Source of the DNA: Paracoccaceae bacterium
GTDB lineage: Bacteria; Pseudomonadota; Alphaproteobacteria; Rhodobacterales; Rhodobacteraceae
Reading direction: 5' to 3'
Assembly (NCBI GenBank): GCA_014879735.1
Contig: JACSRN010000186.1
Location: 1-50,918, forward strand
DNA length: 50,918 nucleotides
Under the pieces are notes generated by a model. It saw nothing but the letters and a program-made list of their open reading frames with translations, made no database searches and was not told the origin of the DNA. A program made the position numbers and the translations under genes. Shown here one piece after another: positions 1-50,918 of this stretch. Each line of letters starts with the position of its first letter. Position 1 is the stretch's first letter.

Positions 1-69
1 AGCTCAGTTGGTTAGAGTACCGGCCTGTCACGCCGGGGGTCGCGGGTTCGAGCCCCGTCAACCGCGCCA
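1..69 (+). tRNA. tRNA-Asp (GTC), 5' end cut off by the window
   Basis: Cloverleaf parts are readable from the D-arm onward: D-stem GCTC with loop AGTTGGTTA, anticodon stem CCGGC/GCCGG with loop CTGTCAC giving anticodon GTC, T-arm GCGGG-TTCGAGC-CCCGT, acceptor 3' strand CAACCGC, discriminator G and an encoded CCA ending at 69. About eight 5' nucleotides lie outside the window. A G discriminator is normal for tRNA-Asp. Confidence 0.95.
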
Positions 70-73
70 CTTT

Positions 74-107
74 GCAAAAGCCCCCGCATCACCGCGGGGG
101 CTTTTGC
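74..107 (+). terminator. Rho-independent terminator of tRNA-Asp
   Basis: Perfect 14-bp inverted repeat: GCAAAAGCCCCCGC (74-87), loop ATCACC, GCGGGGGCTTTTGC (94-107). The stem has a G/C core, and the tract TTTT forms its 3' foot. It starts 5 nt after the tRNA CCA end. Confidence 0.9.
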
Positions 108-124
108 TGTTTCCGGGCCTGGCA

Positions 125-200
125 CAGCCACTGGTGACTGGCGCAGCCACTGGTGACTGGCGCAGCCACTGGTGACTGGCACAGCCGCCGGACACCGGCA
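125..200. repeat. 19-bp tandem repeat, three near-identical units plus one decayed unit
   Basis: Units start at 125, 144 and 163 and read CAGCCACTGGTGACTGGCG (the third ends in CA). A fourth, diverged unit (182-200) keeps CAGCC and CCGGCA. Each unit contains the small inverted repeat CCACTGGTGACTGG. No spacers are present, so this is not a CRISPR array. Confidence 0.85.
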
Positions 201-304
201 CAGCCGCCCGCCGCCCAACACCGGCCGTCGTCCGTTGCTTCGCCGGCCCTGCGACCTGCCGTCCGACGTCGTATCGGAGAATCGGCTTCTCTCTGGTCGC
301 GGGG

Positions 305-320
305 TGTTGTACGTACAACA
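305..320. promoter_or_regulatory. 16-bp perfect palindrome, probable GntR operator before tkt-xylB
   Basis: TGTTGTACGTACAACA reads identically on both strands and ends 32 nt before the transketolase ATG. Size and sequence style fit operators of GntR proteins of the HutC/UTRA type, and such a gene lies convergently at 3887-4621. The pairing is inference; the palindrome is seen directly. Confidence 0.65.
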
Positions 321-352
321 TAACAATTGCTGCTGCGACCCCGGAGGAAGGC

Positions 353-2347
353 ATGCCCGAACGCCGCGACCTGGCGAATGCGATCCGTTTTCTGACCATA
401 GATACCGTTGAACGTGCAAAATCTGGCCATCCCGGCACTGCCATGGGCATGGCCGATATTGCCGAGGTGCTGTGGAACGATGTCCTGCGCCACAACCCGG
501 CCAATCCGGGCTGGATCAACCGCGACCGTTTCGTGCAATCGAACGGGCATGGCTCGATGCTGACCTATGCGCTGCTGCATCTGTCGGGCTACGGGCTGAC
601 GGTCGAGGAGCTGATGGATCACCGCAAGCTTGGCTCGCGCACGCCGGGCCATCCCGAGCGCGGCCACACGCCGGGGGTCGAGATCACCACCGGCCCGCTG
701 GGGCAGGGGTTCGCCGCCGCCGTCGGCCTGGCGCTGGCCGAGCGCAAGCTGGCGCAGGATTTCAACCGCGACGGCTTTGCTGTGGTCGACCACCACACCT
801 ATGTCTTCGTGGGCGATGGCTGCATGATGGAAGGCGTGGCGCAGGAGGCCGCCTCGCTGGCCGGCACGCTGCGGCTGGGCAAGCTGATCGCGGTCTATGA
901 CGACAATGGCATCTCGATCGACGGCGAGACGGCGGGCTGGTTTGCCGACGACACGCCCGCGCGGTTCCGCGCCCTGGGCTGGCATGTGATCGCAGATGTC
1001 GACGGGCATGATTCCGCGGCGGTGCTGGCGGCGCTGACCGAGGCCCGGGCCGAGGCAGACCGGCCGACGCTGATCGCCTGCCGCACCATCATCGGCTATG
1101 GCGCGCCGACGAAACAGGGCCGCGAAGAGGTGCATGGCGCGCCCCTTGGCGCCGAAGAGGCCGCGCGCACCCGCACCGCCCTGGGCTGGCCCTATCCGCC
1201 CTTCGTGGTGCCCGAGGACATCCGGCAGGCCTGGGACGGCCGCGCCCGGGGAGCGGCGGTCGAGGCCGAATGGGAGGCGCTGTTCGCGGCCTATCGCGCG
1301 CGCCATCCCGAGCTTGCCGCCGAACTTCTCCGCCGCAGCGCGGGGCTGCTGCCCGAGGGGTTCGACGCCCATGTCGCAGCCGAGGCCGCGCGCATCCTTG
1401 ACGCGCCCCCCGCGCGGCAACCGATCCGCAAGGCATCGAACCGCGTCCTGGGCAATCTGCTGGCCAACCTGCCCGAAGTCATCGGCGGTTCGGCCGATGT
1501 CTCGCATTCGACGCTGGCCTGGACCTCGGCGGCGCGCTCGATCACCCCCGATGACCTGACGGGAAATTTCGTGCATTACGGCGTGCGGGAATTCGGCATG
1601 TCGGCCATGATGAATGGCATGGCGGCGCATGGCGGGCTGATCCCCTATGGCGCCTGCTATCTTGTGTTCAGCGACTATGCCCGCCCGGCGGTACGGCTGT
1701 CGGCGCTGATGGGGCTGCGGTCGATCTTCCTCTACTCCCACGATTCCATCGGCGTGGGCGAGGACGGGCCGACCCACCAGCCGGCCGAGCAACTGGTTGC
1801 GCTGCGTGCCGTTCCGGGCCTGACGCTCTGGCGCCCGGCCTCCGAGCTTGAGGCGCTGATCGCCTGGGAACAGGCGATGAAGCGGCAGGGGCCGAGCGTG
1901 ATCGTGGCGGCGCGGCAGGACGGCGCGGTCTTTGCCCATGGCCCCGATGACGCCGCGGCGATCCGGCGTGGCGGCTATGTGCTGCGCGAGGCGGCCCGCC
2001 CGCCCGAGATCGTGCTGGCGGCCACGGGCAGCGAGCTTGGCCTGGCGCTGGAGGCGGCAGAGGCGCTTGCGGCCCAGGGCCGCGCCGCGCGGGTGGTCTC
2101 GATCCCGAATGCCAACCGCTTCGCCCGCCAGGATGCTGCCTGGCGCGAGGCGGTCCTGCCCCCCGGCGTGCCCACGATCTTCATCGAGGCGGCCTCGCCG
2201 CTAAGCTGGTATCCTTTCCTGCGCGGCCCGGGCACGGTAATTGGTGTCGAGGGATTCGGCGCCTCGGCCCCGGGACCCGAGGTTTACCGCGCGCTTGGCC
2301 TGACGGCCGAGCGGGTGCTGGCCGAGGCCGGGCGGCTTCTGGGGTAG
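353..2347 (+). CDS. tkt: Transketolase
   Basis: Thiamine-diphosphate enzyme that moves two-carbon ketol units between ketose and aldose phosphates in the non-oxidative pentose phosphate pathway. The 664-residue length is normal for a single-chain transketolase. Visible motifs are SGHPGTA with His26, His66 in SNGHGSM, His100, the TPP signature starting at GDG (154-156) and ending in DDNGISIDG, and the pyrimidine-domain segment HDSIGVGEDGPTHQP with the expected His. The ATG follows GGAGGAAGGC. The gene is 40 nt upstream of xylB, so a xylulose-5-phosphate supply and use module is likely. A palindromic operator sits just upstream. This may be a second, inducible copy; a housekeeping copy cannot be judged from this window. 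Confidence 0.95.
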   Translation: MPERRDLANAIRFLTIDTVERAKSGHPGTAMGMADIAEVLWNDVLRHNPANPGWINRDRFVQSNGHGSMLTYALLHLSGYGLTVEELMDHRKLGSRTPGHPERGHTPGVEITTGPLGQGFAAAVGLALAERKLAQDFNRDGFAVVDHHTYVFVGDGCMMEGVAQEAASLAGTLRLGKLIAVYDDNGISIDGETAGWFADDTPARFRALGWHVIADVDGHDSAAVLAALTEARAEADRPTLIACRTIIGYGAPTKQGREEVHGAPLGAEEAARTRTALGWPYPPFVVPEDIRQAWDGRARGAAVEAEWEALFAAYRARHPELAAELLRRSAGLLPEGFDAHVAAEAARILDAPPARQPIRKASNRVLGNLLANLPEVIGGSADVSHSTLAWTSAARSITPDDLTGNFVHYGVREFGMSAMMNGMAAHGGLIPYGACYLVFSDYARPAVRLSALMGLRSIFLYSHDSIGVGEDGPTHQPAEQLVALRAVPGLTLWRPASELEALIAWEQAMKRQGPSVIVAARQDGAVFAHGPDDAAAIRRGGYVLREAARPPEIVLAATGSELGLALEAAEALAAQGRAARVVSIPNANRFARQDAAWREAVLPPGVPTIFIEAASPLSWYPFLRGPGTVIGVEGFGASAPGPEVYRALGLTAERVLAEAGRLLG

Positions 2348-2387
2348 CGACGGCGGCGCGGCGGCGCCGGCGGGGAAGGGGGCAGGG

Positions 2388-3821
2388 ATGTTTCTGGGGA
2401 TCGACCTTGGGACCGGATCGGTCAAGGCGCTGGTGATCGACGAGACGGGGCAGGTGCTGGCCGAGGCCTCGGGCGCCTATCCCGTGCTGTCACCCCGGCC
2501 CGGGCAGGCCGAAACCGCGCCGGCCGACTGGTGGGCGGGTACGGTGGCGGCGGTGCGCGCCGCAACCGCAGGGCGCGGCGGCGATATCCGCGGCATCGGC
2601 CTGTCTGGGCAGGCGCATGGGCTGGTGGTTCTGGGGGCCGACCAGCGGCCGCTGCGCCCGGCCATCCTCTGGGCCGACCAGCGCGCCACGGCCGAGATGG
2701 CCGAGGTCCTTGCCCTGCCCGAGGCGCTGCGCCGGCCGCTGGCCAATCCGGTGGTGCCCGGCATGGCCGGCCTGTCGCTGCTGTGGCTGCGGCGGAACGA
2801 GCCGCAGGTCTTTGCGGCGACGCGCCGGATCCTGTCGCCCAAGGACTGGCTGCGGCTGCACCTGACCGGCGAGGTGGCGACCGAACCCTCGGATGCCTCG
2901 ATGACGCTGCTCTACGACGTGGCGGCCAATGGCTGGGCCGAGCCGATGATGGCGGCGCTTTCGCTCGACCCGGGCTTGCTTGCGCCGCTGGTCGCCTCGG
3001 ATGCGGTGGCAGGCCGGCTGACCCCGGCCGCCGCGGCCGAACTGGGCCTGCCGGCCGGCACGCCTGTTGCCGCGGGCCTGTCCGATACCGCCGCCTGCCT
3101 TCTGGGCATGGGCCAGTTGACCCCGGGCGCCACGGTGCTGCAGGTGGGATCCGGCATCCAGATCATGTCGGTCGTCGACCGGGTCACGCCGGCGGTGCAG
3201 CCGTTCTACAACAGCTATCGCGGCGTCGGCGGCAGTCTTTATGCCATGGCGGCGCTGCAGAATGGCGGGACGGTCTTCGAATGGGTGCGGGGCGTGCTGG
3301 GCGCCTCCTGGCCCGAGATGTATGCCGCGGCCTTCGAGACCGGGGCGGAGACCGGCGAGATCGTCTTCCTGCCCTATGTGACGGGCGAGCGGGCCCCGCT
3401 TCTCGACCCTGGCGCCTCGGCGGCCTGGGCCTTCCTGCGGCTTGGCGCCACCCGGGCGCAGATGATCCGGGCGGTGTTCGAAGGCGTGGCGCTGGCCGTG
3501 CGCGATGCCTGGGATGCGCTGCAGCAGACCGGCGTCAGCGCCGAGCGGATGCTGCTGACCGGCGGCGGCAGCAGCGATCCGCGCTGGCAGCGGATGCTGG
3601 CCGATATCGTCGGCCTGCCGCTTGTGCCGGCGCAGGATCTGGGCAGCGCCACGCTGGGCGCGGCCTGGCTGGGCGGGCTGGCGGCTGGCCATTGGCGCAG
3701 CCCCGAGGACGTTCCCTTTGTCACCGATGCGCCGCCTGCCGTGGTGCCGCGCCCGGCGCCGGGGCTGCAGGCGCAGCTTGCCCGGTTTCGTGCCAGCTAT
3801 CGCGGGCTGAAGACGGTGTGA
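2388..3821 (+). CDS. xylB: Xylulokinase (FGGY family)
   Basis: Predicted to phosphorylate D-xylulose to D-xylulose 5-phosphate. The 477-residue protein begins with the phosphate-binding motif DLGTGSVK (6-13), has DQRAT near 97, and has a catalytic Asp at residue 233 in GLSDTAACLLG, the same number as the catalytic base of E. coli XylB. The C-terminal ATP-binding motif LLTGGGSSDPRWQRMLAD is present. The usual GQMHG substrate motif reads GQAHG (Met to Ala), so the preferred ketose may differ. It is probably cotranscribed with tkt, which would consume its product. The start is supported by the GGGGGCAGGG ribosome-binding region. Confidence 0.88.
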   Translation: MFLGIDLGTGSVKALVIDETGQVLAEASGAYPVLSPRPGQAETAPADWWAGTVAAVRAATAGRGGDIRGIGLSGQAHGLVVLGADQRPLRPAILWADQRATAEMAEVLALPEALRRPLANPVVPGMAGLSLLWLRRNEPQVFAATRRILSPKDWLRLHLTGEVATEPSDASMTLLYDVAANGWAEPMMAALSLDPGLLAPLVASDAVAGRLTPAAAAELGLPAGTPVAAGLSDTAACLLGMGQLTPGATVLQVGSGIQIMSVVDRVTPAVQPFYNSYRGVGGSLYAMAALQNGGTVFEWVRGVLGASWPEMYAAAFETGAETGEIVFLPYVTGERAPLLDPGASAAWAFLRLGATRAQMIRAVFEGVALAVRDAWDALQQTGVSAERMLLTGGGSSDPRWQRMLADIVGLPLVPAQDLGSATLGAAWLGGLAAGHWRSPEDVPFVTDAPPAVVPRPAPGLQAQLARFRASYRGLKTV

Positions 3822-3886
3822 TGCCGCCGTGGTGCCGCCCGCCGCGGCCCCGCCGCCCGCCGTGACACCATCGCGACGCCGCCGGC

Positions 3887-4621
3887 TCAGTAGCGGCGCT
3901 GCAGGTCGATCACCAGGCGGGTGCGGTCTGGGTGGTGCCAGGATTCGTAATATTCCATCACCCGGCCGCCCTGATCCCGCGTCACCTCGCGGTTGAACAG
4001 CACATGGGTCTGCAGATCCAGCCGCAGATGCGCCGCGATATCCGGATCGGCGATGCGCGCCAGTTCGACCTGCCGCCGGCCGGTCGTCGCCACGGCATCG
4101 TGATGCCGCGCAAGATGGTCATAAAGCGAGACGCCCGACAGGTCGCCCGCCTGCAGCAGGCCGGAAAAGCGCGAGAAGGGCAGGTAGTTGCGCACCAGCA
4201 GGAAGACCACGCCATCGGCATAGCGCAGCCGTTCCAGAAACACCGCCTCATCTTCGCCGATCTCTGCCGCGACGGCGGCGGGGGGGCGAATCCGCTCCTG
4301 GCGCAGGATGCGCGTCGTCAGCCGGAATCCTGCGCGCGCCATGCTTTCGGCCAGCGGATCCAGCAGTTGAACCAGCGCGACCGGCACCCTGCGGTCCAGC
4401 ACGAAGGCGCCGCGGCCGCGCTCTGTCTCGATCAGCCGCTCCTGGGCCAGCGATTGCAGCGCCTGCCGCACCACGCTGCGCGAGACGTCATGCGCGGCGC
4501 AAAGCTCGGCCTCGGTCGGCAGCTTGCCGCCGGGCGGGTAGAGGCCGGCCTCGATTCCGTCGCGCAGCAACTCCACCAGCTGGAAATACAGCGGGATGGG
4601 CGATGTCCGGTCGATCTGCAT
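3887..4621 (-). CDS. GntR-family transcriptional regulator, UTRA (HutC) type
   Basis: DNA-binding repressor-type protein of 244 residues. The N-terminal winged helix begins IDRTSPIPLYFQL, with KLPTEAELCAAHDVSRSVVRQAL (33-55) and the wing ERGRGAFV. The C-terminal UTRA ligand domain shows LLVRNYLPFSRFSGLL and the ending YYESWHHPDRTRLVIDLQRR. The reading frame opens earlier (4693), but the start at 4621 has an AGGGA ribosome-binding site and matches the usual family N-terminus. It is convergent with xylB and separated from the upstream operon by a hairpin, so it likely has its own promoter. A probable target is the palindrome at 305-320. The ligand is unknown, perhaps a sugar or sugar phosphate. 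Confidence 0.9.
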   Translation of the reverse strand: MQIDRTSPIPLYFQLVELLRDGIEAGLYPPGGKLPTEAELCAAHDVSRSVVRQALQSLAQERLIETERGRGAFVLDRRVPVALVQLLDPLAESMARAGFRLTTRILRQERIRPPAAVAAEIGEDEAVFLERLRYADGVVFLLVRNYLPFSRFSGLLQAGDLSGVSLYDHLARHHDAVATTGRRQVELARIADPDIAAHLRLDLQTHVLFNREVTRDQGGRVMEYYESWHHPDRTRLVIDLQRRY

Positions 4622-4722
4622 GCGAATCCCTGTAGGCCCGGCGCGCGCGCACCCCGCGCGGCCATTTTGCCCGGTTCCGCCGGGTCCTGACAAGCAGGTA
4701 CGACCCGGCCGCCGGGGAAACG

Positions 4723-4750
4723 GCGCGGGCCGGCATGGTGCGGCCCGCGC
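4723..4750 (-). terminator. Hairpin ending the 14-gene sugar operon
   Basis: Perfect 9-bp stem GCGCGGGCC / GGCCCGCGC with a 10-nt loop, located 6 nt beyond the stop of the last SDR gene. There is no clear U-tract, so termination may be weak or Rho-assisted. Confidence 0.55.
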
Positions 4751-4756
4751 AGGGGT

Positions 4757-5515
4757 TCAGAACCCGCCGATCACGAATCCGCCGTCGACCGGCAGATCGG
4801 TTCCGGTGATGAAGGCTGCCGCCGGCGAGGCAAAAAACAGCGCCGTGCCGACCAGGTCGTCGACAGTGCCCCAACGTTTCAGCGCCGAATGCTGGGCAAT
4901 CTTCTCGGCCGGGACCGGGTCGGTCCACAGGCCGCGGGTCATGTCGGTCTTGTGGTAGCCGGGCGAGATCGCATTGACGCGGATGCCGTCGGGGCCGAAG
5001 GCATGCGCCAGATGCCGCGTCAGCCCCAGGACGCCGGTCTTCGATGCGCCATAGGCCGGCACCAGCGGATCGGTGACATAGCTGAGCATCGAGGCGGTGT
5101 TCAGGATCACCCCGCGCGAAGCCTTCAGCAGCGGCAGGACCGCCATGGCAAAGCGCATCTGGCTGTTGAGGTTCACATCCATCACCTCGATGAAGGTATC
5201 GTCCTCGAACTCTGCCTCGGGGCGGGCGATGCCGGCGCAGTTGATCAGCACGTCCAGCTTCTTCAGCGACTTGCCGAAGGCGGCGATCGCCGCGGGATCG
5301 CGCACGTCGACCTTCTCGAAGCGGATGCCGCGGTTCGCGGGATCGGCGGCGGCGGCGTCGAGCTTGGCCTGCGAACTGCCGAGCGCGATGACCGAACCGC
5401 CAAGCCGTGCAAAGCCCTGCGCGATGGCCAGCCCGATCCCGGACGAGCCGCCGGTGACAAGGATGTCCTTGCCGGCGTAGAGGTCGGGGTGGAACGTGTC
5501 GATGACGTCTTGCAT
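4757..5515 (-). CDS. SDR-family NAD(P)-dependent oxidoreductase, last gene of the sugar operon
   Basis: Classical short-chain dehydrogenase of 252 residues. The nucleotide-binding motif TGGSSGIG is at 21-28, NCAG near 92-95, Ser142 and the catalytic pair Tyr155/Lys159 (YGASK). The C-terminal PVDGG is typical of polyol and sugar dehydrogenases. It probably oxidises a sugar alcohol or reduces a ketose, but the substrate cannot be read from sequence. It is 25 nt downstream of the FGGY kinase gene and is the promoter-distal gene of the 4757-17761 operon. One of five SDRs in the carbohydrate part of the window. Confidence 0.88.
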   Translation of the reverse strand: MQDVIDTFHPDLYAGKDILVTGGSSGIGLAIAQGFARLGGSVIALGSSQAKLDAAAADPANRGIRFEKVDVRDPAAIAAFGKSLKKLDVLINCAGIARPEAEFEDDTFIEVMDVNLNSQMRFAMAVLPLLKASRGVILNTASMLSYVTDPLVPAYGASKTGVLGLTRHLAHAFGPDGIRVNAISPGYHKTDMTRGLWTDPVPAEKIAQHSALKRWGTVDDLVGTALFFASPAAAFITGTDLPVDGGFVIGGF

Positions 5516-5540
5516 GAAACTACCTCAGTTGGGTGGAGTG

Positions 5541-7070
5541 TCAGGATTGGCGGCCGGCTGGCCGGATCCGGGCGGCAAGGCTCTCCATGTCGTCATAGAG
5601 CGCCGTGCTGTGGTGATAGAGCCGGTCGAAGACCGGCTGGACCTGGGCATAGATCTCGGCCCAGGCGGGATCGGGGGCGATTTCCTCGGCATAGCGGACA
5701 TAGCTGTCCGCGGCATCCGCGACGCGCGGGAAGCGGCCCGTCGCCGTGGCCGCCAGTGCCGCGCAACCGACAAGGCCGCATTCCGGCTCCTCGGGCAGCA
5801 GCACCGGCGTGTCGAAGACGCTGGCCTTGATCTTCAGCCACAGTTTCGTGCGCGCGCCGCCGCCGGCGGCGATCATCCGTTCCATCCGGCGGCCCGAGCT
5901 TTGCTCCATGATGCGGATGTGGCGGGCCATGGCAAAGGCGATGCCTTCGAGGATCGAGCGATGCAGATGCTCGATCCCGTGCCCGGCGCCGAGCCCGAAG
6001 AACTGCGCGCGCGAATTGCGGTGCGCGCCCAGGCGCTCGCCGGTCAGAAACGGCAGGAACAGCAGCGCCTCGGATCCGGGCGGCGCCCGTTCGGCGCGCT
6101 CGACAATGTCGGAATAGCTGACCTGGCCCTCGTGGAAGGCGCGCCGCGCCCAGCGCATGCCGTCACCGCCGGTTTCAAGCAGGACGAAGGGTGCCCAATG
6201 CCCCTCGATCGTGGCGACATTGCAGATCTCTGGGTCGAGCAGCGGCTTCTCGGCGATCATGGTGACGATGGCGCCGGTTCCGGTGCTGTCGGATCCGAGC
6301 CCGGGCCGGCAGGCGCCCGATCCCAGCAGCGCCATGGGATAGTCGGCCCCCCCAACCAGCACCGGCGTGCCGGCGACAAGGCCGGTGGCGGTTGCCGCCG
6401 CGGCGGTGATCCGGCCCAAAACTTCCAGCGGGTCGCGGATCGGCGGCAGCAGCCGCGCCTCCAGCCCCATGCGGGCGATCATCTCGGGCGACCAGGCGCG
6501 GGTTGCGGGGTTCATCAGGAAGCTGCAGGAGGCATCGCCGGTATCCATCGCGATCTCGCCGGTCAGGCGGAAGTTGATGTAATCCTTCGGCATGATGGCG
6601 ATGGCGCTGCGCCGGTAGGCCTGCGGATCGGCGTCGCGCACCCATTGCAGCTTGAACCCCGGCCAGGCCGGCGTCGGCGGGTTGCCGCTTTCGGCAAGAT
6701 AGCTCTCGGGCGCATTTTCGGCCTCGAACCGGCGGACGAGGTCCAGCGTGCGCTTGTCGTTCCACAGCGGCGCGGTGTCGCGGGTCAGTTGCCCGGCATC
6801 GTCAAGCAGGACCAGCCCGTGCATCTGGCCGCAGACCGCAACCATGGAGATGCGCCGCGCCGCGCCCTCGACCCGTGACAGGACGGTGCGGATGGCGGTG
6901 CAGGCGCCGTCCCACCAGTCCAGCGGGCGCTGCTCGGCCCAGCCGAATTCGGGGACGATCTGGTCGTGCTCGCGCGCGGCCAGTTCGACGATTCGGCCCG
7001 TGGTATCCATCAGCGCGGCGCGCACGCTGCCGGTGCCGACGTCGAGGGCCAGGAACAACTCGTCCGTCAT
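5541..7070 (-). CDS. FGGY-family carbohydrate kinase (first of two in the operon)
   Basis: Predicted to phosphorylate a ketose, polyol or related sugar. The 509 residues carry DVGTGSVRA (10-18), GQMHGLVLLD (81-90), the membrane-free FGGY fold region MPKDYINFRLTGE, a catalytic Asp243 in GGADYPMALLG, and the ATP-site motif AAGGGARTKLW. GQMHG is closest to xylulokinase-type enzymes. It overlaps the next kinase gene by 4 nt (ATGA), so the two are translationally coupled. It differs from both xylB at 2388 and the neighbouring kinase, so it is not a recent duplicate. The substrate is unassigned. Confidence 0.85.
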   Translation of the reverse strand: MTDELFLALDVGTGSVRAALMDTTGRIVELAAREHDQIVPEFGWAEQRPLDWWDGACTAIRTVLSRVEGAARRISMVAVCGQMHGLVLLDDAGQLTRDTAPLWNDKRTLDLVRRFEAENAPESYLAESGNPPTPAWPGFKLQWVRDADPQAYRRSAIAIMPKDYINFRLTGEIAMDTGDASCSFLMNPATRAWSPEMIARMGLEARLLPPIRDPLEVLGRITAAAATATGLVAGTPVLVGGADYPMALLGSGACRPGLGSDSTGTGAIVTMIAEKPLLDPEICNVATIEGHWAPFVLLETGGDGMRWARRAFHEGQVSYSDIVERAERAPPGSEALLFLPFLTGERLGAHRNSRAQFFGLGAGHGIEHLHRSILEGIAFAMARHIRIMEQSSGRRMERMIAAGGGARTKLWLKIKASVFDTPVLLPEEPECGLVGCAALAATATGRFPRVADAADSYVRYAEEIAPDPAWAEIYAQVQPVFDRLYHHSTALYDDMESLAARIRPAGRQS

Positions 7071-8614
7071 GTCGAAGCCTCCCTCAGGCTGGCAAGGGCG
7101 CCCGACAGATCCTGCTGCTGGCGGGCGGCCTCGCGATAGGCGGAAAGTGCGGCGCGGTAGACGGCACGGTGGGCCTCGGCCGGGTCGCTGCGGCTTTCGG
7201 TGACGTGCAGTGCCCGGATCGGCAGGAAATCGGTCCAGAGCCCGGTGCCGACAAAGGCCAGGGCTGCGGCGCCCAGGGCCGCGGCCTGCTGGTCGATGCC
7301 GGTCTTGACGATGGCGCAGTCGAAGACATCGGCGAAGATCTGGCGCCAGAGCGCATTGCGCGCGCCGCCGCCGACGATGACGATCTCGGGCGCCATCGCC
7401 GTCATCCGGCGCAATTCGTCCAGTGCGACCCGCAGGCCAAGCGCCACGCCTTCGGCCGCGGCACGGGCGATCTCTGCCCGGCCGTGCTGCAGGTCAAGCC
7501 CGACGAAGCCGCCGCGCACCGCAGGCCCGCCCTCGAAGCTGGTGCCCCCGCCCAGGGTCGGCACGAAGATCAGCCCGCGCGCCCCGGCCGGCGCCTCTGC
7601 CGCCAGCCGAAACAGCGCGTCATGCGGGTTCTCGCCGGCGGCCTCGGCCGTCCGGCGCACCTCGGGCAGCAGGGTGTCGGCCACCCAGTTCATGCTGGTG
7701 CCCGAAGAGAAGATCGAGGTGGCCGAGACGAACATCTCCGGCACGACATGGGCGAAGACGAAGGGCCGCACGCGGGTGTCGAGAAGCGGCTCGCCCGAGG
7801 CGACGGTAATCCAGCTTGACGATCCCATCGAGGCATAGGCATCGCCATCGAGGAAGGTGCGGCCACCCAGCGCCATGCAACTGTTGTCGACCCCGCCGGC
7901 GACGACCCTGACCCCCGGCGGCAGGCCCAGGCGGGCGGCGATCTCGGGCAGGACCTCGCCGATCACCGCGGTCGAGGCGACGATGGGCGGGAACAGCGCC
8001 GGATCAAGCCCGGCCGCGGTGATCAGCCCCTCGGCATAGCGACCGGCCTTCAGGTCGTAGACCCCGCTGCCAGAGGCATAGGAGGGATCGGTGAGGATCC
8101 GCCCGGTCAGCCGCAGGTTGATGTAATCCTTGGTGCCCAGGATCGTCGCCGTCCGCGCGAAGACCTCTGGCGCGTTGCGGCGCAGCCACATCGCCTTGAA
8201 GACGGTATAAAGCGGCGCGGGAAAGCCGTTGCCGGTGGTGCGGTACCACAGGTCGGGGTCGATGCGGGTGAAGAAGTCCTCGGCCTCGGCCACCGCGCGC
8301 CCGTCCGACCAGATCGGCACGCTGTCCTGCAGCAGGGCGCCGTCGCGATCCAGCGGCAGGCAGCCCAGGCTGTGGCCCGAAAGCGCTATCGCGCGGATCG
8401 CCGCGGGATCGACCGCGGGGTTTTGCAGCAGCGCCGACAGGCTGGTGCAGACGCCCTGCCACCAGTCTTCGGGCCGCTGTTCGTGGCGCGAGGGCGAGGG
8501 ATAGAATGTCCGGTAGGAGACCACCTCCTCGGCAAGGCAGGTGCCATCGGGGCGGAAAATCGCCGCCTTGACCCCCCCGGTCCCGAGGTCGAATGCCGCG
8601 ACGGTACCGGCCAT
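7067..8614 (-). CDS. FGGY-family carbohydrate kinase (second of two in the operon)
   Basis: A 515-residue sugar kinase. It begins MAGTVAAFDLGTGGVKAAIF and carries HEQRPEDWWQ, ILGTKDYINLRLTGR, a catalytic Asp243 in GGVDNSCMALGG and the ATP-binding GGGARNALW. The GQMHG loop is replaced by GHSLGCLPLD, as in FGGY members outside the xylulokinase core, so a different substrate from the neighbouring kinase is expected. The frame is open to 8749, but the start at 8614 gives the canonical FGGY N-terminus and lies 4 nt after the deoC stop codon. Its C-terminus overlaps the next kinase by 4 nt. Confidence 0.85.
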   Translation of the reverse strand: MAGTVAAFDLGTGGVKAAIFRPDGTCLAEEVVSYRTFYPSPSRHEQRPEDWWQGVCTSLSALLQNPAVDPAAIRAIALSGHSLGCLPLDRDGALLQDSVPIWSDGRAVAEAEDFFTRIDPDLWYRTTGNGFPAPLYTVFKAMWLRRNAPEVFARTATILGTKDYINLRLTGRILTDPSYASGSGVYDLKAGRYAEGLITAAGLDPALFPPIVASTAVIGEVLPEIAARLGLPPGVRVVAGGVDNSCMALGGRTFLDGDAYASMGSSSWITVASGEPLLDTRVRPFVFAHVVPEMFVSATSIFSSGTSMNWVADTLLPEVRRTAEAAGENPHDALFRLAAEAPAGARGLIFVPTLGGGTSFEGGPAVRGGFVGLDLQHGRAEIARAAAEGVALGLRVALDELRRMTAMAPEIVIVGGGARNALWRQIFADVFDCAIVKTGIDQQAAALGAAALAFVGTGLWTDFLPIRALHVTESRSDPAEAHRAVYRAALSAYREAARQQQDLSGALASLREAST

Positions 8615-8618
8615 CGTC

Positions 8619-9359
8619 TCAGCCCGCCCCGCCGGACACGACCAGCCGGCCACCGGGCAGCGCCGCGCATTGGCGCACCAGATCGACGGCGACCGCGGTG
8701 TTGATGCCAAAGCGGGTGACGCCCAGCCGCACCATCTGGGCAATGGCATCCAGCGAACGGATGCCGCCCGAGGCCTTCACCTCCACCGCGCCATCGACGG
8801 TTTCCACGATCATTGCCAGCCGCTCGATGGTGGTGGCATTGGCCGTCCAGCCGGTGCCGGTCTTGACGAAGGCCGCCCCGCTTTCGGCGACAAGCGCGGC
8901 GCCGGTGCGAATCTCGGCATCGGTCAGATGCGCCAGTTCCAGGATCACCTTCAGCGGCACCGGCGCGATGGCCGTGACCACGGCGCGGATCTCGCGGCGG
9001 ACATAATCCAGATCGCCGGATTTCAGCCGCCCGACATTGATCATCATGTCCAGTTCCTGCGCCCCGGCCTGCGCCAGTTCCACCGCTTCTGCCATCTTGG
9101 TGCGGGTGCTGTGGCCGCCGGAGGGAAAGCCCACCGGCCCGCCAACCAGCGTCGGCCCGTCCACCGGCACAAGGCCGCGCAGCAGCGGCACGAAGTTCGG
9201 CAGCGCATGGGCGGCGATGAACCCTTCGGCGACGGCGATCCCCGCCAGATCCCGCACGTCGGCCTCGGTATGGAAGGCCTGGACGGCGCTGATGTCGATC
9301 AGGGCGGCAAGCTCGCGTGCGGACAGCGAGGCGGGCGGGGCTTGGCGGGGAGTTGTCAT
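8619..9359 (-). CDS. deoC: Deoxyribose-phosphate aldolase (DeoC)
   Basis: Class I aldolase of 246 residues that normally splits 2-deoxyribose 5-phosphate into glyceraldehyde 3-phosphate and acetaldehyde. The Schiff-base lysine is Lys166 in FVKTGTGW, and the second conserved lysine is Lys195 in VEVKASGGIRS. ELDMMINVG (102-110) and GFPSGGHST are also family motifs. Its ATG shares a base with the rpiR stop (TGATG), so it is translationally coupled. With two kinases in the same operon it may cleave a deoxy- or branched sugar phosphate, with the aldehyde product handled by the AldA homologue at 20659. That link is inference. Confidence 0.9.
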   Translation of the reverse strand: MTTPRQAPPASLSARELAALIDISAVQAFHTEADVRDLAGIAVAEGFIAAHALPNFVPLLRGLVPVDGPTLVGGPVGFPSGGHSTRTKMAEAVELAQAGAQELDMMINVGRLKSGDLDYVRREIRAVVTAIAPVPLKVILELAHLTDAEIRTGAALVAESGAAFVKTGTGWTANATTIERLAMIVETVDGAVEVKASGGIRSLDAIAQMVRLGVTRFGINTAVAVDLVRQCAALPGGRLVVSGGAG

Positions 9360-10249
9360 CACAATGTCTCGTTGCTGGTGCGGAGGTAGCGGAGGTTGCG
9401 CTTCATGCGGGTGAAAAGTTCGACATGTTCGGCGCCACGACGCAGCGCCACGCTGGTTGACAGGATGTCGATCAGGGTCAGCGCCGCGATGCGCGAGATC
9501 GTCGGCGTGTAGATGTTGGTGTTCTCCAGCGTCTCGGCCTTCAGCACGATGTCGCAGAAATCCACCAGCGGCCCGTCCGAGCCGATGATGCCTATGACCA
9601 GCGCGCCGCTTTCGCGCACGCGCTTGGCGGTTTCGATGATCGCCAGCGTCCTGCCGGTGTTCGAGATGCAGACGGCCACATCGCCGGGCTTCAGCATCGA
9701 GGCGACCATGATCTGCTGATGCGCGTCGGTCTCGGCGCTGCAAGGCACGCCGAACAGCGGAAACTTCTGCTGGGCATCGCGCGCGACGATGCCCGAGGCG
9801 CCGAAGCCGAAAAAGTCGATCCGGCTTGCCACCGAAAGCACGTCGACCGCGCGGCCCACCTGTACCGGGTCTAGATGATTGCGCACCCAGTCGAGGCTGG
9901 CGATCGTATAGTCGAAGATCTTGGCCGAGACCCGGTCGGGCGCATCGGCGGCGGTGATGACGGAATGCGTGGCCGACATGCCCAGTGCAAGGCTTTGTGC
10001 CAGGCGCAGCTTGAAGTCCTGATAGCCCAGGCAGCCGACCGAGGTGCAGAAGCGGATCACCGTCGGCTGGCTGACGCCGGCCCATTCGGCAGCCTCGCCG
10101 ATGGTGGCATTGATCACGCGCTCGGGGTCGGCCAGGACCAGGTCGGCGACCTTGCGGTCCGATTTGCGCAACTCGTCTCGTCGCAGGCTGATCACTTCCA
10201 GGATATTGTTGCCGCCGAATGTCCTGGCTTGTAGCGCGCTGGTGGTCAT
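9359..10249 (-). CDS. RpiR/HexR-family transcriptional regulator
   Basis: A 296-residue regulator with an N-terminal helix-turn-helix (ATIGEAAEWAGVSQPTVIRFC, about 48-68) and a C-terminal SIS sugar-phosphate-binding domain (FFGFGASGIVARDA and VCISNTGRT). Such proteins sense phosphorylated sugar intermediates. It is encoded inside the operon, 18 nt after the upstream gene and overlapping deoC by one base, which suits feedback control. The palindrome TGTAGT-n3-ACTACA found at 17826, 17942 and 23244 resembles known sites of HexR-like RpiR proteins, so this protein is a leading candidate for the operon regulator. Confidence 0.9.
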   Translation of the reverse strand: MTTSALQARTFGGNNILEVISLRRDELRKSDRKVADLVLADPERVINATIGEAAEWAGVSQPTVIRFCTSVGCLGYQDFKLRLAQSLALGMSATHSVITAADAPDRVSAKIFDYTIASLDWVRNHLDPVQVGRAVDVLSVASRIDFFGFGASGIVARDAQQKFPLFGVPCSAETDAHQQIMVASMLKPGDVAVCISNTGRTLAIIETAKRVRESGALVIGIIGSDGPLVDFCDIVLKAETLENTNIYTPTISRIAALTLIDILSTSVALRRGAEHVELFTRMKRNLRYLRTSNETL

Positions 10250-10267
10250 GATCGTTCCCCGGGTTTT

Positions 10268-11134
10268 TTATTTTGTCAGTCGGTAGTCGACCGACAGTTT
10301 TGCCCGATGGAGACGGGTGCCGCAATCAGCGGCCTCGATCCGGGCGTCGATGTCCCGGGGGTCTGCAGTGTTGAAGGCGAACATGCCGTAATGGTGCGCG
10401 ATCAGATCGGCGGCGCCGATGTCGCGGGCCAGCCGGCAGGCTTCCTCGAGGTGGAGGTTGCCGGCGATCCCGGCCGCGGTCAGTTCCGGGCGCCGGCCGT
10501 TCACCGGCAGCAGCACCAGATCCGGCGCGTGCGGCGCCAGTTCCTCGACCAGACCCGCGAAGGGGATGGTGTCGCCGGAATGATAGAGGCTGACGTCGCC
10601 GGCCCGCAGGACATAGCCGAGGAAGCGATGCCAACCCTCGGGCGAGCGTTCCAGCGTCTCATGTGCCGCGCGAATCGCGGTGACGGTCAGGCCGGGCAGC
10701 GGCTCGATCCGGTCGCCGGCATCCACCTCGAACAGCCGGTCGGCGGCGATGCCGATCCGTTCCATCGCCGCATCGCGCACGGCGCGGGGCACCACGAAGC
10801 GGCAGTCGGGATTGAGCCGGGCCAGCGGCGCCAGGGTCTCGGCATCCATATGGTCGGTATGGGCATGGGTGACGAGAACCAGATCGACCGGCCCAAGCTC
10901 TGCAACCGTCACCGGCGCCGGCATCATCCGGTCGTGCTCGAACCGCTTGCCGCGATATTTGGCGGCCAGACTGTCGGAAAGGTAGGGGTCGATCACGATC
11001 CGGTAGCCGGCCATGGCCAGCACGAAGCCGGCCTGGCCCAGCCACCACAGCCGAACCCCCTCTGCTGCATCCCCCGGCCGGGCCAGCCGCGCCGCCAGCG
11101 TCCCGTCGAAGGGAAGGGCGGAAAGCCCCGTCAT
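10268..11134 (-). CDS. MBL-fold metal-dependent hydrolase, UlaG-like
   Basis: Metallo-beta-lactamase-fold protein of 288 residues with the metal motif HAHTDHMD (His90, His92, Asp94, His95), a downstream HSGDT and a C-terminal HHYGMF. The overall layout (WLGQAGFVL start, VIDPYLSD) resembles UlaG, the L-ascorbate-6-phosphate lactonase. In this operon it could open a sugar-acid lactone formed by one of the SDR dehydrogenases, but MBL proteins are functionally diverse. Its start overlaps the stop of the hydroxyacid dehydrogenase gene by 4 nt. Confidence 0.82.
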   Translation of the reverse strand: MTGLSALPFDGTLAARLARPGDAAEGVRLWWLGQAGFVLAMAGYRIVIDPYLSDSLAAKYRGKRFEHDRMMPAPVTVAELGPVDLVLVTHAHTDHMDAETLAPLARLNPDCRFVVPRAVRDAAMERIGIAADRLFEVDAGDRIEPLPGLTVTAIRAAHETLERSPEGWHRFLGYVLRAGDVSLYHSGDTIPFAGLVEELAPHAPDLVLLPVNGRRPELTAAGIAGNLHLEEACRLARDIGAADLIAHHYGMFAFNTADPRDIDARIEAADCGTRLHRAKLSVDYRLTK

Positions 11135-12066
11135 GGCGCGGCCTCCTCCTCCAGCGCCGCAAGCAGGTTCGCCACCGCGATCGAGGTGGCCTTGGCAACG
11201 CTTTCGTCGGTCAGCCCGCCGATATGGCTGGTGGCGATCACCCGGGGGTGCCCCGCAAGCGAGCCCTCGCCGGGCGGCTCGTCAACGAAGACATCGGTCG
11301 CATAGGCTTGCAGCCGCCCCGCGTCCAGCGCGGCGCGCACCGCCGCCTCGTCGACCAGCGCCGCGCGGGCGGTGTTGATCAGGATCGCGCCCGGCCGCAT
11401 CATGGCCAGCCGCGCGGCATCCACCACCGGCCGGCCGTCGGGCGGCGGCGGACAATGCAGCGTGACGACATCGGCCTCGGCGAACAGTTCGTCCAGCCCG
11501 GCCCAGCGGAAGGGACCGTAGACCTCGACATCCGGGCGGAAGGGATCATGCGCCACGATCTCTGCCCCCATGGCCGAGACGGCGCGGGCGACCCGCCGGC
11601 CGATGGCGCCGCAGCCGACGATGCCGATGCTGCGCCCGGAGATCTCCTTGCCGCGCGACCGCGGCCAGCGGCCGGCGCGGGTTCCGGCCACCTCGTCGGG
11701 GATGTGGCGCAGCGCGGCCAGCATCAGCCCGACCGTCAGTTCCGCCACGCCCACCGCATTCGCACCCTCGGCGCGAAGCACGCGGATGCCGCGCTCTGCC
11801 AGCAGCGGCAGCGGCAGGTTGTCGACGCCGGTGCCGTTGCGGCTGATGGCGCGCAGGCTGTCCGCCGCCGCGATGACGCGGTCCGAAACCGGCTCCACCC
11901 CGGCAAGCCAGCCGACACAGCCGGGCAGCAGCGCCAGCAGCGCTGCCTCGTCGGGCATCCGGCCGGGTTCGGGGAAGACCAGATCAAAGCCCGCCTGCCG
12001 CAGCGGGTCAAGCTCGGGCGGAGGGGCAAGCGACAGCGAGCGGGGTGTGATCAGGATGCGCTTCAT
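11131..12066 (-). CDS. D-isomer-specific 2-hydroxyacid dehydrogenase
   Basis: NAD(P)-dependent reductase/dehydrogenase of 311 residues related to SerA and glyoxylate reductases. The nucleotide motif GIVGCGAIG ends at 156, and the catalytic triad is Arg234 (NTARAALVDE), Glu263 (DVFVDEPP) and His281 (SHIGG). It lacks the C-terminal ACT domain of full SerA. It may interconvert a 2-keto acid such as hydroxypyruvate or 2-keto-sugar acid with its hydroxy acid. It is 3 nt from the shikimate-dehydrogenase-like gene upstream and overlaps the MBL gene by 4 nt. Confidence 0.88.
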   Translation of the reverse strand: MKRILITPRSLSLAPPPELDPLRQAGFDLVFPEPGRMPDEAALLALLPGCVGWLAGVEPVSDRVIAAADSLRAISRNGTGVDNLPLPLLAERGIRVLRAEGANAVGVAELTVGLMLAALRHIPDEVAGTRAGRWPRSRGKEISGRSIGIVGCGAIGRRVARAVSAMGAEIVAHDPFRPDVEVYGPFRWAGLDELFAEADVVTLHCPPPPDGRPVVDAARLAMMRPGAILINTARAALVDEAAVRAALDAGRLQAYATDVFVDEPPGEGSLAGHPRVIATSHIGGLTDESVAKATSIAVANLLAALEEEAAP

Positions 12067-12069
12067 GGC

Positions 12070-13023
12070 CTATCCCTTCGCTGCCGACAGCGCGATGCGC
12101 GACAATTCGTCGAAGCCCGGCCCCGAGGTCGGGATGTCGATGTGGAACACCTCGGCAATGACCTGGGTCCAGCCGTGGATGAAATAGGTCCAGCCGTCCT
12201 CGACCTGCAGCCCGCGCGCAGCCTCCTGCCGGCGGGCCTGGTCGAGAAACACCAGATCGCCGCGATAGTTCAGATCCCAGGCGATGGCGCGTTCGGGAAA
12301 GATCCCGGCATCGGTGATGGGCGAGCCGGGGGCATCCTTGCCAAGGCCGGTGGCGTTGATCACCAGCGACCCGGGCTTCAGCGCGGCCATGGCGGCATCG
12401 TTCAGTTCCGGTTTCGGGGTCAGCACGTATTCGACCGGGGCGCGCAGGACCATCTGGGCATGGACCTGCCGCAACTCGTCCAGCCGCGGTTGCGAGCGGT
12501 TGGTGACGATGATGCGCGAGGGAATGTCGGCGCCGCGGCTGGCCTGCATCAGATGCCAGGTGATCGCGATGGTCGATCCGCCGGCGCCCATCGACAGCAC
12601 CTCGGCGCCGGTCTGCGCGAAATGGCCGGGCGGGACGAAGCCGTCGATGGCAAGGCCCGAGGAAATCGGATCCTTGGCATGGCAGATCAGCCGGCCGTCG
12701 CGCTTCGACAGGCAGCTTGTTTCATGCATCAGCCGGGCAAGGGGGTCGATCTCGTCGAAAAGATCGCGCGCGGCGTTGAACAGGTCGATCTTGTGCGTGG
12801 TGACAAGCGCGCCAAGCGAGAGCGGGTCGTTCTTGATGAAGGACACGGCCTCGCGATAGGCCTCGGGGTCGGCATGCAGCGGAAAGTCGATCCCCTTCAG
12901 CACGGCATCCTTCAGCCCCAGATATTCGGCCCAGGCCGGAAACACCCGCATGATCGAGCTTTTGGCCGTGGTCACGCCGATGAAGTAGAAGGTCGGCTGC
13001 GTGGCGGGCTGGTAGCGGCTCAT
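12070..13023 (-). CDS. Shikimate-dehydrogenase-like oxidoreductase of unknown substrate
   Basis: A 317-residue AroE-fold protein. The catalytic dyad is kept: Lys78 (TTHKIDLF) and Asp118 (HAKDPISSG). The dinucleotide motif MGAGGS is at 145-150, and a C-terminal HGWTQVI holds a glutamine near where AroE has its conserved Gln. The substrate-side pocket differs from AroE: the paired serines and the NTD of GxNTDxxG read KSSIMR and AKD. The gene overlaps the KDPG-aldolase gene by 4 nt within a sugar operon, far from any aromatic pathway gene. I infer a polyhydroxylated substrate other than shikimate. Confidence 0.8.
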   Translation of the reverse strand: MSRYQPATQPTFYFIGVTTAKSSIMRVFPAWAEYLGLKDAVLKGIDFPLHADPEAYREAVSFIKNDPLSLGALVTTHKIDLFNAARDLFDEIDPLARLMHETSCLSKRDGRLICHAKDPISSGLAIDGFVPPGHFAQTGAEVLSMGAGGSTIAITWHLMQASRGADIPSRIIVTNRSQPRLDELRQVHAQMVLRAPVEYVLTPKPELNDAAMAALKPGSLVINATGLGKDAPGSPITDAGIFPERAIAWDLNYRGDLVFLDQARRQEAARGLQVEDGWTYFIHGWTQVIAEVFHIDIPTSGPGFDELSRIALSAAKG

Positions 13024-13673
13024 TTCCCGGCCTCCCGGATTTCTTTTGCCCGCGCCACCGCGGCGCGGGCCTTGGCCGAGATCTCGGCCCAGCGCCCTTC
13101 GGCGATATCGGCGCGGCTGGCGATCCAGGTGCCTCCGACCGCCGCCACTGCGCCAAGTTTCAGCCAGTCCTGCATGGTGTCGAGGCTGACGCCGCCCGTC
13201 GGCACGAAGCGAATTCCGAGATGGGCATAGGGTGCGCTGATCGCATCGAGCATCGCCGGCCCGCCGGCAGCCTTGGCGGGAAAGAACTTGGCCAGTTCAA
13301 GACCATGGCGGGCGACCGCGGTCAGGTCCGAGGGCGTCATGATGCCGGGCGCGAAGGGAAATCCCATGACCCGCGCGCGGTTCACGATATCGGCGTCGAA
13401 GCCCGGGGCCAGACCGAAAGCCGCGCCGGAGTCCACCGCGGCGTCCAGCGATTGCGGTGTCAGGATCGTGCCGGCGCCGACCAGAAGCTCGGGCCGCTGC
13501 CCGGCCATGGCCGCGATCACCTCGGCGGCCGCTTCGGTCCGGAAGGTGATCTCGGCGATGGGCAGCCCGCCTTCCAGCAGGGCATCGGCCAGCGGCAGCG
13601 CATCGGCGGCGCGCTCGATGGCGATGACGGGAACGACGCCCAGCGCGGCGGCCCGCTCGAATGCGGCGGTCAT
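13020..13673 (-). CDS. 2-dehydro-3-deoxy-phosphogluconate (KDPG)-type aldolase
   Basis: Class I aldolase of 217 residues, the usual Eda length. Motifs are EITFRTEAA with Glu41, GAGTILTP (67-73), and the Schiff-base Lys129 in LELAKFFPA. The residue after FFPA is Lys rather than the Glu of E. coli Eda. It would cleave a 2-keto-3-deoxy sugar acid phosphate to pyruvate and an aldehyde. No 6-phosphogluconate or sugar-acid dehydratase gene is present nearby, so the source of its substrate is unclear. The start at 13673 is fixed by the 4-nt overlap with the upstream isomerase gene. Confidence 0.88.
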   Translation of the reverse strand: MTAAFERAAALGVVPVIAIERAADALPLADALLEGGLPIAEITFRTEAAAEVIAAMAGQRPELLVGAGTILTPQSLDAAVDSGAAFGLAPGFDADIVNRARVMGFPFAPGIMTPSDLTAVARHGLELAKFFPAKAAGGPAMLDAISAPYAHLGIRFVPTGGVSLDTMQDWLKLGAVAAVGGTWIASRADIAEGRWAEISAKARAAVARAKEIREAGK

Positions 13674-14329
13674 GTACGGTTCTCCTTGTTCGGCTGTCCG
13701 TAAAGCGCGGCCACGGTCGCGGCGTCGCGCGGGCGCCAGCCCGGATTGTCGACGGTGGTCCAGCCGCCCTTGCCGTCGTCGACCACCCGCACCCGCATGC
13801 CGCCGGCGCGGGCGATGCAGTCGTAGTCCTGGCCGGAATCGGCGGGGTAGCAGAACAGCATCACCAGATCCTCGCTGCCGGTATTGACCGAGCGGTGGAT
13901 CCAGTAGGGCGGGACGTAGCAGACGGTCTGCACCCCGATCTCGACGATGCGGATCTCGCCCTCGGGCGATTCCATCAGCATCAGGCCGCGGCCCTTCTGG
14001 CCGTAGTAGATCTCTGGCCGGTCGGACTGGCGGTGGATATGGCCGCGGGTGACGAAATATTCGCTCCCCACCTTGCCGGGCTGCATCCGCGTCACGCCGA
14101 AGATCAGGTCGCCGGCGCGTTCGTTCGGGCGGAACTCCATCACCTCGTAGACGACGGTGTCGCCCAGGTCGCCTGCCATGGCGGCGAAGGCGGCCTCGTC
14201 CGCGTAAAGGCCGGCAAGATCGCCGAAGCGCTTCTGATAGGCGCCGGTCGCATTGCTCAGGGTGCCCGTTTCCGGATCGACCACACACCCGATGGGTTCG
14301 AACAACTGTGGCACTGTGGTTCCTCGCAT
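13670..14329 (-). CDS. Cupin-type (archaeal-style) glucose-6-phosphate isomerase family protein
   Basis: Metal-dependent cupin isomerase of 219 residues. The metal ligands His97, His99 (TRGHIHRQ), Glu106 (RPEIYYG) and His145 (YWIHRSVN) have the same spacing (+2, +7, +39) as those I recall for the Pyrococcus furiosus enzyme. The motif GQKGRGLMLME follows. It probably interconverts an aldose 6-phosphate and a ketose 6-phosphate. It is unrelated to the ordinary bacterial Pgi, and its place beside an Eda-type aldolase suggests a specialised sugar phosphate. It overlaps the aldolase gene by 4 nt and follows the SDR gene by 16 nt. Confidence 0.88.
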   Translation of the reverse strand: MRGTTVPQLFEPIGCVVDPETGTLSNATGAYQKRFGDLAGLYADEAAFAAMAGDLGDTVVYEVMEFRPNERAGDLIFGVTRMQPGKVGSEYFVTRGHIHRQSDRPEIYYGQKGRGLMLMESPEGEIRIVEIGVQTVCYVPPYWIHRSVNTGSEDLVMLFCYPADSGQDYDCIARAGGMRVRVVDDGKGGWTTVDNPGWRPRDAATVAALYGQPNKENRT

Positions 14330-14345
14330 CTGTCGTTTCAGGGGA

Positions 14346-15110
14346 TCAGACGATGGTATAGCCGCCGTCGATCATCAGGTTCGCGCCATTCACCATCGCG
14401 GCGGCGCCGCTGGCAAGATAGAGGACCGCGGCGGCGATCTCCCAGGGCTTGGCGAAGCGGCGGGTCGGGATCGCGGCGCGGGCGCGGTCGCCCTTTTCGC
14501 CGGCCCAGCCGGTCAGGCCCAGTTCGGTTTCCACCACGGTGGGCGACAGCGCATTGACGGTGACGCCGCGCGGCCCCCATTCCAGCGCCATGCAGTTCGT
14601 CATGCCGATGATGCCGGCCTTGCTGGCGCAATAGGCGACATGGCCCTCGATGCCGATGACGGCGGCCTGCGAGGCCATGTTGACGATCCGCCCCGAACCG
14701 CGCTCCAGCATCGCCGGCGCAACGCTGCGCGCCATCAGGAAGGCGCCCTTGAGGTTGATCGCCAGCGTCCGGTCCCAATCGGCGGTGGGGTAGCTTTCGG
14801 CCGGGGCCAGGGGGCCGATCCCGGCATTGTTCACCAGGATGTCGATCTGGCCCAGGGCCGCGGCCACCGCCGCAACTGCGTCGACAACCCCCGGCTCGTT
14901 GGTCACGTCGACGACATGCGAGATGTGCTGCGCCCCGAGACCGGCCGCCACCTGTGCGACGGCCGGGTCGCGGTCAAGCAGTGCGACTCGCGCGCCCCGG
15001 GCGGCGAAAGCCTCGGCCACGGCGCGGCCGATTCCGGTCGCCGCGCCGGTGACGACCACGTTCCTGCCGGAAAAATCCAGAAGATTGTCGAAGGAAGGCG
15101 TGTCGCTCAT
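14346..15110 (-). CDS. SDR-family dehydrogenase resembling GolD/D-threitol-type polyol dehydrogenases
   Basis: Classical SDR of 254 residues: TGAATGIG (21-28), NNAG (94-97), Ser147 and Tyr160/Lys164 (YCASK). The segment MALEWGPRGVTVNALSPTVV and the C-terminal MIDGGYTIV are typical of polyol dehydrogenases of the GolD group. The substrate could be a tetritol, pentitol or hexitol. It is separated from the next SDR by a single nucleotide, so both are likely made together. The family call is firm; the GolD resemblance is from memory. Confidence 0.85.
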   Translation of the reverse strand: MSDTPSFDNLLDFSGRNVVVTGAATGIGRAVAEAFAARGARVALLDRDPAVAQVAAGLGAQHISHVVDVTNEPGVVDAVAAVAAALGQIDILVNNAGIGPLAPAESYPTADWDRTLAINLKGAFLMARSVAPAMLERGSGRIVNMASQAAVIGIEGHVAYCASKAGIIGMTNCMALEWGPRGVTVNALSPTVVETELGLTGWAGEKGDRARAAIPTRRFAKPWEIAAAVLYLASGAAAMVNGANLMIDGGYTIV

Positions 15111-15111
15111 C

Positions 15112-15840
15112 TCAGAATTCCTGGCCGGTATGGGTGATCGTCATTTCCTGCAGATTGACATGCTGCGGCATCTGATAGGCAAAGAGCATGGTCCGCGCGA
15201 TATCGTTGGCATCCAGGCCGCCATCAAGCTGCTGGCGCCCCTTGTTCCAGAACTCATAGGCATTGTGGTGGGTGATGGTCTTGTCGATCTCGGATTTCGC
15301 CACCCCGGGCGAGATGACCATGACGCGCACCCCATAGGCCGACATCGTCTGCCGCATGCCTTCGCTGACGGCATGGACGAAATGCTTGGTGCCGCCATAG
15401 ACGTCGTGATGCGGATAGACCTTGCGGCCGGCGATGGAGGAGACGTTGATGATGGTGCCGTGGCGGCGTTCCTTCATCCCCGGCGCTATGGCATGCATGC
15501 CGTTCAGGACGCCGATGCAGTTGATGTCGATCAGGTCGCGCCACTGTTCGGGATCCTGCTCGTCCAGCCGGGCCAGCCGCGAGATCCCGGCATTGTTGAT
15601 CAGGCAGTCGACCGGGCCGAACAGCGCCTCGCCCGCCACGATGGCCCGGGCCAGCGCCTCGCGGTCGCGCACATCGGCCGCGACGGCCAGCGTGTCGGGC
15701 AGGCCCATCGCCTCGATCAGGTCGGGACGACGCGCGACAAGCAGCAGCGGATAGCCCGCTGCCGAGAAGACCCGGGCGGTTTCCTGCCCGATCCCGGCGC
15801 TGGCGCCGGTGATCATGACAAGCGGTTTTCCGGAAGACAT
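15112..15840 (-). CDS. SDR-family oxidoreductase (YdfG-like)
   Basis: SDR of 242 residues with TGASAGIG (11-18), NNAG (82-85), Ser134/135 and the catalytic Tyr148/Lys152 (YGGTK). The motif RKVYPHHDVYGGTKHFV and a C-terminal HVNLQEMTITHTGQ resemble the YdfG group of 3-hydroxy-acid and serine dehydrogenases. It differs clearly from the other SDRs in the operon. The reading frame extends upstream to 16107, but the start at 15840 gives the family N-terminus and is 14 nt after gldA. Confidence 0.85.
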   Translation of the reverse strand: MSSGKPLVMITGASAGIGQETARVFSAAGYPLLLVARRPDLIEAMGLPDTLAVAADVRDREALARAIVAGEALFGPVDCLINNAGISRLARLDEQDPEQWRDLIDINCIGVLNGMHAIAPGMKERRHGTIINVSSIAGRKVYPHHDVYGGTKHFVHAVSEGMRQTMSAYGVRVMVISPGVAKSEIDKTITHHNAYEFWNKGRQQLDGGLDANDIARTMLFAYQMPQHVNLQEMTITHTGQEF

Positions 15841-15854
15841 CGGCGTTTCTCCTG

Positions 15855-16949
15855 TCAGGCGATGCTGCGCGAGAAGGCGTCCAGCGCCAGGATCGCATCG
15901 CGCACGCCCGCCACGGTGATCGGGACCGGCGTCGCATAGATGATGTTGCCGGGGCGGCAGGCGGCCTCGGCCGCGCGTTCGATCGCGGCGGGCGCGTCCT
16001 TCACAATCCCCAGATCGGCCAGCTGCGTCGGCAGGCCGAGGCTGCGGCAGAAGCGGATCATCGCCTCGATCTCGGCCCGGTCGCGGTTTTCCAGCATCAG
16101 CAGGCACAGCGTGCCGAAGGCCACCTTCTCGCCGTGGAAATGGCCATGCACCTCATCCAGCACGGTCAACCCGTCGTGGATGCCATGCGCAGCCGAACAG
16201 CCGCAATTCTCGAAGCCCAGCCCGGAAAGCAGCGTGTTCGCCTCGATGATATTCTCGACCGCCGTGGTCAGCAGGCCGGCCTCGACCGCGATCTTCGCCT
16301 TCAGCGCGTCACGCATCAGCACCTCGTGGCAGTGCCGGGCGATGGCCATGCCGGCCTCGGTGGCGGGAAAGCCGCCGGCGACATAATTGTCGGTGCGCGA
16401 TTCGATGTTGGACCGGGCTTCGAACCAGGTCGACAGCGCATCGCCGATTCCGGCGACAAGGAAGCGGACGGGCGCCGCCGCCACCAGCGCCGAATCGACG
16501 ATCACCGCATCGGGATTGCGGGGCAGACGCAGCGAATCCTCATAGACGCCCTCGGGCGTGTAGCGCACGGCCACCGCGCTGCAGGGCGCGTCGGTCGAGG
16601 CGATGGTCGGCACGATGACGATGCGCGCGGCGGTGTCGATGGCGACGATCTTTGCCGTGTCCACCGTCTTGCCGCCGCCGACACCCACCAGCACATCGGC
16701 CCGGTGGGCGACCGCGATCGCGCGCACGCGATCGATCTCGGGGGTGGAACATTCGCCGCCGAAGCGTTCGAAGCGGATGTCGAGCGCGGCGCCGCAGCTT
16801 TCGCCGATGCGGGCGGACAGCCGATCGAACAGCGCGCCGTCGATCAGCACCAGCGCACGTTTGCCCAGCGGCGCCACATGTTCGCCCAGCCGGTCGATCT
16901 CGCCCGCGCGCTGGATGTATTTGCTCGGCCCGCCGAATGCCCGTGCCAT
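15855..16949 (-). CDS. gldA: Glycerol dehydrogenase-type iron/zinc alcohol dehydrogenase
   Basis: A 364-residue member of the Fe-ADH family, strongly like E. coli GldA: PSKYIQRAGEIDRLGE near the start, FGGECS, the NAD site GVGGGKTVDTAK (89-100) and PTIASTDAPCSA. Metal ligands are Asp170 (GIGDALSTWFEA), His255 (AAHGIHDGL) and His272 (HFHGEKVAFG). GldA oxidises glycerol and other vicinal diols to hydroxyketones such as dihydroxyacetone. In this operon it may act on a polyol or on a diol released by an aldolase. The start at 16949 matches GldA; upstream in-frame codons belong to the shadow of the preceding SDR. Confidence 0.92.
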   Translation of the reverse strand: MARAFGGPSKYIQRAGEIDRLGEHVAPLGKRALVLIDGALFDRLSARIGESCGAALDIRFERFGGECSTPEIDRVRAIAVAHRADVLVGVGGGKTVDTAKIVAIDTAARIVIVPTIASTDAPCSAVAVRYTPEGVYEDSLRLPRNPDAVIVDSALVAAAPVRFLVAGIGDALSTWFEARSNIESRTDNYVAGGFPATEAGMAIARHCHEVLMRDALKAKIAVEAGLLTTAVENIIEANTLLSGLGFENCGCSAAHGIHDGLTVLDEVHGHFHGEKVAFGTLCLLMLENRDRAEIEAMIRFCRSLGLPTQLADLGIVKDAPAAIERAAEAACRPGNIIYATPVPITVAGVRDAILALDAFSRSIA

Positions 16950-16990
16950 ATCGATATACTCCCTGTGCTTGTCGTATCGTGGTGGCGGTG

Positions 16991-17761
16991 TCAGTGGATG
17001 GTATAGCCGCCGTCGATCGTCAGAACCGACCCGGTGATGTAGCTGGCCGCGTCCGAGGCCAGAAACAGCACCGCCGCCGCCACTTCGGATGGCGTGCCCG
17101 AGCGGCGCATCGGCGTCATGCCGAGCCAGATCTTCGACCATTCGGGATCGTCCAGCCCGCCGCGGGTCATCGCGGTCTCGATGTAGCCCGGGGCCACCGC
17201 ATTGATCCGGATGTTCTGTTGCGCGAATTCGCCGGCCAGCGACTTCGTCAGCATGTGCACGCCGGCCTTGCTGGCATTATAGGCGACCTGGTTTTGCGGC
17301 AGGTTGCTGATGAAGCCGGAGATCGAGCCGACATTCACGATCGAGCCGCGCCCGGCGGCGACCATGCGCTCCAGCGCGGCCCGGCAGCACCAGAACAGCC
17401 CGGTCAGGTTGGTGGCGATCACCTCGTCCCAGGTTTCCGGCGGCAGCGCCAGGCTGTCGCAATGCCGGGCGATGCCGGCGTTGTTGACTAGGATGTCCAG
17501 CCCGCCCAATTCATCGGCGGCGCGGCGCACCGCCTCTTGTGCGGCCTTTTCGGTCGAGAGATCGGCAGGCAGGTAGATTGCCCGGATCCCCTTGCCCTGC
17601 AGCGCCGCTGCCGCCGCCTCGCCCTCGTCGCGCGAGCGCGAGGACAGGGCGACCGTCGCGCCGGCCTCGCCCAGCGCCTCGGCGCAGGCAAGCCCGATCC
17701 CGCGGCTGCCACCGGTCACGAAGGCCGTGCGGCCATCGAGTCTGAAAAGCTCTGCATACAT
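16991..17761 (-). CDS. SDR-family dehydrogenase, first gene of the 14-gene operon
   Basis: SDR of 256 residues: TGGSRGIG (16-23), NNAG (93-96), Ser146 and Tyr161/Lys165 (YNASK), ending LTIDGGYTIH. The start MYAELF was chosen because the related SDR at 22141 starts MYVERF; an alternative start lies 18 nt upstream. It is the promoter-proximal gene, preceded by a 264-bp leader holding two palindromic operators. The nucleotide segments and GVHMLTKSLAGEF resemble the 22141 enzyme, suggesting two related steps on similar polyols or ketoses. Confidence 0.88.
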   Translation of the reverse strand: MYAELFRLDGRTAFVTGGSRGIGLACAEALGEAGATVALSSRSRDEGEAAAAALQGKGIRAIYLPADLSTEKAAQEAVRRAADELGGLDILVNNAGIARHCDSLALPPETWDEVIATNLTGLFWCCRAALERMVAAGRGSIVNVGSISGFISNLPQNQVAYNASKAGVHMLTKSLAGEFAQQNIRINAVAPGYIETAMTRGGLDDPEWSKIWLGMTPMRRSGTPSEVAAAVLFLASDAASYITGSVLTIDGGYTIH

Positions 17762-17825
17762 GCTCGCCCCCCCCGGCATTGCCCCGGCGCAGTCTGTGGA
17801 ATGCCCGCTCCGGCGCCCGTGAAAT

Positions 17826-17838
17826 GTAGTTTAACTAC
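17826..17838. promoter_or_regulatory. Operator copy 1 (GTAGTTTAACTAC) at the sugar-operon promoter
   Basis: A 6-1-6 palindrome, GTAGTT-T-AACTAC. It overlaps the predicted -10 of the minus-strand promoter, which is a classic repressor position. The same core recurs at 17942 and 23245. Confidence 0.75.
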
Positions 17839-17857
17839 CTTGACAAACGGGTGTCAA
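17828..17857 (-). promoter_or_regulatory. Predicted sigma-70-type promoter of the 14-gene operon
   Basis: On the minus strand, TTGACA (17857-17852, perfect -35) is followed after 18 nt by TAAACT (17833-17828). The -35 is also one arm of an inverted repeat, TTGACA-n6-TGTCAA (17840-17857). Confidence 0.55.
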
Positions 17858-17941
17858 TTATTGAATCTGCCAAAAAGGTGAGGAAACCCTATCCAGAATC
17901 GTCATGTTTGCCGATGCGCTGCGCGTTTGCGTTGGTGTGAT

Positions 17942-17954
17942 GTAGTAAAACTAC
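17942..17954. promoter_or_regulatory. Operator copy 2 (GTAGTAAAACTAC)
   Basis: Palindrome GTAGT-AAA-ACTAC, 116 bp centre-to-centre upstream of copy 1. That is close to 11 helical turns, which would suit DNA looping or cooperative binding. Confidence 0.65.
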
Positions 17955-18025
17955 TAAAGGATGGTCACATGAAGCTTCGACGCCACAGCTGTTTTCAGCC
18001 GGACGCTGCGCGAGGAATGGCCCCG

Positions 18026-18736
18026 TCAGGGGCGGTTCTTGCGGCCCCGGCCGGATGCGGCGGGGGGCTCCGCGGTACTTTCCCGGACCTCTACGGCGGC
18101 GAGGTAGAATTCCAGCGTGGCCGCGATGTGGCGGGCCATCAGATCGGCGGCTTGGTCCCCGGCATCGCGGGCCGCCAGTTCGGCCAGCCGCGCGTGATCG
18201 GCGAAGGACGAGGCGTTCAGCCCGGGGTCGACGGACAGTCGGCTGCGCAGTGCCTGGATGCGGAAGGCGATCAGCTCGTAGGCCTCGACCAGATAGGCAT
18301 TGCCGGTCAGCTCGATCAGCACCTGGTGAAAGACCCCGTCCAGCCTGCGGTACAGCACGGTGTCGCCCGCCGCGAGCGCGGCGCCCATGTCGGCCGTCAA
18401 TCTTGCCCATTCCATCGCCAGCGCGTCACGGTTGGCATCCATCACCCTGCGCAGCGCGGCAAGTTCCAGCACCTCGCGCAGATCCGACAACGCGCGGACC
18501 TGATCGGCATCCATGTCGAAGACGAAGGATCCGCGCTGGGGATGCACCTCGACCAGGCCTTGCCGCTTCAGCACCATCAGCGCCTCGCGCACGGGGGTCT
18601 TCGAGATGCCCAGCGCCTGGGCCAGGGTGATTTCGGACAGCGATTCGCCCGCCCGGAAGCCGCCGCCGACGATGCGGTCGCGAATCTCGCGCGCCGCCCG
18701 GTCAGTCAGCGAAGGGCCGCGGTCGAGTGTCTGCAT
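18026..18736 (-). CDS. GntR-family transcriptional regulator, FCD (FadR) type
   Basis: A 236-residue regulator. The winged helix spans about 10-72 (LTDRAAREIRDRIVGGGF, LAQALGISKTPVREALMVLKRQGLV, PQRGSFV). The all-helical FCD domain shows the metal-site pattern LDGVFHQ, DHARLAEL and MARHIAATLEFY. FCD proteins usually bind carboxylic or sugar acids. The start at 18736 has GAGGAG 4 nt upstream. It lies between the 14-gene operon and the divergent binding-protein gene and may bind the GTAGTTnAACTAC sites at 17826 and 17942. The RpiR protein at 9359 is a competing candidate. Confidence 0.9.
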   Translation of the reverse strand: MQTLDRGPSLTDRAAREIRDRIVGGGFRAGESLSEITLAQALGISKTPVREALMVLKRQGLVEVHPQRGSFVFDMDADQVRALSDLREVLELAALRRVMDANRDALAMEWARLTADMGAALAAGDTVLYRRLDGVFHQVLIELTGNAYLVEAYELIAFRIQALRSRLSVDPGLNASSFADHARLAELAARDAGDQAADLMARHIAATLEFYLAAVEVRESTAEPPAASGRGRKNRP

Positions 18737-18788
18737 CGGCTCCTCTCGGTGTCCCTGGCCGATCCTGGGTTGCAGTCCGGGCCGGCCT

Positions 18789-18816
18789 TTGTCCATGCTG
18801 AGATGTCAGATATGAT
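18789..18816 (+). promoter_or_regulatory. Candidate promoter for the sugar-binding protein and aldA genes
   Basis: TTGTCC, a 16-nt spacer and TATGAT (5 of 6 matches to a -10) in the 279-bp divergent region. It leaves a leader of roughly 190 nt before the ATG at 19016. The context TGTCAGATATGATACG could also be a GntR half-site pair. Confidence 0.4.
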
Positions 18817-19015
18817 ACGCCATTCCGGTTTTCCGGCAAGGGCTGATGCGGGCCCTCCGGCAAGCCGGTGCCGAGGCCTGACCACCAGAACCTGCGGCGG
18901 GCACCAACCCGTCCGGGACCCGGCCCAGATCGCCGGGCGCGTGGGGGATATCCCGACGCATTGCTGAACCAGGCCCGGGGCAGGGGTCCCGGGTTCACCA
19001 AACGGGAGGAATGAA

Positions 19016-20371
19016 ATGGCTAGACTGCTGACAACGGGCCTGCTGGGAGCGGCGCTCCTTGCATCGACCGCACCGCTTGCACTGGCGCAGGATTGCGTCG
19101 ACGCCGACCGGGTGCCGATCACCTGGTCGACCATCGCCGGCTTCTACACCGATGCGATGGCGGCGCTGGTCGCGGGATTCGAGGCGCAGCACTGCGTGAA
19201 GGTCAATGTGATCAACATCGACAACTCGCAGCTTTACAACAAGCAGGTCATCGAGATGGTCGGCCAGACCGGCGCCTATGACGTGGTGACGCTGGAGACC
19301 TCGGAAAAGGCCGAGTTCGCCGAGAACGGCTTCATCCTGCCGATGACCGACTATTTCGCCGACAAGCAGGATCAGCTTCAGGACGTGGCGCCGACGCTGG
19401 CCGCGCTGACGACGCAGTACAAGGGCGATGTCTGGGGCCTGCCCTATTACACCTACACCGCGGGCTACATCTACCGCGCCGATCTTCTGGAGGATCCGAC
19501 CGAACAGGCCGCCTTCAAGGCCAAATACGGCTATGACCTCGGCGTGCCCACCACCTGGGCGCAGCATCGCGACATTGCGGAATTCTTCACCCGCAAGACC
19601 GGCGACCTGCTGAAGGGCGAGCCGCTGACCAAGGATTTCTACGGCGTGGGGCTGATGGCCGGCCCGTTCCCGGAAATCCAGGACGAAATGTCGGGCGTGC
19701 TGTGGTCGCAGGGCGCGGACTGGCTGACCGACGAGGGCACGGTGCCGGTCGACGCGGTCGAGAAGGCGATGAACGACTATCTCGAACTGCTGAAATTCGC
19801 CCCTCCCGCCGCGCTGACCGTCACCTATGACGGCGTGATGAACCAGATGAAGGACGGGCAGATTGCCCAGACCTATTCGTTCTTCCTCGACCAGTGGCCG
19901 AATGCGGTGCAGACCGAGACCCTGGTGCCGGGCGCGCGGATGGGCGTGGCCGAAGCCCCCGAGAAGAAGGCCTATATCGGCGGCTTCCTGCTGGCCGTCT
20001 CTGCCTCGTCGCAGCACCCGGAGGCGGCGATGGACTTCGTGGCCTATGTCGGTGGTCACGAGGCGCAGATGGAGTTCGCGCGCGCCGGCGGTACCTCGAC
20101 GCTGATGAGCGTCCTGTCCGACCCGAGCTTTGGCACGCCCGAAAGCCGCACGAAGACCGGGCATTTCGCGACGCTGCTGACGATCTTCGATTCGATGAAG
20201 GGCTTCCGCTCGAACCTGTTCGACACACCCTTCGGCGCGAAGATCTACAATACCATGCAGATCCCGCTGCAATCGGCGGCGGCCGGCCAGATCACCGCGC
20301 GCGAGGCGGCAGAGCAGCTGGCGACAGAGGTTGCGAAGATCTGCGGCGGTCCCTGCCCGATCGGCAAGTGA
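19016..20371 (+). CDS. ABC transporter extracellular sugar-binding protein (family 1), orphan
   Basis: A 451-residue periplasmic binding protein of the MalE/UgpB type. It has a Sec signal peptide (MARLLTTGLLGAALLASTAPLALA, cleavage near 24) and a family-1 solute-binding fold with YDVVTLETSEKAEFAENGFILPMTD, WGLPYYTYTAGYIYRADLLED and the late YIGGFLLAVSASSQHPEAA. Such proteins normally work with MalF/MalG-type permeases, but none is encoded here; the next genes are an aldehyde dehydrogenase and an SDR. It may feed a transporter elsewhere or act as a sensor partner. The start has GGGAGGA 5 nt upstream. A strong hairpin follows the gene. Confidence 0.88.
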   Translation: MARLLTTGLLGAALLASTAPLALAQDCVDADRVPITWSTIAGFYTDAMAALVAGFEAQHCVKVNVINIDNSQLYNKQVIEMVGQTGAYDVVTLETSEKAEFAENGFILPMTDYFADKQDQLQDVAPTLAALTTQYKGDVWGLPYYTYTAGYIYRADLLEDPTEQAAFKAKYGYDLGVPTTWAQHRDIAEFFTRKTGDLLKGEPLTKDFYGVGLMAGPFPEIQDEMSGVLWSQGADWLTDEGTVPVDAVEKAMNDYLELLKFAPPAALTVTYDGVMNQMKDGQIAQTYSFFLDQWPNAVQTETLVPGARMGVAEAPEKKAYIGGFLLAVSASSQHPEAAMDFVAYVGGHEAQMEFARAGGTSTLMSVLSDPSFGTPESRTKTGHFATLLTIFDSMKGFRSNLFDTPFGAKIYNTMQIPLQSAAAGQITAREAAEQLATEVAKICGGPCPIGK

Positions 20372-20391
20372 CCGGAGCGGCGATGTAAACC

Positions 20392-20421
20392 GTGCACGGC
20401 GGGTTCCGGCCCGCCGTGCAC
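20392..20421 (+). terminator. Strong intergenic hairpin after the sugar-binding protein gene
   Basis: Perfect 12-bp stem GTGCACGGCGGG / CCCGCCGTGCAC with loop TTCCGG, 20 nt after the stop codon. There is no U-tract. It could be an mRNA-stabilising or attenuating element that makes the binding protein more abundant than AldA. Confidence 0.6.
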
Positions 20422-20658
20422 ATCCAAAGCCCGGGGCCACCCCGGGTGCGGGCGCGCGCGGCGGGCGGGGGGCATTGCCCTTCATCCGTCGCGCGCCGCC
20501 AAATCGCGGCATCGTGCCGGCGCAGGGTTCTTCTTTTTGCTTTCCTCGCCGCCGCTGGTGGGCAGGATGGAAAGCCGGAAGGGGGCGGCGCCGGCGAATG
20601 ATCATCCGGGCACCCCGGGGGCCGGCAGGCGCGGGGACGGCACAGAAAGAGGACCGCC

Positions 20659-22095
20659 ATGTCGCATATGACGCATTACATCGACGGCCGGTTTGTCGAG
20701 GACCGGAGCGCGGAGCGCATTCCCGTCACCAACCCCGCCACCGGCGAGGAGATCGCGGCCGTCCCCGAGGCTTCGGCCGGGCTGGTCGATGCCGCGGTTC
20801 AGGCCGCGCGGCGGGCCCAGGCCAACTGGGCCGAGGTTCCGCCCATTGAACGCGCGGGCTACATCCATGCCATCGCCGCGAAAATCCGCGAGCGGGTGGA
20901 TCTGCTGGCCGAAACCATCTCGCGCGAGCAGGGCAAGGTGTTGCCCTTGGCACGGGGCGAGGTGCTGGGCATGGCCGGGCTGATGGATTACATGGCCGAA
21001 TGGGCCCGCCGGATCGAGGGCGAAATCCTGCCCAGCGACCGTCGGGGCGAGACGATCTATATCAACCGCGTGCCCGTGGGGGTGGTGGCCGGCATCCTGC
21101 CGTGGAACTTTCCTTTCTATCTGATCGGGCGCAAGCTGGCGCCGGCGCTGGTGGCCGGCAATACCATCGTGATCAAGCCAAGTGAGGAGACGCCGCTGAA
21201 CGCCTTTCTCTTTGCCGAGATCGCCGACGAGGTGGGGTTGCCCAAGGGGGTCTTCAACCTGGTGTCGGGGCGCGGGCGGGCGGCCGGGGCGGCGCTGTCG
21301 GGCCATCCGGGCATCGATCTGGTCAGCTTTACCGGCAGCGTGCCGACCGGAATCGCCATCATGGAGGCGGCGGCGCGGAACCTGACGCGGGTGAACCTCG
21401 AACTTGGCGGCAAGGCGCCGGCCATCGTGCTGAAGGATGCCGATCTCGATCTTGCGGTCGAGGCGATCTGCGCCTCGCGCATCGTCAACACCGGGCAGGT
21501 CTGCAACTGTGCCGAACGCATCTTCGTCGAGCGCCCGGTGGCCGAAGCCTTCACCGAACGATTCGTCCGGCGCATGGCCGAGGTGCGCTACGGCGACCCG
21601 CTGGCCGGGCAGGAGCTGGACATGGGCCCCCTTGTCAATGCGGTGCAACTTGGCAAGGTCGAGGCAATGGTCGACCGTGCGCGCACGGCGGGTGCCGAAA
21701 TCGCACTGGGCGGCCGGCGCGCCGACCGTCCGCAGGGCTATCATTACGAACCGACGGTGCTGACCGGCTGCACCCCCGACATGGAGATCATGCGCAAGGA
21801 AATCTTCGGCCCGGTGGCGCCCATTGCCGTGGTCGAGGATGCCGACGAGGCGGTCCGCCATGCCAATGACACCGAATACGGCCTGACCTCCTCGCTCTAC
21901 ACCCGTGACCTGAACATGGCGATGCGCGTCACCCGCCGGCTGCAGTTCGGCGAAACCTACATCAACCGCGAGAACGGCGAGGCCTATCAGGGCTTTCACG
22001 CCGGGCGCAAGAAATCGGGGATTGGCGGGGCCGACGGCAAGCACGGCTTCTACGAATACATGGAAACCCAGGCCGTCTACATCCAGCACGGCTGA
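20659..22095 (+). CDS. aldA: Lactaldehyde/glycolaldehyde dehydrogenase (AldA type)
   Basis: NAD-dependent aldehyde dehydrogenase of 478 residues, almost the length of E. coli AldA (479). Shared AldA-specific stretches include DYMAEWARR.EGEI.PSDR-like, GILPWNFPF, NIT-like NLTRVNLELGGKAPAIV, the catalytic Cys282 in NTGQVCNCAER and the C-terminal FGETYINREN with GFHAG.KKSGIGGADGKHG. AldA oxidises L-lactaldehyde to lactate and glycolaldehyde to glycolate. Here it could oxidise the aldehyde freed by the DeoC- or Eda-type aldolases. It is 45 nt upstream of the SDR gene and in the same orientation as the sugar-binding protein. Confidence 0.92.
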   Translation: MSHMTHYIDGRFVEDRSAERIPVTNPATGEEIAAVPEASAGLVDAAVQAARRAQANWAEVPPIERAGYIHAIAAKIRERVDLLAETISREQGKVLPLARGEVLGMAGLMDYMAEWARRIEGEILPSDRRGETIYINRVPVGVVAGILPWNFPFYLIGRKLAPALVAGNTIVIKPSEETPLNAFLFAEIADEVGLPKGVFNLVSGRGRAAGAALSGHPGIDLVSFTGSVPTGIAIMEAAARNLTRVNLELGGKAPAIVLKDADLDLAVEAICASRIVNTGQVCNCAERIFVERPVAEAFTERFVRRMAEVRYGDPLAGQELDMGPLVNAVQLGKVEAMVDRARTAGAEIALGGRRADRPQGYHYEPTVLTGCTPDMEIMRKEIFGPVAPIAVVEDADEAVRHANDTEYGLTSSLYTRDLNMAMRVTRRLQFGETYINRENGEAYQGFHAGRKKSGIGGADGKHGFYEYMETQAVYIQHG

Positions 22096-22140
22096 TCTCT
22101 GGCACAGGGGCCGGGAAACGCCGGCCGGAAAGGACCGAAG

Positions 22141-22914
22141 ATGTACGTTGAGAGATTCAACCTGGCCGGGCGCGTGGCGGTCGTCACCGGCGCGGGGCAG
22201 GGGATCGGGCTGGCCTGCTGCGAGGCGCTCTGCGAAGCGGGCGCCGCGGTGGTGCTGACCGATATCAGCGCCGAACGGGCAGAGGCCGGCCGCGCGGCGC
22301 TGGCCGAAAAGGGCCATAGCGTCGAAGCTGCCGTGATCGACATCGGGCGGAGCGAATCGATCAATGCGGTGGCCGACCGGCTGGCGTCGACCGGCCGCAC
22401 CGCCGACATCCTGATCGCCAATGCCGGAATAGCCCATGCCGGCGTGCCGGCCGAGGATCTGTCGGATGCCGACTGGGAGCGGATGATCGGCATCAATCTG
22501 AGCGGCGCCTTCCGGTCGTGCCGCGCTTTCGGCAAGCACATGCTGGCGCAGGGGCGCGGATCCATCGTCACCATCGGCTCGATGTCGGGATCGATCGTGA
22601 ACCGGCCGCAGCAGCAGGCGCATTACAATGCCGCCAAGGCCGGCGTGCATCATCTGACGCGCTCGCTTGCCGCGGAATGGGCGACGCGGGGCGTGCGGGT
22701 GAACTGTGTCGCGCCGACCTATATCGACACGCCGCTGCTGACCTTCGCCAAGGAGGACAAGCCGATGTACGACCAGTGGCTTGACATGACGCCGATGCAC
22801 CGGCTGGGCCTACCGGCCGAGATCGCCTCGGTTGCGCTGTTTCTCGCCTCCGACGCCTCGAGCCTGATGACGGGTTCGGTCGTGGCGGCCGATGCGGGCT
22901 ATACCTGCTGGTAG
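22141..22914 (+). CDS. SDR-family dehydrogenase, paired with aldA
   Basis: SDR of 257 residues: TGAGQGIG (16-23), ANAG (93-96, a variant of the usual NNAG), Ser147 and Tyr162/Lys166 (YNAAK). Its start (MYVERFNL) and the GVHHLTRSLAAEW stretch resemble the SDR at 16991, so both probably act on related substrates. The C-terminus lacks the usual DGG and reads AADAGYTCW. It is likely cotranscribed with aldA, for example as an alcohol or sugar dehydrogenase that feeds an aldehyde or ketone to the pathway. Confidence 0.87.
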   Translation: MYVERFNLAGRVAVVTGAGQGIGLACCEALCEAGAAVVLTDISAERAEAGRAALAEKGHSVEAAVIDIGRSESINAVADRLASTGRTADILIANAGIAHAGVPAEDLSDADWERMIGINLSGAFRSCRAFGKHMLAQGRGSIVTIGSMSGSIVNRPQQQAHYNAAKAGVHHLTRSLAAEWATRGVRVNCVAPTYIDTPLLTFAKEDKPMYDQWLDMTPMHRLGLPAEIASVALFLASDASSLMTGSVVAADAGYTCW

Positions 22915-23243
22915 GGCCCTCGGGACCCTGCCGATCCGGGCCCGGTCGCGGCGGCTGAGCGGCCGGCGGGATGGGCGAGCAGAACTCCGGCAAGCGGCGG
23001 ATCGCCGCCGCGCCGGAGCGGGAAACACGGTTCGTCCGCCGGGGCGACCCGCGCCGACCTCATCCGCGCAACACCGTTGCGCGGGAAGATTTCGTAGTTC
23101 AGAAACATTTTTATCTGCCGGGCCTGAAGTGCTGTGCGCTGGCCTTTGGCGAAACATTGCGCAAATGCAGGCAATTACCTCGGCGATGCCGGCCAGGGCC
23201 GCTGGATGGACCCATGACAAGAAAGTCGTCGCAGCCGTAAAAA
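22915..23243. other. Intergenic region between the SDR and the CUT2 transporter operon
   Basis: No credible gene was seen. It contains a 9-bp hairpin (23064-23084) and an isolated GTAGTT half-site at about 23094, then the full operator at 23244. Confidence 0.6.
23064..23084 (+). terminator. Terminator-like hairpin behind the aldA-SDR pair
   Basis: Perfect 9-bp stem CCGCGCAAC / GTTGCGCGG with loop ACC. A/T-rich sequence follows (AAGATTTCG), but there is no U-run. It separates the aldA-SDR unit from the transporter promoter. Confidence 0.45.
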
Positions 23244-23258
23244 TGTAGTTGAACTACA
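23244..23258. promoter_or_regulatory. Operator copy 3 (TGTAGTTGAACTACA) before the sugar ABC transporter
   Basis: A 7-1-7 palindrome, the best copy of the motif also found at 17826 and 17942. It overlaps the predicted -35 of the transporter operon, so binding would block RNA polymerase. Confidence 0.8.
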
Positions 23259-23277
23259 AATTGCGGTGCTCTAGCAT
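23249..23277 (+). promoter_or_regulatory. Predicted promoter of the CUT2 transporter operon
   Basis: TTGAAC (23249-23254), a 17-nt spacer and TAGCAT (23272-23277). Each box matches the sigma-70 consensus at 4 of 6 positions. It leaves a leader of roughly 75 nt. Confidence 0.5.
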
Positions 23278-23356
23278 CCCCAAACGCAGCGACATGTGCG
23301 CCGAAGGGATACCATGTCCTGCACTGGAGGATTATTCCGAGAGGAAGGGGGGACCC

Positions 23357-24544
23357 ATGTTCAACTGGTCTGCTAAAGTGCCGTTCTATACGGCGGTCGC
23401 GGCAACCGCGCTCTGGCCCGCAGTGGCCGCCGGGCCGGCCGCTGCCCAAAGCGATGCGCCCATCGACATCACCATCGGCTGGGTGCCGCCGGATATCACT
23501 GGCGTGTTCAAGACCGCCACGGACTTCTTCGAGCTTGCGGCCGAGGATGCCAACAAGAACGGCTTCAACGTCACCGTGCTGACGAAATCGCCGACCAGCC
23601 CGACCGCCTTCGCCGAGCAGGTCTCGATCATCGAGGACATGATCCAGCGCAAGGTCGACCTGATCGCCGTCTCGCCGGCCGAGGTGGCCACCGTCACCCC
23701 CGCGCTGAAGCGCGCGACCGAGGCCGGAATCCCGGTGATCGTCGTCAACCTGCTGGAACCGATCGAGGGCGTCGACGTCTCGTCCTACATCGGCTTCGAC
23801 AACACCCAGGGTGCCGAGGTCAGCGCCTATTCGGTGGTCGACTATTTCGGCGGCCCGGGCGTCCTTGGCACCGGTGACAAGGTGGAGGTCGCAGGCGACA
23901 CCTATCTTGACCTGGCGTTCTGGGAAGATCTCGCCTCGAAGATGACCGACGAGCAGAAGGCCTCGATCAAGGCGCGCGGCGCCATCATCGAGGGCGTGGC
24001 CGGCGGCTTCTTCTCGACCGCCCGGCTGAACGGCTTCCGCCAGGTGCTGGAGCAGTTCCCCGGCATCGAGATCGTCGGCGGCACCTGCTCGGGTGACTGG
24101 AACCGCGAGAAGGGCACCCGTTGCGCCGAGGACATCCTGCAGGCCAATCCCGAGGGGCTGGACTTCATCTGGGCGGCCTCGAACGAGATGGGCCTTGGCG
24201 CCATGCTCGTCGCAGGTTCGCAGGACCGGCTGGAAACCGCCGCGGATGGCGCGAATGTCGGTGACAAGAAGGTTGCGATCTTCACCAACGACGTCACGCC
24301 GGAATCGGTCGACCGGATCGCCGAGGGCAAGATGATCGCCGAAACGACCCATGGCTTTGCCGACTGGGGCTGGTTCGGTACCAAGTTCGCGGTGGAACTG
24401 GCCTGCGGCATCGAAGTGCCGAAGACCTTCGATATCCGCCCGCGCACGGTCTATGTGGACAATGCCCGCAACTTCTACCCCGAGCCGAAGCTTGAGCCGA
24501 TCGACTGGGTGTCGATCCACGACAACTGCAAGAAGGCGAACTGA
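23357..24544 (+). CDS. Sugar ABC transporter periplasmic binding protein (CUT2/RbsB type)
   Basis: A 395-residue periplasmic binding protein of the Peripla_BP_4 family with a signal peptide (about 31 residues, ending GPAAAQ). The mature part begins IDITIGWVPPDITGVFKTATDFF. The FAEQVSIIEDMIQRKVDLIAVSP and IPVIVVNLLEPIEGVDVSSYIGFDNTQGAE segments are typical of the ribose/galactose type. At 364 mature residues it is larger than RbsB (about 270), closer to binding proteins for polyols. The frame opens at 23249, but the ATG at 23357 has a purine-rich site (GAGGAAGGGGGGA) and precedes the signal peptide. First gene of an operon with ATPase, permease and epimerase. Confidence 0.92.
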   Translation: MFNWSAKVPFYTAVAATALWPAVAAGPAAAQSDAPIDITIGWVPPDITGVFKTATDFFELAAEDANKNGFNVTVLTKSPTSPTAFAEQVSIIEDMIQRKVDLIAVSPAEVATVTPALKRATEAGIPVIVVNLLEPIEGVDVSSYIGFDNTQGAEVSAYSVVDYFGGPGVLGTGDKVEVAGDTYLDLAFWEDLASKMTDEQKASIKARGAIIEGVAGGFFSTARLNGFRQVLEQFPGIEIVGGTCSGDWNREKGTRCAEDILQANPEGLDFIWAASNEMGLGAMLVAGSQDRLETAADGANVGDKKVAIFTNDVTPESVDRIAEGKMIAETTHGFADWGWFGTKFAVELACGIEVPKTFDIRPRTVYVDNARNFYPEPKLEPIDWVSIHDNCKKAN

Positions 24545-24645
24545 GCCATCGCGGCCAGGGTCCGCGCGCCGCTTCTCTCCCGAAAGCGCGCGGGCCACAC
24601 GATCCTGTCGGCCGCAACTGACCGGCAGGGCAATCCGAGGTCTGG

Positions 24646-24674
24646 AAAGGGAACGGCAGGTGTCGTTCCCCTTT
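24646..24674 (+). terminator. Hairpin with T-run between binding-protein and ATPase genes
   Basis: AAAGGGAACG and CGTTCCCCTTTT pair around an 8-nt loop, ending in TTTT. Inter-cistronic partial terminators at this position lower ATPase and permease expression relative to the binding protein in many ABC operons. Confidence 0.5.
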
Positions 24675-24687
24675 TACGGGTGCGGGC

Positions 24688-26172
24688 ATGGAAGAATACG
24701 AAATCCTTCTGAAACTCGACAGGATCGAGAAGCGCTTTCCCGGCGTCCTGGCGTTGAAGTCGATCTCGCTCGACGTCCGCGCCGGTGAAGTGCAGGTGCT
24801 GCTGGGCGAGAACGGTGCGGGCAAGTCCACGCTGATGAAGATCCTGGCCGGCGAGCACGAGCCGACCGGCGGCACGATCGAGGTGGCCGGGCGCCGGGTG
24901 TCGGGCCTGACGCCCACGCTTGCGACCGAGCTTGGCATCGGGCTGGTGCATCAGGAACTGAGCCTTGTTCCCGCGCTGAGCGTGACCGAGAACATCTTTC
25001 TCGGTCGCATGCCCACGGGGGCGTTCGGCCGGATCGACTGGAAGAAGGCGCATGCCGATGCCCGCCACGCGCTGGAGGCGCTTGGCGTTGCCATCGACCC
25101 CACGGCCGAGGTCCGCACGCTGGAGGTGGCCGAGCAGCAGTTGATCGAGATCACCCGCGCGCTGGAACGCGGCCCGCGGATCCTGCTGCTGGACGAGCCG
25201 ACCTCGGCCCTGTCCGACAGCGAGCGCAGCCGGCTTTTCGACGTGATCCGCCTGCTGAAGCAGCGCGGCCACGGCATCATCTACATTTCGCACCACCTGT
25301 CGGAGATCCCGATGATCGCCGACCGGGTGACGGTCCTGCGCGACGGGATCGTGGTCGACACGCTGCCCGCGGCCGAGGCCGACGAGGAAACCGTGATTTC
25401 GCTGATGGTCGGTCGCCAGCTGGCCGAACAGTTCCCCAAGAGAACCGTGACCCTGGGCTCCCCCGCACTCGCGGCCGAGCATCTTGCCGCCGGCCATGCG
25501 CTGAAGGATCTGTCCTTTACCCTGCACCGCGGCGAAATCCTTGGGGTCTACGGGCTGATGGGCGCAGGCCAGGCCGAGATTGCCGGCGCGCTCTTCGGGC
25601 TGCAGCCGGCGCGGGCCGGCACGATCTCTGTCAACGGCGCGCCCGTCCACTTTCGCAGTTCCGCCGATGCCATTGCGGCCGGCCTTGGCCTTTTGTCGCG
25701 CGACCGCCGGCAGAGCCTGGTGCCGATGCAGCCGATCGGTCCGAACATCAGCCTGTCCTGGCTGGCGGGCAAGTCCCTGCTGTCGCGCCTTGACCTGCCG
25801 CGCGAGCGCGAGGAGAGCACGCGCTATGTCGCCGATCTGCGGATCCGGCCGGCCTCGACCACGCATAACCTGTTCTTCTACAGCGGCGGCAACCAGCAGA
25901 AGGTGATCCTGGCCCGCTGGATGTCGAGTGGTGCCAGCATCCTGATCTTCGACGAGCCGACACGCGGCATCGACGTGGGGGCCAAGGCCGAAGTCTTCGC
26001 GGTGATGAGCCGCCTGGTCGCGGAGGGGGCGTCGATCCTGATGATCTCTTCGGAACTGAACGAGTTGATCGGCATGGCCGATCGCGTGCTGGTGCTGCGC
26101 GGCGGGCGCATCTCGGCCGAACTGCCGCGCGCAGAGATCACACAGGAAAACCTCCTGCGATACGCAAGCTAG
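24688..26172 (+). CDS. Sugar ABC transporter ATP-binding protein (CUT2/RbsA type)
   Basis: A 494-residue double-ATPase chain that powers uptake of the sugar delivered by the 23357 protein. Domain 1 has Walker A GENGAGKST (40-48), a signature region VAEQQLIEITRAL and Walker B ILLLDEPTSAL. Domain 2 has the usual degenerate Walker A (GLMGAGQAEIAG), the signature SGGNQQK (from Ser399) and FDEPTRGIDVGAK. Length and domain layout match RbsA/XylG/AraG. The permease follows after 45 nt. Confidence 0.95.
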   Translation: MEEYEILLKLDRIEKRFPGVLALKSISLDVRAGEVQVLLGENGAGKSTLMKILAGEHEPTGGTIEVAGRRVSGLTPTLATELGIGLVHQELSLVPALSVTENIFLGRMPTGAFGRIDWKKAHADARHALEALGVAIDPTAEVRTLEVAEQQLIEITRALERGPRILLLDEPTSALSDSERSRLFDVIRLLKQRGHGIIYISHHLSEIPMIADRVTVLRDGIVVDTLPAAEADEETVISLMVGRQLAEQFPKRTVTLGSPALAAEHLAAGHALKDLSFTLHRGEILGVYGLMGAGQAEIAGALFGLQPARAGTISVNGAPVHFRSSADAIAAGLGLLSRDRRQSLVPMQPIGPNISLSWLAGKSLLSRLDLPREREESTRYVADLRIRPASTTHNLFFYSGGNQQKVILARWMSSGASILIFDEPTRGIDVGAKAEVFAVMSRLVAEGASILMISSELNELIGMADRVLVLRGGRISAELPRAEITQENLLRYAS

Positions 26173-26217
26173 GCCGCCGGACGGCGACCGGGATTTCAGA
26201 AGGGGATGGGAACGGAC

Positions 26218-27261
26218 ATGACAGCGGATAAGAATCCGGATCTCGCGGCAGAGGCTGCCGAAAACCGCAAGGCCAGGCTGCGGGGCATGATCTTCCAGGC
26301 CGGGCCGCTGATCGCGCTTGTGCTGCTGATGGCTTATCTTTCCTTCGCCTCGGAAAACTTCCTGACCTTCGACAATCTGTCCAACGTCGCGCGGCAATCG
26401 GCCTTCGTGGCCATCCTGGCGGTGGGGCAGACCTATGTCATCCTGACCGGCGGGATCGATCTGTCGGTCGCGGCCATCTCGGCGCTGGCCGCCTCGATCG
26501 CGGCCGTGCTGCTGACCCAGCCGCTGGTGCTGTTCGGGATGGATTTCGGCTATGTGCCGGTGCCGCTGGCGGTTCTGATCGGGCTTTGCGTCGGCATCGT
26601 CGCAGGTGGGTTGAACGGCTGGCTGATCTCGCGTTTCCAGATCCCCGATTTCATCGCCACGCTGGGCACGATGACAGCCTTCCGAGGCGCGGCGCTTCTT
26701 GTCACCGATGGGCTGCCCGTACCTTCGTTCAATGCCGGCCGGCAATTGCCGGAATGGCTGATCTGGCTTGGCGGCGGGCAGATCTTCGGCGTTCCGGTCA
26801 GCGCGCTGATCGCCTTGGTCTGCGCGCTTGCGGGCTGGTATGTGCTGCGCTTCACCACGCTGGGCCGCGCCATCTATGCCGTGGGCGGCAACCGTGCCGC
26901 GGCGCATTCCGCCGGCATCAGCATCGCGCGGACCAAGATCATGACCTATGCGATCTCGGGCCTGCTGGCGGCGATCGCCGGGATCATTCTGGTCGGCCGG
27001 CTGAACTCGGCCAATGCGCTGATGGCCGAGGGCGAGGAACTGCGCTCCATCGCCTCGGTGGTGATCGGCGGCACCAACCTCTTCGGTGGCGAGGGCGGCG
27101 TCTGGGGCTCGATCATCGGCGCGGCGATCATCGGCGTCCTTGGCAACGGCCTGAACCTTCTCGACGTCAGCCCGTTCTGGCAGCGCATTGCGCAGGGTGT
27201 GGTCATCGTCGTCGTCGTGATCTTCGATCAGTGGCGCCGCCGCACCATGACCCGGGTCTGA
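26218..27261 (+). CDS. Sugar ABC transporter permease (CUT2/RbsC type)
   Basis: Integral membrane protein of 347 residues with about eight to ten hydrophobic segments, including GPLIALVLLMAYLSFA near the start and AQGVVIVVVVIFDQWRRR at the end. Family motifs are ILTGGIDLSV, GLNGWLI, IATLGTM, the cytoplasmic loop RFTTLGRAIYAVGGNRAAAHSAGI and SVVIGGTNLFGGEGGVWGSIIGA. One permease gene is seen, so a homodimer is expected. Of two ATGs (26206 and 26218), the second has better spacing from AGAAGGGG. Confidence 0.94.
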   Translation: MTADKNPDLAAEAAENRKARLRGMIFQAGPLIALVLLMAYLSFASENFLTFDNLSNVARQSAFVAILAVGQTYVILTGGIDLSVAAISALAASIAAVLLTQPLVLFGMDFGYVPVPLAVLIGLCVGIVAGGLNGWLISRFQIPDFIATLGTMTAFRGAALLVTDGLPVPSFNAGRQLPEWLIWLGGGQIFGVPVSALIALVCALAGWYVLRFTTLGRAIYAVGGNRAAAHSAGISIARTKIMTYAISGLLAAIAGIILVGRLNSANALMAEGEELRSIASVVIGGTNLFGGEGGVWGSIIGAAIIGVLGNGLNLLDVSPFWQRIAQGVVIVVVVIFDQWRRRTMTRV

Positions 27262-27272
27262 GAGGGGCGACC

Positions 27273-28169
27273 ATGACGAACCGCCTGGGCCTGCATGCCA
27301 ATGTCTGGGTCCGCGACTGGACGCGCGATTCATGCACCCTTGCCGTGAACCGGACGGCCGAGCTTGGCTTCGACCTGATCGAGATCTCGGCCCCTGATCC
27401 GCAGGCGCTCGACATCGCCTTCACCGCGCGCGAACTGGAGCGGGCGGGGATCTCGGCCAATCTCTCGCTTGGCCTTGACGAAGCCTGCGATATCTCCAGC
27501 GGCGATCCGGTGCGGATGGCCGCTGGAGAGGCGCGGTTGCGCGAGGTGGTCGCCGCTGCGGCAGAGCTTGGCTCGACCCATGTCTGCGGCATCCTGCATT
27601 CCGCCTTTCGCAAATACAGCGAACCGCCCACAGCTGCCGGCATCGCCGGCGCGGTCGAGGTGCTGCGCCGCACCGGCGAAGAGGCCGGCCGGCACGGCAT
27701 CACCCTCGGGCTTGAGGTGGTGAACCGCTACGAAAGCAATGTGCTGAACACGGCGGGGCAGGCGGTCGAATTCTGCCATCGCATCGGCCTGCCGAATGTG
27801 AAGGTGCATCTCGACAGCTATCACATGAACATCGAAGAGGCGGATGCCGCCCAGGCCATCGTCGCCACCGGCGCCGATCTGGGCTATTTCCATCTGGGCG
27901 AATCGAACCGCGGCTATCTGGGTGCGGGTTCCGTCGATTTCCCGCGACTGTTCGCGGCGCTGGTGCGGATCGGCTATGACGGGCCGCTGGTCTTCGAATC
28001 CTTCTCCTCAACCGTGGTCGGCCAGCCGCTCTGCGGCATTCTCGGCATCTGGCGCAACCTCTGGGAGGACGGCGGCGATCTGGCGCGGCACGCCCGGCAG
28101 TTCATCGAGACCCAGTTGAAGACCGCCCGCGAGATCGGCGACGAGGCCCGCCGCTCGGCCCTGCCCTAG
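27273..28169 (+). CDS. Ketose 3-epimerase (D-tagatose/D-psicose 3-epimerase type TIM barrel)
   Basis: A 298-residue xylose-isomerase-like TIM barrel that moves the C3 hydroxyl of ketoses. The metal ligands Glu148 (GLEVVNRYE), Asp181 (HLDSYHMNIEE), His207 (GYFHLGESNR) and Glu242 (VFESFSS) have spacings of 33, 26 and 35, the same as Glu152, Asp185, His211 and Glu246 that I recall for Pseudomonas cichorii tagatose 3-epimerase. It is 11 nt after the permease gene, so the imported sugar or its keto form is probably epimerised first. Free ketose is the usual substrate, so kinases would act afterwards. Confidence 0.9.
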   Translation: MTNRLGLHANVWVRDWTRDSCTLAVNRTAELGFDLIEISAPDPQALDIAFTARELERAGISANLSLGLDEACDISSGDPVRMAAGEARLREVVAAAAELGSTHVCGILHSAFRKYSEPPTAAGIAGAVEVLRRTGEEAGRHGITLGLEVVNRYESNVLNTAGQAVEFCHRIGLPNVKVHLDSYHMNIEEADAAQAIVATGADLGYFHLGESNRGYLGAGSVDFPRLFAALVRIGYDGPLVFESFSSTVVGQPLCGILGIWRNLWEDGGDLARHARQFIETQLKTAREIGDEARRSALP

Positions 28170-28366
28170 GCCAAGCCGCGAAACCGGCCCTGCAGCACCC
28201 GTTCGCACCCCGGGCGATGAGAACAGCGGGCAAGGCCTCGGCACGGCCAAGAGGCGCGGGGACCGGCCGAATGCCCGCCCCGGAAAGTTCCGCAACAGCC
28301 GGGCGCCGGTCTGGGCCGGTAGCACGGCCGCGAACCGGGCCAGCCGCCGATCCCGTAGCGGCAGGG

Positions 28367-29311
28367 TTACGCCGGGCGGGAGGGCGCGCCGCTGGCGGAT
28401 GGCGTGCCCTGCATCTGTTCGAGCAGCCAGTCACGGAACAGTTCGGTACCGCGCTTGGCAGGTCTTTGCGCCGGCATGACCAGGTGGATCGCCTGACCGG
28501 AGCGCCAGACCTCGGGCAAGGGGGCCACAAGCTGGCCGCTGGCCAGATGGCCGCTGACCAGATGCCGCCAGCCGAGCGCGATCCCCTCGCCCTGCACGGC
28601 GGCCTCGATCGCGCCGAGCGCATCGGTGAAGACCACTTCCTCGCGCAGCCGCGCCACCGGCACGGCATGGTGTTCCAGCCATTCGCGCCAGCCCAGCCGG
28701 GTGCGGTGCCGTTCCTCGAAATTGAGCAGCGCATGGCGGGTCAGATCCGCCGGGCGCGACAGCGGCCCATGTGCGGCGGCATAGTCCGGGCTGCAGACCG
28801 GAAGCACCTCCTCGGTCACGAAATCCCAGACCTGCAGCCCCGGCCAGCGCCCGTTACCCAGCCGGGCGGACAGGTCGATGTCCTCCTCGGCCAGATCATG
28901 ATCGTCGCGGCTGGATTCCTCGATGCGCAGTGTCACGCCGGGATGTTTCGCCCGGAAATCCCGCAGCCGCGGCAACAGCCAGAGCTGCACGAATGCGGCA
29001 GAGAACGACACCCGCACCAGATCGCCCGCATGCTGCGGCTGCAGTGCGGCGATCACGCTGTGCAGATGATCGAAACTTTCCTGCACCTCGCGGTAGAGCC
29101 GCGCGCCCTCGGCCGTCAGTTCCAGCTGGTTGTGTTCACGCCGGAACAGCGTCAGCCCGGTCGAATCCTCCAGCAGGCGGATCGTCTTCGACACGGCCGG
29201 CTGGGTCACGTTCAGCTCTCGCGCCGCGGCGGTGAAACTGCGCCGCCGGGCTGCCGCCTCGAACGCAAAGAGATAATTCGCCGAAGGAACGAAAGCGCGG
29301 AGCCGGTGCAT
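28367..29311 (-). CDS. LysR-family transcriptional regulator (GcvA-like), divergent from the FAD/GcvT gene
   Basis: A 314-residue LTTR. The N-terminal winged helix reads YLFAFEAAARRRSFTAAARELNVTQPAVSKTI (13-44), followed by a substrate-binding domain of the GcvA type (FSAAFVQLWLLPRLRDFRAKHPGVTLRIEE, EGIALGWRHLV). It is divergent from the dimethylglycine-dehydrogenase-like gene with a 93-bp gap, the normal layout for an LTTR and its target. A palindrome covers its start codon, which suggests autoregulation. It is convergent with the epimerase gene. Confidence 0.92.
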   Translation of the reverse strand: MHRLRAFVPSANYLFAFEAAARRRSFTAAARELNVTQPAVSKTIRLLEDSTGLTLFRREHNQLELTAEGARLYREVQESFDHLHSVIAALQPQHAGDLVRVSFSAAFVQLWLLPRLRDFRAKHPGVTLRIEESSRDDHDLAEEDIDLSARLGNGRWPGLQVWDFVTEEVLPVCSPDYAAAHGPLSRPADLTRHALLNFEERHRTRLGWREWLEHHAVPVARLREEVVFTDALGAIEAAVQGEGIALGWRHLVSGHLASGQLVAPLPEVWRSGQAIHLVMPAQRPAKRGTELFRDWLLEQMQGTPSASGAPSRPA

Positions 29312-29325
29312 AAATTCAAGTTATG
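29309..29325. promoter_or_regulatory. Candidate LysR-type binding site in the divergent promoter
   Basis: CATAA-n7-TTATG, containing ATAA-n7-TTAT with the T-n11-A pattern of LTTR sites. It overlaps the lysR ATG (29311-29309). The other gene starts about 80 bp away. Confidence 0.5.
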
Positions 29326-29404
29326 ATCGCCCGGAGTTTTTGACAAGATCACAGCGGGCCGCAGCGGTTGTAGTCTGGCGCAAACGAGAACGGAGTGTGA
29401 CTCG

Positions 29405-31846
29405 ATGCAAACCCATGCAAGGGCAGTGGTGATCGGCGGCGGCTGTGTTGGTGCGGGCATTCTCTATGGCCTGGCCAAGCGCGGCTGGACCGATGTCGTG
29501 CTGCTGGAGCGGACCCAGTTGACCGCAGGCTCGACCTGGCATGCCGCGGGGCTGATTCCGACCTATGCGCGTTCGCGCAACGTCGGCCGGATGATCCAGA
29601 AGACCATCGAGATCTACGAGGGGCTGGAGGCCGAGACCGGCCAGCATGTCGGCTGGCACAAATGCGGCCAGCTTCGCATCGCCAATACCAAGGACCGGCT
29701 GGACGAATACAAGAGCTACATGAGCGTGGTCGGGAGCCAGGGCATCCGTGCCGAGCTGGTCGGCCCGGCCGAGGTGCGCAAGCTCTGGCCGCTGCTGGAA
29801 AACAACACGGATATGCTGGCCGCGCTCTACCACCCCGATGACGGCCATATCGCGCCTGCCGACGTGACCATGGCCATGGCCAAGGGCGCGCGCGACCTGG
29901 GCGCGAAGATCGAGCTCAACACCGAGGTGAAGGGCTTCCAGCGGCTGCCCTCGGGCGAATGGAAGATCCTGACCAACAAGGGCGAGATCATCTGCGAACA
30001 TGTGATCTGCGCCACCGGCAATTACGCCCGCCAGACCGGCGCCCTGCTGGGGCTGGAGATCCCGGCGATCCCGATCATCCACCAGTACTGGATCACCGAT
30101 GCGGTGCCGGAAATCGTGGAGCGCAAGCGCCAGGGCCTGCCGGAAATGCCGATCCTGCGCGACGAAGGGTACGAGGGCTATCTGCGCGAGGAAGGCGACG
30201 GGCTGATGTTCGGCCCCTATGAGCGCACCGAACACCTGAAGCTTTTCGCCGAGAACGGCGTGCCGGACTGGTTCGGTGCCGATCTGCTGGAAGAGGATTT
30301 CGACGCGGTGTCCTGGAATTGGGAACAGGCGCTGCATCTGGTCCCTGCGCTGTCGCGCGCCGGAATCAAGTCGAACGTGCGCGGGCCGTTCCAGATGACG
30401 CCGGACGAATTGCCGCTGATGGGCCCGGCCTGGGGGCTGGAAAACGTCTGGCTGGCCGAGGGCGTGCCGGGGGGCATCCTGTGGGGCGGCGCCATCGGCT
30501 ATTACCTGTCCGAGCGGATCGTCGAGGGCGGCAACAGCCTCGATACTTCGGAACTCGATCCGCGCCGCTTCGGCAGCTATGCCAACAAGGAATGGACCCG
30601 CCACAAGGTGCTGGAGGCCTGGGGCACCCATGCCGAACTGCATTTCCCCGACGAGGAGCGGCCCGCCGCGCGGCCGCAGAAGACCGCACCATCCTATGAT
30701 ATGCTGAATGCGCGGGGTGCGGTCTGGGGGGTGCTGAACGGCTGGGAAATGCCCAACTGGTATGCACCGCCGGGTGTCGAGGCCAGCGACCAATCGTCCT
30801 GGCGCTGGACCGACAACGGCAAGTATATCGGCCAGGAGGTTGCGGCCGTGCGCAATGCCGTGGGCCTTGTCGAAATGACCCCGATGACCAAGTTCGAGGT
30901 CTCCGGCCCGGGCGCCGAGGCCTGGCTCGACTGGGTGCTGGCCAACCGCCTGCCGAAAACCGGCCGCGCCAACCTCAGCCACCACCTGACGCCGCAGGGC
31001 GGTGTGCAGGCGGAATATGTCGTCGCCCGGCTGGCGGAGGACAGTTTCTACCTGATCTCGACCCCGCGCGCCGAACGCTGGAACTTCGACGATCTGTCCA
31101 AGTTGCTGCCGCGCGACGGCTCGGTCGACCTGCGCAATGTCTCGGAAGCGCGCGGCTGCTTCACGCTGGTCGGCCCCCGGGCGCGCGACGTGCTGCAGGG
31201 CCTGACCGAAACCGATCTGTCGAATGCAGCGTTTCCGCCCTTCGCGGTGCGGACCGGCACTGTTGCGCTGGCCTCGGATGTGCGGATGCTCCGGGTGAAC
31301 TACGAGGGCGAACTCGGCTGGGAACTCTACCATCCCCTCCCGTACCAGCGGGGTCTGCTGCAGGCGATTCTGGCAGCGGGAGAGGCGCATGGCCTGCGGC
31401 TGATCGGCAATCGCGCGCTGGAAAGCCTGCGGCTGGAGAAATCCTATCGCGCGATGTATCGCGACATGAATCCCGAACTCAGCGCCTGGGACAGCGGGCT
31501 TGATCGCTTCATGCGGCTGGAGAAAGGCGATTTCATCGGCCGCGACGCGCTGGTGCGGCTGAAGGAGGCCGGCATCGCGCGCCGCTCCGTCACGCTGGCG
31601 ATCGAGACCGATGGCGCAAGTTCGCTGATCTACGAGGGGGTCTATCACCGGGGCGAACTGGTCGGGCGGATCACCTCGGGCGGCTACAGCTGGACGCTGG
31701 GCCATGACCTGGCCCTGGCGCTTTTGCCGGTGGAACTGGGGCAGCCGGGAACCGGGCTTGAGGTGTCGATCCTTGGCGAAATGCGCAAGGCCCGGGTGGT
31801 GACGGAATCGCCCTATGACCCGGAAGGCCTGCGGGGCCGGATGTAG
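29405..31846 (+). CDS. FAD-dependent oxidoreductase fused to GcvT domain (dimethylglycine/sarcosine dehydrogenase type)
   Basis: An 813-residue fusion enzyme. The FAD site VIGGGCVGAG lies at 9-18. His46 in TAGSTWHAAGL is at the place of the covalent-FAD histidine of dimethylglycine dehydrogenases. The DAO domain runs to about 400 (YWITDAVPEIVE, PDELPLMGPAWGLENVWLAEG), followed by a FAO_M linker and a C-terminal GcvT/folate domain (VSGPGAEAWLDWVLANRLP, GELGWELY, KGDFIGRDAL, TSGGYSWTLGHDLALALL). It should oxidatively remove an N-methyl group and pass the C1 unit to tetrahydrofolate. The exact substrate is unknown. A related enzyme is encoded at 33774. Confidence 0.9.
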   Translation: MQTHARAVVIGGGCVGAGILYGLAKRGWTDVVLLERTQLTAGSTWHAAGLIPTYARSRNVGRMIQKTIEIYEGLEAETGQHVGWHKCGQLRIANTKDRLDEYKSYMSVVGSQGIRAELVGPAEVRKLWPLLENNTDMLAALYHPDDGHIAPADVTMAMAKGARDLGAKIELNTEVKGFQRLPSGEWKILTNKGEIICEHVICATGNYARQTGALLGLEIPAIPIIHQYWITDAVPEIVERKRQGLPEMPILRDEGYEGYLREEGDGLMFGPYERTEHLKLFAENGVPDWFGADLLEEDFDAVSWNWEQALHLVPALSRAGIKSNVRGPFQMTPDELPLMGPAWGLENVWLAEGVPGGILWGGAIGYYLSERIVEGGNSLDTSELDPRRFGSYANKEWTRHKVLEAWGTHAELHFPDEERPAARPQKTAPSYDMLNARGAVWGVLNGWEMPNWYAPPGVEASDQSSWRWTDNGKYIGQEVAAVRNAVGLVEMTPMTKFEVSGPGAEAWLDWVLANRLPKTGRANLSHHLTPQGGVQAEYVVARLAEDSFYLISTPRAERWNFDDLSKLLPRDGSVDLRNVSEARGCFTLVGPRARDVLQGLTETDLSNAAFPPFAVRTGTVALASDVRMLRVNYEGELGWELYHPLPYQRGLLQAILAAGEAHGLRLIGNRALESLRLEKSYRAMYRDMNPELSAWDSGLDRFMRLEKGDFIGRDALVRLKEAGIARRSVTLAIETDGASSLIYEGVYHRGELVGRITSGGYSWTLGHDLALALLPVELGQPGTGLEVSILGEMRKARVVTESPYDPEGLRGRM

Positions 31847-31880
31847 CCCCCCGTCAGGGCGGGCCGCTGGATGGAGGCGG

Positions 31881-31915
31881 GCAGGCGGGCAGCGATGGAT
31901 TTGCTGCCCGCCTGC
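31881..31915. terminator. Bidirectional terminator hairpin between convergent genes
   Basis: Perfect 13-bp stem GCAGGCGGGCAGC / GCTGCCCGCCTGC with a 9-nt loop, placed between the convergent stops at 31846 and 31922. No U-tract. Confidence 0.65.
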
Positions 31916-31921
31916 AGCCGG

Positions 31922-33475
31922 TCAATCCATCGGCTGTGCGCCGCCCGCGGCGGTCTTTGCCTCGATGAGCGGGATCAGGCGGTCGGCACGTTCGGCCGCC
32001 CCTTCCGGTGGAACAAAGTCGCGCAGGATGGACCGCCAGACATCGGTCGCGCGCATGTCCGAGGTCCGGGCGCCGGCTTCGGTCCAACTGCCGAAATTGT
32101 TCAGATCGGCCACGAGCGGCGCGTAGAATTCCGTCTGGTAGCGCTCCATCGTATGCCGGGTCTGAAAGAAATGCCCGCCCGGCGAGACCTCGGCAATGGC
32201 ATCAAAGCCGATTTCGGCCGGCGTACCCGAGGGCCGCGAGCACAGCTCGGCATATATCTGCAGCCCTTCGATGTCGTTGATGAATTTCTCATAGCCAAAG
32301 GTCAGCCCGCCCTCCAGCCACCCCGCGGTGTGGACGATCAGCGTGCCATGGGCCAGCGAGGCGCCCCAAAGGCCCATGGTGGTTTCCAGCGCGGCCTGCA
32401 TGTCCGGCGCATTGGAGGCGGATCCCGAGGCGGTGCGCCAGGGCAGGCCGATGTGGCGGGCAAGCTGGCCGCCGCCGATCTGCATCTTGAGATGCTCGGG
32501 CGTGCCAAAGGCAGGCGCGCCGCTTTTCATATAGGCGTTGGAGGAGAAGCCGCCATAGCTGACCGGCGCGCCGGCCCGGGCAACCTGGGTCAGGGCAATC
32601 GCGGCCAGTGCCTCGGCATGCTGCAGGGCCAGCGCCCCGGCCGGCGTGATCGGCGCCATGGCCCCGGCAAGACAGAAGGGCGTGACGATGGACATCTGAC
32701 CCGCGCGGGCAAAATCGATCAGGCCCCTGGCCATGGGGTTGTCCAGAAGCCTGGGGGAATTGGTGTTGATGATCGTGGTCAGCCAGACATCCTGCGCAAA
32801 CTCGGCGTCCGAAAGGCCAAGTGCCGTCTGCACCATCTCGAACCCGTCCTGAACCTGGGCCGGGCCGCGGGAAAAAAGGAACAGGGGCTTGTCGGAATTT
32901 TCAAGCTGGGTGCGGATGGTGGCATAGTGGCGCAAATGTACGGGTATGTCCTGCGGTTCCACGGTGGGGCCCTGGACATGGATCACGTCGAAGGCCTGGC
33001 AGAGCTGCGTGGTTTCGACATAGTCGCGAAGGGAGCCGGGGCGGCGGCCCCTGTCCCGGTCATTGGCATTGGGGCAACCCACCCCGGCCATGAAGATCAT
33101 TGATCCCTGGGCATAATCCTGGTCCCGGCGCGGGTTTGGCGCCCGAAGCCGCCATGACCCCGGTGCGGAGGCAAGGGCGGCGGCGATGATGTCGCGCCCG
33201 ATGAGGACCATGTCCTCCTGGACCCGGGCCCCCGCGGCGGCGAAAAGGTCGCGTGCCTCGGGCAGCAGGATGCGCATGCCCAACCGTTCCAGAACCGTCA
33301 GGGCGGTGTCATGGATCGCGGCCACCTCGTCTTCCGAGAAGACGGTCTGCGCAGGGAAAGGGTGGCGAAGCTGGCGGTAATCGGGCTGGCGCAGTATCTT
33401 GGCCGTGCCATCGCGGCCCCGGCGGCGCGCGCGGGCGGGGGATGCTGCCGGTGTCTCGGACAATTGTGACTCCAT
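31922..33475 (-). CDS. Trimethylamine methyltransferase (MttB) family protein, non-pyrrolysine
   Basis: A roughly 517-residue member of the MttB superfamily: FPAQTVFSEDEVAAIHDTALTVLERLGMRI at the N-terminus, the barrel segments STVTPF-like MSIVTPFCLAGAMAPITPAGALALQHAEALA and SDAP-like SNAPDMQAALETTMG, and the late FETAAEVSPGGHF-like region (AIAEVSPGGHFFQTRHT). No in-frame amber codon is present, so it is not the pyrrolysine enzyme; non-Pyl homologues include glycine-betaine, proline-betaine and carnitine methyltransferases. No corrinoid protein or methyl acceptor gene is nearby. Start chosen at 33475 with GATGAGG upstream; 33490 is an alternative. Located downstream of the FAD/GcvT gene after about 300 nt. 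Confidence 0.85.
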   Translation of the reverse strand: MESQLSETPAASPARARRRGRDGTAKILRQPDYRQLRHPFPAQTVFSEDEVAAIHDTALTVLERLGMRILLPEARDLFAAAGARVQEDMVLIGRDIIAAALASAPGSWRLRAPNPRRDQDYAQGSMIFMAGVGCPNANDRDRGRRPGSLRDYVETTQLCQAFDVIHVQGPTVEPQDIPVHLRHYATIRTQLENSDKPLFLFSRGPAQVQDGFEMVQTALGLSDAEFAQDVWLTTIINTNSPRLLDNPMARGLIDFARAGQMSIVTPFCLAGAMAPITPAGALALQHAEALAAIALTQVARAGAPVSYGGFSSNAYMKSGAPAFGTPEHLKMQIGGGQLARHIGLPWRTASGSASNAPDMQAALETTMGLWGASLAHGTLIVHTAGWLEGGLTFGYEKFINDIEGLQIYAELCSRPSGTPAEIGFDAIAEVSPGGHFFQTRHTMERYQTEFYAPLVADLNNFGSWTEAGARTSDMRATDVWRSILRDFVPPEGAAERADRLIPLIEAKTAAGGAQPMD

Positions 33476-33727
33476 GGGTTCTTGCCTCATCGCCTCATCG
33501 CCCCACCCGTCGCGGGAATGCCGGGGGACGGTAGCGGATCCTACGTCGCCGCAGGGCTGCCGCAACCGCACAAAACCACCCCCGATCCACAACCTGCAGT
33601 TATGGGTCGCGCCGCGCGGGACCAGGCGCATGTCGCTGCAACCGGATCGCCCGAACGGTCGCGCGCGGATGGCGCCGGATGGCCATGGACCGCCGGCTGC
33701 AGCGATGGCAAGGGCGGGGTCCGCCCC

Positions 33728-33767
33728 GCCGGGCCAAGGCCCGGCACCTGTTTGCCGGGCCAAGGCC
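33728..33767 (-). terminator. Hairpin and duplicated GC motif behind the second FAD/GcvT gene
   Basis: GCCGGGCCAAGGCCCGGC (33728-33745) is self-complementary, and GCCGGGCCAAGGCC recurs at 33754-33767, just beyond the stop at 33774 on the minus strand. Likely a terminator or attenuator before mttB. The rest of 33476-33727 shows no gene and no riboswitch I can recognise. Confidence 0.5.
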
Positions 33768-33773
33768 AGGCGC

Positions 33774-36185
33774 TCAGCCGCGGAACGCCCGGCCCTTCGG
33801 GTCGTAGGGCGAGGGCGGGATGACGGTCGCCGCCACTTCCTGGCCGACGATATGGGTGCTGAGCCGGGTGCCCGGCGCGGCGACGGCGCGGTCCACCATC
33901 GCCATGGCAAGGCTCTTGCCCAGGGTGTGGCCATAGCCGCCGGAGGTGACGAAGCCGACGAGGGCGCCATCCTGCCAGACGGGTTCGAAACCGGCCGCAT
34001 CGGCATCGGTCGCGGCGACCTCCAGCGTCACGATGACCCGGGCCGGCGGGGCGTAGCGTTCCGTCTCTGCCGCGGCGCGGCCGATGAAATCGCCCTTGTC
34101 CCAGGCGATGAAGCGGTTCATCCCGGTTTCGCCCGGCGTGTAGCCTTGGGTGAATTCCCGTGACCAGATGCCGAAGCTCTTTTCCAGCCGCAGCGACAGC
34201 ACCGCGTTGAAGCCGATCTCGCGCATGCCAAAGCCGGCGCCTGCCTCCAGCAGCAGCCTGCGCAGCGCGGCATGTTCCAAGGCCCCGCAATTGATCTCGT
34301 AGCCGAGTTCCCCCGTCACCGACATGCGCGCGACCTTCGCGCGGATCAGGCCGAGGTCGAGGGTCGTGCATCCCATGAAGGGCAGGGCGGCATTGGACAG
34401 GTCCTGATGCGTCAGCTTCTGCAGGATCGCGCGCGCATTCGGGCCGACCACGGCAAAGCCGCCGGTGGCATCCGAGATGTCACGCAATGTGGCACCGTCG
34501 AGGGCGTGATCCTCGAACCAGCGCATGTGCCATTGCCGCAGGTAATAGGACCCCATGATCCAGAAGGTGCCATCGCCCCAGTTCAGGATCGTCAGGTCGC
34601 CCTTCAGCCTGCCGTTTTCGCCCAGCATCGGCGCAAGGCCGGCTCGGCCGGGTTGCGGCAGCCGGCAGGCGAAGGTGCGGTCCAGCCATTCGGCGGCCTT
34701 CGGGCCGCTGACCTCATAGCGCGAGAAGGCGGTGATATCGAGCAGCCCGGCGCTTTCCCGCGCGGCGCGGCATTCCGCCCCGATCAGCCCGAAGGCGTTG
34801 GAACGTTTCAGCGAGGGGTTCTCGACAAAATCCTCGGGCGCGAAATAGAGCGGCTGTTCCAGCCCCCAGCCCGCGCCCCAGCGGCAGCCCGCCGCCGTCA
34901 TCCCCTCATAGGCGCCCGGCGCCTTCAGCACCCGGCCTGCGGGAAGCTGTTCGTTCGGATAGCTCATCACGAAGCGGCGCGAATAGAACTGGCCGGTGGT
35001 CTGGCGGATATATTCGCGGTTGGAGGCAAAGTCGCCGTAGCGCGCGATGTCCATGCCGAAGATGTCGGCCTCCGGCTCGCCTTCGATCATCCATTCGGCC
35101 AGCGACTTGCCGACGCCGCCGCCCTGCAGGAAGCCTGCCATCACCCCGCAGGCCACCCAGTAATTGCGCAGGCCGCGGACCGGGCCGACCAGCGGGTTGC
35201 CGTCGGGCGAGAAGGTGAATGCGCCGTTCACCCAACGCTTGATCCCGGTGGTGTTCAGGCAGGGAAAGCGGCGGAAGCCCAGTGAAAGTTCGTTCTCGAT
35301 GCGGCCGAGGTCCTCCTGGATCAGCTCGATCCCGAAGTCCCAGGGCGCGCCCTCCATATGCCAGTGCTTGAAGTCGCGTTCGTAGATCCCCAGCAGCAGG
35401 CCCTTCTGTTCCTGCCGCGTGTAGGTAAAGCCCTCAAGGTCGACGATGAGCGGGATCTCCCCCTGCATCTCGACCAGTTCGGGGATCGCTTCGGTGACGA
35501 GGTAGTGGTGTTCCATCGGCGAGACCGGCAGGTCGATCCCGGCCATCCGGCCAACCTGCTTGGCCCAGAGGCCGCCCGCATTCACCACATGTTCGGCGAT
35601 GATCCTGCCCTTGTCGGTGATCACCTCCCAGCAGCCATCGGGGCGGGGCCGCAGATCCTCGACCCTGGTGTGTTCCAGGATGTCGGCGCCGCGGTTCCTG
35701 GCGGCGCGGGCATAGGCATGGACCACGGCCGAGGGGTCGATATGGCCCTCGCGGTCGCTCCACATGCCGCCGATGATGCCCTCGGTCGAGATGATCGGGC
35801 AGCGGCGCTTGATCTCCTCGGGGCCGATGAGTTCGACATCGTTGATGCCCAGCGACTGGAAGGTGCGGTAGGACGATTGCAGCCATTCCCAGCGGCTGGG
35901 CGCGGAGGCGATCGAGATGCCGCCGGTCATGTGCATCCCGATGTTGATGCCGGATTCCCGGCCCACCTCGGTCAGCAGGTCGATGGTATAGGCCTGCAGC
36001 GCCGCGATGTTGGGGTCGGCGTTCAGGGCATGAAAGCCGCCCGCCGCGTGCCAGCTCGATCCGGCGGTCAGCACCTCGCGTTCCAGCACGGCGATATCGG
36101 TCCAGCCGAATTTCGCCAGATGATAGGCAACCGAGGCACCGACGACGCCGCCGCCGATGATCGCGACGCGGTAGTGATTCTTCAT
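33774..36185 (-). CDS. Second FAD-dependent oxidoreductase/GcvT fusion (dimethylglycine/sarcosine dehydrogenase type)
   Basis: An 803-residue fusion with the same plan as the 29405 enzyme. IIGGGVVGAS (9-18) binds FAD, and His46 in TAGSSWHAAGG occupies the covalent-FAD position. The DAO domain contains GHIDPSAVVHAYARAARNRGA and FTFSPDGNPLVGPVRGLRNYWVACGVMAGF. The C-terminal GcvT part has YEVSGPKAAEWLD, GELGYEINCGA, KGDFIGRAAAE and TSGGYGHTLGKSLAMAMV. Sequence between motifs differs widely, so this is a paralogue with another methylated-amine substrate, not a recent copy. The start at 36185 has a GGGGGAAGCC site; an in-frame ATG lies at 36218. A TetR-type operator is just upstream, suggesting induction together with the divergent binding protein. 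Confidence 0.9.
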   Translation of the reverse strand: MKNHYRVAIIGGGVVGASVAYHLAKFGWTDIAVLEREVLTAGSSWHAAGGFHALNADPNIAALQAYTIDLLTEVGRESGINIGMHMTGGISIASAPSRWEWLQSSYRTFQSLGINDVELIGPEEIKRRCPIISTEGIIGGMWSDREGHIDPSAVVHAYARAARNRGADILEHTRVEDLRPRPDGCWEVITDKGRIIAEHVVNAGGLWAKQVGRMAGIDLPVSPMEHHYLVTEAIPELVEMQGEIPLIVDLEGFTYTRQEQKGLLLGIYERDFKHWHMEGAPWDFGIELIQEDLGRIENELSLGFRRFPCLNTTGIKRWVNGAFTFSPDGNPLVGPVRGLRNYWVACGVMAGFLQGGGVGKSLAEWMIEGEPEADIFGMDIARYGDFASNREYIRQTTGQFYSRRFVMSYPNEQLPAGRVLKAPGAYEGMTAAGCRWGAGWGLEQPLYFAPEDFVENPSLKRSNAFGLIGAECRAARESAGLLDITAFSRYEVSGPKAAEWLDRTFACRLPQPGRAGLAPMLGENGRLKGDLTILNWGDGTFWIMGSYYLRQWHMRWFEDHALDGATLRDISDATGGFAVVGPNARAILQKLTHQDLSNAALPFMGCTTLDLGLIRAKVARMSVTGELGYEINCGALEHAALRRLLLEAGAGFGMREIGFNAVLSLRLEKSFGIWSREFTQGYTPGETGMNRFIAWDKGDFIGRAAAETERYAPPARVIVTLEVAATDADAAGFEPVWQDGALVGFVTSGGYGHTLGKSLAMAMVDRAVAAPGTRLSTHIVGQEVAATVIPPSPYDPKGRAFRG

Positions 36186-36218
36186 GGCTTCCCCCTTTTT
36201 TCCGTCAGGCTGGCACAC

Positions 36219-36236
36219 CGATACATATGTGTCTAG
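36219..36236 (-). promoter_or_regulatory. TetR-type operator copy 1 (CTAGACACATATGTATCG)
   Basis: Read on the minus strand it matches copy 3 at 15 of 18 positions. It lies 34 bp before the FAD/GcvT start codon, where it could repress that gene. Confidence 0.65.
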
Positions 36237-36252
36237 TTGGTGCGGGATTTAA

Positions 36253-36270
36253 CTAGACATATGTGTCAAG
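36253..36270 (+). promoter_or_regulatory. TetR-type operator copy 2 (CTAGACATATGTGTCAAG) with promoter
   Basis: Core GACA-TATG-TGTC with CT and AG at the ends. The TAGACA (36254-36259) can serve as a -35, with TAGGTT (36277-36282) as a weak -10 after 17 nt, for the binding-protein gene at 36307. Together with copy 1 it forms a larger inverted arrangement around CTAGTT...AACTAG. Confidence 0.7.
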
Positions 36271-36306
36271 CTCTCCTAGGTTTTTCCCACAAACAGGGAG
36301 GGCGCG

Positions 36307-37971
36307 ATGAAATCAGTTGAAACACCTCTTTCCGGGAAAGCCTTGCACCCCGCGGCCGCGGCCTATGCCCGCGAGGTCGGGGCCGGCACCATGTCCCGCC
36401 GCGAGTTCCTGACGCGGGCCACGGCGCTTGGCGTGGCGATCCCCTCGGCCTATGGCCTGATCGGCCTCGCCGCGCCGGCACATGCCCAGGAGGCGCCGCC
36501 GGTTTCTGGCGGCACCTTGCGCATGAACATGGAGATGCGGGCGTTGAAGGATCCCCGCATCTGGGATTGGAACGAGATGGCCAATGTCTGCGGCGGCTGG
36601 CTTGAATATCTGGTGGAATATCAGCGCGACGGGTCGTTGCGGCCGATGCTGCTGGAAAGCTGGGAGGCCAATGCCGATGCAACGCAATGGACGCTGCGGG
36701 TGCGTCCGGGCGTGAAATGGAACAACGGCGAGGATTTCACGGCCGAGGATGTTGCCTATAACATCCGCCGCTGGTGCGACGGCGCGCTTGAGGGCAACTC
36801 GATGTCGACCCGCTTTGATGCGCTGCGCGACGTCGAGGGGACGAACCAGGCGCGCGAGGACGCCATCGTCGTGGTCGATCCGCTGACGGTGCAGCTCAAC
36901 CTCACGGTCCCCGATATCGCAACCGTCGTGAACATGGCCGACTATCCCGCGGTCATGGTGCATCCCAGCTATGACGGCGGCGACCTCATCGCCAATCCGA
37001 TCGGGACCGGGCCGTATCTTCCGGAATTCTTTGCGGTTGGCGACAAGGCCATCCTGGTGCGCAACGCCGACCATGTCTGGTGGGGAACCGAGGTTCTTGG
37101 CGGGCCCTATCTCGACCGGATCGAATATGTCGACTACGGAACCGATCCTGCCGCCGTAATGGCCGCGGCGGGATCGGGAGAGATCGACGCGACATGGCAT
37201 ACCACCGGCGATTTCATCGCCGTCTACGAAGACCTCGGCTGGACGACCACGGACGTGATCACCGCAGGGACAATGGTGGTGCGCTTCAACCAGACCGCGG
37301 CGCCCTATGACAACCGCGATGTCCGCAAGGCCCTTCAGCGGGCGGTCGACAACAATGTGCTTCTCACGCTTGGCTACAATGGGCTGGGCCGGGTGGCCGA
37401 GAACCATCATGCCTGCCCGATTCACCCGGAATACGCGCCCGGCGTGAATGAGGCGCCCGATCCTGCCGGGGCCAAGGCGGCCCTTGATGCGGCCGGGCAT
37501 GGCGACACCGAATTCGAGCTGATCTCCGTCGATGTGGAATGGCAGTCCACCACCTGCGACGCGGTTGCGGCGCAGATGCGCGATGCCGGGATCAAGGTCA
37601 GGCGCACCGTGATCCCAAGCTCCACCTTCTGGAACGACTGGACGAAATACCCGTTTTCGGCCACGGAGTGGAATATGCGCCCGCTGGGCGTCCAGATCTA
37701 CAATCTGGCCTACAAGTCCGGCGTTGCATGGAATGAATCGGGTTTCTCCAACGCCGAATTCGATACATTGCTGGCAGAAGCCAATGCGATTTCCGACGTC
37801 GATGCCCGCCGCGAGGTCATGGCAAAGCTGGAGCGGATCATGCTGGACGAGGGGGTGGTGATCCAGCCCTACTGGCGGTCACTTTTCCGCAGCGCGCGAC
37901 CCGGCGTCCACAATGTGGAACCGCATCCGACGCATCTGCATCAGCACTACCGCTGGTGGATCGAGGCCTGA
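36307..37971 (+). CDS. ABC transporter substrate-binding protein, family 5, Tat-exported, orphan
   Basis: A 554-residue solute-binding protein of the peptide/opine/nickel class. The N-terminus has a twin-arginine motif SRREFLT (30-36) followed by a hydrophobic stretch ending AHAQE, so it is probably exported folded. The body shows LESWEANADATQWTLRVRPGVKWNNGEDFTAEDVAYN and IGTGPYLPEFF. It has no DppB/C/D/F genes beside it. The context of demethylating oxidoreductases and a DddP-like protein suggests a quaternary ammonium or sulfonium ligand, which is inference. The ATG has GGGAGG upstream. The operator at 36253 indicates TetR control. Confidence 0.88.
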   Translation: MKSVETPLSGKALHPAAAAYAREVGAGTMSRREFLTRATALGVAIPSAYGLIGLAAPAHAQEAPPVSGGTLRMNMEMRALKDPRIWDWNEMANVCGGWLEYLVEYQRDGSLRPMLLESWEANADATQWTLRVRPGVKWNNGEDFTAEDVAYNIRRWCDGALEGNSMSTRFDALRDVEGTNQAREDAIVVVDPLTVQLNLTVPDIATVVNMADYPAVMVHPSYDGGDLIANPIGTGPYLPEFFAVGDKAILVRNADHVWWGTEVLGGPYLDRIEYVDYGTDPAAVMAAAGSGEIDATWHTTGDFIAVYEDLGWTTTDVITAGTMVVRFNQTAAPYDNRDVRKALQRAVDNNVLLTLGYNGLGRVAENHHACPIHPEYAPGVNEAPDPAGAKAALDAAGHGDTEFELISVDVEWQSTTCDAVAAQMRDAGIKVRRTVIPSSTFWNDWTKYPFSATEWNMRPLGVQIYNLAYKSGVAWNESGFSNAEFDTLLAEANAISDVDARREVMAKLERIMLDEGVVIQPYWRSLFRSARPGVHNVEPHPTHLHQHYRWWIEA

Positions 37972-38194
37972 CGCCGCCGGTCCTGCAGCAGCGGAGGTTG
38001 GCGCCGCGGGGTGCCGCCTCTGCTGTTCGCGATGCGCTGGAGGGGCTGTTGCTGCGGCGGCTGACCCATCGGGCGTGCCGGGCCCCCAGCCTGCCTGCCG
38101 GGGGCCGGGCCTGCACTGCGCCGTTTCGCCCGGTTCGACTTCCGGCGCTCCGGCCGTCCGGCCCTGTGGGCCGCGGCAAGAACGGATTGCGCAG

Positions 38195-38881
38195 ATGGCG
38201 CATTTGATATCATCTGCGGCCATGGATACCGCAACCAAACCAAGGACGCCGCCGCTGACCGGGAATGTCAAGGTCACTCGTGACGACTGGTTTGGACTCG
38301 CGCTCAGGACCTTCAAGTCGGATGGCGTGGAGCATGTCCGGGTTCTGAGCCTGAGCCAGAAGCTTGGCGTGTCCCGCGGCAGCTTCTATTGGTATTTCGA
38401 AAGCCGGCAGGCGTTGCTGGACATGCTGCTGGACCACTGGCGCGACACCAACACCCGCTATGTGCTGGAGGGCGCGCGCCGGCCAGCGCCGACGATCACC
38501 CGCGGCGTCCTGAATATCTTCGAAGCCTGGATCGACGACGATCTTTTCGATCCCGAACTCGACTTTGCGGTTCGGGCATGGGCGCGCAGATCGGCGCCGG
38601 TGCATCGCGCGGTGGAAGAGGCCGACATGGCCCGGGTGGACGCCATTCGCGATCTGTTTCTTGCCCATGGATATGAGGCAGAGGATGCCTTCGCCCGGGC
38701 GCGCGTGCTCTATTTCATGCAGATCGGCTATTATGTGCTGGAACTGCACGAGCCGCGCGAGCAGCGGCTGAGCTACGTGCGCGCCTATCTGCGCAGCTTC
38801 ACCGGGAGCGAAGCGTCAGACGAGGAAATCGAAAGCTTTGCCGCATTGGTGCGGGACCGCAAACGGCCCGGGAAACCGTAG
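38195..38881 (+). CDS. TetR-family transcriptional regulator
   Basis: A 228-residue repressor. The helix-turn-helix is in GVEHVRVLSLSQKLGVSRGSFYWYFESRQALLDMLLDHW, the typical TetR N-terminal layout, followed by an all-helical ligand domain (FAVRAWARRSAPVHRAVEEAD, YFMQIGYYVLE). Another in-frame ATG lies at 38222. It sits 223 nt behind the binding-protein gene and before the dddP-like gene. The palindrome CTAGACAyATGTGTC occurs three times in promoters around it, making it the obvious candidate binder. Its ligand is probably the onium compound or a product of it. Confidence 0.9.
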   Translation: MAHLISSAAMDTATKPRTPPLTGNVKVTRDDWFGLALRTFKSDGVEHVRVLSLSQKLGVSRGSFYWYFESRQALLDMLLDHWRDTNTRYVLEGARRPAPTITRGVLNIFEAWIDDDLFDPELDFAVRAWARRSAPVHRAVEEADMARVDAIRDLFLAHGYEAEDAFARARVLYFMQIGYYVLELHEPREQRLSYVRAYLRSFTGSEASDEEIESFAALVRDRKRPGKP

Positions 38882-39277
38882 CGGATCGCTGCGGCGGGGC
38901 CGGGGCGGGGCCGTCGGGCCCCTGTCGCCGGCCGTCCCGGGCATCCCCGCCGTCAGGGCGGCGCGCGCCCGGATCCCGGTTTCGCCCCGGCGGGTGGCAT
39001 GCATCGGCACCACGCCCGGTGTTGCCACGCGGCACATCCGCGGTTCAGCGCCTGAGGCCGCCTGGTCTGCCAGATCGGTTGGCGCGGCAGCCTCCGGCAA
39101 CGGGTCCAGGGCGCGCGCAGGGCATGACCCTGGGCGGCACCGCGGCCAAGCCGGGGGCGAAACGCCGGGGGCAACGGCCGCTGCAGCGGAGGGGCGCCGG
39201 GATGGCAGCATCGTCTGTCCCGCCCGACAGGCTGATCCGTTTCACCGGCCGCCGGAATGGCCGGGCCCCAGCCATTA
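38882..39277. other. Intergenic region between tetR and the dddP-like gene
   Basis: About 400 bp with no credible gene on either strand. It holds only GC-rich sequence and a short CTGTC-n6-GACAG inverted repeat near 39219, then the operator at 39278. Confidence 0.6.
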
Positions 39278-39295
39278 CTAGACACATGTGTCTTG
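39278..39295 (+). promoter_or_regulatory. TetR-type operator copy 3 (CTAGACACATGTGTCTTG) with promoter
   Basis: The best copy: AGACACATGTGTCT is a perfect 14-bp palindrome. TAGACA (39279-39284) can serve as the -35, with TAGCGT (39302-39307) as -10 after 17 nt, the same layout as copy 2. It sits 62 bp before the dddP-like start codon. Confidence 0.75.
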
Positions 39296-39357
39296 TTCGG
39301 GTAGCGTCACGAAAGGTTGCCCTGTGCCACGATCGGGCCAATCTCGGAGAAACGCGA

Positions 39358-40632
39358 ATGCAGCAGGCCGCAGATACCGCCGCAAGTCTGGCGCAGGTCT
39401 TCAAGGACGACCGGAAACGCACCTATCTGAACCCCGAAGGCGCGGATCGCCCGTTACGCAGCCCGCTTGGGCCGGAGGTTCTGGACCGTGCGCGCCGCTA
39501 CCGCATCGCGCGGCTGCGCGAGAAACTGCGCGAACACGATTGTGGCGCGATCCTGCTCTACGATCCGGTGAACATCCGCTACGCCTTCGACAGTTCCAAC
39601 CAGGGCGTCTGGACCTCGCACAATGCGTCGCGCTACGCCCTGGTGGTGTCGGAAGGCCCGGGGATCATGTGGGAATTCTCGGGTTGCGAGCATCTGAACC
39701 ATGGCCTGCCCGCGGTGGACGAGATTCGCCCGGCACGAAACTGGACCTATGTCTTCACCGGCGAACACGTTCAGGATCGCGCCGCGCTCTGGGCCGATGA
39801 AATCGTGGATATCCTGCGCGCGCAGGCGCCGAACCTGCGCCTTGCGGTCGACAAGCTTGAACCGCTGGGCACCTTTGCGCTGCAGGCGCGTGGCGTCGAG
39901 ATCGTGGAGGGGCAGGAACTGACCGAGCGCGCCCGCGCGATCAAGAGCGCCGACGAAATCGCATTGATGCGCTGGACCATCCGCGTCTGCGAGGCCGGAA
40001 TGGCGCGGATGTACGAGATTTCGGAACCCGGGCGGATGGAACGCGAAATCTGGGCCGAATTGCACTATGAGAATGCCCGTTCGGGCGGGGAATGGCTGGA
40101 GACCAAGATATTCTCGGCCGGGCCGCGCACGAATCCGTGGTTTCAGGAATGCTCGGACTACATTGTCCAGCGCGGCGACATGATCTCGTTCGATACCGAC
40201 ATGATCGGCCCCTATGGCTATTGCGCCGACCTGTCGCGGTCCTGGACCTGCGGCCATGTGCGGATGACCCCGCAGCAGCGCGGCATCTATGCGGCCGCGC
40301 TCGACCAGATCGGGCATAATCTTGCGCTCATCCGACCGGGGCTGAGCTTTGTCGAGTTCAATGACAAGGCCTGGCGCATTCCCGAGAAATACCGACCCTA
40401 CAGATATCCGGTCTGCATCCATGGCGTCGGCATGGCCGACGAATGGCCGATCGTGCTGCTGCATCCCGACTTCCATCTCAACCATGGCGGCAGTTTCGAA
40501 GCCGGGATGGTGGTCTGCGTGGAAAGCCTGATCGCCGAGGAGGGGTCGGAAAGCATCAAGCTCGAGACGCAGGTGCTGATCACCCAGACCGGCGCGGAAC
40601 GGCTGGACAGCTTCCCCTGGGAGCCGGTCTAG
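39358..40632 (+). CDS. DddP-like M24-fold protein (candidate DMSP lyase)
   Basis: A 424-residue protein of the creatinase/prolidase (M24) fold. It matches the DddP pattern: LLYDPVNIRYAFDSSNQGVW, GGEWLETKIFSAGPRTNPWFQEC, SFDTDMIGPYGYCADLSRSW, IHGVGMADEWP and SIKLETQVLIT. Candidate metal ligands are Asp279, Asp281, Asp291, His355, Glu389 and Glu403, and Asp361 follows His355 by six residues, the spacing of the catalytic Asp377 after His371 in Roseobacter DddP (numbers from memory). DddP cleaves DMSP to dimethyl sulfide and acrylate. The protein may instead hydrolyse another betaine or peptide substrate. Start chosen by GGAGA before 39358; longer frames upstream lack support. The operator at 39278 implies TetR control. 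Confidence 0.72.
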   Translation: MQQAADTAASLAQVFKDDRKRTYLNPEGADRPLRSPLGPEVLDRARRYRIARLREKLREHDCGAILLYDPVNIRYAFDSSNQGVWTSHNASRYALVVSEGPGIMWEFSGCEHLNHGLPAVDEIRPARNWTYVFTGEHVQDRAALWADEIVDILRAQAPNLRLAVDKLEPLGTFALQARGVEIVEGQELTERARAIKSADEIALMRWTIRVCEAGMARMYEISEPGRMEREIWAELHYENARSGGEWLETKIFSAGPRTNPWFQECSDYIVQRGDMISFDTDMIGPYGYCADLSRSWTCGHVRMTPQQRGIYAAALDQIGHNLALIRPGLSFVEFNDKAWRIPEKYRPYRYPVCIHGVGMADEWPIVLLHPDFHLNHGGSFEAGMVVCVESLIAEEGSESIKLETQVLITQTGAERLDSFPWEPV

Positions 40633-40647
40633 ACCATCCGCCCGCAC

Positions 40648-40702
40648 CCCCGACCGGGCAGGGCCGGATTGCCCGGATGCCGGACGGCAAATGCGGTCGG
40701 GG
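40648..40702 (+). terminator. Structured hairpin behind the dddP-like gene
   Basis: An 8-bp outer stem CCCCGACC / GGTCGGGG encloses a smaller imperfect stem (TTGCC...GGCAA). It begins 15 nt after the stop codon. No U-tract. Confidence 0.5.
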
Positions 40703-40852
40703 CCGGAAATGGTCCACCCGACCGAACCTGCCGGATCGGAAAGGGATTGCCCCTTGCGGGCGGCGGCCATGGGCAAGGCGGGGCGGCACCCCCGGGGTAA
40801 GAAACCGTTGACATCCGACCGTCCGGCGAAGCGACTTCTCCGCAAGGAATCC

Positions 40853-40885
40853 ATGAGCCCAGGTTATGCCTTCGATTCGCGCTGA
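40853..40885 (+). CDS. Possible 10-codon leader ORF overlapping the lysR start
   Basis: ATG after AAGGAATCC, encoding MSPGYAFDSR and a stop. It overlaps the lysR ATG (40866) out of frame, and the best ribosome-binding site serves this ORF. It might be a translational-coupling leader or chance. Confidence 0.25.
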   Translation: MSPGYAFDSR

Positions 40886-41771
40886 CGTTGGCCCGCTGGC
40901 CACACTTTTTGCCTTCGAGGCGGCGGGTCGGCTGGGCAGTTTCACCCGTGCGGCCGACGAGCTTGGCGTGACCCAGGCTGCGGTCAGCAAACAGGTGGCA
41001 GCGCTGGAACAGCGTCTGGGGCGCAAGCTCTTTGTCCGGCGGGCGCGGCATATCGAGTTGACGCCCGCCGGCGGCGAGCTTTTTGCGACAACATCCGCCG
41101 CCCTGGCCTCGGTCGCGCGGGCGATGCGGGAGATTCAGGCCCTTGACCATGCCCCCCTGACCATCGCCCTGTCGATCGCGATGTCGCAGTTCTGGCTGAT
41201 GCCCATCCTGCCGGAATTCACCGACCGGCACCCGGACATCAGGCTGCGCATCCTTTCGCAGGACGACCTGTCAAACCTGTCCGGGGCCGATATCGTCATC
41301 AGCTTCCAGACCGATCCGGGACCGGACGACATCCGCCTCTTCGGAGGCGAGATCGTCGCGATGGCCTCGCCCGGCTTTCTGCGGGCGCACAGGATCGCGA
41401 CGGCGGCGGATCTGCTGACCACACCCAGGATTCAATACGACACCCCGAACCGGAGCTGGATTTCCTGGGCGGAATGGGCATCCCATGCCCGGCTGGATCC
41501 GCCCCGTCCTTCGTCGCATGCATTGTCGGTCAGCCGATACCAGGATGCGCTGCTTGCCGCGATCCGGGATCAGGGCGCGGTGCTGGCCTGGAGCTTTGAC
41601 GGCGAGATCCCGTTTCCGAACGGCGAACTCGTCCTCGTGCCGGGTCCCCGGATTCCGGCGCCGGGGGCATTCTTCCTGTCCGTTGCCGATCCGTCGCGCC
41701 CGGGCGTCCGCGAGGTGGTCGGCTGGCTTCGCGACAGGGCGGGGAGGAAGGACGCCAGGTCGCGGATTTGA
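40866..41771 (+). CDS. LysR-family transcriptional regulator
   Basis: A 301-residue LTTR with an N-terminal helix-turn-helix LFAFEAAGRLGSFTRAADELGVTQAAVSKQVAALE (14-48) and a GcvA-type effector domain (LTIALSIAMSQFWLMPILPEFTDRHPDIRLRI). It differs from the LTTR at 28367. It follows the dddP-like gene on the same strand after about 230 nt and is convergent with the lpd gene. Its target may be the dddP-like unit or a gene elsewhere, since no divergent partner is adjacent. TTGACA occurs at 40808-40813, but no good -10 follows. Confidence 0.9.
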   Translation: MPSIRADVGPLATLFAFEAAGRLGSFTRAADELGVTQAAVSKQVAALEQRLGRKLFVRRARHIELTPAGGELFATTSAALASVARAMREIQALDHAPLTIALSIAMSQFWLMPILPEFTDRHPDIRLRILSQDDLSNLSGADIVISFQTDPGPDDIRLFGGEIVAMASPGFLRAHRIATAADLLTTPRIQYDTPNRSWISWAEWASHARLDPPRPSSHALSVSRYQDALLAAIRDQGAVLAWSFDGEIPFPNGELVLVPGPRIPAPGAFFLSVADPSRPGVREVVGWLRDRAGRKDARSRI

Positions 41772-41872
41772 CGCGTGCCAGATGGCGCGCGCGCCCGGCC
41801 TAGCGCCGGTATGGGGCCAAGGTGCCCCCGGGGCGATGCGAGGGTCAGCTATCGACGCGGGCCTCGCTGGCC

Positions 41873-43246
41873 TCACAGATGCAATGCGCGGCCGAGACCT
41901 TTCAGCGCGGCTTCCTGCACCGTCTCGCCCAGCGTCGGATGGGCATGGATCGTGGCCGCAATATCGGTCAGCGTCGCGGCCATCTCCACCGCCAGCGCAA
42001 ACTGCCCGGCCAGTTCCGACACGCCCGCGCCCACCGCCTGAATTCCCAGAACCAGCCCGGTCCCGCGGTCATGGACGATGCGCACGAAGCCGTCGTCGCG
42101 CCCCCGCGTCATCGCCCGGCCGTTGCCGGCAAAGGGAAAGCTCGTCACTGCCGCCGCCGGCGCCTCGGCCGGCAGCAGGCCGACCGTGACGATCTCGGGG
42201 TCGGTAAAGCACACCGCAGGCATGGCGCGCCGGTCCCAGGCCAGCTTGCGACCGGCAATGACCTCGGCGACCAGATCGCCCTGTGCCATGGCGCGATGCG
42301 CCAGCATCGGATCGCCGGTCACGTCGCCGATGGCATAGACGCCGCGCATCGAGGTGCGGCATTGCGCATCGACCGCGACGAAGGGTCCCGCCATGTCAAG
42401 GCGCAGATCCTCCAGCCCGAAGCCGCCCGTGGCAGGCGCGCGACCGGCAGCGATCAGCACCTTGTCGGCCGGAACCTGCCGTTCGCCATCTGCCAGCGAC
42501 ACGGTCAGCGCCGCATCGGCAAAGCCCCGCGCCCGCGCCCCGGTCAGCAGGCTGACCCCCAGCATCCGCAGCCGTGCGACCACGGGCCTGGTCAGATCGG
42601 CGTCATGATGCGGCAGGATGCGCGGCCCGGCCTCCACCACCGTGACCGCCGCGCCAAGCTTGGCCATGGCCGTGCCGATCTCCAGCCCGATGTAGCCGCC
42701 GCCGACCACGGCCAGGCGCGCCGGCACCGCCGTCAGCGAAAGGGCCTCGGTCGAGGACAGGATGTCGCCGCCAAAGGGCAGGGCGGCGATTGCCTGTGGC
42801 CGCGAGCCGGTCGCGATCACCAGATCCCCGGTCTGGATGCGCAACGGGCCGGCGGCGGTCTCGACCGCGACGGTCTTGCCATCGACGATCCTTGCGGTGC
42901 CGTGGATCACCCGCACCTTTGCCCTGCGCAGCAGCCCGGACACACCCTCTGCCAGCCGGGCGACGATGCCGTCCTTCCATGCGATGGTCCGGCCGAGATC
43001 GATGCCTGGCGCCGCGCAGGTGATGCCAAGGGCATTGGCCCCGGCGAAATGCCGCGCGGCGTGGAATTCGCCGGCGGCATGGATCAGCGCCTTGGAGGGT
43101 ATGCAGCCGACATTCAGGCAGGTGCCACCGGGTGCTGCGGCCTCGACCACGATGGTATCGAGGCCAAGCTGCGCCGCGCGGATCGCGCAGACATAGCCGG
43201 CAGGGCCGGCGCCGATCACCAGAACCTGGCAGGTTTGCGGGGTCAT
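41873..43246 (-). CDS. lpdV: Dihydrolipoyl dehydrogenase (E3) of the branched-chain 2-oxoacid dehydrogenase
   Basis: FAD flavoprotein of 457 residues that re-oxidises the lipoyl group of E2 and reduces NAD. It has VIGAGPAGY (10-18), the redox disulfide Cys43/Cys48 in GGTCLNVGCIPSK, the NAD-binding VVGGGYIGLE and the C-terminal HAHPTLGETVQEA with the catalytic His-Glu. The ATG overlaps the E2 stop (ATGA). The frame reads further upstream, but 43246 is fixed by that overlap and the family start. Confidence 0.93.
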   Translation of the reverse strand: MTPQTCQVLVIGAGPAGYVCAIRAAQLGLDTIVVEAAAPGGTCLNVGCIPSKALIHAAGEFHAARHFAGANALGITCAAPGIDLGRTIAWKDGIVARLAEGVSGLLRRAKVRVIHGTARIVDGKTVAVETAAGPLRIQTGDLVIATGSRPQAIAALPFGGDILSSTEALSLTAVPARLAVVGGGYIGLEIGTAMAKLGAAVTVVEAGPRILPHHDADLTRPVVARLRMLGVSLLTGARARGFADAALTVSLADGERQVPADKVLIAAGRAPATGGFGLEDLRLDMAGPFVAVDAQCRTSMRGVYAIGDVTGDPMLAHRAMAQGDLVAEVIAGRKLAWDRRAMPAVCFTDPEIVTVGLLPAEAPAAAVTSFPFAGNGRAMTRGRDDGFVRIVHDRGTGLVLGIQAVGAGVSELAGQFALAVEMAATLTDIAATIHAHPTLGETVQEAALKGLGRALHL

Positions 43247-44532
43247 GCCTCGGGCGCCATGAAAATCAGCGCGGGGGTTTCCAGAAGCGCCTTGATGCGC
43301 TGGACAAACCGGGCCGCGTCCCAGCCGTCGATCACCCGGTGATCGAAGCTGGCCGAGAGGTTCATCATCCGGCGCGGCACGAACTGGCTGCCGTCCCACA
43401 TCGGGCGCGTGGCGATCCTGTTCAGGCCAAGGATGGCAACCTCGGGATGGTTGATGATCGGGGTGGTGGCGATGGCCCCCAGGGGCCCCAGCGACGAAAC
43501 CGTGAAGGTCGATCCCGCCAGGTCGTCGCGCGTGGCCTTGCCCGAGCGGGCAGCCTCGGCCAGCCGGGAGATTTCGGCCGCGGCGGCAAAGGGACCATAC
43601 CCTTCGGCATGGTGCAGGACCGGCACCATCAGCCCGCCCGCGGTCATGGTGGCAATGCCCAGATGCACTGGCCGATGGCGGGTGACAATGCCCGCCTCAT
43701 CGTCGAAATGCGCGTTCATTTCCGGGTGGTCGACCAGGGCGCGGCACAGCGTGGCGGCGATGAAGGGCAGCAGCGTCAGCTTGGGTTTCTGCCCGCGAGA
43801 GGCGTTGAGCGTGGCGCGCAACTCTTCAAGCGCGGTGACATCGGTCTCCTCGATCACGGTGATATGGGGGATGCGGGCATTGGCCAGCGCCATCTTGTCG
43901 GCAATCCTGCGGCGCAGGCCAAGGATGCGGATCTGTTCGCTGCCCTCGCGCCGGCCGGCGCCCGGGGGCGGGGCCTCCTGCCGCGGCATGGCGAAGACGG
44001 CATCCAGGTCGGCATCCGTGATCCGGCCGGCAGGCCCGCTGCCGCGCACCTGCCGCAGGTCCAGGCCGCCGTCCCGCGCGCGCTTCCTGACCGCGGGCGC
44101 GGCAAGCGGCGCCTGGCCTTCGGGCCGGGGGGCTGCGGCCGCCTGCGCCGCCTGCAAGGCCGCTGGCGGTGCGGCCGGCGCGGATGCCGGCGCCGCGGCG
44201 GGCGCAGGGCTGGGCGCGGGGACTGGGGTGGAGAAGGGGGCGGGCACCTCCTGATCGTCGTGCCTGGCTGGCGCCGCGCCACGGTCTTCGCCGGTCTGCG
44301 CAATCGTCACCAGGACCGCGCCGACGGCCAGCGTCTGCCCGATCTCGCCGCCCAGAGAGACGACGGTGCCGGCAAACAGACTGGGAATTTCGACCGTGGC
44401 CTTGTCGGTCATCACCGCCGCGATGGGATCGTCCTCGCGTACCACGTCGCCGGGTTTCACCAGCCATTCCGCCAGTTCCACTTCGGCCACACCCTCGCCG
44501 ACATCGGGAACCTTCATGTGGCCGATCACCAT
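43243..44532 (-). CDS. bkdB: Branched-chain 2-oxoacid dehydrogenase E2 (dihydrolipoyl acyltransferase)
   Basis: Core E2 of 429 residues that moves the acyl group from E1 to coenzyme A. One lipoyl domain carries Lys44 in DKATVEIPS. A long Ala/Pro-rich linker (about 105-160) is followed by the E1/E3-binding domain (RKRARDGGLDLRQVRGSGPAGRITDADLDAVF) and the catalytic domain with His398-Asp402-Gly403 (FDHRVIDGWD). A single lipoyl domain is usual for BCKDH rather than PDH of proteobacteria. It is 1 nt after the E1-beta gene. Confidence 0.92.
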   Translation of the reverse strand: MVIGHMKVPDVGEGVAEVELAEWLVKPGDVVREDDPIAAVMTDKATVEIPSLFAGTVVSLGGEIGQTLAVGAVLVTIAQTGEDRGAAPARHDDQEVPAPFSTPVPAPSPAPAAAPASAPAAPPAALQAAQAAAAPRPEGQAPLAAPAVRKRARDGGLDLRQVRGSGPAGRITDADLDAVFAMPRQEAPPPGAGRREGSEQIRILGLRRRIADKMALANARIPHITVIEETDVTALEELRATLNASRGQKPKLTLLPFIAATLCRALVDHPEMNAHFDDEAGIVTRHRPVHLGIATMTAGGLMVPVLHHAEGYGPFAAAAEISRLAEAARSGKATRDDLAGSTFTVSSLGPLGAIATTPIINHPEVAILGLNRIATRPMWDGSQFVPRRMMNLSASFDHRVIDGWDAARFVQRIKALLETPALIFMAPEA

Positions 44533-44533
44533 C

Positions 44534-45547
44534 TCAGTCCTCCATGACCTTGCACAATGCGCGGGCGATGCGGGCGGGGCTGGGGAAATAGTCCCATTCC
44601 TGCGCATGCGGATAGGGGGCGTCCCAACCCGCGACACGGATCAGGGGGGCGCGCAGGTGCCAGAAGCAGGCCTCCTGCACCTCTGCGATCAATTCCCCGC
44701 CAAAGCCGCCGGTCCGCGTGGCCTCATGCACCACGACACAGCGCCCGGTCTTCTGGACCGAGGTGCGGATCGTGTCGAGATCCAGCGGCAAGAGGCTGCG
44801 CAGGTCGATGATTTCGGCATCGACCCCCGCCTCTGCCACCGCGGCCTCTGCGACATGGACCATGGTGCCATAGGCCAGCACGGTGACATCCGCCCCCCCG
44901 CGCCGGACTTCGGCCTGACCAAGCGGGATGACATAGTGGCCCTCGGGCACTTCTCCTGCCGGATGGGCCGACCATGGCGTCGACTTGCCGGAATGGTCGC
45001 CGCGGAACGGGCCGTTGTAGATCCGCTTGGGTTCCAGGAAGATGACGGGATCGGGATCCTCGATCGCCGCGATCAGCAACCCCTTGGCATCATGGGGGGT
45101 CGAGGGGATCACGACCTTCAACCCGGCGACATGGGTGAACAGCGCTTCCGGGCTCTGGCTGTGGGTCTGGCCGCCGAAGATTCCGCCTCCGGTCGGCATC
45201 CGCACCACCAGCGGGCAGGTGAATTGCCCGTTCGAGCGATGGCGCAGACGCGCGGCCTCCTGGGTGATCTGGTCGTAGGCCGGAAAGACATAGTCGGCGA
45301 ACTGGATTTCGACGCAGGGCCGCATCCCCTGCGCGGCCATCCCCACCGCCATGCCCACGATCGCGCTTTCGTTGATCGGGGTATCGAACACCCTTTCCTC
45401 GCCATGGCTGGCCTGCAGCCCGGCCGTGCAACGGAAGACCCCGCCGAAATAGCCGACATCCTCGCCGAAGACGATGACGCTGGGGTCGTCGGCCAGCTTT
45501 ACATCCATGGCGCTGCGCAGGGCCTCGATCATGGTCATCCGTGCCAT
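44534..45547 (-). CDS. bkdA2: Branched-chain 2-oxoacid dehydrogenase E1 beta subunit
   Basis: A 337-residue transketolase-like subunit that completes the TPP site. It starts MARMTMIEALRSAMDVKL and contains FGEDVGYFGGVFRCTAGLQ, RVFDTPINESAIVGMAVGMA, QFADYVFPAYDQITQEAARLRHRS and MVHVAEAAVAEAGVDAEIIDLRSLLPLD. Segments are typical of BkdA2/BCKDHB. The start at 45547 is 1 nt from the E1-alpha stop; the upstream frame is not needed. Decarboxylates 2-oxo acids from Val, Leu and Ile together with E1 alpha. Confidence 0.93.
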   Translation of the reverse strand: MARMTMIEALRSAMDVKLADDPSVIVFGEDVGYFGGVFRCTAGLQASHGEERVFDTPINESAIVGMAVGMAAQGMRPCVEIQFADYVFPAYDQITQEAARLRHRSNGQFTCPLVVRMPTGGGIFGGQTHSQSPEALFTHVAGLKVVIPSTPHDAKGLLIAAIEDPDPVIFLEPKRIYNGPFRGDHSGKSTPWSAHPAGEVPEGHYVIPLGQAEVRRGGADVTVLAYGTMVHVAEAAVAEAGVDAEIIDLRSLLPLDLDTIRTSVQKTGRCVVVHEATRTGGFGGELIAEVQEACFWHLRAPLIRVAGWDAPYPHAQEWDYFPSPARIARALCKVMED

Positions 45548-45548
45548 G

Positions 45549-46778
45549 TCAGTACCCCATCTCCTGCCGCTGCCGCCGCAAATGCGGCGGCAGATCGGCG
45601 TAGACCCCGCGAAAGATCTCGGCCGGTGAAATCGGTTTCGGATCGACAAAGGTCCCATGCGCCTCGACCGTCTTCTGGACGGCGATCACCTCGTCGAGGA
45701 TCTCGGCCTCGGCCTGGACATGGCGCGCCTCGGACCATTCGCCGCGGGCGATCAGATGGGCCTTCAGACGCTGGACCGGATCGCCCAGCGGCCAGGCCAG
45801 AGCCTCGTCCTTCGGGCGATAGGCGGTCGGGTCGTCCGATGTCGAATGCGCGGCCGCCCGGTAGGTGAACCATTCGATCAGGACCGGGCCATGGCCCAGC
45901 CGTGCCCGTGCCACGGCCCAGCGCGACACGGCCACCACCGCCAGATAGTCGTTGCCGTCCACGCGCAGCGCCGGAATCCCGTAGCCGAGCGCCCGCGCGG
46001 CATAGGTTTCGCTCTTGCCGACCGCGACCCCGGTATAGGTCGAGATCGCCCATTGGTTGTTCACGACATTCAGCACCACCGGCGGCAGATAGACCGAGGC
46101 CGACAGCAGCGCGCTGTGAAAATCGCCGGATGCGGTTGCGCCATCGCCGATCCAGCCCGCCGCGATCTTGCCGTTTCCGCGCAAGGCGCAGGCCATCGCC
46201 CAACCCACGGCCTGCACATATTGCGTGCCAAGATTGCCCGAGATCGAGAAGAACCCGTAGTCGCGCGCCGAATGCATGATCGGCAACTGGCGGCCTTGCA
46301 ACGGGTCCATTTCGTTCGAATAGAGTTGTCCCATCAAGGCCTCGAGCGGGTAGTCCGCCGCGATCAGCAGCGTCTGCTGGCGATAGGTGGGAAAATTCAT
46401 GTCGCCCTGTTCCAGCTGGCGCTGAAAGCCGCAGCCGATGGCTTCCTCGCCGGTGCATTGCAGATAGAACGAGGTCTTGCCCTGCCGCTGGGCGTTCAGC
46501 ATCCGTCGGTCGACCGCCCGCATCCGCAGCATGTCGCGCAGGCCGAGGCGAAGGTCGTCCCCCGTCAGATCGGCAATGCCGTCGGCCCAGGGACCGACGG
46601 CCCGGCCCGCATCGTCCAGCACGCGGACCAGGCCAACCGCCAGGGCGCGTGCATCCCTGGCCTCCAGGTCCAGGGGGGGAACCGGTAGGCTGCCTGCCGG
46701 CGGGACCACGATGTTGGAGAAGTCCGGCGGCTGGTCGGGCCGGGCGGGCGGATGCGGAAAGGCGAGTTTCGCTGTCAT
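45549..46778 (-). CDS. bkdA1: Branched-chain 2-oxoacid dehydrogenase E1 alpha subunit
   Basis: A 409-residue TPP-dependent dehydrogenase subunit. The TPP motif runs from GDG (211-213, WIGDGATASGDFHSA) to NN (240-241, VVNNQWAIST). The N-terminus (PDFSNIVVPPAGSLPVPPLD) and MLNAQRQGKTSFYLQCTGEEA are BkdA1-type. It overlaps the SDR gene by 4 nt, so expression is coupled to the beta-oxidation-like genes. The complex turns branched-chain 2-oxo acids to acyl-CoA. Confidence 0.93.
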   Translation of the reverse strand: MTAKLAFPHPPARPDQPPDFSNIVVPPAGSLPVPPLDLEARDARALAVGLVRVLDDAGRAVGPWADGIADLTGDDLRLGLRDMLRMRAVDRRMLNAQRQGKTSFYLQCTGEEAIGCGFQRQLEQGDMNFPTYRQQTLLIAADYPLEALMGQLYSNEMDPLQGRQLPIMHSARDYGFFSISGNLGTQYVQAVGWAMACALRGNGKIAAGWIGDGATASGDFHSALLSASVYLPPVVLNVVNNQWAISTYTGVAVGKSETYAARALGYGIPALRVDGNDYLAVVAVSRWAVARARLGHGPVLIEWFTYRAAAHSTSDDPTAYRPKDEALAWPLGDPVQRLKAHLIARGEWSEARHVQAEAEILDEVIAVQKTVEAHGTFVDPKPISPAEIFRGVYADLPPHLRRQRQEMGY

Positions 46779-47542
46779 CTCGGCGGCATCCGGGCGCCGG
46801 CATCAAGGCGGATCACCTCGCCGTTCAGCATCGGATTCTCGACGATATGGCAGGCGAGGGCGGCGAATTCCTCGGGGCGGCCAAGGCGGGCCGGGAACTG
46901 GGCATGCCGGGCCAGCGCCTCCTGCACCTCGGGCACAAAGCCCGAGACCATGGCGGTCTGAAAGATGCCCGGTGCGATGGCCATGACCCGGATACCGATC
47001 CGCGCCAGATCCCGTGCCATCGGCAGCGTCATCCCGGCCACGCCCGCCTTCGATGCTGCATAGGCCGCCTGGCCGATCTGGCCATCCCATGCCGCGATCG
47101 AGGCCGTGTTGATGATCACGCCGCGCTCGGCGTCATCGCCCAGCGGGTCGAGCGTTGCCATGCCTGCCGCCGACTGGCTGGCGACATTGAAGCTGCCGAT
47201 CAGGTTGATTCCGATCACCCGGGCAAAGCCGGCCGGATCATGGGCGCCGCCACGCGACAGCGTCCGCTGCGCGGGCGCGATCCCGGCGCAGTTGATGCAG
47301 ATGCGCTCCTGCCCCTGCGCACCACGCAGCCACGACAGCGCTGCCGCGACCGAGGCAGGGTCCGCCACGTCGCAGCGGGCGAAGGTTCCGCCCAGTTCGG
47401 CCGCCACCGCGCCCCCGGCCGCCTCGTCCATGTCCAGGATGCCCGTCCGTACCTGCTGGCGGGCCAGCGCCTGTGCCACCGCCCGCCCCAACCCCGAAGC
47501 GCCGCCAGTGACCACGGCCGCAGTGTCGCTGCCCAGCTTCAT
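46775..47542 (-). CDS. SDR-type 3-hydroxyacyl-CoA dehydrogenase (HSD10-like)
   Basis: A 255-residue SDR of the type-II 3-hydroxyacyl-CoA dehydrogenase group: VTGGASGLGRAVAQAL (11-26), ILDMDEAAG, NCAG (84-87), Ser148 and Tyr161/Lys165 (YAASK). The FPARLGRPEEFAALACHIVENPMLNGEVIRLDAGARM ending is the HSD10 signature. In isoleucine breakdown this enzyme would oxidise 2-methyl-3-hydroxybutyryl-CoA. It overlaps both neighbours by 4 nt. Confidence 0.9.
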   Translation of the reverse strand: MKLGSDTAAVVTGGASGLGRAVAQALARQQVRTGILDMDEAAGGAVAAELGGTFARCDVADPASVAAALSWLRGAQGQERICINCAGIAPAQRTLSRGGAHDPAGFARVIGINLIGSFNVASQSAAGMATLDPLGDDAERGVIINTASIAAWDGQIGQAAYAASKAGVAGMTLPMARDLARIGIRVMAIAPGIFQTAMVSGFVPEVQEALARHAQFPARLGRPEEFAALACHIVENPMLNGEVIRLDAGARMPPR

Positions 47543-48681
47543 GCCCTCTGTCCTCCCAGAAGATCGCGGGAAATGTTGATGCGCTGCACGTCCGAGGTGC
47601 CTTCGTAGATCTGGCAGACCCTGACGTCGCGATAGATCCGCTCCAGCGGGAAGTCGGCCAGATAGCCGTAGCCGCCCAATGTCTGGATCGCGTCCGAGAC
47701 GACCCGCTCCGCCATCTGGCTGGCGAAAAGCTTGGCGATCGAGGCTTCGCGCAGGCACGGGGCGCGGGCATCCTTCAATCGCGCCGCGTTCAGCACCAGT
47801 TGCCGCGCCGCCTCGATCTGCATGTCCATATCGGCCAATCGGAAGGCCACCGCCTGATGCTGGGCAATGGGCCTGCCGAAGGCGGTGCGCTCTTTGGCAT
47901 AGGCCACGGCCACCTCCAGCGCGGCCTGTGCCATGCCCACCGATTGCGCGGCGATGCCGATGCGCCCGACCTCAAGCGCGGACAGGGCGATGGCGAGCCC
48001 CCGGCCCTCGGCGCCGATGCGGTGGTTTTGCGGCAGGCGCAGGCCTGCGAAGGTCAGCGCGCAGGTGTCCGAGGCGCGCTGGCCCATCTTGCGCTCGGCT
48101 GGCTGGACAGACAGGCCTGGGCTGCCTGCCGGGATGTAGAAGGCGGTGATGCCCTTCTTTCCGGCGCCGGGGTCGGTGACGGCAAAACTGATCAGGCCGC
48201 CGCAGATCCGCGCCGAAGTGATGAACTGCTTGCTGCCATCCAGGACATAATCCGCCCCGTCGCGAAGCGCCCGGCTGCGGATGGCGGCGGCATCGCTGCC
48301 GGCCTGCGCCTCGGTCAGGGCGAAGGCGCCGATGAAATCGCCACGCGCTGCGGGGTGCAGCCAAAGCTTCTGCTGGTCGGGCGAGGCGAAGTGCGACAGG
48401 ATCGCGCAGAAGGGTGCGTTGTGCACCGACATCACGGTCGAAACCGCACCGTCCCCACCGGCGATTTCCATCAGCGCCAGCGCATAGGAGACGTGGTCGG
48501 CGCCGGTTCCGCCCTGGGCCTCGGGCACGGTCATGCCCAAAAAGCCCAGATCGGCCATTTCGGCAATCAGGTCCCGTTCGATTTCACCTGCCGCTGCCCG
48601 GGCCTCGGCGCCTGGCGCCAGCCGGCGTTGCGCAAAGCTGCGGGCGGTATCGCGGATCATCCGTTGTTCTTCTGTCAGCAT
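47539..48681 (-). CDS. Short/branched-chain acyl-CoA dehydrogenase
   Basis: Acyl-CoA dehydrogenase of 380 residues. FAD-site segments (FALTEAQAGSDAAAIRSRA, FITSARICGGLISFAVTD) and QTLGGYGYLADFPLERIYRDVRVCQIYEGTSDVQR are present. The catalytic base would be Glu360 in YEGTSDVQ. It probably oxidises 2-methylbutyryl-CoA or isobutyryl-CoA made by the bkd complex. The start at 48681 is preferred over 48711 by family length; the gene lies about 10 nt after the thiolase. Confidence 0.9.
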   Translation of the reverse strand: MLTEEQRMIRDTARSFAQRRLAPGAEARAAAGEIERDLIAEMADLGFLGMTVPEAQGGTGADHVSYALALMEIAGGDGAVSTVMSVHNAPFCAILSHFASPDQQKLWLHPAARGDFIGAFALTEAQAGSDAAAIRSRALRDGADYVLDGSKQFITSARICGGLISFAVTDPGAGKKGITAFYIPAGSPGLSVQPAERKMGQRASDTCALTFAGLRLPQNHRIGAEGRGLAIALSALEVGRIGIAAQSVGMAQAALEVAVAYAKERTAFGRPIAQHQAVAFRLADMDMQIEAARQLVLNAARLKDARAPCLREASIAKLFASQMAERVVSDAIQTLGGYGYLADFPLERIYRDVRVCQIYEGTSDVQRINISRDLLGGQRA

Positions 48682-48691
48682 CCCGGTCGCC

Positions 48692-49870
48692 TCAGTCTCT
48701 TTCGATGGCAAGGGACAGCGCCTCGCCGCCGCCGATGCAGATCGAGGCGATGCCGCGTTTCAGCCCGCGCTCTTCCAGCGCGTGCAGAAGCGTCACGACG
48801 ATCCGCGCGCCGGAGGCGCCGATCGGATGGCCAAGCGCACAGGCGCCGCCATTGACGTTCACCCGGTCCTCCGGCAGGCCGAGGCCACGGGCGAAAGCCA
48901 GCGCCACCACTGCGAAAGCTTCGTTCACCTCCCACAGATCCACGCTGGCTGCCTGCCAGCCCAGCCGGTCCAGCAGCTTGTGCGTTGCCGCGACAGGCGC
49001 GGTGGAAAACCACGCCGGTTCCTGTGCATGCGCGGCGGCGCCCCGAATCCAGGCGCGCGGTATCAGCCCCTCTGCGCGCAGGATTTCGCCCGAGGCCAGC
49101 ACCAGCGCTGCCGCCCCGTCCGAGATCGAGGAAGAACTGGCCGCCGTCACGGTGCCATCGGGGCGGAAGGCGGGTTTGAGAAGCGGAATCCGTGCCGGCT
49201 GCGCAAGGCCGGGCTGTTCGTCCTCGCGCACCACGACCGCGCCCTTGCGCCCCTTCACCGTGACCGGGGCGATCTCGCGATCAAAGGCGCCGCGGGCCTG
49301 CGTCGCCAGCGCGCGCTCCAGCGAGCGGATGGCCCAGGCGTCCTGGTCGGCGCGGGTGAAGCCGCAAGTGCTTGCGCAGAGTTCGGCGAACTGGCCCATG
49401 AGCGTGCCCTTGTCATAGGCATCCTCCAGTCCGTCGACGAACATGTGGTCGACCATCCGTCCGTGCCCCAGCCGCTGCCCCCGGCGCGATCCGGGGATCA
49501 GGTGCGGTGCGTTGGACATGCTTTCCATGCCGCCGGCCAGCATCGCCCGGGCGTCGCCGGCGCGGATGCGCATTGCCGCGTCGATGACGGCCTTCATGCC
49601 CGATCCGCAGACCTTGCTGATCGTGGTGCAGGGAATGGATTGCGGCAGGCCGGCATGCAGCACCGCCTGGCGCGCCGGGGCCTGGCCGACACCCGCGCCA
49701 AGCACCAGCCCGATCAGCGCCTCGTCGATCTGCTCTGCCGCGAGACCGGATGCGGCAACGGCGGCCCCTGCCGCCACGGCGCCCAGATCCGGTGCCGCCA
49801 GATCGCTGAACACGCCCTGGAATGCGCCCATCGGCGTTCGCTGCGCAGATAGCAAAGCAACCGGCCCCAT
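48692..49870 (-). CDS. Acetyl-CoA C-acyltransferase (thiolase)
   Basis: A 392-residue thiolase. The catalytic Cys88 is in SKVCGSGMKAV, and the second Cys near the end is in CIGGGEAL. VNEAFAVVAL and GHPIGASGARI carry the catalytic His. It would cleave 2-methylacetoacetyl-CoA to acetyl-CoA and propionyl-CoA. First gene of the minus-strand operon; the start at 49870 has GGGGAAGGGG upstream. The divergent regulator gene is about 150 nt away. Confidence 0.91.
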   Translation of the reverse strand: MGPVALLSAQRTPMGAFQGVFSDLAAPDLGAVAAGAAVAASGLAAEQIDEALIGLVLGAGVGQAPARQAVLHAGLPQSIPCTTISKVCGSGMKAVIDAAMRIRAGDARAMLAGGMESMSNAPHLIPGSRRGQRLGHGRMVDHMFVDGLEDAYDKGTLMGQFAELCASTCGFTRADQDAWAIRSLERALATQARGAFDREIAPVTVKGRKGAVVVREDEQPGLAQPARIPLLKPAFRPDGTVTAASSSSISDGAAALVLASGEILRAEGLIPRAWIRGAAAHAQEPAWFSTAPVAATHKLLDRLGWQAASVDLWEVNEAFAVVALAFARGLGLPEDRVNVNGGACALGHPIGASGARIVVTLLHALEERGLKRGIASICIGGGEALSLAIERD

Positions 49871-49990
49871 CGGTACCCCTTCCCCCGCCATCCGGGCTGA
49901 TCCACCCGGCGTTGCGACAGCATAGGCCCGCTCTGCCGCATGATCGTGCTTCTTCTATTGCCATCAGCCGGCATTTGCGCATGACTCAGC

Positions 49991-50005
49991 CAGAATTATT
50001 GATGG
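49991..50005. promoter_or_regulatory. Candidate Lrp-type site in the bkd divergent promoter
   Basis: CAGAATTATTGATGG is the most A/T-rich piece of the 148-bp divergent region and matches about half of the 15-bp Lrp consensus. Weak evidence. Confidence 0.3.
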
Positions 50006-50018
50006 ACTGGGTGATTGC

Positions 50019-50480
50019 ATGCTGGATCTGGATGAAACCGATCTGCGGATATTGCGAGCAATGCAGGCCGACGGCGGCCTGTCCGTGACGGAGATCGCCA
50101 GCCGGGCAGGCCTTTCGCAATCGCCATGCTCGCGCCGGATCGCACGTTTGCAGGATGCCGGGGTGGTTCGCGGAAAGCAGGTTGTTCTCGATGCCCGCAT
50201 GCTCGGCTTCGATACGCTGGTGATCCTGCGCATCAAGCTGCAGGGCCACGACCGCGGGCTGCTGGATGCCTTCAAGAAGGCGGTCCGAGAGATCCCCGAG
50301 ATCCAGATCGCGCTGCTGGTGCTGGGGGATTTCGACTTCTATCTCAGGATCATCGTGCGCGATATCGAGCATTATCAGCAATTGCTGCAGGGCAAGCTGG
50401 TCGCGTTGCCAGGCGTCCGCGAAATGCAAAGCTCGGTGATCCTCGAGGTGGTCAAGGATGTGAAGGCACTGCCGATCTGA
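50019..50480 (+). CDS. bkdR: Lrp/AsnC-family regulator, BkdR-like
   Basis: A 153-residue Lrp/AsnC protein: N-terminal helix-turn-helix LSVTEIASRAGLSQSPCSRRIARLQDAGVV (21-50) and a C-terminal RAM domain (FDTLVILRIKLQGHDRGLLDAFKKAV, LLVLGDFDFYLRIIVRDIEHYQQLL). It is divergent from the bkd operon, the arrangement of BkdR in Pseudomonas putida, where it activates bkd in response to branched-chain amino acids. Function is inferred from family and position. Confidence 0.9.
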   Translation: MLDLDETDLRILRAMQADGGLSVTEIASRAGLSQSPCSRRIARLQDAGVVRGKQVVLDARMLGFDTLVILRIKLQGHDRGLLDAFKKAVREIPEIQIALLVLGDFDFYLRIIVRDIEHYQQLLQGKLVALPGVREMQSSVILEVVKDVKALPI

Positions 50481-50918
50481 CGCCGCCACGCGGAGATCTG
50501 GCAAGGACGCCAGAGGCCCGAAGATATCGCCGGGACGCGACCGGCCCCGCGCGCGCGACCGGCCCCGCACGCGCGATCGCTTTCGCGCAGATCACTTTCG
50601 CGCAGATCGCTTCGGCCGGCGAAGGCTTGGCCAGCAAAGGCTTGACCGCTCCGGCATCCCGGTGGCGGCGGCCTGTCGCGATATCGCAGGCACCTGGACG
50701 GATCGCGCAGCCGTCCGCCGCGCGCGGCGCGATATTGCCGGCAGGTCCGGATGCAGGGGTATCAGGCCCTGGCCCGAACCGCAGGCGGGCAGGGTCCCGT
50801 GGTGCCGCTTGCCCCTGTGCTGCGAAGGATCGCTTCGGTGAAAGACGACCAGACCGGCGAAGGTCTTGGTTGCCGTGGTGTTGGCGTGTATAGGTTCCCC
50901 GCGATCGACCCTGATCTT
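50481..50918. other. GC-rich non-coding tail with short tandem repeats
   Basis: No gene with family features seen. GCGACCGGCCCCGC occurs at 50537 and 50555, and a 15-bp unit (TTTCGCGCAGATCAC, then TTTCGCGCAGATCGC) occurs at 50581 and 50596. The next gene probably starts outside the window. Confidence 0.6.

Follow-up and report, generated by a model that had tools for sequence, protein, structure and literature searches.

A DddP-like protein encoded beside MttB and FAD/GcvT demethylases belongs to a sister clade of the DMSP lyases and may act in nitrogen-betaine catabolism

The DddP-like gene described here lies in a 50,918-nucleotide stretch of contig JACSRN010000186.1 from a Paracoccaceae bacterium (GCA_014879735.1), and this whole stretch is referred to below as the window. 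The genes and operator-like sites around it are collected in Table 1.

Table 1. Genes and operator-like sites around the DddP-like gene; positions are those of the window.
Feature	Position	Strand	Remarks
Second FAD/GcvT demethylase	29405..31846	+	
MttB-superfamily methyltransferase	31922..33463	-	PF06253, 569 bits; start chosen by eye
FAD/GcvT demethylase	33774..36185	-	Closest solved relative dimethylglycine dehydrogenase, 530 bits
Operator-like palindrome	36220..36235	.	34 bp before FAD/GcvT start (ATG 36185, minus strand)
Operator-like palindrome	36254..36269	.	37 bp before solute-binding protein start (36307)
ABC transporter solute-binding protein, family 5	36307..37971	+	
TetR-family regulator, candidate owner of the operator	38222..38881	+	Start chosen by eye
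Operator-like palindrome	39279..39294	.	63 bp before DddP-like start
DddP-like M24-fold protein P0001, clade A	39358..40632	+	424 aa ORF

The first-pass annotation had placed MttB and FAD/GcvT demethylases next to the DddP-like gene, and profile matches bore this out for one MttB and two FAD/GcvT proteins. The MttB has no in-frame stop (pyrrolysine) and is nearer to glycine betaine methyltransferase (2QNE, 261 bits; 9YCE, 260 bits) than to TMA methyltransferase (101 bits), and by its sequence it qualifies as a putative MtgB-type betaine methyltransferase. One MttB together with two FAD/GcvT enzymes would be sufficient for removing the three methyl groups of a trimethylammonium compound. The absence of acrylate-handling genes beside the DddP-like gene, also claimed earlier, held among the 18 window ORFs scanned with Pfam. 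Genes for a branched-chain keto acid dehydrogenase, an acyl-CoA dehydrogenase and thiolase-like proteins, named by eye from their translations, lie further downstream (41873-49891), and that part of the window has no operator copy.

The palindrome that had been noticed in the promoters of the DddP-like gene and two neighbours was located in three copies resembling TAGACAYATGTGTCTA (at 36220, 36254 and 39279, with at most 3 mismatches), and no match was found in 100 shuffles. With at most 2 mismatches it occurs at three places in the whole genome (201 contigs, 4.39 Mb), all of them in the window, and a reversed control pattern had no match in the whole genome at the same threshold. The operator thus marks the FAD/GcvT gene, which MttB follows, together with the genes for the solute-binding protein and the DddP-like protein. 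For FAD/GcvT the start codon at 36185 was chosen by eye, in an ORF with an earlier GTG at 36218. No operator copy was found before the second FAD/GcvT gene. The TetR at 38222 would probably be the repressor acting at the three sites. In another locus, L089, relatives of this TetR (44%) adjoin relatives of MttB (58%) and FAD/GcvT (68%). The palindrome was absent from L089 and from L101, a locus described below, within 3 mismatches; in the long loci of relatives it was found nowhere outside the window with at most 2 mismatches, and at 3 mismatches as scattered single matches in L077, L122 and L138. A search for other repeated palindromes was uninformative, since it missed the three sites of the window too.

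The closest solved relatives of the DddP-like protein, P0001, are the DMSP lyases RdDddP (4B28) and RlDddP (4RZY and mutants) at about 40% identity, with prolidases far behind. Reportedly, the main structural paper on RlDddP is that of Wang et al. 2015. P0001 has an M24 domain (99 bits, Pfam), and a fold search with its AlphaFold model (mean pLDDT 85, pTM 0.86) retrieved 4S01, 4S00, 4RZY and 4B28 first, with TM-scores of 0.83-0.84, followed by prolidases, creatinase and the ectoine hydrolase DoeA. Creatinase is thus not the closest solved relative, the DddPs being far ahead in both sequence and fold. Against the NCBIfam DddP model NF043017, P0001 scored 376.5 bits, below the cut-off of 600, and three further clade A proteins were likewise below it (367, 372 and 411 bits); the score against the DoeA model was 36 bits where the cut-off is 575.

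In prolidase and aminopeptidase P the His after the HGxG metal motif has a catalytic role. P0001 is without that His and has Asp361 instead, which aligns with the His of Pyrococcus prolidase 1PV9. The earlier statement that all DddP metal-site positions and the catalytic Asp are kept agrees with the alignment, in which D279, D281, D291, H355, E389 and E403 of P0001 correspond to all six DddP ligands D295, D297, D307, H371, E406 and E421, and Y350 and D361 to the catalytic pair Tyr366 and Asp377. The numbering of the ligands and of the catalytic candidates Y366 and D377 follows PMC4108388, which in the relevant passage describes methionine aminopeptidases, related to DddP, as being without D297.

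A place in the prolidase or creatinase clades with changed pocket residues, named beforehand as the outcome that would speak against a DddP-like enzyme, did not emerge; P0001 belongs to a sister clade of DddP and keeps the metal and catalytic residues. In trees of 80 and 72 rows, which included two characterised enzymes and neither fungal nor gammaproteobacterial DddP, the P0001 group (clade A, 37 rows in each) and the group of characterised DddPs were on separate branches, with SH-aLRT support of 100 for clade A and 99 for DddP in the 80-row tree and 100/100 for each in the 72-row tree, so that P0001 does not group with the characterised DddPs. Between the two clades lie poorly resolved lineages, some with a changed catalytic Tyr or Asp. 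In L053, L054, L056, L102, L103 and L106 the metal site is intact and the catalytic Tyr and/or Asp is replaced (Q, V; N, V, G). The six metal ligands, Y366 and D377 are all kept in 34 of the 37 clade A rows, the exceptions being L048 (D307N), L052 (C-terminal end diverged) and L076 (cut off before E421). Along with the Tyr and Asp, clade A keeps the DddP Trp positions W95, W248, W262, W277 and W312; W115 and W379 are variable in the clade and Trp in P0001. Five positions are aromatic in clade A (Y93, W129, W206, Y288 and W339). In the DddP clade the first is Ala, the second mostly Leu, the third Cys, the fourth mostly Ile and the fifth mostly His (A103, L139, C217, I304 and H355 in RlDddP). 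All of them except W206 are also aromatic in 12-14 of 15 other non-canonical rows.

DddP over the cut-off is present in 161 of 295 genomes of the same family. A separate group sharing 57-67% identity with P0001 was found in 17 of these 295 genomes, and one sharing 60-65% in 12 of 385 from the class, the genome studied here being included in both counts. Within the genus (13 genomes) it is the only one with a clade A protein; the relative found in four others shares 42-44% identity with P0001 and falls in with DddP. Clade A ranges from Rhodobacteraceae to rhizobial plasmids. Broken copies of clade A genes were seen in L079 (10001-11231), L121 (9553-10806) and L202 (8001-9033), and L086 (912-10552) has three DddP homologues within 10 kb, two of the DddP clade and one of clade A with 2OG.

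By profile search the host genome contains no DddP or DmdA over the cut-off. It has two YhdH/AcuI-type genes over the cut-off, both on other contigs, MttB in eight places and one B12-binding_2 protein. Among its other M24 matches only one is near P0001, a protein on contig C69 (274 bits, 38-39% identical). The gene for it, the second DddP-like gene of the host (L096, G000:C69, 3701-9469), lies about 3 kb from another MttB and has a 4 bp overlap with a fused thioesterase/AMP-ligase/carrier gene.

Gene context was compared on maps made by simple ORF choice with no gene caller. MttB, Stc2/Gbc-type Rieske or 2OG oxygenase was encoded nearby in 28 of 38 clade A loci, in none of 20 canonical DddP loci and in one of 20 arbitrary stretches, where the single match was an MttB. 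Fisher's p for 28/38 against 0/20 was 1.8e-8, uncorrected for relatedness, and related clade A loci are not independent. The 38 loci are 40 less the duplicates L114 and L118 (of L068 and L074); L079 with its broken gene was left out, and L121 (broken), L077 and L087 (gene at the end) were counted. The canonical controls (L131-L150), chosen as 20 from the top 30 DddP hits for which loci were taken, represent the core of the DddP clade, and the positions of the arbitrary stretches (L151-L170) were chosen by the author. Counted by family, MttB was found in 14 of the 38 clade A loci, 2OG oxygenase in 16, Rieske in 1 and each FAD/GcvT query in 11. There is some circularity in the 2OG and Rieske counts, whose queries were themselves drawn from loci of clade A. 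For MttB and FAD/GcvT the queries came from the window, and one or the other was matched in 15 of the 38 loci (14 of 37 when the window is set aside), compared with none of the 20 canonical ones (p 0.001 for 15/38). A GbcB-like reductase query was matched in 1 of the 20 canonical loci. None of the three likely demethylases was found in 10 of the 38 clade A loci; 6 of these 10 are shorter than 17 kb, and in L077 and L087 the DddP-like gene is at the locus end. Among the other non-canonical loci, 10 of 20 had one of the three; this set counts a single Sinorhizobium meliloti locus twice (L187, L188) and includes L101, whose protein is of the DddP clade. The basal DddP-clade protein of L101 (9263-10585) is over the cut-off with 681 bits and its gene stands beside relatives of the window TetR (53%), MttB (54%) and FAD/GcvT (69%) at 12122-16857, which means that the link to demethylases is not exclusive to clade A.

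The 2OG cluster comprises 17 loci (Rhodobacteraceae and one gammaproteobacterial MAG), and in 10 of them the 2OG gene and the start of the DddP-like gene share 4 bp, counted from a gap list that includes non-neighbour gene pairs, and an HFD motif, read as a hydroxylase motif, is present in all 17. A halogenase was considered for the 2OG partner and rejected, the motif being HxD; that this enzyme demethylates is a guess. In L068, L069, L070, L072 and L115 the DddP-like gene lies between a BHMT-like gene and a corrinoid-protein gene, and the general glycine betaine machinery in some clade A loci could be a mere neighbour. Orthology of LysR regulators as a sign of a common inducer was dropped, those of the rhizobial operon and the 2OG loci being 29-35% alike and no closer than other LysRs. 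A HAL-like gene without the MIO ASG motif adjoins the 2OG and DddP-like genes in L090 (7773-9254) and L085 (10629-12214); it is split into two ORFs in L085, and the L090 protein is about equally close to ergothionase 6S7J and HAL. Ergothioneine was set aside as a substrate, these two loci alone having such a MIO-less HAL/ergothionase-like gene, which is too few.

Relatives of P0001 at E<=1e-60 were found in 177 plasmid records, 151 of them from Rhizobium or Sinorhizobium and 93 at 60-80% identity. The high-identity plasmid relatives among the matches listed are annotated as Xaa-Pro peptidase family, aminopeptidase P family or proline dipeptidase. A Rieske oxygenase gene and a reductase gene lie directly upstream in 10 of the 11 clade A plasmid loci opened, with L204 as the exception; in this sample L202 is a broken copy and L198 has a different Rieske (43% identical). 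For the rhizobial Rieske protein the nearest entries are 4QUP and 3VCA, of the stachydrine demethylase Stc2 (346 bits), and for the reductase GbcB comes first (322 bits, where the cut-off is 500). A gfa relative (formaldehyde) is present in 8 of the 11 loci, fghA was recognised by annotation only, and a 4-hydroxyproline epimerase and a betaine/proline transporter are encoded in 4 (L183, L185, L186 and L199). Rieske and reductase genes are also near the genes for two more distant proteins, one from Caballeronia (47%), which is the sister of clade A in the 72-row tree, and one from Paraburkholderia (51%, outside the tree). Taken across lineages, the Rieske, MttB and 2OG contexts indicate that the DddP-like gene is constant while the candidate demethylase swaps among three unrelated families. 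In soil rhizobia, genes annotated as DMSP lyase or DMSP lyase family stand beside ETF and NADH:flavin oxidoreductase genes (L184, 17418-22553; L191, 21265-23937), and the two L184 proteins had no NCBIfam match at E<=1e-20.

Membership of a sister family, together with genes that are often beside relatives of N-betaine demethylases, points to the breakdown of a betaine, probably, rather than of DMSP. The reading favoured here, with some reserve and on grounds of sequence, is that P0001 belongs to a DddP sister clade acting in the catabolism of a quaternary-ammonium carboxylate (nitrogen betaine), to which a lyase with the dinuclear metal site of DddP would have been recruited. The first-pass annotation had proposed a DMSP lyase or else a lyase or hydrolase for another betaine-type compound; the latter part fits the N-betaine demethylase context, and DMSP lyase as the first choice was given up in view of the score below the cut-off, the sister clade and the soil rhizobia.

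According to the text of PMC5395565, the iron of DddP binds the carboxylate of DMSP, Trp and Tyr hold the sulfonium and Asp takes the alpha proton; with five DddP Trp positions, the Tyr and the Asp kept in clade A, the expected chemistry would be elimination from a carboxylate whose beta position bears an onium or another leaving group. The substrate would here be a nitrogen betaine or a compound derived from one by demethylation. In such a pathway the TetR repressor, probably that at 38222, would release the operator in the presence of the betaine or of one of its breakdown products, and the SBP5 protein would help to import the betaine. The DddP-like enzyme would hold the substrate carboxylate on its metals while Asp361 takes the alpha proton and the beta group leaves, by C-N or C-O rather than C-S cleavage. 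MttB and the flavoenzymes would move methyl groups into the folate pool, and a Rieske or 2OG oxygenase would carry out the demethylation instead in other lineages. A wider proposal, possible and on the doubtful side, is that clade A and its non-canonical relatives make up a novel enzyme family, metal-dependent C-N lyases or betaine lyases, splitting an onium amine from a carboxylate. DddP would then be a late branch in which several aromatics were lost on the change to a sulfonium substrate, and its reported millimolar Km for DMSP would be a trace of this origin.

P0001 might also be a true divergent lyase of DMSP (or DMSOP), with the adjoining demethylases serving other osmolytes in one osmolyte island. 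The full retention of the DddP metal and catalytic residues agrees with this, as do the two AcuI-type genes elsewhere in the genome and the L101 protein, which is over the DddP cut-off and accompanied by the same TetR/MttB/FAD-GcvT set. Such a function is nevertheless judged unlikely, since P0001 is under the equivalog cut-off and in the sister clade, the five clade A aromatics are replaced in the DddP clade with four of them common to most non-canonical relatives, the demethylase context is found in 0/20 canonical DddP loci, and relatives are frequent in rhizobia of soil, where they lie next to Rieske and GbcB-like genes and in some cases a hydroxyproline locus.

The M24 fold, whose next solved representatives after the DddPs are prolidases, creatinase and ectoine hydrolase, could also suggest a hydrolase resembling amidases, peptidases or creatinase, which would release a betaine or an N-methyl amino acid from a conjugate ahead of demethylation. 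The neighbouring SBP5 family includes peptide binders and many annotated rhizobial records bear the name Xaa-Pro peptidase, both in keeping with this role. It is improbable, however, given that P0001 has Asp361 at the aligned prolidase His, as DddP does, that DddP is reported to be without Val-Pro activity in the passage concerned of PMC5395565, and that D281 (DddP D297) is kept, a residue which the corresponding passage of PMC4108388 states is not found in methionine aminopeptidases. The 4 bp overlap of the HFD-motif 2OG gene with the DddP-like gene in 10/17 loci and the upstream Rieske and reductase genes in rhizobia are compatible with a different order of steps, in which the oxygenase or methyltransferase first modifies the carbon skeleton or a methyl group and the DddP-like enzyme is a dehydratase, taking water or another beta group off a hydroxylated betaine, and not an onium lyase. 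Loci with MttB alone would be left unexplained by this order, which is considered quite improbable.

For a clade A enzyme of nitrogen-betaine catabolism, two consequences are of interest. Marine DMS production is judged from counts of dddP genes. PMC5395565 names DddP as the DMSP-lyase gene of widest distribution, and a dddP survey applied a rule of at least 40% identity and 70% coverage (PMC10686828); 22 of 40 clade A proteins pass these thresholds against RlDddP or RdDddP, the reference set of that survey being, as far as its text describes it, larger than the two DddPs used here. Because a good part of clade A passes published thresholds, its proteins may be miscounted as DMSP lyases, and dddP counts outside the Roseobacter core (freshwater, sediment, soil) could be inflated. 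Clade A is also a candidate enzyme step in the betaine catabolism of marine bacteria and legume symbionts, for which cultured rhizobia are a ready model. Among the matches listed, the literature search gave no paper that places a DddP-like family in the catabolism of betaines, and within the literature searched the DddP sister clade appears undescribed.

Among known systems, the demethylation of glycine betaine, whether through MtgB and DMGDH or through Rieske enzymes of GbcAB/Stc2 type, resembles the present case in that the neighbours of clade A are related to the enzymes involved. In aerobic marine bacteria the methyl groups of glycine betaine are removed by the MtgBCD corrinoid machinery, and the many MtgB paralogues suggest further methylated substrates, as stated in PMC12478193; unlike clade A loci, the pathway as set out in the relevant sections of that paper has no visible DddP-like step. 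Ectoine hydrolase DoeA/EutD is similar in its M24 fold and its place in osmolyte catabolism, but its model is matched by P0001 far below the cut-off (36 against 575 bits). With M24 prolidases and creatinase P0001 has the fold and the metal-site scaffold in common, whereas it differs in the Asp at the aligned prolidase His, in the extra metal Asp and in an identity of 16-21% in the listed fold alignments. DddP itself (RlDddP 4RZY, RdDddP 4B28; NF043017) is the nearest in fold (TM-score 0.83-0.84), in the six metal ligands, Tyr366 and Asp377 and at about 40% identity, but P0001 is set apart from it by 376 against 600 bits, by its sister clade, by five aromatics and by the link to relatives of N-betaine demethylases.
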